A stretch of 32,550 bases of DNA from Microbacteriaceae bacterium PS02332 (GTDB lineage: Bacteria > Actinomycetota > Actinomycetes > Actinomycetales > Microbacteriaceae): positions 1-32,550 of the forward strand of contig JASCOJ010000019.1 of the NCBI GenBank assembly GCA_029959645.1. The letters are read 5' to 3'. Numbering within the stretch: position 1 is the first letter of the stretch; each line of letters opens with the position of its first letter. Of the stretch, positions 1-32,550 are shown one piece after another. A model generated the notes under the pieces. That model had not been told where the DNA came from. It worked only from the letters and a program-made list of their open reading frames with translations, and did no database searches. The position numbers and the translations under genes were made by a program.

Positions 1-70
1 CGGGCGCCGGGCCCCCCCCCCGGGGGCCCCCCCCCCCCCCCCCCCCGGCCCCCCCCCCCCCCGGGGCCCC
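1..70. other. Low-complexity C/G tract at the window edge
   Basis: Nearly pure runs of C and G with no normal codon structure, directly abutting the 5' end of a truncated gene. Similar tracts lie at about 16004-16090 and 32498-32550. This looks like low-quality sequence at a contig end rather than biology; it replaces the missing start of the response regulator. Confidence 0.8.
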
Positions 71-697
71 GGCGTCGTCGACGACGCCGTCCTGCTCCGC
101 GAAGGGCTCGCCCGCGTGCTCGACGAGGCCGGCATCGAGGTCGTCGGCCAGTTCGGTGACCCGGCGTCCTTCCTCGCGGCGCTGCCGACCCTCGCGCCCG
201 ACGTCGTCGTGATGGACGTCCGGATGCCGCCCACCTTCACCGACGAGGGCGTCCGCGCCGCCGTGGAGGCCCGACGCCTGGCCCCGGGCACCGGCGTGCT
301 GCTGCTCTCCCAGTACGTCGAGGCGACGTACGCCGAGGAGGTCCTCGCTGCGGGCACCACGGGCATCGGCTACCTGCTCAAGGACCGGGTGACGCGGCTC
401 GAGGAGATCGACGACGCCGTCCGCCGGGTGGCCGGGGGCGGCACCGTCCTCGACCCGGAGGTCGTCACCCAGCTCATGAGCCGCCGCCGCGACCCGCTGG
501 CCGCACTGACCCCGCGGGAGCGCGAGGTGCTCGGGCTGATGGCCGAGGGCCGGACCAACGCCGCGATCGCCCGGGCGCTCGTGATCGGCACCGGCGCGGT
601 CGAGAAGCACATCTCGAGCATCTTCGCCAAGCTCGCGCTCGAGGACACCGGGGCCGACCACCGCCGCGTCCTCGCCGTCCTCGCCTACCTCGGTTGA
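71..697 (+). CDS. Response regulator, NarL/LuxR family (5'-truncated)
   Basis: DNA-binding output protein of a two-component system. The readable frame opens at about 71 with GVVDDAVLLREGLAR, which matches the start of a receiver domain and carries the acidic pocket (VVDD); the true start codon is lost in the C/G tract. The next in-frame start, GTG at 116, would cut off the first receiver strand and is rejected. Counting from that GTG as residue 1, the phospho-acceptor is Asp34 (VVVMDVRMPP), the conserved receiver Lys is Lys89 (YLLKD), and residues 131-180 form the LuxR-type helix-turn-helix (LTPREREVLGLMAEG, then AVEKHISSIFAKL). A histidine kinase partner would be expected upstream, outside the window. 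Only four bases separate it from the following exporter gene, so the two are probably co-transcribed. Confidence 0.9.
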   Translation, partial: GVVDDAVLLREGLARVLDEAGIEVVGQFGDPASFLAALPTLAPDVVVMDVRMPPTFTDEGVRAAVEARRLAPGTGVLLLSQYVEATYAEEVLAAGTTGIGYLLKDRVTRLEEIDDAVRRVAGGGTVLDPEVVTQLMSRRRDPLAALTPREREVLGLMAEGRTNAAIARALVIGTGAVEKHISSIFAKLALEDTGADHRRVLAVLAYLG

Positions 698-701
698 CCC
701 C

Positions 702-1613
702 GTGACCGGCGCGGGCAGCACCGGCGCGGACGGCACCGCCGCCGACGGCACCGGGCGACGCCGTGCCCCCGTGCCCGCCCCACTGCTGGCGCTCGCCGCG
801 ATGGTGTCCGTGCAGCTCGGCGCCGCAGTCGCGAAGACCCGGTTCGACGAGGTCGGCTCGGTCGGTGCCGCGACACTCCGGCTCGTGATCGGTGCGCTCG
901 TGCTGGCACTCGTCGTCCGCCCGCGGGTCCGGCACTGGACGCGGGCGCAGTGGCTCGGCGCGCTCGGCCTCGGTCTGGCCCTCGGCGGCATGAACGTGTT
1001 CATCTACGTGGCCTTCGCGACCATCCCCATCGGGGTCGCCGTGACGATCGAGTTCACCGGGCCGCTCGTCCTGTCGCTCGCGCACACCCGGCGCTGGCGG
1101 GACGTCGGTTGGGCCGTGCTCGCCCTCGCCGGCGTCGTGCTGCTCGGCATCGGCCCCTCGGCCGTCGGCGATCTCGGCGGGGTCGTCGCCGCCGTGCTCG
1201 CCGCGGGCTGCTGGGCCGCCTACATCGTCCTGAACCGTCACGTCGGGCGGGCGGTGCCGGGCATCGACGGCCTCAGCGTGTCGATGGTCGTCGCGATGCT
1301 CGTCGCCCTCCCGTTCGGTGCCGGCGCGGCGGTCGAGGGGGTGGTCGGTGCCCCGGTGGTGCTCCTCGTGTTCGCCGTCGTCGCCGTGCTGTCGAGCGTG
1401 CTGCCGTACGCGCTCGAGATGTCGGCGCTCCGGCGGATGCCGACCCGGGTGTTCGGCGTGCTGCAGAGCGCCGGTCCGGCGATCGCGGCGCTCGCCGGGC
1501 TCGTCGTCCTGCGCGAGGGCCTGTCGCCGCTCGAGGTCGTCGCGCTCGCCTGCGTGACCGGCGCGAGCCTCGGCGTCACGCTGAGCGGACGGCGGGACGC
1601 CGCCCGCGCCTGA
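702..1613 (+). CDS. EamA/DMT-superfamily transporter (RhtA-like exporter)
   Basis: A 303-aa integral membrane protein of the drug/metabolite transporter superfamily. Two homologous EamA halves (roughly residues 28-150 and 160-297) give about ten hydrophobic helices. The phrases GMNVFIYVAFATIPIGVAV, EFTGPL and LPYALEMSALRRMP are typical of the RhtA branch, whose characterised E. coli member exports threonine and homoserine; the substrate here cannot be read from the sequence. A polar stretch of about 25 residues precedes the first helix. The GTG start lies four bases after the response-regulator stop, suggesting translational coupling. Function in metabolite efflux is family inference. Confidence 0.85.
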   Translation: MTGAGSTGADGTAADGTGRRRAPVPAPLLALAAMVSVQLGAAVAKTRFDEVGSVGAATLRLVIGALVLALVVRPRVRHWTRAQWLGALGLGLALGGMNVFIYVAFATIPIGVAVTIEFTGPLVLSLAHTRRWRDVGWAVLALAGVVLLGIGPSAVGDLGGVVAAVLAAGCWAAYIVLNRHVGRAVPGIDGLSVSMVVAMLVALPFGAGAAVEGVVGAPVVLLVFAVVAVLSSVLPYALEMSALRRMPTRVFGVLQSAGPAIAALAGLVVLREGLSPLEVVALACVTGASLGVTLSGRRDAARA

Positions 1614-1748
1614 TGTCGGGGAGCGCCTGGGCGGGGACCGGGAGGCGCGCCTGCCGGTGGCTGTGTGGGGGACGCGGCCCGGGCCTCCCGTCGGGGGAGA
1701 CGCGGCCCGCGTCGTCAGCGTTCCCCTGGTCGGGACGCTTCGATCCGT
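1614..1748. other. Noncoding gap between converging genes, with short palindrome
   Basis: No gene recognised. The gap lies between the plus-strand exporter and a minus-strand small ORF. It contains an 11-bp direct repeat GACGCGGCCCG (1671-1681 and 1699-1709), and the second copy extends into a palindrome GACGCGG-C-CCGCGTC at 1699-1713. This could form a bidirectional terminator hairpin, but there is no U-tract, so that role is a guess. Confidence 0.35.
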
Positions 1749-1901
1749 CTACTCGCCGCGGAGGAAGTCCGCGTACGTGGGCTCCGAGTGCTCCCCGGCG
1801 AGGAGCGCAGGGTCGTTGACCCGACGCTCGACGTACGCCGCGATGACCTCGGGCGGGGTGAGCACGTGGGCGACCCAGGACGGCACCGTCGTCGTCTTCA
1901 T
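1749..1901 (-). CDS. Small hypothetical protein, 50 aa
   Basis: The start is fixed by a strong Shine-Dalgarno sequence, GAAGGAGG, six bases ahead of ATG at 1901; the longer frame that begins further upstream ignores this site. The 50 residues begin MKTTTVPSW and end EPTYADFLRGE. The composition is soluble and mixed-charge, with no signal peptide or membrane segment. I do not recognise a family. A possible promoter lies upstream on the same strand (TTGACT at 2010-2005), but its -10 is weak. It points away from the SOS-boxed gene, which ends 120 bases upstream in the same orientation, so read-through from that gene is possible. Confidence 0.6.
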   Translation of the reverse strand: MKTTTVPSWVAHVLTPPEVIAAYVERRVNDPALLAGEHSEPTYADFLRGE

Positions 1902-2019
1902 GGTGCCTCCTTCCGTCGTCGGCGCACGGCGACCGAACGTGTCTCGATCGTCGAGATGTCTGCCGAACCGGTGTGTCCTGAACGATCCTCTCCACACCGG
2001 CGGAAGTCAACGTGGTGCG

Positions 2020-2391
2020 TCATGTGGAGTCCGGTGTGCGCGGTCGTGCCAGCTGCGGTCCGGACCGTGCACCGCTCTGCGGGAGGTTCCCGGTCCGTGG
2101 GTCCGCGGGCCGGAGCGTCCGGTGCTTCACGGCCGAGCGCCAGATCCAAGCGTCCGCCTGCTGCCCGAACTGCGCCCACTCGACGAGCACCGCATCGGTG
2201 GTCCAGCTCCGTGCGAACGCCTTGACCCGGACGTGGAAGGTGGGGAACTGCACCCATGCCCAGACCGGGACCGGCGTGACCGCGTGGCAGACGTTGTCGC
2301 CACGGGCGTCCTCGGACAGGGAGTAGGCGCGCGGCCGTTCGACCTCCGGGTGTTCCGGGGGCTGCCACCGGTTCTCGCGACGCCGTCCCAC
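2020..2391 (-). CDS. Unknown protein, predicted LexA (SOS) regulon member
   Basis: A 123-aa protein I cannot assign. Residues about 40-90 (from VPVWAWVQFPTFHVRVKAFA to AWIWRSAVKHR) have the alternating hydrophobic/charged pattern of a small beta-rich domain with many tryptophans; the first 35 and last 30 residues are Arg/Pro-rich and probably disordered. There is no signal peptide or membrane helix. The GTG start at 2391 has no ribosome-binding site but falls where transcription should begin for the promoter just upstream (-35 at 2426-2421, -10 at 2403-2398), so it reads as a leaderless mRNA. A perfect SOS box covers that promoter. By position and regulation it may be a damage-induced protein; what it does is unknown. 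An internal start nearer the conserved core is the main alternative. Confidence 0.6.
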   Translation of the reverse strand: MGRRRENRWQPPEHPEVERPRAYSLSEDARGDNVCHAVTPVPVWAWVQFPTFHVRVKAFARSWTTDAVLVEWAQFGQQADAWIWRSAVKHRTLRPADPRTGNLPQSGARSGPQLARPRTPDST

Positions 2392-2397
2392 CGGATC

Positions 2398-2426
2398 ATT
2401 CGAACGTGTGTTCGAACGGGCGTCAA
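2398..2426 (-). promoter_or_regulatory. Promoter with perfect SOS (LexA) box
   Basis: Read on the minus strand: TTGACG (2426-2421), 17-base spacer, TCGAAT (2403-2398), then six bases to a GTG start. Positions 2400-2415 read TCGAAC-GTGT-GTTCGA, an exact match to the Gram-positive/mycobacterial LexA consensus TCGAAC-N4-GTTCGA, and the symmetry extends one more base each side (2399-2416). The box covers the spacer and -10, so LexA binding would block the polymerase. On the other side lies only the 3' end of the ABC exporter gene, so the unknown gene at 2020-2391 is the sole obvious target. Confidence 0.8.
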
Positions 2427-2489
2427 GTCGGGTTCGGTGGTCGGCGTGTCCGGGACAGCCCTGCGATCGTCAGCGGAGCTCGCTCCCGC

Positions 2490-4394
2490 TCAGCGCCTCC
2501 TCGTCAGCGCCTCCTCGTCCGCGGCGACGTCCTTCTGCACGGCGAACTGGGTCCGGTGGAGCTCCTCGTACCGACCGCCCACGGCGAGGAGCTCCTCGTG
2601 CGTGCCGCGCTCCACGATCGCGCCGTCCTCGACCACGAGGATGAGGTCCGCACTGCGGATGGTGGAGAGGCGGTGGGCGATGACCATCGCCGTCCGTCCC
2701 TCGAGGGCCTCGCTCAGCGCGGCCTGCACGGCGGCCTCCGAGGTCGAGTCCAGCGCCGCCGTCGCCTCGTCGAGGATGACGACACGCGGCTGGGCGAGCA
2801 GGAGGCGCGCGATGGTCATCCGCTGCCGCTCACCCCCGGAGAGCCGGTAGCCGCGCTCACCCACCATGGTGTCCAGCTGGTCCGGCAGGGACCGGATGAG
2901 CGGCTCGAGCCGGGCACGGCGGACGGCGTCCCACACCTCGTCGTCGGACGCCTCCGGTCGCGCGAGCCGCAGGTTCGAGCCGATGGTCTCGTGGAACAGG
3001 TGGCCGTCCTGCGTCACCATGCCCATGGTGTGCCGCATGGAGGCGAACGTGACGTCGCGGACGTCGGTCCCGGCAAGGCGCACAGCACCGCTGTCGACGT
3101 CGTACAGGCGGGAGAGGAGCTGCGCGATCGTGGACTTGCCGGCGCCGGACGTGCCGACGAGGGCGACGGTCTGCCCCGGCTCGATCCGGAAGGAGACGCC
3201 GTGCAGCACCTCGTCGCCGCCGCGGGTGTCGAGCGTGGAGACCTCCTCGAGGGAGGCGAGGGACACCTTGTCCGCGGACGGGTAGGCGAAGCGGACGTCG
3301 TCGAACTCGACGGCCACCGGGCCGTCGGGGACGGCAACGGCGTCGGGCTTTTCCTGGATGAGCGGCTCGAGGTCCAGGACCTCGAAGACGCGCTCGAAGC
3401 TGACCACGGCGCTCATGATCTCCACCCGGGCGTTCGCGAGGCTGGTCAGCGGCACGTAGAGGCGGGTGAGCAGGAGCGCCAGGGTGACCACCGCACCGGT
3501 GTCCAGCTGGCCGGCGAGGGCGAGGAAGCCGCCGAGCCCGTACACGAGCGCGAGGGCGAGGGCGGACACGAGCGTCAGCGCGGTGACGAAGACGAACTGC
3601 AGCATCGCGGTGCGGACCCCGATGTCCCGGACGCGGGCGGCGCGCACACGGAACTCGTCGGCCTCCTCGTCGGGCCGACCGAACAGCTTGACGAGGGTGG
3701 CGCCCGGCGCCGAGAAGCGCTCGGTCATCTGCGTGCTCATCGCGGAGTTGTGGTCGGCGGCCTCACGGCGCAGCGCGGCCAGGCGGGCGCCCATGCGGCG
3801 CGCGGGGATGAGGAAGACCGGGAGCATGACCACCGCGAGCACCGTCACGAGCCAGGACGTGCTGAGCATGACGCTCAGGGTGAGGACCAGCGCCACGGTG
3901 TTCGTGACCACGCCGGAGAGCGTGCCGCTGAAGGCCTGCTGCGCGCCGATCACGTCGTTGTTGAGTCGGCTCACGAGGGCACCCGTGCGGGTCCGGGTGA
4001 AGAAGGCGATCGGCATCTTCTGCACGTGGTTGAACACGGCGGTGCGGAGGTCCAGGATCACGCCTTCGCCGATCCGCGCCGAGAACCAGCGCGTGGCGAG
4101 GGAGACGCCCGCGTCGGCCACCGCGACGAGGGCGATGACGACGGCGAGCCACACGATCGTCGCGACTGCACCACGGGCGACGATGACGTCGACCACCCGC
4201 CCGGCGAGCACCGGCGTCGCGACCGCGAGGAACGCGCCCACGACGGAGAGGGCGATGAAGACGGCCAGCTTCGACCGGTAGGGCACGGCGAACGTCATGA
4301 TCCGCCGGACCGACTCGCGGGAGAAGCCGTGCTTGCCGTCCCGGGCGGTCGAGATCTTGTACAGCGAGCTCCAGGCCGCGCTCTCCATGCTCAT
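2490..4394 (-). CDS. ABC exporter half-transporter (permease fused to ATPase)
   Basis: A 634-aa type IV (MsbA/multidrug-like) ABC exporter, with the membrane domain in the first ~330 residues and the ATPase from about 360 to 610. Visible motifs: Walker A GTSGAGKST (414-422), Q-loop VTQDG (460-464), signature LSGGERQ (518-524), Walker B VVILDEAT (538-545) and switch His574 (AHRLS). All catalytic elements are intact, and it should work as a homodimer or with a partner elsewhere. The ATG at 4394 (MSMESAAW) is chosen because GGAAGG sits seven bases upstream; a 21-residue upstream extension lacks such a site. The exported substrate is not deducible. The gene is followed by the SOS-boxed promoter of the next gene and is not obviously SOS-controlled itself. 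Confidence 0.92.
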   Translation of the reverse strand: MSMESAAWSSLYKISTARDGKHGFSRESVRRIMTFAVPYRSKLAVFIALSVVGAFLAVATPVLAGRVVDVIVARGAVATIVWLAVVIALVAVADAGVSLATRWFSARIGEGVILDLRTAVFNHVQKMPIAFFTRTRTGALVSRLNNDVIGAQQAFSGTLSGVVTNTVALVLTLSVMLSTSWLVTVLAVVMLPVFLIPARRMGARLAALRREAADHNSAMSTQMTERFSAPGATLVKLFGRPDEEADEFRVRAARVRDIGVRTAMLQFVFVTALTLVSALALALVYGLGGFLALAGQLDTGAVVTLALLLTRLYVPLTSLANARVEIMSAVVSFERVFEVLDLEPLIQEKPDAVAVPDGPVAVEFDDVRFAYPSADKVSLASLEEVSTLDTRGGDEVLHGVSFRIEPGQTVALVGTSGAGKSTIAQLLSRLYDVDSGAVRLAGTDVRDVTFASMRHTMGMVTQDGHLFHETIGSNLRLARPEASDDEVWDAVRRARLEPLIRSLPDQLDTMVGERGYRLSGGERQRMTIARLLLAQPRVVILDEATAALDSTSEAAVQAALSEALEGRTAMVIAHRLSTIRSADLILVVEDGAIVERGTHEELLAVGGRYEELHRTQFAVQKDVAADEEALTRRR

Positions 4395-4550
4395 GGCAGT
4401 TCCTTCCGGTGGCGACGGGCCCGACCACGATGTCGGGAGGCCCGCGCTCGGGGCCACCCGACCGGCGGCGGCGAGCAGGGAGTCAGGATACGGCGCGACA
4501 CCTCCGCGCCGTGCGCGGAGCCGAGCAGTGCCGGCCGCAGCGCCGACCGC

Positions 4551-4805
4551 TCAAACCGGGAACACGGGGTGCCCGAACGCGAGGGCCACGAGCGCCGCCC
4601 CTCCGGACACGATGAAGCAGCAGCCGATGACGGCGATGAACCGCGGTGTGAACCGTCGGGCGACACGACGTCCCGTCGCGCCGTACATGGTCGACTCCGT
4701 CTTCTTGGCGAACCGGGTGAAGGGCGCGCGGAACACCACGACGGCGATCCCGTACAGGACGAAGAACACCCCGACGGCAGCACTGAGGGCAGCGGATGCG
4801 GACAT
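4551..4805 (-). CDS. Small two-helix membrane protein, hypothetical
   Basis: An 84-aa protein with two clear hydrophobic segments (about residues 5-26, AALSAAVGVFFVLYGIAVVV, and 55-80, FIAVIGCCFIVSGGAALVAL), separated by a basic loop (RFAKKTESTMYG..RRVARRFTPR). A Lys/Arg-rich middle predicts that the loop is cytoplasmic. The ATG at 4805 is preferred over a TTG four codons upstream; neither has a strong ribosome-binding site. It resembles the many small conserved integral membrane proteins of actinobacteria with no known function. It lies 156 bases upstream of the ABC exporter on the same strand, so joint transcription is possible but unproven. Confidence 0.65.
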   Translation of the reverse strand: MSASAALSAAVGVFFVLYGIAVVVFRAPFTRFAKKTESTMYGATGRRVARRFTPRFIAVIGCCFIVSGGAALVALAFGHPVFPV

Positions 4806-4888
4806 GCACCGATGCAACCAGGTACGGCCGTTCCCTGGTCGTCTGGTCGATCACGATCGGCTGCGCGATGACCGGTGTCCGGGCGGCC

Positions 4889-5410
4889 TCAAGCGTCGCT
4901 GACGAGGCGCTGGAACATGATGTGGTCCTGCCAGCGGCCGGCGATCTCCAGGTACCCCGGCGCGAGTCCGTAGCGTCGGAAGCCGTTGCGTTCGAGCACG
5001 CGCTGCGATCCGACGTTGTCCACCAACGTCTCGGCTTGGACCCGGTGGAGACCGAGGTCCTGGAACGCATGCGTCAGTGCCGCTGCCACGGCGGCGGTTG
5101 CCAGCCCTTCGCGGGTTCGGTCCCGCGTGATCCAGTAGCTCAGGGTGCACGACTGGAACGCTCCTCGGACGATGCCGCTCAGCGTGAGGCGGCCCACCAC
5201 TGCGTCGTCGTCATCGAGGACGACGAAGGGTGCGGCGTCGCCCCGCTCGTACCGAGCGAGGGCGGCCGCCAGTTCCGCGTGCTGCCCGGCGTCGGTGAAG
5301 AACTCATCGGCGCGAGCCGGTTGCCAGGGCGCGAGGTGCGCACGGTTGTGGACGAGCAGCGCTGCCAGGACGGCGCTGTCCGTCATCGTGGGGAGACGGA
5401 GCCGCGTCAT
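4889..5410 (-). CDS. GNAT N-acetyltransferase (RimJ/RimL-like)
   Basis: A 173-aa acetyltransferase of the GNAT fold. It has the RimJ/RimL layout: N-terminal MTRLRLPTMTDSAVLAALLV, then HLAPWQP, the strand FVVLDDDDAVVGRLTLSGIV, TLSYWITRDRTREGLATAA (acetyl-CoA pyrophosphate loop, RxxGxA form) and VLERNGFRRYG near the C-terminus. Characterised relatives acetylate the N-terminal alanine of ribosomal proteins or detoxify small amines; the exact target is open. Its ATG overlaps the stop of the upstream acetyltransferase gene by four bases (ATGA), so the two are translationally coupled. Confidence 0.85.
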   Translation of the reverse strand: MTRLRLPTMTDSAVLAALLVHNRAHLAPWQPARADEFFTDAGQHAELAAALARYERGDAAPFVVLDDDDAVVGRLTLSGIVRGAFQSCTLSYWITRDRTREGLATAAVAAALTHAFQDLGLHRVQAETLVDNVGSQRVLERNGFRRYGLAPGYLEIAGRWQDHIMFQRLVSDA

Positions 5411-5961
5411 GGCGCCGGTGTGCCGGTGTCCGCGGAGGGCGCGGTCGGCATTGCACGGTGGTACTTGAAGCCGACATGTGAGTCGACGAAGCCGAGTCGG
5501 CGGTAGAACCGGTGCGCGTCGCTCCGAGCGGCATCGGAGGCGAGCTGCACCAGCGGCGCGCGGAGCTCCACCGCGGCCTGCTCCACCAACCAGCGCATCA
5601 CCGCACTCCCGACACCGGCGGAGCGTTCCGTGCTCGCGACCCGGACGGCCTCCACGAGCAGTCGCGTGCTCCCGCGACGCGCCATGCCGGGGATGACCGT
5701 CAGTTGCAGGATCCCGACGACGGTCGCCGCGCTGTTCACCACCACGAGGAGCTCGTTGCCGGCGTCGGCGGTGATGCGAGCGAGCGCATCGGCGTACGCG
5801 GTCCGGTCGCCGTCATCGGCGACGTCGCCGCGGCCAGCACTGATCGGGTCGTCGGACAGGAGTCGGACGATCGCATCCAGGTCGGCGGGGGACGCCCTGC
5901 GGACGAGCAACTCCCCGTCGCGCGCAGTGAGTGGAATCGGGAGACTCAGGCGCTCGATCAC
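5407..5961 (-). CDS. GNAT N-acetyltransferase
   Basis: A 184-aa GNAT-family protein. The core runs from about residue 18 (LLVRRASPADLDAIVRLLSD) to about 168 (YRRLGFVDSHVGFKYHRAM). The acetyl-CoA loop is ERSAGVGSAVMRW. The sequence LVQLASDAARSDAHRFYRRLGF is the usual helix 4/strand 7 pattern of small-molecule acetyltransferases. A Pro/Thr-rich tail of about 12 residues follows the fold. It is the first gene of a two-gene acetyltransferase operon; the two proteins are from different GNAT subfamilies, so this is not a recent duplication. The substrate is unknown. Confidence 0.85.
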   Translation of the reverse strand: MIERLSLPIPLTARDGELLVRRASPADLDAIVRLLSDDPISAGRGDVADDGDRTAYADALARITADAGNELLVVVNSAATVVGILQLTVIPGMARRGSTRLLVEAVRVASTERSAGVGSAVMRWLVEQAAVELRAPLVQLASDAARSDAHRFYRRLGFVDSHVGFKYHRAMPTAPSADTGTPAP

Positions 5962-6054
5962 ACTTCATCCCGCGCAGCGCATCCGTGCTCAGCGGACCGA
6001 CTGTCGCGGACCTGGAAGCCGGTCGTCTGCCCGCCGTTGTGTCAGGATCAGCGC

Positions 6055-6546
6055 ATGGGGGCACACATCAGCCGGGTCATCAGCGCGGTCGTCATCGGAG
6101 CCGCTGCGGTCGTCGCACTCGCCGGGTGCTCCGCTGGGGAGCCGGCGCCGACGTCGACGAAGACGGTGACGGTGACCGCAACGCCCCGCGCACTGCCGCC
6201 CGGGGAGCGGGACACCAGTGTGCCGGCGGTCTGTGGTCAGGTGAGTGCCGTCGAGACCATCACCGTCAACGCCCAGGAGGCGCACCAGCGCGGGGAACTC
6301 TCCGACGAGGGCTACCGGTCACGGCTCGAGGCCGCACGGTACGTCTACGAGCACCTGCCCGCGACCGATGCCGTCGAATCCGCGGTCAGCGACCTGCAGT
6401 CCTGGCTGACACAGCACCCGGCGAGCAGTTCGTCCCCCGCTCTGGACCTGGACGACACCGGGCTCCAGAAGGCCATCGGCACCGTGGTGACGGCGTGCCA
6501 CGACGCGGGCTCGACCATCGGGGTGTCCGCGGCCTACGGCGGCTGA
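6055..6546 (+). CDS. Secreted lipoprotein, hypothetical
   Basis: A 163-aa protein with a lipoprotein signal: a hydrophobic stretch (residues 9-23) followed by the lipobox LAGC with Cys25, so it should be anchored on the outer face of the membrane. After a Ser/Thr/Pro-rich linker (about 26-50) comes a helical domain rich in Ala, Glu and Arg with two cysteines (VPAVCGQV and VTACHDAG) that could form a disulfide. The ATG at 6055 is chosen because it gives the complete signal peptide; the frame is open further upstream but there overlaps the divergent acetyltransferase gene. No family recognised. It converges on the DUF2510 gene, 11 bases away. Confidence 0.75.
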   Translation: MGAHISRVISAVVIGAAAVVALAGCSAGEPAPTSTKTVTVTATPRALPPGERDTSVPAVCGQVSAVETITVNAQEAHQRGELSDEGYRSRLEAARYVYEHLPATDAVESAVSDLQSWLTQHPASSSSPALDLDDTGLQKAIGTVVTACHDAGSTIGVSAAYGG

Positions 6547-6557
6547 CGGCGTGGCTC

Positions 6558-7133
6558 CTAGGGGAGCACCTGCTGGAACTGCCCGACCGCGTGGGCGGTG
6601 CCGACGATCATGCTGACGGCGAGGAGCGCGACGTACGCCCACAGCGGCCACATCGACCTCCCCGGCGCGACCTTGCGGACGACGACGTACCGTCCGATGA
6701 CGTAGACGATCGCCCCCAGGAACGCCCACGGCCACGCGAACGGCCGGACGACACCGCGCCGCTGCAGTTCCCGGTGGTCGAGGTACGCGAGCACGACCCC
6801 GACGCCGTAGACGAGCAGACCGATGCCCTGCACGAGGAAGTACGCACCGGTGTAGATCGAGCCGGGGTCCACGGTCGGGATGTGATCGGGGCCGATGTAC
6901 TCGTACCGGAGATGCGGTTGGTAGACGCCCAGCAGCGGCAGCGTGATGAGCGGCAGCAGTGCCGTGACCCACACGAACGCGGTGTCGGTCCGGACGCTGT
7001 CGGCGACACGGGGTCGGGGCATCTGCGACGTCGGCGGGCCGACGTGCTGGCTCCACCCGAAGCCGTCCCACCATCGTGTCTGGTGCTGACCCGACGGGTC
7101 CGGGTACCAGCCCGGGGGCGTCGAAGACGACAT
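6558..7133 (-). CDS. DUF2510-domain membrane protein
   Basis: A 191-aa protein. Residues 5-32 (PPGWYPDPSGQHQTRWWDGF, then GWSQHV) form a DUF2510 module, a short Trp-rich motif common at the N-terminus of actinobacterial membrane proteins. Four hydrophobic segments follow (about residues 52-70, 96-116, 130-150 and 162-182), with HRELQRRGVV between helices two and three. GAGGAG lies seven bases before the ATG. The role is unknown; DUF2510 proteins are often linked to the cell envelope, but nothing here narrows that down. Confidence 0.82.
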   Translation of the reverse strand: MSSSTPPGWYPDPSGQHQTRWWDGFGWSQHVGPPTSQMPRPRVADSVRTDTAFVWVTALLPLITLPLLGVYQPHLRYEYIGPDHIPTVDPGSIYTGAYFLVQGIGLLVYGVGVVLAYLDHRELQRRGVVRPFAWPWAFLGAIVYVIGRYVVVRKVAPGRSMWPLWAYVALLAVSMIVGTAHAVGQFQQVLP

Positions 7134-7206
7134 CGCAACTCCTCGTTCGTCGCGGGGAGCACCACGCCCCCCGGCGTCCGAGCGTATCCAAGCGGTCCGG
7201 CCGGCG

Positions 7207-8253
7207 TCAGGCCGTCCCGACCCGCCCCGTCGACTCCCGCACGCTGAGGGTCAGCTCGGGCCCCGGGCGCGAGGGGAGTGGCGCGTCCGCCTCGATCTGC
7301 TCGCGCAGCAGGACGGCGGCCCGTTGCCCGAGCTCGACCGTGTCACGGGTGAGGGACGTGATCGCGGGCCGGACGAGCCGGATCATCGCGGAGTCGTCGA
7401 AGGACACGATGGAGACGTCCTGCGGCACCCGGACGCCCATCTCGCTCGCGACGCCGAGCCCCGCGACCGCGAGCACGTCGTTGTCGAACACGATCGCGGT
7501 CGGCCGGCGCGTGCCGGACAGGAGGCGGCGGGTGGCCGCGGCGCCCGCCTCGGCGGAGTAGTCGGTCGGGACGGACTCGGTGCGGTCGTCCGCGTCGGCG
7601 TCGGGGAACGTGCCCGCGAAGGCCCGGACCCGCTCGATCCGCAGCGCGGTGTGCTCGAACTCCGGTGGCCCGGACACGTGCGCGATCCGCCGGTGTCCGA
7701 GTGCCCGGAGGTAGCGCAGTACGGTGTCGGTGGCGTCGGAGTCGTCGATCCAGACGCTCGGCGCGGAGCCGGCCGGGGTGGGGTGGGAGCCGACGACGAC
7801 GGACGGCATCCCGAGTTCGGCGAGCAGCGTGAGGCGGTCGTCGTCGCGGCGGGGGTCGATCACGACGACGCCGTCCACACGATGCCCGCGCCACCAGTCG
7901 CGGTAGGTCTCGAGCTCCTCCTCGGCATCGCGCGCCACGAGCAGCGTCATGCCGATGTGCGTCCCGGTCAGGCCGAGCTGGATGCCGGAGATGAGGTCGC
8001 CGAAGAACGACTCGGTACCGAGTGTCCGAGCCGGCCGGTTCAGCACGAAGCCGATCGTCCCGGCGCGCGCGCCGCCGAGGGCCCGGGCCGCGGTGTGCGG
8101 TCGCCAGTCGAGTTCGCGGGCCGCTTGCCGGACCCGCTCACGTGTCGCGTCGGAGACGCCGGGGCGTCCGTTCAGGGCGAAGGACACGGCGCTGATGGAC
8201 ACGCCGGCACGCGCTGCGATGTCGGCGATCGTCGTCCTGCGTCCTGGAGGCAC
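7207..8253 (-). CDS. LacI-family regulator of the N-glycan cluster
   Basis: A 348-aa transcription factor with an N-terminal LacI helix-turn-helix (residues 7-27, TIADIAARAGVSISAVSFAL), the hinge helix with its operator-inserting leucine (HTAARALGG), and a periplasmic-binding-protein-like effector domain (about 65-340). It is divergent from the sugar ABC/glycosidase cluster starting at 8355 and is its likely repressor, probably released by a mannose-containing oligosaccharide. It starts with GTG at 8253. There is no ribosome-binding site, but TATAGT (8266-8261 on this strand) ends seven bases before it, the spacing expected for a leaderless mRNA. That -10 lies inside the palindrome at 8259-8278, so the protein probably represses itself too. 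The effector is an inference from the neighbours. Confidence 0.88.
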   Translation of the reverse strand: MPPGRRTTIADIAARAGVSISAVSFALNGRPGVSDATRERVRQAARELDWRPHTAARALGGARAGTIGFVLNRPARTLGTESFFGDLISGIQLGLTGTHIGMTLLVARDAEEELETYRDWWRGHRVDGVVVIDPRRDDDRLTLLAELGMPSVVVGSHPTPAGSAPSVWIDDSDATDTVLRYLRALGHRRIAHVSGPPEFEHTALRIERVRAFAGTFPDADADDRTESVPTDYSAEAGAAATRRLLSGTRRPTAIVFDNDVLAVAGLGVASEMGVRVPQDVSIVSFDDSAMIRLVRPAITSLTRDTVELGQRAAVLLREQIEADAPLPSRPGPELTLSVRESTGRVGTA

Positions 8254-8258
8254 GGGCT

Positions 8259-8278
8259 TGACTATAGCGCTTTAGTCA
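8259..8278. promoter_or_regulatory. LacI-type operator 1 over the regulator's own promoter
   Basis: A 20-bp inverted repeat, TGACTATAGC then GCTTTAGTCA, with one mismatched pair and the central CG step typical of LacI-family operators. It contains the -10 of the minus-strand regulator gene (TATAGT, 8266-8261) and overlaps a plus-strand TTGACT (8258-8263) that could be the -35 of the glycan cluster, though I see no good matching -10. Confidence 0.75.
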
Positions 8279-8316
8279 GGCACCGTGGCCGTCACGCAGC
8301 GGTTCACCTACGACGG

Positions 8317-8330
8317 CTGAACCGGTTCAG
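8317..8330. promoter_or_regulatory. LacI-type operator 2 upstream of the sugar-binding gene
   Basis: A perfect 14-bp palindrome, CTGAACCGGTTCAG, with a central CG, lying 24 bases before the ATG of the sugar-binding lipoprotein. Its centre is 55 bp from that of operator 1. The half-sites differ (TGACTAAAGC versus CTGAACC), so either one regulator tolerates both or a second LacI protein acts here. Confidence 0.65.
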
Positions 8331-8354
8331 TAGCTCGACGAAGGAGTCAGCACG

Positions 8355-9653
8355 ATGAGAACCACCCCTCGCACCACGACCGGCCGCGTGGCCGCGATCC
8401 TCGCCGGCGCCGCGGCTGCGGCGCTCGTCCTCACCGGGTGCTCGGCCGGGGGCAGCGCCTCGACCGGTGGCGGGGGCGACGGGAAGGTCACCGGGTCGAT
8501 CACCCTGCAGACCTGGGCGCTCACGCCGACGTACACGGACTACCTCAACGGTGTCGTGAAGGCGTTCGAGGCGAAGTACCCGGGGACGAAGGTCAAGCTC
8601 GTCGACCAGCCGGGCGACGGCTACGCCGACAAGGTGCTCAGTCAGGCGTCGTCGAACTCCCTGCCGGACGTGGTCAACCTGCCGCCGGACATCGCCCTGC
8701 CGCTCGCGAAGCGCGGGTTCCTGCAGGACGTCGCGAAGGACGACACGAAGCTCTCGAGCACCTACGTGAAGGGCGCGCTGGCCGCGTACGACTACAAGGG
8801 CCTCGACGGCACGTACGGCTACCCGTGGTACCTCAACACGGACATCGACTACTGGAACAAGAGCATGTTCGAGCAGTGTGGCCTCGACCCGGCCAGCCCG
8901 CCGAAGACCACCGACGAGCTCTTCAGCCAGGCCGAGACGATGCACACGAAGTGCCCCGACGACTACCTGATGAGCCGGAAGCCGGGCCTGTCCGACTTCT
9001 CGCTCGCCGGCGTCAAGATCATCAACGACCAGGGCACGAAGTTCACCTTCGCGGACTCGTCGAAGGCGGCCGACCTGATCAGCAAGTACGCGAAGGCGTA
9101 CAAGGAGGGCCTCATGCCGTCGTCGGTCCTGAACACCGACTACCTCGGCAACTCGACGCTCTTCACGCAGGGCAAGGTCGCCTGGACCACCGGTGGCGCC
9201 ACCGCGATCAGCGACTTCGAGAAGAACAACCCGTCGCTCAAGGGCAACATCATCGTCTCGCCGGCGCTGGACAACCCACCGCTGTACGTGCAGGGCCTCA
9301 GCGTCTCGTCGAAGAGCAAGCACGTCGCCACGGCCGAGGCGCTCGCCCGCTTCATGACGAACGCGGAGAACCAGGAGGCGTTCGCCCACCTGGTGAACAT
9401 CTTCCCGTCGACCATCTCGTCGCAGTCCGACCCGTTCTTCTCGAAGGACGACGGCACCGTCGAGGCGAAGGCCCGTGTCCTCGCGAACGACGCGCTGAAG
9501 ACCGCGAAGAACCTCAACCCGGTCGAGGCGAACTCGGCGATGACGGACTTCCTCGACCAGCAGATCGCGCTGGCGATGAAGGGCGGCACGACGCCCGAGA
9601 AGGCGCTGCAGACCGCGCAGACCAAGATGAACACCCTGCTCGCCAACGGCTGA
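8355..9653 (+). CDS. Sugar ABC transporter substrate-binding lipoprotein
   Basis: A 432-aa solute-binding protein of the carbohydrate (CUT1-type) ABC family. The signal peptide ends in the lipobox LTGC with Cys29, followed by a Gly/Ser linker, so it is tethered outside the membrane. Typical segments: GSITLQTWALTPTYTDYLNG at the start of lobe 1, KAFEAKYPGTKVKLVD, LPDVVNLPPDIALPLAKRG, and a C-terminal helical end (TTPEKALQTAQTKM). AAGGAG (8341-8346) lies eight bases before the ATG. As first gene of the cluster it would capture the oligosaccharide freed by the secreted GH18 enzyme and pass it to the two permeases. Specificity for Man-rich, GlcNAc-ended glycans is inferred from the neighbouring enzymes. 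Confidence 0.9.
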   Translation: MRTTPRTTTGRVAAILAGAAAAALVLTGCSAGGSASTGGGGDGKVTGSITLQTWALTPTYTDYLNGVVKAFEAKYPGTKVKLVDQPGDGYADKVLSQASSNSLPDVVNLPPDIALPLAKRGFLQDVAKDDTKLSSTYVKGALAAYDYKGLDGTYGYPWYLNTDIDYWNKSMFEQCGLDPASPPKTTDELFSQAETMHTKCPDDYLMSRKPGLSDFSLAGVKIINDQGTKFTFADSSKAADLISKYAKAYKEGLMPSSVLNTDYLGNSTLFTQGKVAWTTGGATAISDFEKNNPSLKGNIIVSPALDNPPLYVQGLSVSSKSKHVATAEALARFMTNAENQEAFAHLVNIFPSTISSQSDPFFSKDDGTVEAKARVLANDALKTAKNLNPVEANSAMTDFLDQQIALAMKGGTTPEKALQTAQTKMNTLLANG

Positions 9654-9689
9654 TCCGGCCCGTCACACGAAGGAAGAGGGAGGATCGTC

Positions 9690-10568
9690 ATGCGTGCGAA
9701 CCGCTGGTTCACGCCCTGGCTGCTGGTGCTGCCCGCACTGGTCTGGCTGCTCGCGTTCAGTCTCTGGCCGTCGATCAACACCGTGCGGCTGTCGTTCACG
9801 AACGCCAGCCCGCTCGGCGGGGTCAGCCGGTGGGTCGGGGTCGCGAACTTCCAGACCCTGCTCGCCGACCCGCAGGTGTGGGAGGCGCTGCTCAACAGCG
9901 TCATCTACATGGCGGTGTGCCTGCCGCTGCTGACGGTCCTCCCGCTCCTCATGGCCGTGCTGGTCCAGCACAAGATGCCCGGCATCGCGTTCTTCCGGAC
10001 GGCCTACTACACGCCGGTGATCGCCAGCGCGGTGGTCGTCGGGCTCATCTGGAACTGGATCCTCGACGACCGCGGCGTCGTCAACGAGATGGCGCAGTCG
10101 CTCGGCATCGTGCAGCACGCCATCCCGTTCCTCACCGACCGGTGGCTCCTCGTGTTCAGCGCGATCAGCCTCACGGTCTGGAAGGGCCTCGGCTACTACA
10201 TGATCATCTTCCTGGCCGCGCTCGGGAACGTCGGCAAGGACCTGCACGAGGCCGCCGCCCTCGACGGCGCCGGGGCGGTGCGCCGGTTCTGGTCGGTGAC
10301 GATGCCGGGCGTCCGGGGCACGATGACGCTCGTCGGCATCCTGGTGTGCGTGAGCGCGCTCCGGGTGTTCAGCGAGCTCTACATCCTCACGAACGGCACG
10401 GGTGGGCCCGGCGGACAGGACAACTCGCTCGTCATGCTCATCCAGCAGTACGCCCGCGGGTTCACCGGCAACCTCGGGTACGCCTCGGCCCTGAGCCTCC
10501 TGCTCTTCGTCGTCACCCTGATCCCGATGCTCGCGCTCGCGCGGATGAACAGCAAGGCGGACCGATGA
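9690..10568 (+). CDS. Sugar ABC transporter permease (MalF-type)
   Basis: A 292-aa inner-membrane permease of the CUT1 family with about six transmembrane helices. The cytoplasmic EAA loop that docks to the ATPase is visible at residues 187-207 (EAAALDGAGAVRRFW, then SVTMPG). The first helix is LLVLPALVWLLAFSLWPSI. A GGGAGG site precedes the ATG by six bases. It is paired with the next gene, overlapping it by four bases, and the two should form a heterodimeric channel. No ATPase gene lies in the cluster; in actinobacteria such transporters commonly share one MsiK-type ATPase encoded elsewhere. Confidence 0.92.
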   Translation: MRANRWFTPWLLVLPALVWLLAFSLWPSINTVRLSFTNASPLGGVSRWVGVANFQTLLADPQVWEALLNSVIYMAVCLPLLTVLPLLMAVLVQHKMPGIAFFRTAYYTPVIASAVVVGLIWNWILDDRGVVNEMAQSLGIVQHAIPFLTDRWLLVFSAISLTVWKGLGYYMIIFLAALGNVGKDLHEAAALDGAGAVRRFWSVTMPGVRGTMTLVGILVCVSALRVFSELYILTNGTGGPGGQDNSLVMLIQQYARGFTGNLGYASALSLLLFVVTLIPMLALARMNSKADR

Positions 10569-11554
10569 GCAACACGGCCAGCACCAGCGAACCGGTCGTC
10601 GGCGGCAACGCCGGTGTCGCCGCACCGACGCCGGACGTGACCGGCGCGACCGGCGGCGGCCGGGCCTCCGGAGCGAAGGGACCGACCGCGCCGGACGGGC
10701 GGAAGCGTCGTCGCCGCGCCGCCTGGGGCGTCATGTCCACCCGCGAGAAGGTGCTCCGCTACGTCCTGCTCGTCGTGGTGCTCTTCATCACGATCGGCCC
10801 GTTCCTCTGGCAGCTGTCCACCTCGCTCAAGGGCACGGGCGAGGACATCTACACCGCGAACCCGTCGTTCATCCCGTCGCAGCCGACGTTCGGCAACTAC
10901 CTCCGGGTCGCCGACGCCATCCCGGTGTTCGGCTACATCGGCAACTCGCTCGTCGTCGCCGCGATCGACGTCGTCGGGAACATCGTGTTCGCGACCCTCG
11001 CCGGGTTCGCCCTGGCCCGGCTGCAGTGGCGCTTCCGCAAGCTCGTGCTCGGTCTGTTCCTCGCGACCCTGGTGCTGCCGGGCGAGGCGACGATCATCAG
11101 CCAGTTCGTCACCATCAAGGACATCGGGCTCGCCGACTCCCTGGTCGGCGTCGCGCTGCCCGGCATGATCGCGGCGCTCAACGTGCTGCTCATGTTCAAC
11201 GCCTTCCGGCAGATCCCCGAGGAGATCGACCAGGCCGCGGTGATGGACGGCGCGAACGCCGTGCAGCGGCTCCGGTACATCGCGTTCCCCGCCGTGCAGG
11301 GCACCATCGCGGTGATCGCGATCTTCTCGTTCATCGGTGCGTGGGACGACTTCCTCTGGCCGCTCATCGTCCTGCAGTCGCCGGACAAGCTCACGTTGAC
11401 CGTGGGCCTGCAGTACCTGCAGGGCACGTTCGCCACCGACCAGCGGATGATCGCGGCCGGCACGATGATCGCGTTCATCCCGATAGCGGTGATCTTCTCC
11501 GTGCTGCAGCGCTTCTTCTTCAAGGGCGTCGAAGAGGGCGGGGTGAAGGGCTGA
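10565..11554 (+). CDS. Sugar ABC transporter permease (MalG-type)
   Basis: A 329-aa CUT1 permease. Helices start at about residue 63 (VLRYVLLVVVLFITIGPFLW); the EAA-type loop is EEIDQAAVMDGANAVQ (219-234); FSFIGAWDDFLWPL is a hallmark of the MalG side. It begins with ATG overlapping the previous stop (ATGA). The first 50 residues are an unusual Gly/Ala/Thr/Pro-rich, probably disordered extension ending in a basic patch (RKRRRRAAW). An internal ATG at residue 57 (MSTREK) would give a conventional protein, but the ATGA overlap favours the long form. The gene's last base is the first base of the GH5 start codon, a tight operon. Confidence 0.92.
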   Translation: MSNTASTSEPVVGGNAGVAAPTPDVTGATGGGRASGAKGPTAPDGRKRRRRAAWGVMSTREKVLRYVLLVVVLFITIGPFLWQLSTSLKGTGEDIYTANPSFIPSQPTFGNYLRVADAIPVFGYIGNSLVVAAIDVVGNIVFATLAGFALARLQWRFRKLVLGLFLATLVLPGEATIISQFVTIKDIGLADSLVGVALPGMIAALNVLLMFNAFRQIPEEIDQAAVMDGANAVQRLRYIAFPAVQGTIAVIAIFSFIGAWDDFLWPLIVLQSPDKLTLTVGLQYLQGTFATDQRMIAAGTMIAFIPIAVIFSVLQRFFFKGVEEGGVKG

Positions 11555-12909
11555 TGCGCTTCGGCGTCAACCACACCCCGTCGAACGGCTGGTTCCACTC
11601 CTGGCTCGACTTCTCGCCGTCCGACACCGCGCGGGACCTCGAGGCGATCGCCGGCCTCGGCGCGGACCACGTGCGGGTCTTCCCGCTCTGGCCGGTCGTG
11701 CAGCCGAACCGGACCCTGATCCGGTCGTCGGCGCTCGAGGACGTCGCCACCGTGGTCGACATCGCCGGGTCGTTCGGTCTCGACGTCACCGTCGACGCGC
11801 TGCAGGGGCACCTGTCGAGCTTCGACTTCCTGCCGTCCTGGCTCGACTCGTGGCACCGCCGCAACATGTTCACCGACCCGGACGTGGTCGGCTCGACCGC
11901 GGACTACGTGCGGGCGCTCGCCGGTGCGGTCGGTGACCGGCCGAACCTGCTCGGCGTCACGGTCGGCAACGAGGTCAACCAGTTCGCGCACGCCCCGCAC
12001 CCGGCGCCGTTCGCGACCACGCCCGAGGAGGGGCACGCGTGGGCGGCGGCGATGGTCGGCGCGGCCCGTGCAGGGCTCGCCGGTGGGGAGGCCCGGCTTC
12101 CCGCCGCCACCCGGCCCACCCCCGCCGTCGGCGAGCGCCCGGCACCGCTCGTGACGCTCGCCCAGTACGACGCGGCCTGGTACGACGACGCGCAGCCGTT
12201 CGGCCCCGACCACGCGGCCGAGCACGGCGACGCGACCGTCACGCACTCGTGGGTGTTCAACGGGTCAGCTCGGCTGCACGGTGCCCTCGGCCCGGGTTCG
12301 GTCCGGCACGGCGAGTACCTGTTGCAGCTCGCGGCCGCGTGGAACACCGGCGCAGACCGGCCGAACTGGTTGCAGGAGGTCGGCGCACCGACCAACGTGG
12401 TGGACGTGGCCGACGCCCCGAGCTTCACCGAGCAGACCATCCGGCACGCCCTCGACGTGCAGGGGCTGTTCGGCATCACGTGGTGGTGCTCCCACGACGT
12501 CTCCCGCTCGCTCGCCGACTTCCCCGAGCTCGAGTACGACCTGGGCCTGCTCACGAACGACGGCCGGGTGAAGCCGACGGGGGAGCGGTTCCGCGAGCTG
12601 GCCCTCGCGTTCGGCGACGGCCGCTACCAGGCGCCGACCCCGCCGTCGACGGCACTCGTGCTCGACGACGTGACGCCCGACGGGGGAGTCCGGCACGGCA
12701 GCCGCGCCGACTCCGCCCCCGGCGGCCGGTTCGCCGCCGCGTGGCTCGCGATCGCCGAACGGGACGGCCGCGGCCCCCAGGTGGTGCTCCGCTCCCGACT
12801 CGGCGACGCGGCACTCCTCGCCGATCGCGGGATCACCACCTGCGTCGACGTGCCGAGCGACACGGCGTCCGCCGCCGTGGCCGTCGCCCACCCCGCCACC
12901 ATGCCCTGA
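11554..12909 (+). CDS. GH5-type beta-mannosidase candidate (GH5_18-like)
   Basis: A 451-aa glycoside hydrolase with no signal peptide, hence cytoplasmic. It opens with MRFGVNHTPSNGWFHSWLDF and contains HLSSFDFLPSWL. The clan GH-A catalytic pair is visible: acid/base Glu140 in GVTVGNEVNQF (Asn-Glu at the end of strand 4) and nucleophile Glu275 in NWLQEVGAP (end of strand 7). The (beta/alpha)8 barrel occupies about residues 1-365; the last ~85 form a small extra domain. The opening and the catalytic context resemble the GH5_18 beta-mannosidases of Bifidobacterium, which cleave Man-beta-1,4-GlcNAc left after N-glycan trimming; that fits GH38, GH92 and Endo H-like neighbours. The subfamily is from memory, not a search. 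Another GH5 or unclassified clan-A beta-glycosidase is the alternative. Start overlaps the permease stop by one base (TGATG). Confidence 0.72.
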   Translation: MRFGVNHTPSNGWFHSWLDFSPSDTARDLEAIAGLGADHVRVFPLWPVVQPNRTLIRSSALEDVATVVDIAGSFGLDVTVDALQGHLSSFDFLPSWLDSWHRRNMFTDPDVVGSTADYVRALAGAVGDRPNLLGVTVGNEVNQFAHAPHPAPFATTPEEGHAWAAAMVGAARAGLAGGEARLPAATRPTPAVGERPAPLVTLAQYDAAWYDDAQPFGPDHAAEHGDATVTHSWVFNGSARLHGALGPGSVRHGEYLLQLAAAWNTGADRPNWLQEVGAPTNVVDVADAPSFTEQTIRHALDVQGLFGITWWCSHDVSRSLADFPELEYDLGLLTNDGRVKPTGERFRELALAFGDGRYQAPTPPSTALVLDDVTPDGGVRHGSRADSAPGGRFAAAWLAIAERDGRGPQVVLRSRLGDAALLADRGITTCVDVPSDTASAAVAVAHPATMP

Positions 12910-12936
12910 GACCCACCGCCGTCCCCCGGAGGACCC

Positions 12937-15900
12937 ATGCACGACGACATCCCGCTCACCATCGGCCGCGCCCGCCGCGTCCTCGACGAGCGCATCCTGC
13001 CCGAGGTGCACGCCACCGCCGTCCCGCTCGACGCCGCCTGGCACGAGCTGCCCGGTGAGCCCATCGCCCCGGCCGAGGGCCTCGCGCTCGCCTTCGAGCC
13101 GTACGAGGTCGGCACGCCGTGGGGCGCCGCCTGGGGGACCACCTGGTTCCGCTTGTCGGGCACCGTCCCCGCCGCGTGGGCCGGCCAGCGGGTCGAGGCG
13201 CTCGTCGACCTCGGCTTCGACAAGAACATGCCGGGCTTCCAGTGCGAGGGTCTCGTCTACCTCGCCGACGGCACCCCGGTGAAGTCGCTCAACCCGCGCA
13301 ACCAGTGGGTGCTCATCACCGAGGAGGCCGTCGGCGGCGAGACCGTCGAGTTCTTCGTCGAGGCCGCCGCCAACCCGGTGCTGCTCGACTACCACCCCTT
13401 CCTCGTCACGCAGGAGGGCGACATCCGCACGTCGTCCCCGAAGCGGCTGTACACGAGCCGGCGGATGGACCTCGCGGTGTTCGCGTCCGAGGTGCACGAG
13501 CTCGCACTCGACATCGACGTCCTGCTCGAACTGCAGGAGGAGCTGCCACAGGGACCCCGCCGGATGCGGATCCTGCAGGCGCTCGACGACGCCCTCGACG
13601 CCCTCGACCTGCAGCACATCCCGGAGACCGCCCCCGACGCCCGTGCGGCGCTCGCCGAGGTGCTCGCGGCCCCGGCCGAGGCATCGGCGCACCGGATCTC
13701 TGCGGTCGGGCATGCCCACATCGACTCCGCGTGGCTCTGGCCGGTCCGCGAGACGATCCGCAAGGTCGCCCGCACGACGTCGAGCATGACCGAGCTCATC
13801 GGCCAGACCGACGACTTCCTCTACGGCATGTCGAGCGCCCAGCAGTACGCCTGGATCAAGGAGCACCGCCCCGAGGTCTACGCGAAGGTCAAGGACGCCG
13901 TGGCCGCCGGCCGGTTCCTGCCCCTCGGCGGGATGTGGGTCGAGTCCGACACGGTGATGCCGACCGGCGAGAGCATCGTCCGGCAGTTCTCGCAGGGCCA
14001 GCGGTTCTTCGAGCGGGAGTTCGGGATCCGGCCGAAGGGCGTCTGGCTGCCGGACAGCTTCGGGTACTCGCCGGCCCTGCCGCAGCTCATGCGTCGGGCG
14101 GGCTTCGCGTGGTTCTTCACGCAGAAGATCTCGTGGAACCAGGTGAACAAGTTCCCGCACCACACCTTCCTCTGGGAGGGCATCGACGGGTCACGGGTCT
14201 TCTCCCACTTCCCGTCGATGGACACGTACAACTCGCGGCTCTCCGGGTCCGAGGTCGCGAAGGCCTCCCGCCAGTTCCGGGAGAACCGGCTCGCCTCGGG
14301 GTCGATCGCGCCGGTCGGCTGGGGGGACGGCGGCGGCGGCACCACCCGCGAGATGACCGGCACGGCAGCACGCCTGGCCGACCTCGAGGGCAGCGCCCGC
14401 GTGACGTGGGAGCACCCGGACGCGTTCTTCGACCGGGCGAAGTCCGAGCTCGAGGACCCGCCCGTGTGGGTCGGGGAGCTCTACCTCGAGCTGCACCGCG
14501 CGACGCTCACGAGCCAGCACCAGACGAAGCAGGGCAACCGCCGGAGCGAGCACCTGCTCGTCGAGGCCGAGCTGTGGTGCGCCACGGCCGCGGCCCGCAC
14601 CGACTTCGCGTACCCGTACGACGAGCTCGACGCGCTCTGGCAGCAGGTGCTCCTGCAGCAGTTCCACGACATCCTGCCGGGCACGTCGATCGCGTGGGTG
14701 CACCGCGAGGCCGTCGAGCGGTACGCGGAGATCGCGACCCGCCTGGAGGCCCTCATCACGTCGGCCCTGTCCGCGCTCGCCGGCGACGGAGACGCGACGG
14801 TCGTCGTGAACCCGGCCCCGAGCCTCCAGGGGGGTGCCCTCGCGCAGAGCGCGGTGCTCACCACCGACGTCGAGGCGACCACCCCGGTCACCCTCGCCGA
14901 GTCGGACGGCGGGTTCGTGCTCACGAACGACCTCGTCCGTGTCGTCGTCGACGGCCGCGGACTGGTCACGAGCGCCGTCGACCTGACCACCGGCCGTGAC
15001 GCGATCGCCCCGGGACAGGTCGCCAACCTGCTGCAGCTCCATCAGGACTTCCCGAACATGTGGGACGCGTGGGACGTCGACCGGTACTACCGGAACCGGG
15101 TCGAGGACCTCGTCGACGTGACCGAGCTGCGCGGCGCGGTCGACACCGACGGCACCGCCCGTGTCACGGTGTCGCGCGCGTTCAGCGAGTCGACCGTGAC
15201 GCAGGAGATCACCCTCGCCCCGGGCGCCCGCACGCTCGAGTTCGCCCAGGTGACGGACTGGCACGAGACCGAGAAGTTCCTCAAGGTGGCCTTCCCGCTC
15301 GACGTCCGCGCCGAGCACACCATCGCGGAGACGCAGTTCGGTGCGCAGAAGCGGGTGACGCACACCAACACCTCGTGGGAGGCCGCGAAGTTCGAGACGT
15401 CCATGCACCGCTACGTGCTCGTCGAGGAGCCGGGCTTCGGCGTCGCGCTCGTCAACGACTCGATCCACGGGTACGACGTCACGCGGGACTCGGTCGGCGG
15501 CCACGTCACGACGACGCTCCGGCTCTCGCTGCTCCGCGCACCCCGGTTCCCCGACCCGGAGACCGACCAGGGCACCCAGACGCACCGGTACGGCCTGGTG
15601 ATCGGGACGGACATCGTGGGTGCCACCGCCGCCGGCACCGTGATGAACACCGCAGCGCGGACGGTGACGGGTGCGCACGGGTTCGCCGCGCTCGTGCAGG
15701 CGTCCGGCGACGTCGTGGTCTCAGCCGTGAAGCTCGCCGACGACCGGTCCGGCGACCTGGTCGTCCGCGTGTACGAGCCCGCGGGCCGTCGCGGTACCGG
15801 CGGCCTGGCGGTCGACGGGCCCTTCGGCCAGCCGACCGAGGTCACGCTGCTCGAGGAGGCCGACCCCGCGCTGCCCGACATCACCGCGGTGTCCGACGGG

Positions 15901-15972
15901 GGTGCGGCCTTCCCGGTCGACGCCTTCGAGGTCCGCACGTTCCGCTTCCCCCGCAGCGGGCAGGCGGACTGA
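12937..15972 (+). CDS. GH38 alpha-mannosidase (MAN2C1-like, cytosolic type)
   Basis: A 1011-aa zinc-dependent retaining alpha-mannosidase without signal peptide. An N-terminal beta domain (about 1-250) precedes the catalytic barrel. The metal site is GHAHIDSAWLWP (258-269, His261 and Asp263), the nucleophile is Asp373 in LPDSFGYSPALPQ, and a further conserved metal-site histidine is His577 in QFHDILPGTSI; a large C-terminal beta region follows (about 630-1011). This motif set matches the MAN2C1/Ams1 branch that trims free oligomannosides in the cytosol, not the Golgi class. It would remove alpha-1,3/1,6-linked (and possibly 1,2-linked) mannose from imported N-glycans, leaving Man-beta-GlcNAc for the GH5-type enzyme. 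GGAGG lies five bases before the ATG; 27 bases separate it from the GH5 gene. Length is normal for the family and all key residues are present. Confidence 0.93.
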   Translation: MHDDIPLTIGRARRVLDERILPEVHATAVPLDAAWHELPGEPIAPAEGLALAFEPYEVGTPWGAAWGTTWFRLSGTVPAAWAGQRVEALVDLGFDKNMPGFQCEGLVYLADGTPVKSLNPRNQWVLITEEAVGGETVEFFVEAAANPVLLDYHPFLVTQEGDIRTSSPKRLYTSRRMDLAVFASEVHELALDIDVLLELQEELPQGPRRMRILQALDDALDALDLQHIPETAPDARAALAEVLAAPAEASAHRISAVGHAHIDSAWLWPVRETIRKVARTTSSMTELIGQTDDFLYGMSSAQQYAWIKEHRPEVYAKVKDAVAAGRFLPLGGMWVESDTVMPTGESIVRQFSQGQRFFEREFGIRPKGVWLPDSFGYSPALPQLMRRAGFAWFFTQKISWNQVNKFPHHTFLWEGIDGSRVFSHFPSMDTYNSRLSGSEVAKASRQFRENRLASGSIAPVGWGDGGGGTTREMTGTAARLADLEGSARVTWEHPDAFFDRAKSELEDPPVWVGELYLELHRATLTSQHQTKQGNRRSEHLLVEAELWCATAAARTDFAYPYDELDALWQQVLLQQFHDILPGTSIAWVHREAVERYAEIATRLEALITSALSALAGDGDATVVVNPAPSLQGGALAQSAVLTTDVEATTPVTLAESDGGFVLTNDLVRVVVDGRGLVTSAVDLTTGRDAIAPGQVANLLQLHQDFPNMWDAWDVDRYYRNRVEDLVDVTELRGAVDTDGTARVTVSRAFSESTVTQEITLAPGARTLEFAQVTDWHETEKFLKVAFPLDVRAEHTIAETQFGAQKRVTHTNTSWEAAKFETSMHRYVLVEEPGFGVALVNDSIHGYDVTRDSVGGHVTTTLRLSLLRAPRFPDPETDQGTQTHRYGLVIGTDIVGATAAGTVMNTAARTVTGAHGFAALVQASGDVVVSAVKLADDRSGDLVVRVYEPAGRRGTGGLAVDGPFGQPTEVTLLEEADPALPDITAVSDGGAAFPVDAFEVRTFRFPRSGQAD

Positions 15973-15977
15973 GGCCG

Positions 15978-15996
15978 CCCGGGCCGCATGCCCGGG
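15978..15996 (+). terminator. GC hairpin after the GH38 gene
   Basis: CCCGGGC, five-base loop, GCCCGGG, starting five bases after the GH38 stop. A 7-bp all-GC stem without a U-tract: possibly an attenuating or processing hairpin that lowers expression of the downstream GH18-GH92 pair. It immediately precedes the suspect C/G tract, so the local sequence should be treated with care. Confidence 0.4.
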
Positions 15997-16003
15997 TCAC
16001 AGA

Positions 16004-16090
16004 CCCCCGCGCCCCCCGCCCCCGCGGGGGGGCGGGGCGGGCCCCCCCCCCCCCGGGCGGGGGCGGGGGGGGCCCGGGGGCCCGGGCCCA
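16004..16090. other. Internal low-complexity C/G tract between GH38 and GH18
   Basis: About 87 bases of almost pure C and G runs, including one of fourteen C, unlike any other internal noncoding DNA here and very like the two window ends. The remaining gap to the GH18 start (16091-16181) looks normal but holds no clear promoter. Either a sequencing/assembly artefact or a real GC-slippery region; the genes on both sides belong to the same pathway, so true contiguity is likely. Confidence 0.7.
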
Positions 16091-16181
16091 CGGCCGATCG
16101 GTCGTGGACCGCGGCGGCACGGTCGTCGCCGCGCACCGTGGTGGCAGTCGCCGTCACGGACACCACTCGAAGGAGAGTGTC

Positions 16182-17156
16182 ATGCAGAAGTCCATGAAGA
16201 TCGGGATCGTGGCGGCGCTCGTCGCCGTGGTGGCGGCGCCGATGGTGCCCGCCGCCGCGTCGGCAGCACCGGGCGGACCGGCCGCGGCGTCGTCCGGCCA
16301 GGGCCACGGGCACGGCCGGGGGCCGGGGCACGGGCACGGAGCGCCGGGGCACGGAGTCCCGACGAAGTCCGGGCCGACGAGCATCGCCTACGTCGAGGTG
16401 AACAACGACGAGCTCCGGAACGTCGGCCGGTACACGCTCGAGAGCGGCGCGAACGCGTTCGACGTGGCGATCATCTTCGCCGCGAACATCAACAACGACA
16501 ACGGCCGGGCCGTCCTGTACGCCAACGAGAACGTGCAGCGCACGCTCGACCAGGCCGCCACGCAGATCCGCCCGCTGCAGGCCCAGGGCATCAAGGTCAC
16601 GCTGTCGGTGCTCGGCAACCACCAGGGCACCGGCCTGGCGAACTTCACCTCGAAGGCCGCCGCGCGGGACTTCGCTGCGCAGGTCTCGGCGACCGTGGCG
16701 AAGTACGGGTTGGACGGCGTCGACCTCGACGACGAGTACTCGGACTACGGCGCGAACGGCACCCCGCAGCCGAACGACCAGTCGATCGGCTGGCTCGTCT
16801 CGGCGCTCCGCGCGGACATGCCCGGCAAGATCATCTCGTTCTACGACATCGGCCCGTCGTCGACGTCGCTGCAGCACGAGAAGCCGTCGATCGGGCAGAA
16901 GCTCGACTACGCCTGGAACCCGTACTACGGCACCTACACGGCCCCGACGATCCCGGGCCTGCCGAAGTCGAAGGTCTCGGCCGCCGCGGTCGACATCCAG
17001 AACACCCCGGCGGACCTCGCCGTCACGCTCGCGCAGCGCACGAAGGCGGACGGGTACGGCGTCTTCATGACGTACAACCTGCCGGACGGCGACGTCAGCC
17101 CGTACGTGTCCGGGTTCACGAAGGTGCTGTACGGCCAGAGCGCCGTCTACAAGTGA
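16182..17156 (+). CDS. Secreted GH18 endo-beta-N-acetylglucosaminidase (Endo H-like)
   Basis: A 324-aa enzyme that should cut the GlcNAc-beta-1,4-GlcNAc core of high-mannose N-glycans. It has a Sec signal peptide (MQKSMKIGIVAALVAVV.., likely cleaved after AAASA, about residue 28), so it works outside the cell. A striking Gly/His-rich linker (about 39-58, HGHGRGPGHGHG) leads to the barrel starting at TSIAYVEVNNDELRNVGRY (66-84). The GH18 signature is LDGVDLDDE (177-185) with catalytic Glu185 and Asp183, in the Endo H form DGVDxDDEYxxYG; NAFDVAIIFAANIN and GIKVTLSVLGNHQGTGLANF also match Endo H rather than chitinases. Length is typical of single-domain Endo H types. AGGAG (16171-16175) precedes the ATG. 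It is the only secreted enzyme in the cluster. Confidence 0.92.
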   Translation: MQKSMKIGIVAALVAVVAAPMVPAAASAAPGGPAAASSGQGHGHGRGPGHGHGAPGHGVPTKSGPTSIAYVEVNNDELRNVGRYTLESGANAFDVAIIFAANINNDNGRAVLYANENVQRTLDQAATQIRPLQAQGIKVTLSVLGNHQGTGLANFTSKAAARDFAAQVSATVAKYGLDGVDLDDEYSDYGANGTPQPNDQSIGWLVSALRADMPGKIISFYDIGPSSTSLQHEKPSIGQKLDYAWNPYYGTYTAPTIPGLPKSKVSAAAVDIQNTPADLAVTLAQRTKADGYGVFMTYNLPDGDVSPYVSGFTKVLYGQSAVYK

Positions 17157-17170
17157 GGACCGATTGATCG

Positions 17171-20100
17171 ATGAGTGACGCACGCCGTGGCGGCCCGACG
17201 ACCGCGGTCGCAGCCCGGAACGGGGTCGGGTTCGTCTCGCAGGAGGCGACCCCGATCGCACAGACCGACGCGCGGGGGACCGTGCAGGTCCTCCCCGAGC
17301 ACGCCGGACGGGAGGTCGGGCCCACCGACGTCCTGACCTGGGTCTGGTTCCCGGAGCGGTCGCTGCCCGAGGGACAGACCGAACCGACGGTCCCGGACCT
17401 CGACGGGTTCTGGGCCGCCACGGCGTTCGCACTCGACGTCGTCTTCACCGACGGCACCCGGCTGAGCGCGTGCGGTGCCCGCGACCAGTACGGCGACGCC
17501 GTCACCCCCGAGGGGCAGGACGACGCCCGCAAGCAGTGGGTCGACCAGTGGAACCGACGGACCGTCGACCTGTCGGCGCATGCCGGCAAGGTGGTGGACC
17601 GCCTGGAGGCCCGGCTCGGCCGCGCGGACCGGCCCGCGCCCGCAGCGGGGTCCGGCCGCGCCGTACGCGGCTGGCTCGACGACGTGCGGATCGAGCCGGC
17701 CGGTCCCGGGACCGGTGCCGTGCCTCCCGGCCGTCGCCCGCTCGACTTCGTCCGCACCACCCGCGGCACGCACTCGTCGGGCACGTTCTCGCGGGGGAAC
17801 ACCGCCCCGCTCGTCGGGCTCCCGCACGGCGGCGTGTTCGGCCTCCCGATGACGAGGGCGTCGGACAACCGGTGGCCGTACGCCTACCAGGAGCACAACC
17901 GGCCGAGCGACAACCGGCCGACGATCCAGGCGTTCGCCACCAGCCACCTGCCGTCGCCCTGGATGGCCGACCGCGGGGTGTTCCAGGTGATGCCGTCCCC
18001 GCTCGCCTCGCCTCACCTGGACCGGACCGCCCGCGCGCTCGGGTTCGACCACATCGACGAGCTCGACGGCCCGCACCGCTACCGGGTCGCCCTCGACGAG
18101 GGCGTCACCGCCGAGATGACCGCGGGGGAGTTCGCCCTCGGCTTCCGGTTCACCGGCGTCCGCAGCGTCGTGCTCGACCACCACGGCGTCCTCCGCTCGT
18201 GCACGGTCCGGCTCGAGGACGGCACGGCGGTGATCGACGCCCTGCTCGACGACCGTGCCGAGACCCCGCCGCACCACGTCCACGTGCGGATCGCGAACGC
18301 GGTCGCGGACCACACGGCGTTCGTCGACGGCGAGCTCCGAGGCTGGATCGAGGTGACCGGGGACACCGACGTGCTGCTCGGCATCTCGACCGTGTCGGCC
18401 GCGGACGCCGTCGCGGACCTCGACGCCGCGGGCGACTTCGACACGATGCGCGAGCACGCGGAGGAACGCTGGATCGCGGAACTCGACGTGGTCCAGGTCG
18501 AGGGCGCCACCGAGGACCAGCTCGTCTCGCTGTACTCCGGGCTGTACCGCGCGTTCCTCTACCCGACCCGGGCCGGGGAAACGGCGCTGACGGGAAGCCC
18601 GAAGCACCGATCGCCCTACGGTTCCGTGCTCAGCGAGCCGGTCCGCGACGAGCCCGGGCCCGAGGTCGTCGACGGGCCGCTCACCACGACGAACGGGTTC
18701 TGGGACACCTACCGGACCGCCTGGCCGCTCCTCGCGCTCCTCACCCCGGACACCGCGGCCGACCTCGCCGAGGGCGTCGTCGGGCACTTCACCGACGGCG
18801 GTTGGACCCCGCGGTGGAGTGCGCCGGGCGCCGAGGACGTGATGACCGGCACCACGAGCGACACCGTCTTCGCCGACCTCGTGGCGAAGGGCGTCGACGC
18901 GTTCGACGTCGCGCAGGCGTACCGGTCGGCGCTGCGGAACGCGACCGTCCCGGCGCGGGACCGGCGGGTCGGGCGGAAGGGGAGCCTCCCGGGCCTGTTC
19001 CGCGGGTACGTCGACACGGCGACCGGCGAGGGGATGTCCTGGACCCTCGACGCGGCCGTCAACGACTGGGGCGTCGCCGTGCTGGCAGGCGCGATGGCGG
19101 ACCGTGCCGCGGCCGACGGTGACCCGGCCGGCGAGGCCCGGTACCGCGCCGAGCACGAGTGGTTCGCGCGTCGGTCCCTGCAGTACCGGAACGTCTTCGA
19201 CCGCGAGCGCGGGTTCTTCGTCGGCCGGACGCCGGACGGCGGCTGGCGCGGTACCGAACCGGACGATGCCTTCGACCCGGACGAGTGGGGGAGCGACTAC
19301 ACCGAGACGAACGCCTGGGGCACGATGTTCACCGCGCCGCACGACGGGGCCGGGGTCGTCGACCTGCACGGTGGACCCGCCGGGTTCGACGAGGCGTTCG
19401 CGCGCTTCTGGGCGCGCCGGGAGACCGGCGGCACCGACCGCTCCGGCTCGTACGGGTTCGCGATCCACGAGATGACCGAGGCCCGCGACATCCGGATGGG
19501 CATGCTCGGGTTGTCGAACCAGCCGGCGCACCACATCCCCTTCTTCCCGATGTCCACCGGCCGGCACGACGACGCGCACCGCATCGTCCGCGAGTGCCTC
19601 GAGCGGCTGTTCGTCGGGTCCGACATCGGCCAGGGGTACCCCGGTGACGAGGACAACGGCGAGATGAGCGGCTGGTACGTCTTCGCGACCATCGGGCTGT
19701 ACCCGCTGGCGCCGTCGACCGGGACCTACGTGATCGTGCCGCCGTCGGTCCGCCGGTCGGTGCTGCACCGGGAGGGAGGCCGGTCCACCGTCATCGAGAC
19801 CACCGGCAGCGGGGCGTTCATCGCCGCGGTCACCGTCGACGGAGCGCCGTGGGTGTCGATCAGCATCCCGCACGCCGTCGTCAGAGGCGCGTCGCACATC
19901 GTCGTCGCGCTGTCCGAGACGCCGACGGGGTGGGCGTCGGACACGCGGCCGGCGTCAGCCTCCGCCGTCCACGGGTACCGGGACACCCCGGACGACGTGC
20001 TGCCGGTCGGGGCGTCGCCGCTGACCGACAACACCGGGTCGACGCAGGTGGCGCTCGCCGCGGGGGAGTCGGTCGTGGTGCCGGTCACGGTGGCGGCGGC

Positions 20101-20344
20101 CTCGCTCGTCACCGTGACGGCCGCCGTCGCCGGCCGCTCGTCCTGGCGGATCACCCTGCGGGACGCCGAGGAACGCCTGGTGCACGAGCTCGACGGTCGC
20201 GACGAGGAGTTCACGTGGCCCGGGCAGACCCGCGTGTTCCCGTTCGCTGGCGGGGTCGACGGCGGGACGCTCACCTTCTCCGCGGTGGCGCCCGTCGTCC
20301 TGACGCAGCTGCAGCTCATCGCGGCCGACGAAGGAGCGCGCTGA
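17171..20344 (+). CDS. GH92 alpha-mannosidase, probably alpha-1,2-specific
   Basis: A 1057-aa calcium-dependent inverting alpha-mannosidase. After a beta-rich N-terminal region and the GH92 beta-sandwich come catalytic-domain landmarks: GLYRAFLYPTR (457-467), GFWDTYRTAWPLL (509-521), YTETNAWGTMF with Glu712 (expected general acid), AIHEM with His766-Glu767, SNQPAHHIPFF (782-792) and GDEDNGEMSGWY with Asp826/Asp828 (expected general base pair). The adjacent His-Glu corresponds by spacing to the pair described in the alpha-1,2-specific enzyme BT3990. An extra beta domain of about 150 residues follows. There is no signal peptide (starts MSDARRGGP), so unlike many GH92 enzymes it is probably cytoplasmic and acts on imported glycans. 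It starts 14 bases after GH18, with GAGGA overlapping that gene's stop. Confidence 0.92.
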   Translation: MSDARRGGPTTAVAARNGVGFVSQEATPIAQTDARGTVQVLPEHAGREVGPTDVLTWVWFPERSLPEGQTEPTVPDLDGFWAATAFALDVVFTDGTRLSACGARDQYGDAVTPEGQDDARKQWVDQWNRRTVDLSAHAGKVVDRLEARLGRADRPAPAAGSGRAVRGWLDDVRIEPAGPGTGAVPPGRRPLDFVRTTRGTHSSGTFSRGNTAPLVGLPHGGVFGLPMTRASDNRWPYAYQEHNRPSDNRPTIQAFATSHLPSPWMADRGVFQVMPSPLASPHLDRTARALGFDHIDELDGPHRYRVALDEGVTAEMTAGEFALGFRFTGVRSVVLDHHGVLRSCTVRLEDGTAVIDALLDDRAETPPHHVHVRIANAVADHTAFVDGELRGWIEVTGDTDVLLGISTVSAADAVADLDAAGDFDTMREHAEERWIAELDVVQVEGATEDQLVSLYSGLYRAFLYPTRAGETALTGSPKHRSPYGSVLSEPVRDEPGPEVVDGPLTTTNGFWDTYRTAWPLLALLTPDTAADLAEGVVGHFTDGGWTPRWSAPGAEDVMTGTTSDTVFADLVAKGVDAFDVAQAYRSALRNATVPARDRRVGRKGSLPGLFRGYVDTATGEGMSWTLDAAVNDWGVAVLAGAMADRAAADGDPAGEARYRAEHEWFARRSLQYRNVFDRERGFFVGRTPDGGWRGTEPDDAFDPDEWGSDYTETNAWGTMFTAPHDGAGVVDLHGGPAGFDEAFARFWARRETGGTDRSGSYGFAIHEMTEARDIRMGMLGLSNQPAHHIPFFPMSTGRHDDAHRIVRECLERLFVGSDIGQGYPGDEDNGEMSGWYVFATIGLYPLAPSTGTYVIVPPSVRRSVLHREGGRSTVIETTGSGAFIAAVTVDGAPWVSISIPHAVVRGASHIVVALSETPTGWASDTRPASASAVHGYRDTPDDVLPVGASPLTDNTGSTQVALAAGESVVVPVTVAAASLVTVTAAVAGRSSWRITLRDAEERLVHELDGRDEEFTWPGQTRVFPFAGGVDGGTLTFSAVAPVVLTQLQLIAADEGAR

Positions 20345-20352
20345 CCTCCGGG

Positions 20353-20401
20353 TTGACACTCTGGGCTACGGGTATTAGCTTCATGGCTACGACCCGTAGC
20401 C
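20353..20401 (+). promoter_or_regulatory. Promoter with two TetR-type operators
   Basis: TTGACA (20353-20358), 17-base spacer, TAGCTT (20376-20381). Two related 17-bp sites: GGCTACG-GGT-ATTAGCT (20364-20380, imperfect) and GGCTACG-ACC-CGTAGCC (20385-20401, perfect palindrome). Their centres are 21 bp apart, two helical turns. The first overlaps the spacer and -10, the second the expected transcription start. AGGAGG follows at 20402-20407. The likely ligand is the TetR protein encoded second in this operon. Confidence 0.8.
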
Positions 20402-20412
20402 AGGAGGCATGC

Positions 20413-21273
20413 ATGCTCGACCACATCACCCTCGACGGCGGCACGATCGCCGTCGACGTCACCGGGACCGGACCCCTCGTCGTCCTCGCCCACGGCATGG
20501 GCGACAGCCGTCACTCGTACCGGTTCCTCGTGCCGGAACTCGTCGCCGCCGGGTACCGCGTCGCGAACGTCGACCTGCGCGGCTGCGGCGACTCGAGCAC
20601 CGGATGGGCCGGCTACTCCCGCACCGACATCGCCGGGGACCTCGTCGCCGTCATCCGGCACCTCGGCGGCCCGGCCGTCGTCGTCGGCCAGTCCATCAGC
20701 GGCGGCGCGGCCACCATCGCCGCCGCGGACGCCCCCGGACTCGTCGCCGGCCTCGTGGAACTCGCGCCCTTCACCCGGGCCCAGTCGTTCGACCTCGGCG
20801 GGTTCCTCCGCAACCGGAACCGCCACCGCTCCGGCACCGTGCAACTCGCGAAGGTCATGACCGCCGGCAGCCTGCCCGGGTGGCTCGCGTACCTCGACAT
20901 CGCCGTCCCGACCAAGCCGTCCGACTGGGCGGGAGAACGCCGACGCATCGAGGACTCGCTCCGGCAGCCCGAGCGCATGGCCGTCCTCCGGGCGATGACG
21001 AAGACCTCCCCGGCCGACGCCGGCGCCCGGCTGGCCGACGTCCGGTGCCCGGTCCTCGTCGTCGAGGGCGGTGCCGACCCGGACTGGGCCGACCCCGCCG
21101 CCGAGGGTCGCCGTGTCGTCGGGGACCTGCCCAGCGGCCTCGGCGAGCTCGCCGTCATCGACGGCGCCGGGCACTACCCGCACACCGAGACGCCGGCCGA
21201 GGTGCTGGCGCTGCTGCTCCCGTTCCTCACCCGGGTGTGTGCGCCGAGTGCCGTGGCGGACGACCGTGCCTAG
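20413..21273 (+). CDS. Alpha/beta-hydrolase
   Basis: A 286-aa alpha/beta-hydrolase fold enzyme. The oxyanion-hole segment is AHGMGDS (26-32), the nucleophile elbow is VGQSISGG with Ser94, a plausible acid lies in VEGGADPDWAD, and the catalytic histidine is in GAGHYPHTETP. It could be an esterase, lactonase or similar; the natural substrate is not evident. AGGAGG five bases before ATG 20413 fixes the start; an in-frame ATG at 20383 would place the operator inside the gene and is rejected. It is co-transcribed with, and overlapped by, a TetR gene, a pairing often seen when a regulator senses the compound its partner degrades. Its own promoter separates it from the glycan cluster. Confidence 0.88.
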   Translation: MLDHITLDGGTIAVDVTGTGPLVVLAHGMGDSRHSYRFLVPELVAAGYRVANVDLRGCGDSSTGWAGYSRTDIAGDLVAVIRHLGGPAVVVGQSISGGAATIAAADAPGLVAGLVELAPFTRAQSFDLGGFLRNRNRHRSGTVQLAKVMTAGSLPGWLAYLDIAVPTKPSDWAGERRRIEDSLRQPERMAVLRAMTKTSPADAGARLADVRCPVLVVEGGADPDWADPAAEGRRVVGDLPSGLGELAVIDGAGHYPHTETPAEVLALLLPFLTRVCAPSAVADDRA

Positions 21274-21844
21274 GGCTGGCCTCGACGCGACGATCGTCAC
21301 GGAGACCGCCGCGGCCCTCGCCGACGAGCACGGCCTCGCGCAGCTCAGCATGAGCACCGTCGCGGACCGGCTCGGGGTCAAGCCGCCCTCGCTGTACAAG
21401 CACGTGGCGGGGTTGCCCGACCTGACCCGGCGGATCGCCGCGCTCGCCGCGGCCGAGCTCACGGAGGCGCTGACCGAGGCGACCCGGGGGCGTGACGGAC
21501 GGGATGCCCTCGCCGCCGCCGCGCACACGGTCCGTCGGTACGTGCAGGACCACCCTGGTCGCTACGCCGCCACCACGGGCAGCCGACCGGCCGACCCCGA
21601 CGACCCGCTCGCGACCGCCCTCGACCGGTCGCTGTCGTCGTTCGTCACCGTCCTGCGCGACTACGGGCTCGACCCGGCCGACGAGGTGCACGCGCTCCGG
21701 ATGCTCCGCAGCATGCTGCACGGGTTCGCCACGCTCGAGGTGTCCGGGGGGTTCCAGCTCGGCACCGACGTCGACGAGAGCTTCACGTGGATGATCGACT
21801 TCCTCGACCAGGGGTTGCGCGCGCGGGCGTCCGCCGGCGCCTGA
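21266..21844 (+). CDS. TetR-family regulator
   Basis: A 192-aa repressor. The helix-turn-helix is LSMSTVADRLGVKPPSLYKH near residues 27-47; the C-terminal part (HALRMLRSMLHGFATLEVSGGFQLG) resembles the WHG-type ligand domain. It starts at GTG 21266, inside the end of the hydrolase gene (eight-base overlap), so it is translated by coupling. It most likely binds the two palindromes at 20364-20401 and represses its own operon. The inducer is unknown, possibly a substrate of the hydrolase. Confidence 0.87.
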   Translation: MPRAGLDATIVTETAAALADEHGLAQLSMSTVADRLGVKPPSLYKHVAGLPDLTRRIAALAAAELTEALTEATRGRDGRDALAAAAHTVRRYVQDHPGRYAATTGSRPADPDDPLATALDRSLSSFVTVLRDYGLDPADEVHALRMLRSMLHGFATLEVSGGFQLGTDVDESFTWMIDFLDQGLRARASAGA

Positions 21845-21877
21845 TCGACGACGCCGACCCGGCACGGTCGACGGTCG

Positions 21878-22636
21878 TCACCGTCGGCGGGGCGCCACCC
21901 AGTCCGCGAACTCCGTCGCGATGATCCGCTCGTCGTGCACGTCGGCGGCCTCGGCGGACGCCAACCAGCGGATCGGGGCGCGCATGACGTCGGGGGAGAG
22001 CACGTCGAGCCCGTCGGGCCGTGCGGTGCCCTCGAGCATGCCGGTCGCCGTCGCACCGCCGGGCAGCAGGATGTTCGCCCGGACGGGGGTGTCCGCCAGG
22101 TCGGCCGCCATGATCCGGGCGAGTGCCTCCGCGCCCGCACGTGACGGGCCGTACGGGACGAACCCGCGCCGGTTCATGGTGCCGTGGTTCATGCTGATCG
22201 TGACGATGCGACCGCTGCCGGCCTGGAGCATGCGCGGAACCACCGCCCTCGCGACGAGGAAGTAGCCGGTCAGGTTCGTGTCGACCACGTCCCGGAAGCC
22301 GTCGGGCGTCACGTCCCAGAAGCCCTGCGGCGCGGTCATGAAGTCCGGGTTGACCGTGCGCATCCCGATCCCGGCGTTGTTCACCAGCAGGTCGATGCCA
22401 CCGAGCGCGTCCCACGCGGCGACGGTCCCGGCGGTGACGGATCCCTCGTCGCGGCTGTCCATGACGATCCCGATCGTGTCCGGCCCGATGGCCGACGCCG
22501 CTGCCGTGACCCGGTCCACCGACCGGCCGGTGACGGCGACCCGGGCGCCGGCCTCCGTGAGCCCCTCGGCCATCGCCAGCCCGAGACCCGAGGTCCCGCC
22601 GGTGATCAGTGCGCGTACGCCGTGCAGGTCGTCCAT
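21878..22636 (-). CDS. Short-chain dehydrogenase/reductase with Lys-to-Arg change
   Basis: A 252-aa SDR enzyme. The cofactor site is TGGTSGLG (12-19), the NNAG motif is at 86-89, the active-site Ser is Ser148 (VTISMNHG) and Tyr is Tyr162. The usual YxxxK lysine is arginine here (Y162-GPS-R166), so the proton relay may be altered. Gly-rich motif and Asp60 (VMDSRDEG) fit a classical SDR of about 250 residues. The substrate is unknown. GGAGG lies six bases before the ATG. It converges on the TetR gene with 33 bases between. Confidence 0.85.
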   Translation of the reverse strand: MDDLHGVRALITGGTSGLGLAMAEGLTEAGARVAVTGRSVDRVTAAASAIGPDTIGIVMDSRDEGSVTAGTVAAWDALGGIDLLVNNAGIGMRTVNPDFMTAPQGFWDVTPDGFRDVVDTNLTGYFLVARAVVPRMLQAGSGRIVTISMNHGTMNRRGFVPYGPSRAGAEALARIMAADLADTPVRANILLPGGATATGMLEGTARPDGLDVLSPDVMRAPIRWLASAEAADVHDERIIATEFADWVAPRRR

Positions 22637-22704
22637 GGTTCCTCCGGTCGTCGTCCTCCCGAGCCTACGAGCCCCGTCGCGGTACGGTGTGCAACGGGGG
22701 GATC

Positions 22705-23220
22705 ATGAGCGACACCATCACCACACCGGGCGGCAGCGCACCGGCCGGGCGCACGAAGCCGCTGTTCACCGCACACCGACCGACGTGGCAGTGGGCGGCC
22801 GTCGCGCTCGTCGGCGGCGTCATCGTGCTCATCGGGCTCGTCACCGCCCTGCAGGACGCCCTGTCCGGTCGACCGGACGCGCTCACGATGGCGGGCTTCT
22901 CCGTGTTCTTCTTCTGCGGCTTCGGCGTGCTCTGGCTCATCGCCGCGGCCATGATCCGCCGCTCGCGCATCGACGGCTTCGACCAGCACCTCAGTGTCGT
23001 GTCGGGCTTCCGGAAGGCCCGCGCCGTGCAGCCCGGGGACATCGGCCGGCTCGGGCTCGAGGTGCAGTCGCGCAACGGTGTGTCGTTCCAGACCGTCGTC
23101 GGCTGGGACCAGCGCGGACGCCGGCGGCTGGTCCGGGCCACCCGCGGGCACCCGGGCACCGACGAGGTCGAAGCCTGGCTCGCGTCCCGGTGCCCGAAGG
23201 AGTGGGCAGCGCTCGGCTGA
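22705..23220 (+). CDS. Two-helix membrane protein, hypothetical
   Basis: A 171-aa protein. A polar N-terminus (about 30 residues) precedes two transmembrane helices (about 30-50, WAAVALVGGVIVLIGLVTAL, and 62-85, MAGFSVFFFCGFGVLWLIAA). A C-terminal soluble domain (about 90-171) has beta-strand spacing reminiscent of PH-like membrane-associated domains (GDIGRLGLEVQSRNGVSFQT, then WDQRGRRRLVRA), ending in EVEAWLASRCPKEW. The ATG at 22705 has GGGGGG upstream; the frame is open earlier but would overlap the SDR gene head-on. No specific function recognised. Confidence 0.75.
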   Translation: MSDTITTPGGSAPAGRTKPLFTAHRPTWQWAAVALVGGVIVLIGLVTALQDALSGRPDALTMAGFSVFFFCGFGVLWLIAAAMIRRSRIDGFDQHLSVVSGFRKARAVQPGDIGRLGLEVQSRNGVSFQTVVGWDQRGRRRLVRATRGHPGTDEVEAWLASRCPKEWAALG

Positions 23221-23255
23221 CCGCACCCCGCCCCCGCCCCCGCCCGCCCGCCTCG

Positions 23256-23330
23256 CCCCGAGTCTCGCGCTACGCGACGAGTCTCGGGGTGCGGGCCGCG
23301 AGACTCGTAGCTCAGCCCGAGACTCGCCGA
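23256..23330. repeat. Nested palindromic intergenic repeat (four CGAG-N-CTCG units)
   Basis: Four 9-mers, CGAGTCTCG at 23259-23267 and 23278-23286, and CGAGACTCG at 23299-23307 and 23318-23326, spaced 19, 21 and 19 bases. Each 9-mer is itself nearly palindromic, each pair forms a small hairpin (arms CCCCGAGTCTCG/CGAGTCTCGGGG with one mismatch), and the two pairs are inverted copies of about 28 bp. It fills the gap between two converging genes and may act as a two-way terminator or be a dispersed REP-like element. Confidence 0.75.
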
Positions 23331-23340
23331 AGGGAGCGCG

Positions 23341-24066
23341 TCAGGCGTGCGCCGCCAGGTGCGCACCCCACACCGCGTAGGTGTCGCGGTACCGGTGCTC
23401 CTCGGCTTCGGGACGCCACACCGACCGCGTCAGCTCCTCGGGGAAGCCGACGACGTCCACGCGTGCGTGGTCCTCGGCGACCGCTCGTGTCCGGGCGTTG
23501 AGTGCCCGCCCGTGCACCCCGGCGGCGACCCGCGCCGCTCGGGACAGGCTGCCCGCGTTGTCGAGCGGTGGGATCTCGCCGACCAGGACCCGCGCCGTGG
23601 GCGGGAGCGCGTCGAGGAGTGCAGCGACCGTGTCGCGGAGGTGCTGCTCCCACCGGTCCGGCGGCATCACCCGCAGGGCGTCGGTGATGCCGACCATGAC
23701 GACGGCGAGCTCGCACTCCCGCAGGTGTCCGCGGTGTTCCTCGACGATCGACGGCAGCTGCCGCACGCTCGAGGACGGCGCGCTCGCGATCGACCACGCG
23801 GTCCCGCGTCCACTCCGGGCTGCTCGGCGGCGCGCGAAGAACGCCGGGAGGGACAGCTCGTGCGTGCGGACGCCGAGCGACAGCTCGCCGCGCTCGCCGA
23901 CGAACCAAACCCTGTCCGTCCCGACACCGCGGACGGTCCCCTCCGCCGCGTCGTCGGGGAACACGTCGAACGCGGCATCGGACCGACGGAACAGGAACTC
24001 GCCCACCCGTCCGACGCGGGCCGGGGCGGCGAAGACGGCGTGGACGACCGCACGCACTTGTGACAT
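23341..24066 (-). CDS. SGNH-hydrolase-like protein lacking the catalytic Ser
   Basis: A 241-aa protein with SGNH/GDSL-esterase architecture: strand RVWFVGERGELSLGVRTHEL (52-71) where the family has GDS, SIASAPSSSVRQLP (92-105) in the usual GAxGxTxxDL position, and VVMVGITDALR (122-132) in the block III GxND position. The nucleophile motif reads G57-E58-R59 instead of GDS, Asn of block III is Thr128, and the C-terminal DxxH is not recognisable (YRDTYAVWGAHLAAHA). It therefore looks like an inactive homologue, perhaps a binding protein. ATG at 24066 is chosen as the first start compatible with the fold; the ribosome-binding site is weak. It lies downstream of rbsD on the same strand, 124 bases away. 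Family assignment is by pattern only. Confidence 0.6.
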   Translation of the reverse strand: MSQVRAVVHAVFAAPARVGRVGEFLFRRSDAAFDVFPDDAAEGTVRGVGTDRVWFVGERGELSLGVRTHELSLPAFFARRRAARSGRGTAWSIASAPSSSVRQLPSIVEEHRGHLRECELAVVMVGITDALRVMPPDRWEQHLRDTVAALLDALPPTARVLVGEIPPLDNAGSLSRAARVAAGVHGRALNARTRAVAEDHARVDVVGFPEELTRSVWRPEAEEHRYRDTYAVWGAHLAAHA

Positions 24067-24190
24067 CAGGGCACCGTCATCGATCCTGCGGTGGCGGGTG
24101 CCCCTCGCGGTCGACGTCCTCTCAGGTTCGACCAAGGTAGTCCTCCGACTCGGGGACAACCGGGGGACAACAGCCGGAGACCGCAGTCGG
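24067..24190. other. Gap between rbsD and the SGNH-like gene
   Basis: No gene recognised. The only structure I see is a tandem 9-mer GGGGACAAC at 24152-24160 and 24163-24171, 11 bases apart (one helical turn), which could be a protein-binding site for the downstream gene. No convincing terminator for the ribose operon is visible. Confidence 0.35.
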
Positions 24191-24574
24191 TCAGAACGGC
24201 ACGCCGCAGACGAGCACGACGTTGGCGAACGGCGTCGCCTCACCCGTCCGGACGAACAGGCGTGCGCCCGCCGACAGCACCTTGAGTTCCTCGTGCGACA
24301 CCGATCGGCGCTCGGGGAACCGCTGGTCGATCCACGAGCCGGCCTCGGTGCCCTCGGCCTCGGTCGCCGCGATGCACTCCTGGAAGACCGCGTCGCCGAG
24401 CAGCGCGTCGAGCACCTCGACGAAGCGGGGGACCCCGTGCACGAGCGCGAGGTCGACGACCGGCACCCCGGACGGGATCGGCAGGCCGCAGTCGGCGACG
24501 ACCACGAGGTCCCCGTGCCCGAGTCGGCTCACCCCCGCGTTGAGGTCGGCGTTGAGGATCCCGGACTTCTTCAT
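24191..24574 (-). CDS. rbsD: D-ribose pyranase
   Basis: A 127-aa mutarotase interconverting the beta-pyranose and beta-furanose forms of ribose, giving ribokinase the furanose it needs. The start MKKSGILNADLNAGVSRLGH carries catalytic His20, and VADCGLPIP holds Asp28; the C-terminal VVLVCGVPF is the usual ending. Full length for the family; a cytoplasmic ring-forming enzyme. Last gene of the ribose operon, overlapping rbsK by four bases (ATGA). Confidence 0.95.
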   Translation of the reverse strand: MKKSGILNADLNAGVSRLGHGDLVVVADCGLPIPSGVPVVDLALVHGVPRFVEVLDALLGDAVFQECIAATEAEGTEAGSWIDQRFPERRSVSHEELKVLSAGARLFVRTGEATPFANVVLVCGVPF

Positions 24575-25542
24575 GCGTCGACTCCCGTCGTGGTGGTGGT
24601 GCCGTCGTCCCCGTCCGGGGCCTCGACCTCCGGCAGCGTGTCGGCGAGGGTCGGGTACGACGGCTGCGTCCCGACGCCCTGCACCGCGAACGCGCCGACC
24701 CGGACGGCCTGACGTGCGGCGTCGAGCAGCGTCTCGCCGGCGGCGAGCCCGGCCGCCAACGCGCCGACGAAGGCGTCGCCCGCGCCGGAGGAGTCGACCG
24801 CGGTGACCCGCGGTGACGGTACGGCGACGACCGCGTCCGACCGGTCGGCGACGAGGGCACCCCGCGCCCCGAGCGTCACCACGACGGACCGGACACCGAG
24901 CGCCCGGAGGGCGGCGACGAGGTCGGCCTCCTCCGACGGGAGGACCCCGCCGGGGTCGAGCTGGGCGAGGACGAGCGCCGCCTCGTGCTCGTTGACGACG
25001 AGCGGGTCCGCCGACAGGACGACCTCGCGGTCGACCGGCACGACGGGTGCCAGGTTGAGCAGGACCCGTCCGCTCGCGAGACCCGCGGCGGCGGCGATGC
25101 CGTCCGCGGGGATCTCGCCCTGCAGGACGACGACCGCAGCCGACGCGACGACCGTGGCGGAGGCGAGCAGGGCATCCCGGCCGGTCGCGCCGTTGGCACC
25201 CGGGACGACGACGATGGTGTTCTCGCCGCTCCGGTCGACCGCCACCATCGCGAGTCCGGTGGGGGCGTCGACGGCGGTGACGTGCGTGACGTCGACCCCG
25301 CTGTCGGCCAGGAGGCTCGTGGCCACGTCCGCGGCCGCGTCCCGTCCGACGCTCCCCACCATCACCGTGGCGGCGCCCCGCCGGGCGGCCGCCCCGGCCT
25401 GGTTCGCACCCTTGCCGCCGGGCCGCAGGGCCATGGAGGTCGCGCCGAGCGTCTCACCCGGTGCGGGGTGGCGATCGACGGTCACGCCCTGGTCGCCGTT
25501 GAGCGAGCCCACGACGACCACGGATCCGGGAAGACGACTCAC
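24571..25542 (-). CDS. rbsK: Ribokinase
   Basis: A 323-aa PfkB-family sugar kinase that phosphorylates D-ribose to ribose-5-phosphate with ATP. The substrate motif GGKGANQA lies at 42-49; the C-terminal signature DSSGAGDAFVGALAAG (250-265) contains the anion hole GAGD and catalytic base Asp256; VVNEHEAALVL is the conserved mid-region. A tail of about 20 acidic and threonine residues follows the fold. It starts with GTG overlapping the rbsB stop (GTGA). Placement among rbsACB and rbsD makes ribose the clear substrate. Confidence 0.95.
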   Translation of the reverse strand: MSRLPGSVVVVGSLNGDQGVTVDRHPAPGETLGATSMALRPGGKGANQAGAAARRGAATVMVGSVGRDAAADVATSLLADSGVDVTHVTAVDAPTGLAMVAVDRSGENTIVVVPGANGATGRDALLASATVVASAAVVVLQGEIPADGIAAAAGLASGRVLLNLAPVVPVDREVVLSADPLVVNEHEAALVLAQLDPGGVLPSEEADLVAALRALGVRSVVVTLGARGALVADRSDAVVAVPSPRVTAVDSSGAGDAFVGALAAGLAAGETLLDAARQAVRVGAFAVQGVGTQPSYPTLADTLPEVEAPDGDDGTTTTTGVDA

Positions 25543-26489
25543 TTGCTGAAGGTGTCGACGTTGCTCTTGGTGACCGAGACGACCGGGACCTGGACGGTCT
25601 TTTCGGCCTTGCCCTTGAGCGCCTTGACGGCCTGGTCGACCGCGAGTGCGCCGAGCTTGGCCGGCTGCTGCGCGATCGTGCTGCTCAGCGTGCCGTCCTT
25701 GATCGCGCTGAGGCCGTCGGCCTCACCGTCGAACCCGGCGACCTTGACGCTCGTGCCGGCCTTCGACCCGAGGGCCTTGATCGCACCGAGGGCCATCTCG
25801 TCGTTCTCGGCGAAGACACCGACGACGTCGGGGTGCGCCTGGAGCAGGTTGGTCGTGACGTCGAGTGCGGTGGCGCGGTCGAAGTTCGCGGTCTGCTTGC
25901 CGACGACCGTGATGCCCGGGTACTTCTTGATGCCCTCGGCGAAGCCCTCGCCGCGGTCCCGGCTGGCCGAGGTGCCGGCCTGGCCCTGGAGGACGAGGAT
26001 CTCGCCCTTCTCGCCGATCGCCTTCGCGAGGTCGTCGGCGGCCTGCTTGCCACCGGCGACGTTGTCGCTCGCGATGAACGAGTCGACGCTCGCGTCGTTG
26101 ACGGTGCGGTCGACGGCGATGACGGGGATGTCGGCCTTGTTCAGCGCCTTCACGCTGGGCCCGGCGGCGTCGGAGTCGACCGGGTTGACGATGACGGCCT
26201 TCGTGCTGCCGCTCGAGGCGGTCTGCAGCTGGTTGGCCTGCTGCGCGGAGTCGTTCTGCGCGTCGACGACGTCGAGCGTGACGCCCTGCTTCTTCGCCTC
26301 GGCCTTCGCGCCGTCGCGGACCTCGACGAAGAACGGGTTGTTGAGGGTGGAGAGGGCGAGCGTGACCTTCGTGTCGCCGCCGCCCGCGGCGCCGGTGGTG
26401 CTGGTGCGATTGCAGCCGGCGGTGCCGAGGACGACCAGGCCGGCGATGACGCCGACGGTGGCGACCTTGTGGAAGGAGGAGAACTTCAT
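25539..26489 (-). CDS. rbsB: Ribose ABC transporter substrate-binding lipoprotein
   Basis: A 316-aa binding protein of the ribose/galactose type. The lipoprotein signal ends at LGTAGC with Cys26. Family landmarks: VTLALSTLNNPFFVEVRDGA at the first strand, VIVNPVDSDAAGPSVKALNKA, IPVIAVDRTVN, ASDNVAGGKQAADDL and GVFAENDEMALGAIKAL. It presents ribose to RbsC at the outer membrane face. AAAGGA lies eight bases before the ATG. A 49-base pyrimidine-rich (CTCCTCC) spacer separates it from rbsC. Confidence 0.94.
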   Translation of the reverse strand: MKFSSFHKVATVGVIAGLVVLGTAGCNRTSTTGAAGGGDTKVTLALSTLNNPFFVEVRDGAKAEAKKQGVTLDVVDAQNDSAQQANQLQTASSGSTKAVIVNPVDSDAAGPSVKALNKADIPVIAVDRTVNDASVDSFIASDNVAGGKQAADDLAKAIGEKGEILVLQGQAGTSASRDRGEGFAEGIKKYPGITVVGKQTANFDRATALDVTTNLLQAHPDVVGVFAENDEMALGAIKALGSKAGTSVKVAGFDGEADGLSAIKDGTLSSTIAQQPAKLGALAVDQAVKALKGKAEKTVQVPVVSVTKSNVDTFSK

Positions 26490-26541
26490 CGTTGGTTCCT
26501 TTGTGCTGGTGGTGGTGTGGGGGAGGAGGAGGAGAGCGGGG

Positions 26542-27513
26542 TCAGCTGCTGCGCGTCTTGCGGCGGAGGACGTCGAACCCGACGGCGACCGCGATGACGA
26601 GGCCGATGACGACCTGCTGCCAGAACGAGCTGACGTCGAGCAGGTTCAGGCCGTTGCGGATCACGACGAGCACGAGCGCGCCGATGAACGTGCCGGAGAT
26701 GCGGCCGACACCGCCGGCGAGCGAGGCGCCACCGATGACGACCGAGGCGATCGCGTCGAGCTCGTACCCGCTGGCGGCCTGCGGCTGAGCGGAGTCGAGC
26801 CGGCCGGCGAGCAGGAGGCCCGCGAGCGCGGCGAAGAGGCCGGACAGCGCGAACACGACGACGACGATGCGCTTGACCGGGAGGCCCGACAGCCGTGCGG
26901 CCTCCGCGTTGCCGCCGACGGCGTACATGCTGCGACCGATGACGGTGCGGTTGAGGATGAACGACGCGACGACGGCGGCGATGACGAGGACGATGATCGG
27001 GACCGGCACCGGGCCGATGTCACTGCCGAGGAACGACACCTGGGGGGAGGTCGCGACCGGCTTGCCGTCGGAGATCACGAGCGTCAGGCCGCGGGCGACG
27101 CTGAGCATCGCGAGCGTCGCGATGAACGACGGCAGCTTGCCGTAGGCACTTGCCAGGCCGTTCACCACGCCGGTGGCGAGCCCCGCGACGAGTCCGCCGA
27201 CCAACGCCAGCCAGCCGGGCAGTCCCGCGGTGGCGAAGAACCACGCCGACACCATCGCGGACAGGGCCGCGACCGAGCCGACCGACAGGTCGATGCCGCC
27301 AGCGACGATGACGAACGTCACCCCGAACGCGAGGACGGCGACCGTCGACACCTGGATGCCGATGTTGAGCAGGTTCCTGGTGGTGAGGAAGTCGGGCGTC
27401 GCGATGAACAGGGCGATGCAGAGCACGACGAGGCCGACGAGGGCGCCGTTGTTCGCGAGGAACTTCGTGAACGAGAAGGACCGGGTCGGGGCCTTCGCAG
27501 TGGTCGATGACAT
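26542..27513 (-). CDS. rbsC: Ribose ABC transporter permease
   Basis: A 323-aa inner-membrane permease of the RbsC family. Landmarks: FLTTRNLLNIGIQVSTVAVL, the GGIDLSVGS motif (72-80), GLASAYGKLPSFIATLAML, YAVGGNAEAARLSGLPVKR, and the C-terminal GGASLAGGVGRISGTFIGAL. About eight to ten hydrophobic helices. The ATG at 27513 has only a weak AGAAAG upstream. The 111-base gap before it contains no recognisable gene; it is C/A-rich on the coding strand and could hold a processing site. Confidence 0.94.
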   Translation of the reverse strand: MSSTTAKAPTRSFSFTKFLANNGALVGLVVLCIALFIATPDFLTTRNLLNIGIQVSTVAVLAFGVTFVIVAGGIDLSVGSVAALSAMVSAWFFATAGLPGWLALVGGLVAGLATGVVNGLASAYGKLPSFIATLAMLSVARGLTLVISDGKPVATSPQVSFLGSDIGPVPVPIIVLVIAAVVASFILNRTVIGRSMYAVGGNAEAARLSGLPVKRIVVVVFALSGLFAALAGLLLAGRLDSAQPQAASGYELDAIASVVIGGASLAGGVGRISGTFIGALVLVVIRNGLNLLDVSSFWQQVVIGLVIAVAVGFDVLRRKTRSS

Positions 27514-27624
27514 GCGGGTGCTTTCTGGGAGGTACTGCGCTGTACACGGGGGAGGGGCGGCGGGGGCGCCGTGGGTGGGGCCGCGGGGTGCGGTGGGGTG
27601 CGCTGCGGTGTCGGCGTGCCGCGC

Positions 27625-29178
27625 TCAGGCGGCGTCGGCCTGGCCGTTCTCGGGCTGTGGGACGTCCCGCGCCGCGAGGGTCATCACGGCGTCCTCGGTG
27701 GCGTCGGCACCGTCGAGTTCGCCGGCGATCCGGCCGTCACGCATCACGAGGATGCGGTCGCTCATGCCGAGCACCTCGGGCAGTTCGCTCGAGACCATGA
27801 CGACGGCACCGCCGGCCTCGGTGATGGCGTTCACGAGTTCGTAGATCTCGACCTTCGCGCCGACGTCGACGCCGCGGGTCGGCTCGTCGAGCAGGAGGAC
27901 GCTCGACCCGGCGAGGATCCACCGCCCGAACACGGCCTTCTGCTGGTTGCCGCCGGAGAGCGACCCGATCGGCTGGTCGATGTCGTGCATCCGGATGCGC
28001 AGGCGGGCGGCGACCTGCTCGGCGCGCTCCTTCTGCCCGGCGAAGTCGACGAGCCCGCCGCGCGCACTGGAGGCGAGGGTCGCGTACCCGAGGTTGTCGT
28101 TCACCGAGGCGCCGAGCACGAGGCCCTGGCCCTTCCGGTCCTCCGGCACATGCCCGATGCCGGCGCGGATGGCCCCGGCGACGCTGCCCTTGCCGAGCCT
28201 CCGGCCGCGCACGGTGACCGTGCCGCTGTCGTAGGGGTCCGCTCCGGCGATCGCACGGACCAGCTCGGTGCGCCCGGCGCCGACGAGGCCGGAGACCCCG
28301 ACGATCTCGCCGGCGTGCACGTCGAACGAGACGTCGGTGAACCGCCCGGCGGCGGTGAGGTGCTCGACCCGGAGCACCGGGTCGGCACGGTCCACGACGG
28401 CCGCTCCCGTCGGGTACTGCTCCTCGATGCTCCGGCCGACCATGAGCCGGACGAGCTCGTCCTCCGGCGTGGAGGCGGGCACCTCGGCCACGAAGTGGCC
28501 GTCACGGAGCACCGCGACCGTGTCGCCGATCTCGGCGATCTCGTCGAGGTGGTGGCTGATGAACAGCATGCCCACCCCGCGGGCGCGGAGGTCCGCGACG
28601 ACCCGGAACAGGGCCTCCGTCTCGTGCCGCGTCAGCGCCGCGGTCGGCTCGTCGAGGATGAGGATCCGCGCGTCGACGCTGAGTGCCTTCGCGATCTCGA
28701 CGAGCTGCTGGCGGGCGATGCCGAGGTCCCCCACCGGGGTGTCGACGTCGACGACGAGCCCGATCGTGGCGAGCGCCGCCTCCGCCTGTCGGCGGAGCGT
28801 CTTCCGGTCGACCATGCCGAACCGCTTCGGCAGCCGGCCCATCATCACGTTCTCCGCGACGCTGAGCGAGCCGACCAGGTTGAGTTCCTGGTGGATCGTC
28901 GCGATGCCGAGTCGCTCCGCGGCCGAGACGGACGGGAGGCTCACCTCGGCTCCGTCGACGAGGATGCGTCCGCCGTCGGGCTGGTGGATGCCGGACATCA
29001 TCTTGATGAGCGTCGACTTGCCGGCGCCGTTCTCGCCCAGGAGGACCTGGACCTTCCCGGCGTGGACGTCGACGGTGACGTCGGTGATGACCTGGACGGG
29101 GCCGAACGACTTGCTCACCCGGTCGAGGGTGAGGAGGGGCTGCTGCTCGGGTGTGTGCGGCGCGGGGGTCTGCGGCAT
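27625..29178 (-). CDS. rbsA: Ribose ABC transporter ATP-binding protein
   Basis: A 517-aa double ATPase. The first domain has Walker A GENGAGKST (48-56), Walker B LILDEPT (173-179) and H-loop FISHH; the second has the family's degenerate Walker A SGLVGAGRTE (296-305), signature LSGGNQQK (407-414) and LLLDEPTRGVDVG. GHVPEDRKGQGL is a hallmark of RbsA/XylG proteins. It powers import by RbsBC. ATG 29178 begins one base after the regulator's stop (TGA-C-ATG), so it is co-transcribed and probably coupled; the frame is open into the regulator gene but that extension is antibiological. Confidence 0.94.
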   Translation of the reverse strand: MPQTPAPHTPEQQPLLTLDRVSKSFGPVQVITDVTVDVHAGKVQVLLGENGAGKSTLIKMMSGIHQPDGGRILVDGAEVSLPSVSAAERLGIATIHQELNLVGSLSVAENVMMGRLPKRFGMVDRKTLRRQAEAALATIGLVVDVDTPVGDLGIARQQLVEIAKALSVDARILILDEPTAALTRHETEALFRVVADLRARGVGMLFISHHLDEIAEIGDTVAVLRDGHFVAEVPASTPEDELVRLMVGRSIEEQYPTGAAVVDRADPVLRVEHLTAAGRFTDVSFDVHAGEIVGVSGLVGAGRTELVRAIAGADPYDSGTVTVRGRRLGKGSVAGAIRAGIGHVPEDRKGQGLVLGASVNDNLGYATLASSARGGLVDFAGQKERAEQVAARLRIRMHDIDQPIGSLSGGNQQKAVFGRWILAGSSVLLLDEPTRGVDVGAKVEIYELVNAITEAGGAVVMVSSELPEVLGMSDRILVMRDGRIAGELDGADATEDAVMTLAARDVPQPENGQADAA

Positions 29179-29179
29179 G

Positions 29180-30238
29180 TCAGTGCTCCGGGTGCTGCTG
29201 GTCGGCGGGGCGCGACGATGCGGCCGCTCGACGGGGGCGGATGGGGGTGGCCGAGGAGGCGCGGACGATGAGCTCGCTCGGCAGACGGACGGACTGCGGG
29301 GTGCCGCCGGCGATGACCTCGCGGAGGAGGTCGACGGCGACGCGGCCCATGTCCTCGACGCTGTGGGCGACGACGGAGAGCGCGGGGTCGAGGAGGGAGA
29401 ACCACTCGATGTCGTCGAACGCGACGAGGGCGATGTCCTCGCCGACGCGGAGGCCCAGCCGTCCGAGGATGCCGATCGCCCCGACGGCCATGAGGCTGTC
29501 CGCGGCGAAGATCGCAGTCGGCGGGTCCTCGAGCGCCAGCAGGGTCGTGACACCGGCCGAGCCGGACGCGGCCTGGAAGTCGCCGAACACGACGAGGTCC
29601 GGGTCCTCGCTCAGACCCGCGGCGGCGACCGCCTCGCGGTACGCGTCGAAGCGCTCGCGGCCCGTGGAGACGCTCTGCGGGCCGGCGATGTAGCCGATCC
29701 GGGTGTGGCCGAGGGCGGCGAGGTGCTCGACCGTCTGGCGGATGCCGGTGCTGCTGTCGGTCGTGACGCTCGGGACGTCGATGCCGGGGATCACACGGTC
29801 GACGAACACCGTCGGGACCTCGCGGTCGACGAGCTGCTGCACGGTGCCGGTGTCGTTGCCCTGCGGCGCGACGATCACCCCGTCCACCCGGCGGGCGATG
29901 AGCGTGTCGAGGTACCGGTTCTGCTGGTCCGCCCGCTCGTTCGCGTTCCCGAGCAGCGTGACGTAGCCCTCGGCGAGTGCCGCCTGCTCGATGGTGTGGG
30001 CGAGGTCGGCGAAGAACGGGTTCCGCACGTCGGACACGAGGAGGCCGATCGTGTCGGACCGGGTCGAGCGCAGTGCACGGGCCTGCAGGTTCGGGCGGAA
30101 GTCGAGGTCCTTCGCGGCCTGCTCGACGGCCCGGCGGGACTCCTCGCTCGTCGCGGCGTTGCCGGAGAGGACGCGCGATGCCGTCGCGGGGGAGACGCCG
30201 GCGCGGGCGGCGACGTCCTTGATGGTGACGGCGTTCAT
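29180..30238 (-). CDS. rbsR: LacI-family ribose operon repressor
   Basis: A 352-aa LacI-type regulator. HTH TIKDVAARAGVSPATASRVL (5-24), hinge helix NLQARALRS, and effector domain (SDTIGLLVSDVRNPFFADLA, then VDGVIVAPQGND, ERFDAYREAV, IFAADSLMAVGAI, FDDIEWF). An Arg/Ser/Pro-rich tail of about 20 residues ends the protein. As first gene of the operon it should repress its own transcription and all rbs genes by binding the 30-bp double palindrome just upstream; ribose or a ribose derivative is the expected inducer. GGAG lies nine bases before the ATG. The symbol is inferred from operon position. Confidence 0.85.
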   Translation of the reverse strand: MNAVTIKDVAARAGVSPATASRVLSGNAATSEESRRAVEQAAKDLDFRPNLQARALRSTRSDTIGLLVSDVRNPFFADLAHTIEQAALAEGYVTLLGNANERADQQNRYLDTLIARRVDGVIVAPQGNDTGTVQQLVDREVPTVFVDRVIPGIDVPSVTTDSSTGIRQTVEHLAALGHTRIGYIAGPQSVSTGRERFDAYREAVAAAGLSEDPDLVVFGDFQAASGSAGVTTLLALEDPPTAIFAADSLMAVGAIGILGRLGLRVGEDIALVAFDDIEWFSLLDPALSVVAHSVEDMGRVAVDLLREVIAGGTPQSVRLPSELIVRASSATPIRPRRAAASSRPADQQHPEH

Positions 30239-30263
30239 CGTTGAGCACTCCGTTGGGCGAGGT

Positions 30264-30293
30264 ATGGAATCGATTCCATGGAATCGATTCCAT
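30264..30293. promoter_or_regulatory. Double LacI-type operator of the ribose operon
   Basis: Two head-to-tail perfect 14-bp palindromes TGGAATCGATTCCA (30265-30278 and 30279-30292), together a 30-bp perfect palindrome. Each has the central CG typical of LacI-family sites. They start right at the expected transcription start of the rbs promoter, so binding would block initiation. Confidence 0.88.
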
Positions 30294-30294
30294 G

Positions 30295-30323
30295 ACAGTA
30301 GGCACGGAGGTGGGTCGTGTCAA
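30295..30323 (-). promoter_or_regulatory. Promoter of the ribose operon
   Basis: On the minus strand: TTGACA (30323-30318), exactly 17 bases, TACTGT (30300-30295). Expected start near 30288, inside the double operator, giving a 5' leader of about 50 bases to the rbsR ATG. The best sigma70-type promoter in the window. Confidence 0.85.
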
Positions 30324-30478
30324 GTGCGCTCATCGTGGAAGCGAGCGCCGCAGAACACCGGTGTGCGTTTCGTCGAACCGCGTCCTGCCGATGTTCACCA
30401 GACGAACACCGGGGTCTTCCGGAGGGCGCACGTGACGGCGGACGTCAGCGGCGCAGAGTCAGACGCAGATCGCCTGTG
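30324..30478. other. Gap between rbs promoter and tRNA-Gly
   Basis: No gene recognised. Contains a 10-bp palindrome ACACCGGTGT (30355-30364) and a related GAACACCGG further on (about 30413-30421). These may belong to the tRNA-Gly transcript end, which runs leftwards into this gap; no U-tract terminator is visible. Confidence 0.3.
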
Positions 30479-30552
30479 TGGAGGGGATGACGGGAATCGA
30501 ACCCGCGTAGCCAGTTTGGAAGACTGGGGCTCTACCATTGAGCTACATCCCC
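30479..30552 (-). tRNA. tRNA-Gly (anticodon TCC)
   Basis: Cloverleaf on the minus strand: acceptor GGGGATG/CATCCCC (7 of 7 pairs), D-arm GCTC..GAGC, anticodon stem CCAGT/ACTGG with loop CTTCCAA (anticodon TCC), T-arm GCGGG-TTCGATT-CCCGT, discriminator T and an encoded CCA (30481-30479). Confidence 0.97.
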
Positions 30553-30605
30553 GCGGCCGCGCACCAGGCGCAGCCCGACCATCGTAGCGGACGTACGCCA
30601 TCTCC

Positions 30606-30932
30606 ATGATCCTGCCGCCGCCGGACGAGTCCTCCCAGCGCCGGATCAGGCGGTCCCGGGTGCTGTCCTACGTCCTCGTCCTCCTCGCCGCGGTGGTGCT
30701 GTCGTTGCGGCCGGACCTGTTCGGGGACCCGCAGGCGCAGCCGTGGCACGCGTTGCTGCACGTCGGGCGGATCGCTCTCGGGCTGGTCCTCGCCCTGGCC
30801 GCAGCGGCGGTGCAGGTCGTCGTCGGTGTGCAGTGGCGCCAGGGCCTCCGTCGGGCTGCCGAGGAGGATGATCCGGACGGGTTTCCCACAGGCCCGCGCG
30901 CTCCCGGGAACACCGGACCCCGAGCCCGCTAG
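30606..30932 (+). CDS. Small two-helix membrane protein, hypothetical
   Basis: A 108-aa protein between two tRNA genes. A basic start (SSQRRIRRSR) precedes two hydrophobic helices (about residues 18-35, VLSYVLVLLAAVVLSLR, and 52-75, VGRIALGLVLALAAAAVQVVVG), then a charged, Pro/Gly-rich tail. The positive-inside rule places both ends in the cytoplasm. The ATG at 30606 lacks a clear ribosome-binding site, so the start is uncertain and the mRNA might be leaderless. No known family recognised. Confidence 0.6.
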   Translation: MILPPPDESSQRRIRRSRVLSYVLVLLAAVVLSLRPDLFGDPQAQPWHALLHVGRIALGLVLALAAAAVQVVVGVQWRQGLRRAAEEDDPDGFPTGPRAPGNTGPRAR

Positions 30933-31011
30933 ACTCATCCCGGTCGCAGGGGCCGGACTCGTCCTGCCCGCGTGTCGCACGGCACGATCGCGACGATCCT
31001 GGCCCTCGTAC

Positions 31012-31088
31012 CGGGGCGTAGCTCAGCTTGGTAGAGCGCCCGCTTTGGGAGCGGGAGGTCGCAGGTTCAAATCCTGTCGCCCCGACCA
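31012..31088 (+). tRNA. tRNA-Pro (anticodon TGG)
   Basis: Cloverleaf: acceptor CGGGGCG/CGCCCCG (7 pairs), D-arm GCTC..GAGC, anticodon stem CCCGC/GCGGG with loop TTTGGGA (anticodon TGG), T-arm GCAGG-TTCAAAT-CCTGT, discriminator A and encoded CCA (31086-31088). It lies 37 bases before the trigger-factor start. Confidence 0.97.
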
Positions 31089-31124
31089 GGTCACATCGAA
31101 CGTCAACCAACAGGAGAACATCCC

Positions 31125-32471
31125 TTGGCCACCAGCACCGTCGACAAGGTGAGCGACACCCGCGTCAAGCTCACCGTGAACGTGACGCCGGACGATCTCA
31201 AGCCGAGCATCGACCACGCGTACAAGCACATCGCCGAGCAGATCAACATCCCCGGCTTCCGCAAGGGCAAGGTCCCGCCGGCCATCGTCGACCAGCGTGT
31301 CGGCCGCGGCGAGGTCCTGAACCACGCCGTCGGCGACGCGATCGACACCTTCTACCGCCAGGCGGTGGACGAGCAGGAGCTGCGCATCCTCGGCCGTGCC
31401 GAGGCCGACGTCGCCGAGCTCCCGAACGTCAAGGACTTCTCCGGCGACCTCGTCCTGACCTTCGAGGTCGACGTGCGTCCCGAGTTCGACCTGCCCGACT
31501 ACAGCTCCTTCGAGCTCGAGGTCGACGCGGTCGAGGTCTCCGACGAGGAGATCGACGAGGAGCTCCAGAACCTCCGCACCCGCTTCGGCACGCTCGTGAC
31601 GGTCGACCGTCCGGCGAAGACGGGCGACTTCGCGCAGCTCGACCTCACCGCCACCATCGGCGACGACGAGGTCGACTCGGCCACCGGCGTCTCCTACGAG
31701 ATCGGTTCGGGCGACCTGCTCGAGGGCATCGACGAGGCGCTCGAGTCGCTCACCGCCGGTGAGTCGACCACGTTCGAGTCCACGCTCGTCGGCGGCGACC
31801 GCGAGGGCGAGACCGCCCAGATCGCCGTCACCGTCACCGCCGTCAAGGAGCGCGAGCTCCCCGAGGCCGACGACGAGTTCGCCCAGATCGCCAGCCAGTT
31901 CGACACGCTCGACGAGCTCAAGGTCGACCTGAAGGACCAGATCGCCAAGTCGAAGGCCTTCGGCCAGGGCGCCGCTGCTCGCGACAAGCTCGTCGAGAAG
32001 CTGCTCGAGTCGGTCGAGATCCCGATCTCGGAGAAGCTCATCGAGGACGAGGTGCACCGTCACCTCGAGCAGGAGAACCGTCTGGAGGACGACGAGCACC
32101 GCAAGGAGGTCGCCGAGTCCAGCGAGAAGGCCTTCCGCTCGCAGATCCTGCTCGACTCCATCGCCGAGAAGGAGCAGATCCAGGTCTCGCAGGAGGAGCT
32201 CACGCAGTACCTCATCCAGGCCGCCGCGCAGTACGGCATGGAGCCCGCCGAGTTCATCAAGGTGATCGACCAGAACGGCCAGATCCCTGGCATGGTCGGC
32301 GAGGTCGCTCGTTCGAAGGCCGTCGCGACGGTCCTGTCGAAGGTCACCGTGAAGGACACCGAGGGCAACCCGGTCGACCTCTCCGCGTTCACCGCGGGTG
32401 TGGCCCAGGACGCCGACGACGAGTCGCTCGTCGAGTCCGAAGACGAGTCGGCCGAGGCCGACGCGAAGTAG
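31125..32471 (+). CDS. tig: Trigger factor (ribosome-associated chaperone)
   Basis: A 448-aa ATP-independent chaperone with peptidyl-prolyl isomerase activity, which binds nascent chains at the ribosome exit tunnel. The ribosome-docking signature GFRKGKVP sits at 44-51; the isomerase domain spans about 150-245 ([14 protein letters not shown], then [20 protein letters not shown]); the helical C-terminal arms follow ([21 protein letters not shown] onward). It ends in a strongly acidic tail ([18 protein letters not shown]), common in actinobacterial homologues. The start is TTG at 31125, set by AGGAG (31112-31116) eight bases upstream and by [16 protein letters not shown]. In actinobacteria clp protease genes often follow, but here only the C/G tract does. 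Confidence 0.96.
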
Positions 32472-32497
32472 TCAGGACTCCGTCCGCAACAGGAGGC

Positions 32498-32550
32498 GCG
32501 GGGGGGGGGCGGGGCCCCCCCCCCCCGGGGCGAGGCCGCCGCGCGCGCCC
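32498..32550. other. Low-complexity C/G tract at the window end
   Basis: Runs of G then C like those at 1-70 and 16004-16090, beginning 27 bases after the tig stop. Probably poor-quality contig-end sequence; whatever follows tig is lost. Confidence 0.75.

What the first reader, a model, noticed from the sequence alone, without database searches (positions are those of the whole stretch)
8259..20344. Self-contained high-mannose N-glycan harvesting and degradation locus
Seen: one plus-strand cluster encoding a sugar-binding lipoprotein, two permeases, a GH5-type enzyme, GH38, a secreted Endo H-like GH18 and GH92, divergent from a LacI regulator. Known: Endo H-type GH18 releases high-mannose glycans; GH92 and GH38 remove alpha-mannose; GH5_18 splits Man-beta-1,4-GlcNAc in Bifidobacterium. 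Inferred: the cell cuts glycans outside, imports the oligosaccharide and takes it apart in the cytoplasm in the order GH92, GH38, GH5. Comparable loci are known in Bifidobacterium, Streptococcus pneumoniae and Bacteroides; I do not know of a described one in Microbacteriaceae. Plant or fungal glycoproteins would be plausible targets.
Basis: partly seen in the sequence, partly recalled or inferred. Interest (0 to 1): 0.8.

Follow-up and report, generated by a model that had tools for sequence, protein, structure and literature searches.

The report
Curtobacterium high-mannose glycan utilisation operon
A plant-associated bacterium appears to carry one gene cluster for clipping mannose-rich sugar trees off foreign glycoproteins, importing them and eating them inside the cell; such clusters are known from gut, mouth and skin bacteria, but this version is common in its genus and I found no description of it there.

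Summary
The cluster is real: a divergent LacI gene, then a binding lipoprotein, two permeases, GH5_18, GH38, Endo H and GH92. The GH18 is Endo H (390.8 bits, curated cut-off 300, catalytic motif intact), not a chitinase. The GH5-type enzyme is closest to solved GH5_18 proteins. GH92 carries the +1-subsite triad of alpha-1,2-mannosidases. Of the soluble proteins only Endo H and the lipoprotein have a signal-like N-terminus. The genus is Curtobacterium: 56 of 67 genomes have Endo H, and all 56 also have GH5_18 and GH92. One correction: the locus is not self-contained. No importer ATPase lies in it; the one MalK-type match is elsewhere. In 45 of 56 genomes no GH92 lies within 12 kb of Endo H. I add two operator-like palindromes, conserved in the genus, and a structured spacer before Endo H in many congeners. 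A new variant of a known kind, of moderate interest.

The parts
7207..8253 (-). LacI-family regulator, divergent
   Evidence: Pfam LacI 55 bits, Peripla_BP_3 106.6 bits, over cut-off; present with the set in 20 of 21 named Curtobacterium loci
8259..8278 (.). O1: operator-like near-palindrome TGACTATAGCGCTTTAGTCA, overlapping a -35-like TTGACT
   Evidence: The 20-mer 8258-8277 occurs only here in the 3.52 Mb assembly up to 3 mismatches, apart from its own reverse reading; 19-mer within 1 mismatch in 36 of 36 distinct Curtobacterium LacI-SBP gaps
8317..8330 (.). O2: perfect palindrome CTGAACCGGTTCAG
   Evidence: Core 12-mer once exactly in the assembly, 21 further places with 1 mismatch; exact in 26, within 1 mismatch in 28 of 36 distinct Curtobacterium gaps
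8355..9653 (+). Sugar-binding lipoprotein of an ABC importer (lipobox LVLTGCS by eye)
   Evidence: SBP_bac_8 124.5, SBP_bac_1 116.1 bits; hydrophobic N-terminus
9690..10568 (+). ABC sugar permease 1
   Evidence: BPD_transp_1 43.3 bits
10565..11554 (+). ABC sugar permease 2
   Evidence: BPD_transp_1 60.9 bits
11554..12909 (+). GH5_18-like enzyme, predicted exo-beta-1,4-mannosidase splitting Man-beta-1,4-GlcNAc; no signal-like N-terminus
   Evidence: phmmer: ScGH5_18 7lr7 3.7e-127 over residues 2-434, BlGH5_18 7lr1 9.4e-104, exo-beta-1,4-mannosidase 6gvb 9.2e-95 in two stretches; no Pfam or NCBIfam hit at 0.001
12937..15972 (+). GH38 alpha-mannosidase, no signal-like N-terminus
   Evidence: Glyco_hydro_38N 292.3, 38C 171, Alpha-mann_mid 101.2 bits; PDB 7ufr 2.5e-238; the only GH38N match in the assembly
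15973..16181 (+). G+C-rich spacer; in many congeners a strong stem-loop here, then a 5-bp hairpin around the Endo H ribosome-binding site; the window has the small hairpin only
16182..17156 (+). Endo H (GH18 endo-beta-N-acetylglucosaminidase), predicted secreted
   Evidence: NF045482 390.8 bits, cut-off 300; Endo H 1edt 2.7e-98 with DGVDLDDE aligned to DGVDFDDE; signal-like N-terminus
17171..20344 (+). GH92, predicted alpha-1,2-mannosidase, no signal-like N-terminus
   Evidence: PF07971 347.8 bits; TIGR01180 321.6, cut-off 249.55; NnGH92 7nsn 5.8e-190 with W264, H766-E767, E712, D826 and D828 aligned

Best explanation
A LacI-controlled operon of a Curtobacterium for feeding on high-mannose N-glycans. 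Secreted Endo H cuts the chitobiose core of glycoproteins outside the cell. The lipoprotein and two permeases, probably powered by the shared MalK-type ATPase encoded elsewhere, import the freed ManxGlcNAc. In the cytoplasm GH92 removes alpha-1,2 mannoses, GH38 the remaining alpha-1,3/1,6 mannoses, and GH5_18 splits the last Man-beta-1,4-GlcNAc. Shown here: gene content, family identity, diagnostic residues, N-termini, conservation of the operon and of two operator-like sites. Inferred: secretion, import of the intact glycan, order of cutting, LacI binding, inducer and natural substrate.
For: Endo H equivalog over its cut-off with intact motif. GH5 matches solved GH5_18 proteins almost full length, and in two stretches 6gvb, the Cutibacterium acnes enzyme whose exo-beta-1,4-mannosidase activity was confirmed (PMC6160142, passages). 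GH92 +1-subsite triad and catalytic residues present. GH38 near full-length match to 7ufr. Signal-like N-termini on Endo H and the SBP, not on GH5, GH38 or GH92. Endo H in 56 of 67 genus genomes, all 56 with GH5_18 and GH92; GH5 and Endo H within 12 kb in 52 of 56. GH92 co-occurs even where it was not found nearby. A review says that in Bifidobacterium longum the glycan is not trimmed before release (PMC10154615, passage).
Against: No activity, transport or expression data. SBP ligand untested: its nearest solved relative gives only 85.5 bits; NgtS of Streptococcus pneumoniae (5SUO, 5SWA, 5SWB) is not among the 37 listed matches; the structure model was poor. GH92 also occurs in 6 of 11 congeners without Endo H, so it is not dedicated to Endo H products. 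The consensus scan found no sigma-70-like promoter. In 19 loci with distant GH92, O2 with up to 1 mismatch was absent from the whole stretch and O1 fragments from about 330 bases upstream of GH92, so those GH92 genes seem outside the regulon. One plasmid locus with a related GH38 (Arthrobacter, L253) has none of the other parts within 12 kb.
Confidence: 0.85

Rival explanations
1. GH92 acts outside the cell without a classical signal, trimming the glycan; the importer takes only a small core such as Man5GlcNAc.
For: The same was proposed for signal-less SpGH92 of Streptococcus pneumoniae (PMC5215778, passages).
Against: That argument rested on EndoD not cutting glycans that carry alpha-1,2 mannose. 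Endo H cuts full high-mannose glycans (recalled), so no trimming is needed first. The best 11-residue hydropathy near the N-terminus is 1.09 for this GH92 and 0.66-2.00 in 19 unlinked relatives, against 2.43 for the SBP and 3.15 for Endo H.
Confidence: 0.12
2. The true diet is fungal mannoprotein or yeast mannan rather than plant high-mannose glycoprotein.
For: The assembly has a second GH92 in a 2005-aa open frame with an F5/8 type C domain. Multi-domain NnGH92 acts on yeast mannan (PMC10167667, passages). Endo H also cuts yeast N-glycans (recalled).
Against: The ~2000-aa form is in 7 of 67 genus genomes and Endo H in 56, so the operon does not depend on it. No test here separates plant from fungal glycoprotein.
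Confidence: 0.3
3. The GH18 is a chitinase and the cluster serves chitin or beta-mannan breakdown.
For: Pfam gives only Glyco_hydro_18 (35.3 bits); Curtobacterium sp. GD1 has a secreted GH18 chitinase (PMC8565777, passages).
Against: NCBIfam Endo H 390.8 bits against ChiD 24.4; PDB entries named Endo H at 2.7e-98 to 6e-96, chitinases no better than 7.5e-9; two alpha-mannosidases would be idle.
Confidence: 0.02

Closest known systems
Bifidobacterium longum high-mannose N-glycan operon (review PMC10154615, passages; the primary paper PMC10367113 was not held)
   Same: Release without prior trimming, cytoplasmic GH38; GH5_18 proteins named BlGH5_18 and BlMan5B are among the nearest solved relatives (organism recalled)
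   Different: Three GH38 and a GH125 in one operon there; endoglycosidase of GH85 type (recalled). Here one GH38, an Endo H-type GH18 and a GH92
Cutibacterium acnes N-glycan locus 1 (PMC6160142, passages)
   Same: GH38 next to GH5_18, sugar ABC transporter genes, a GH18 candidate endoglycosidase, a regulator
   Different: There a GH20 is present, the GH18 resembles EndoT and has no signal, an ATP-binding protein gene is in the locus, and no GH92 is named in the passages seen
Streptococcus pneumoniae CPL, EndoD and NgtS-P1-P2 (PMC5215778, passages)
   Same: GH92, GH38, an endoglycosidase and an SBP-permease importer for ManxGlcNAc
   Different: EndoD (GH85) needs GH92 trimming first; parts lie in several loci; GH125 is used
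Streptantibioticus cattleyicolor pSCAT cluster (L251) and Streptomyces sp. BHT-5-2 plasmid p1 (L252)
   Same: LacI, SBP, two permeases, GH5_18 and GH38 homologues within about 16 kb, 40-66% identity
   Different: No Endo H or GH92 homologue above 60 bits in the 27 kb examined; pSCAT has a second, multidomain GH38
GH92 enzymes NnGH92 and Microbacterium sp. M-90 aman2 (both named in PMC10167667, passages) and a GH92 gene of Subtercola PAMC28395 (PMC10303725, passages)
   Same: NnGH92 is the closest solved GH92; the other two are from the same family, Microbacteriaceae, and the Subtercola paper already speaks of high-mannose N-glycans
   Different: Single enzymes; no operon with Endo H, importer and GH5_18 is described in the passages seen

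Membership tests
Endo H (NCBIfam NF045482, GH18) | Score above curated cut-off | tested here: met
   390.8 bits, cut-off 300
Endo H (NCBIfam NF045482, GH18) | Catalytic DGxDxDDE motif | tested here: met
   DGVDLDDE at residues 178-185, aligned with 1edt
Endo H (NCBIfam NF045482, GH18) | Secreted | tested here: inconclusive
   Strong hydrophobic N-terminus by a simple script, AxA-like site by eye; no signal-peptide predictor was available
Endo H (NCBIfam NF045482, GH18) | Cuts the chitobiose core of high-mannose glycans | not testable with these tools
   Needs an enzyme assay
GH5_18 exo-beta-1,4-mannosidase | Similarity along the protein to characterised members | tested here: met
   7lr7 3.7e-127 over residues 2-434; 6gvb 9.2e-95 in two stretches
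GH5_18 exo-beta-1,4-mannosidase | Catalytic glutamates | tested here: met
   E140 of VGNE aligns with the residue that is E in 7lr7 and A in 7lr8; the second, E275 in LQEVG, is assigned by recall
GH5_18 exo-beta-1,4-mannosidase | Activity on Man-beta-1,4-GlcNAc | not testable with these tools
   Needs an enzyme assay
GH92 alpha-1,2-mannosidase | Family score above cut-off | tested here: met
   PF07971 347.8 against 24.6; TIGR01180 321.6 against 249.55
GH92 alpha-1,2-mannosidase | Acid Glu, base Asp pair and +1 triad Trp/His-Glu | tested here: met
   E712, D826/D828, W264, H766-E767 opposite NnGH92 E944, D1056/D1058, W477, H996-E997
GH38 alpha-mannosidase | GH38 domains present over cut-off | tested here: met
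   38N, mid, 38C and C2 domains
N-glycan utilisation locus | Endoglycosidase, importer, alpha-mannosidases and beta-mannosidase together | tested here: met
   All within 8355-20344
N-glycan utilisation locus | Own importer ATPase and sugar kinases (needed for 'self-contained') | tested here: not met
   None among the cluster genes scanned; ribokinase and ATPase on the right belong to a ribose-type operon; one OB_MalK match, on C314. Mannose and GlcNAc kinases were not searched for elsewhere
N-glycan utilisation locus | Induced by the glycan | not testable with these tools
   Needs transcript data

The most novel reading that the evidence does not exclude
Most Curtobacterium species live partly by shaving whole high-mannose glycans from plant or fungal glycoproteins and importing them uncut, up to Man9GlcNAc, for an all-cytoplasmic GH92-GH38-GH5_18 pathway. 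A dedicated LacI switch with two private operators controls it, and a locus-specific structured RNA spacer, present in many of the species, tunes secreted Endo H separately from the cytoplasmic enzymes.
Probability: 0.3. Interest if true: 0.6.

Novelty: new variant of a known kind. Interest (0 to 1): 0.42.

Why it matters
It extends N-glycan foraging, mostly studied in gut, mouth and skin bacteria, to a plant-associated genus, and makes it testable with a single operon. Its arrangement, Endo H first and GH92 predicted inside, contrasts with the order proposed for the pneumococcus. The two operator-like sites offer a way to find the natural inducer. The enzymes could also be useful glycan tools.

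Tried and rejected
Chitinase reading of the GH18: rejected. Other genes under the same operators: the exact O2 core and the O1 20-mer up to 3 mismatches occur only here; 21 other one-mismatch O2-like places were not followed. I expected distant GH92 genes to carry the operators; in 19 loci they did not. Structure model of the SBP: mean pLDDT 59, too poor for a fold search, so none was run. For the spacer, 28 of the 29 stretches listed were aligned (L101 left out by me); MAFFT shifted the stem by one column in three rows, so I did not score covariation on that alignment. One search picks the longest stem in 230 bases, part of which can lie in the GH38 gene (so in L118), and its shuffles keep only base composition, so it is not an unbiased test. 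A first count of distinct operator regions (45) held some genomes twice; it was redone. Rfam finds only the two tRNAs in the window. Terminator-like sites: 6 found, 2.1 expected, none in the spacer.

Literature: ten searches, of which I saw the listings (in several only the first 10 to 20 of more), showed no description of such a locus in Curtobacterium or Microbacteriaceae. Only CC0, CC BY and CC BY-SA papers of PubMed Central are held, so this is weak evidence of absence. PMC8565777 counts GH18, GH38 and GH92 genes in Curtobacterium without linking them, in the passages seen.
Full report
WHAT IS THERE. The window is one contig (C110) of a 3.52 Mb, 339-contig assembly. The plus-strand cluster 8355-20344 encodes a sugar-binding lipoprotein, two permeases, a GH5-type enzyme, GH38, Endo H and GH92; a LacI gene runs the other way at 7207-8253. 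The flanks look unrelated: a response regulator, an RhtA-like exporter and an ABC exporter on the left; an alpha/beta hydrolase, a TetR gene and a ribose-type operon on the right.

ORGANISM. The genus is Curtobacterium. The nearest named Endo H is 92% identical, from Curtobacterium sp. MCJR17_055; records very near the window may be left out of that search. The species was not determined.

ENZYMES. Endo H scores 390.8 bits on the curated Endo H model (cut-off 300) and 24.4 on chitinase ChiD. It matches solved Endo H at 2.7e-98 with the DGVDLDDE motif aligned. The GH5-type enzyme has no Pfam or NCBIfam hit but matches ScGH5_18, BlGH5_18 and BlMan5B along most of its length, and 6gvb in two stretches; 6gvb is the Cutibacterium acnes enzyme with confirmed exo-beta-1,4-mannosidase activity (PMC6160142, passages). 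GH38 matches 7ufr at 2.5e-238. GH92 matches NnGH92 at 5.8e-190. In that alignment W264, H766-E767, E712 and D826/D828 stand where NnGH92 has W477, H996-E997, E944 and D1056/D1058, residues that two papers tie to alpha-1,2 specificity and catalysis (positions in this protein).

LOCATION. A hydropathy script finds a signal-like stretch at the N-terminus of the SBP and Endo H and none in GH5, GH38 or GH92. No signal-peptide predictor was available. Release outside and dismantling inside are therefore predictions.

NOT SELF-CONTAINED. The importer lacks an ATPase gene in the cluster. A MalK-type OB domain was found once in the assembly, on C314, in a frame that reads as an ABC ATPase of that type. 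I infer that it is shared. Mannose and GlcNAc catabolic genes were not searched for.

DISTRIBUTION. In a draw of 398 genomes of the family, 13 have Endo H above cut-off (26 at any score): 9 in this genus, window included, and 4 in others. In all 67 genomes held for the genus, Endo H occurs in 56 (55 above cut-off; G404 only in pieces), a GH5_18 match in 58 (G405 and G436 have only a 50-55% identical relative), GH92 in 62. All 56 Endo H genomes have GH5_18 and GH92. GH5 and Endo H lie within 12 kb in 52 of 56; in G295 they are about 0.84 Mb apart, in G417, G433 and G454 on different contigs. A GH92 match lies within 12 kb of Endo H on the same contig in 11 of 56; in two more (G295, G433) GH92 is near GH5. 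Some assemblies are fragmented, so 11 is a lower bound. Six of the 11 genomes without Endo H still have GH92. The genomes are related, so the counts are not independent. In G327, G398, G399, G417, G425, G432 and G453 GH5 is reported in two or three pieces that share an open frame of one length; in G404 and G451 the pieces have different open frames. I did not decide which genes are broken.

BEYOND THE GENUS. Of 80 Endo H loci from named genomes (the best 80 of 342, itself from a capped list), 20 of 21 Curtobacterium loci carry the whole LacI-to-Endo H set; 2 of the 21 also show GH92. Leifsonia aquatica (L189) has all but GH92, and Frigoribacterium (L190) has permeases, GH5, GH38, GH92 and Endo H in the stretch held. 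None of the other 57, mostly Streptomyces, has a GH5, GH38 or GH92 homologue above 130 bits in the DNA held, which is up to 10 kb each side and less in several. Two Streptomycetaceae replicons have LacI, the importer, GH5_18 and GH38 but no Endo H or GH92 homologue in 27 kb; an Arthrobacter plasmid has GH38 alone. Only three of the 210 plasmid records with a match were looked at. So the importer-GH5-GH38 module may be wider than its union with Endo H (inference).

GH92 HISTORY. A tree of 36 GH92 proteins (11 linked, 19 of the 43 unlinked ones, 2 beside LacI, 4 from other genera) puts the 11 linked ones on one side of a branch at 100/100. That fits one change of position within the genus. Direction is not settled, because GH92 is also beside Endo H in the four loci from other genera.

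REGULATION. Two palindromes lie between LacI and the SBP. O1 (TGACTATAGCGCTTTAGTCA) overlaps a -35-like TTGACT; a 20-mer covering it occurs only here up to 3 mismatches, apart from its own reverse reading. The core of O2, TGAACCGGTTCA, occurs once exactly, with 21 further one-mismatch places. In 36 distinct Curtobacterium gaps O1 is within 1 mismatch in 36; O2 is exact in 26 and within 1 mismatch in 28 (within 2 in 36, which is weak for a 12-mer). Mean column conservation is 0.98 in O1 and 0.82 around O2, against 0.65 between them. Seven of the 57 loci given had no LacI-SBP pair. Of the four gaps from other genera, L159 (Frigoribacterium) has O1 exactly and L189 (Leifsonia) with 1 mismatch, while L032 and L033 differ by 5. 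LacI binding is inferred. The consensus scan found no promoter.

SPACER BEFORE ENDO H. Of 75 loci given, 69 were read and 6 missed; these give 46 distinct upstream regions. In 31 of 46 there is a perfect stem of 13 or more pairs within 230 bases, against 3 of 138 composition-only shuffles; in at least L118 the stem seems to lie in the GH38 gene. The commonest form is a 13-14 bp stem with a TTCGGGT-type loop; stems differ in sequence between species while the loop is nearly fixed. Its 17-base core, with up to 1 mismatch, occurs once in each of three genomes searched, at this place, so there it is not a general repeat. A 5-bp hairpin frames the ribosome-binding site in 38 of 46, with CACTC/GAGTG changed to CATTC/GAATG in some; one has 4 pairs and 7 have only 1 or 2, so it is not universal. 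The window has the small hairpin, but where relatives have the large stem it has C and G runs. A role in setting the Endo H level is a guess.

VERDICT. It is a new variant of a known kind of system, common in its genus, with no description found in the papers searched.

Noticed in passing
15973-16181: 209-base spacer of 85% G+C with long C and G runs, where close relatives have a 124-125-base spacer with a 14-bp stem; possibly poor assembly or a local change.
   Followed up: partly
L001 = G000:C155:3477-8006: Second GH92, in a 2005-aa open frame with an F5/8 type C domain; ~2000-aa open frames in 7 of 67 genus genomes.
   Followed up: partly
20413-21844: Alpha/beta hydrolase and TetR-family genes follow GH92; both also follow it in 8 of the 10 other loci with linked GH92 (L148-L155, not L156 or L157). 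Relation to the operon unknown.
   Followed up: partly
24571-30238: Minus-strand ribose-type operon: LacI, ABC ATPase, permease, binding protein, ribokinase-like kinase.
   Followed up: no
4796-6543: Two open frames of 236 and 344 codons without Pfam or NCBIfam hit; may not be genes.
   Followed up: no
G404 and G451 (handles): GH5_18 pieces in different open frames, and in G404 Endo H also in pieces, suggesting decay or sequencing error in some congeners.
   Followed up: no
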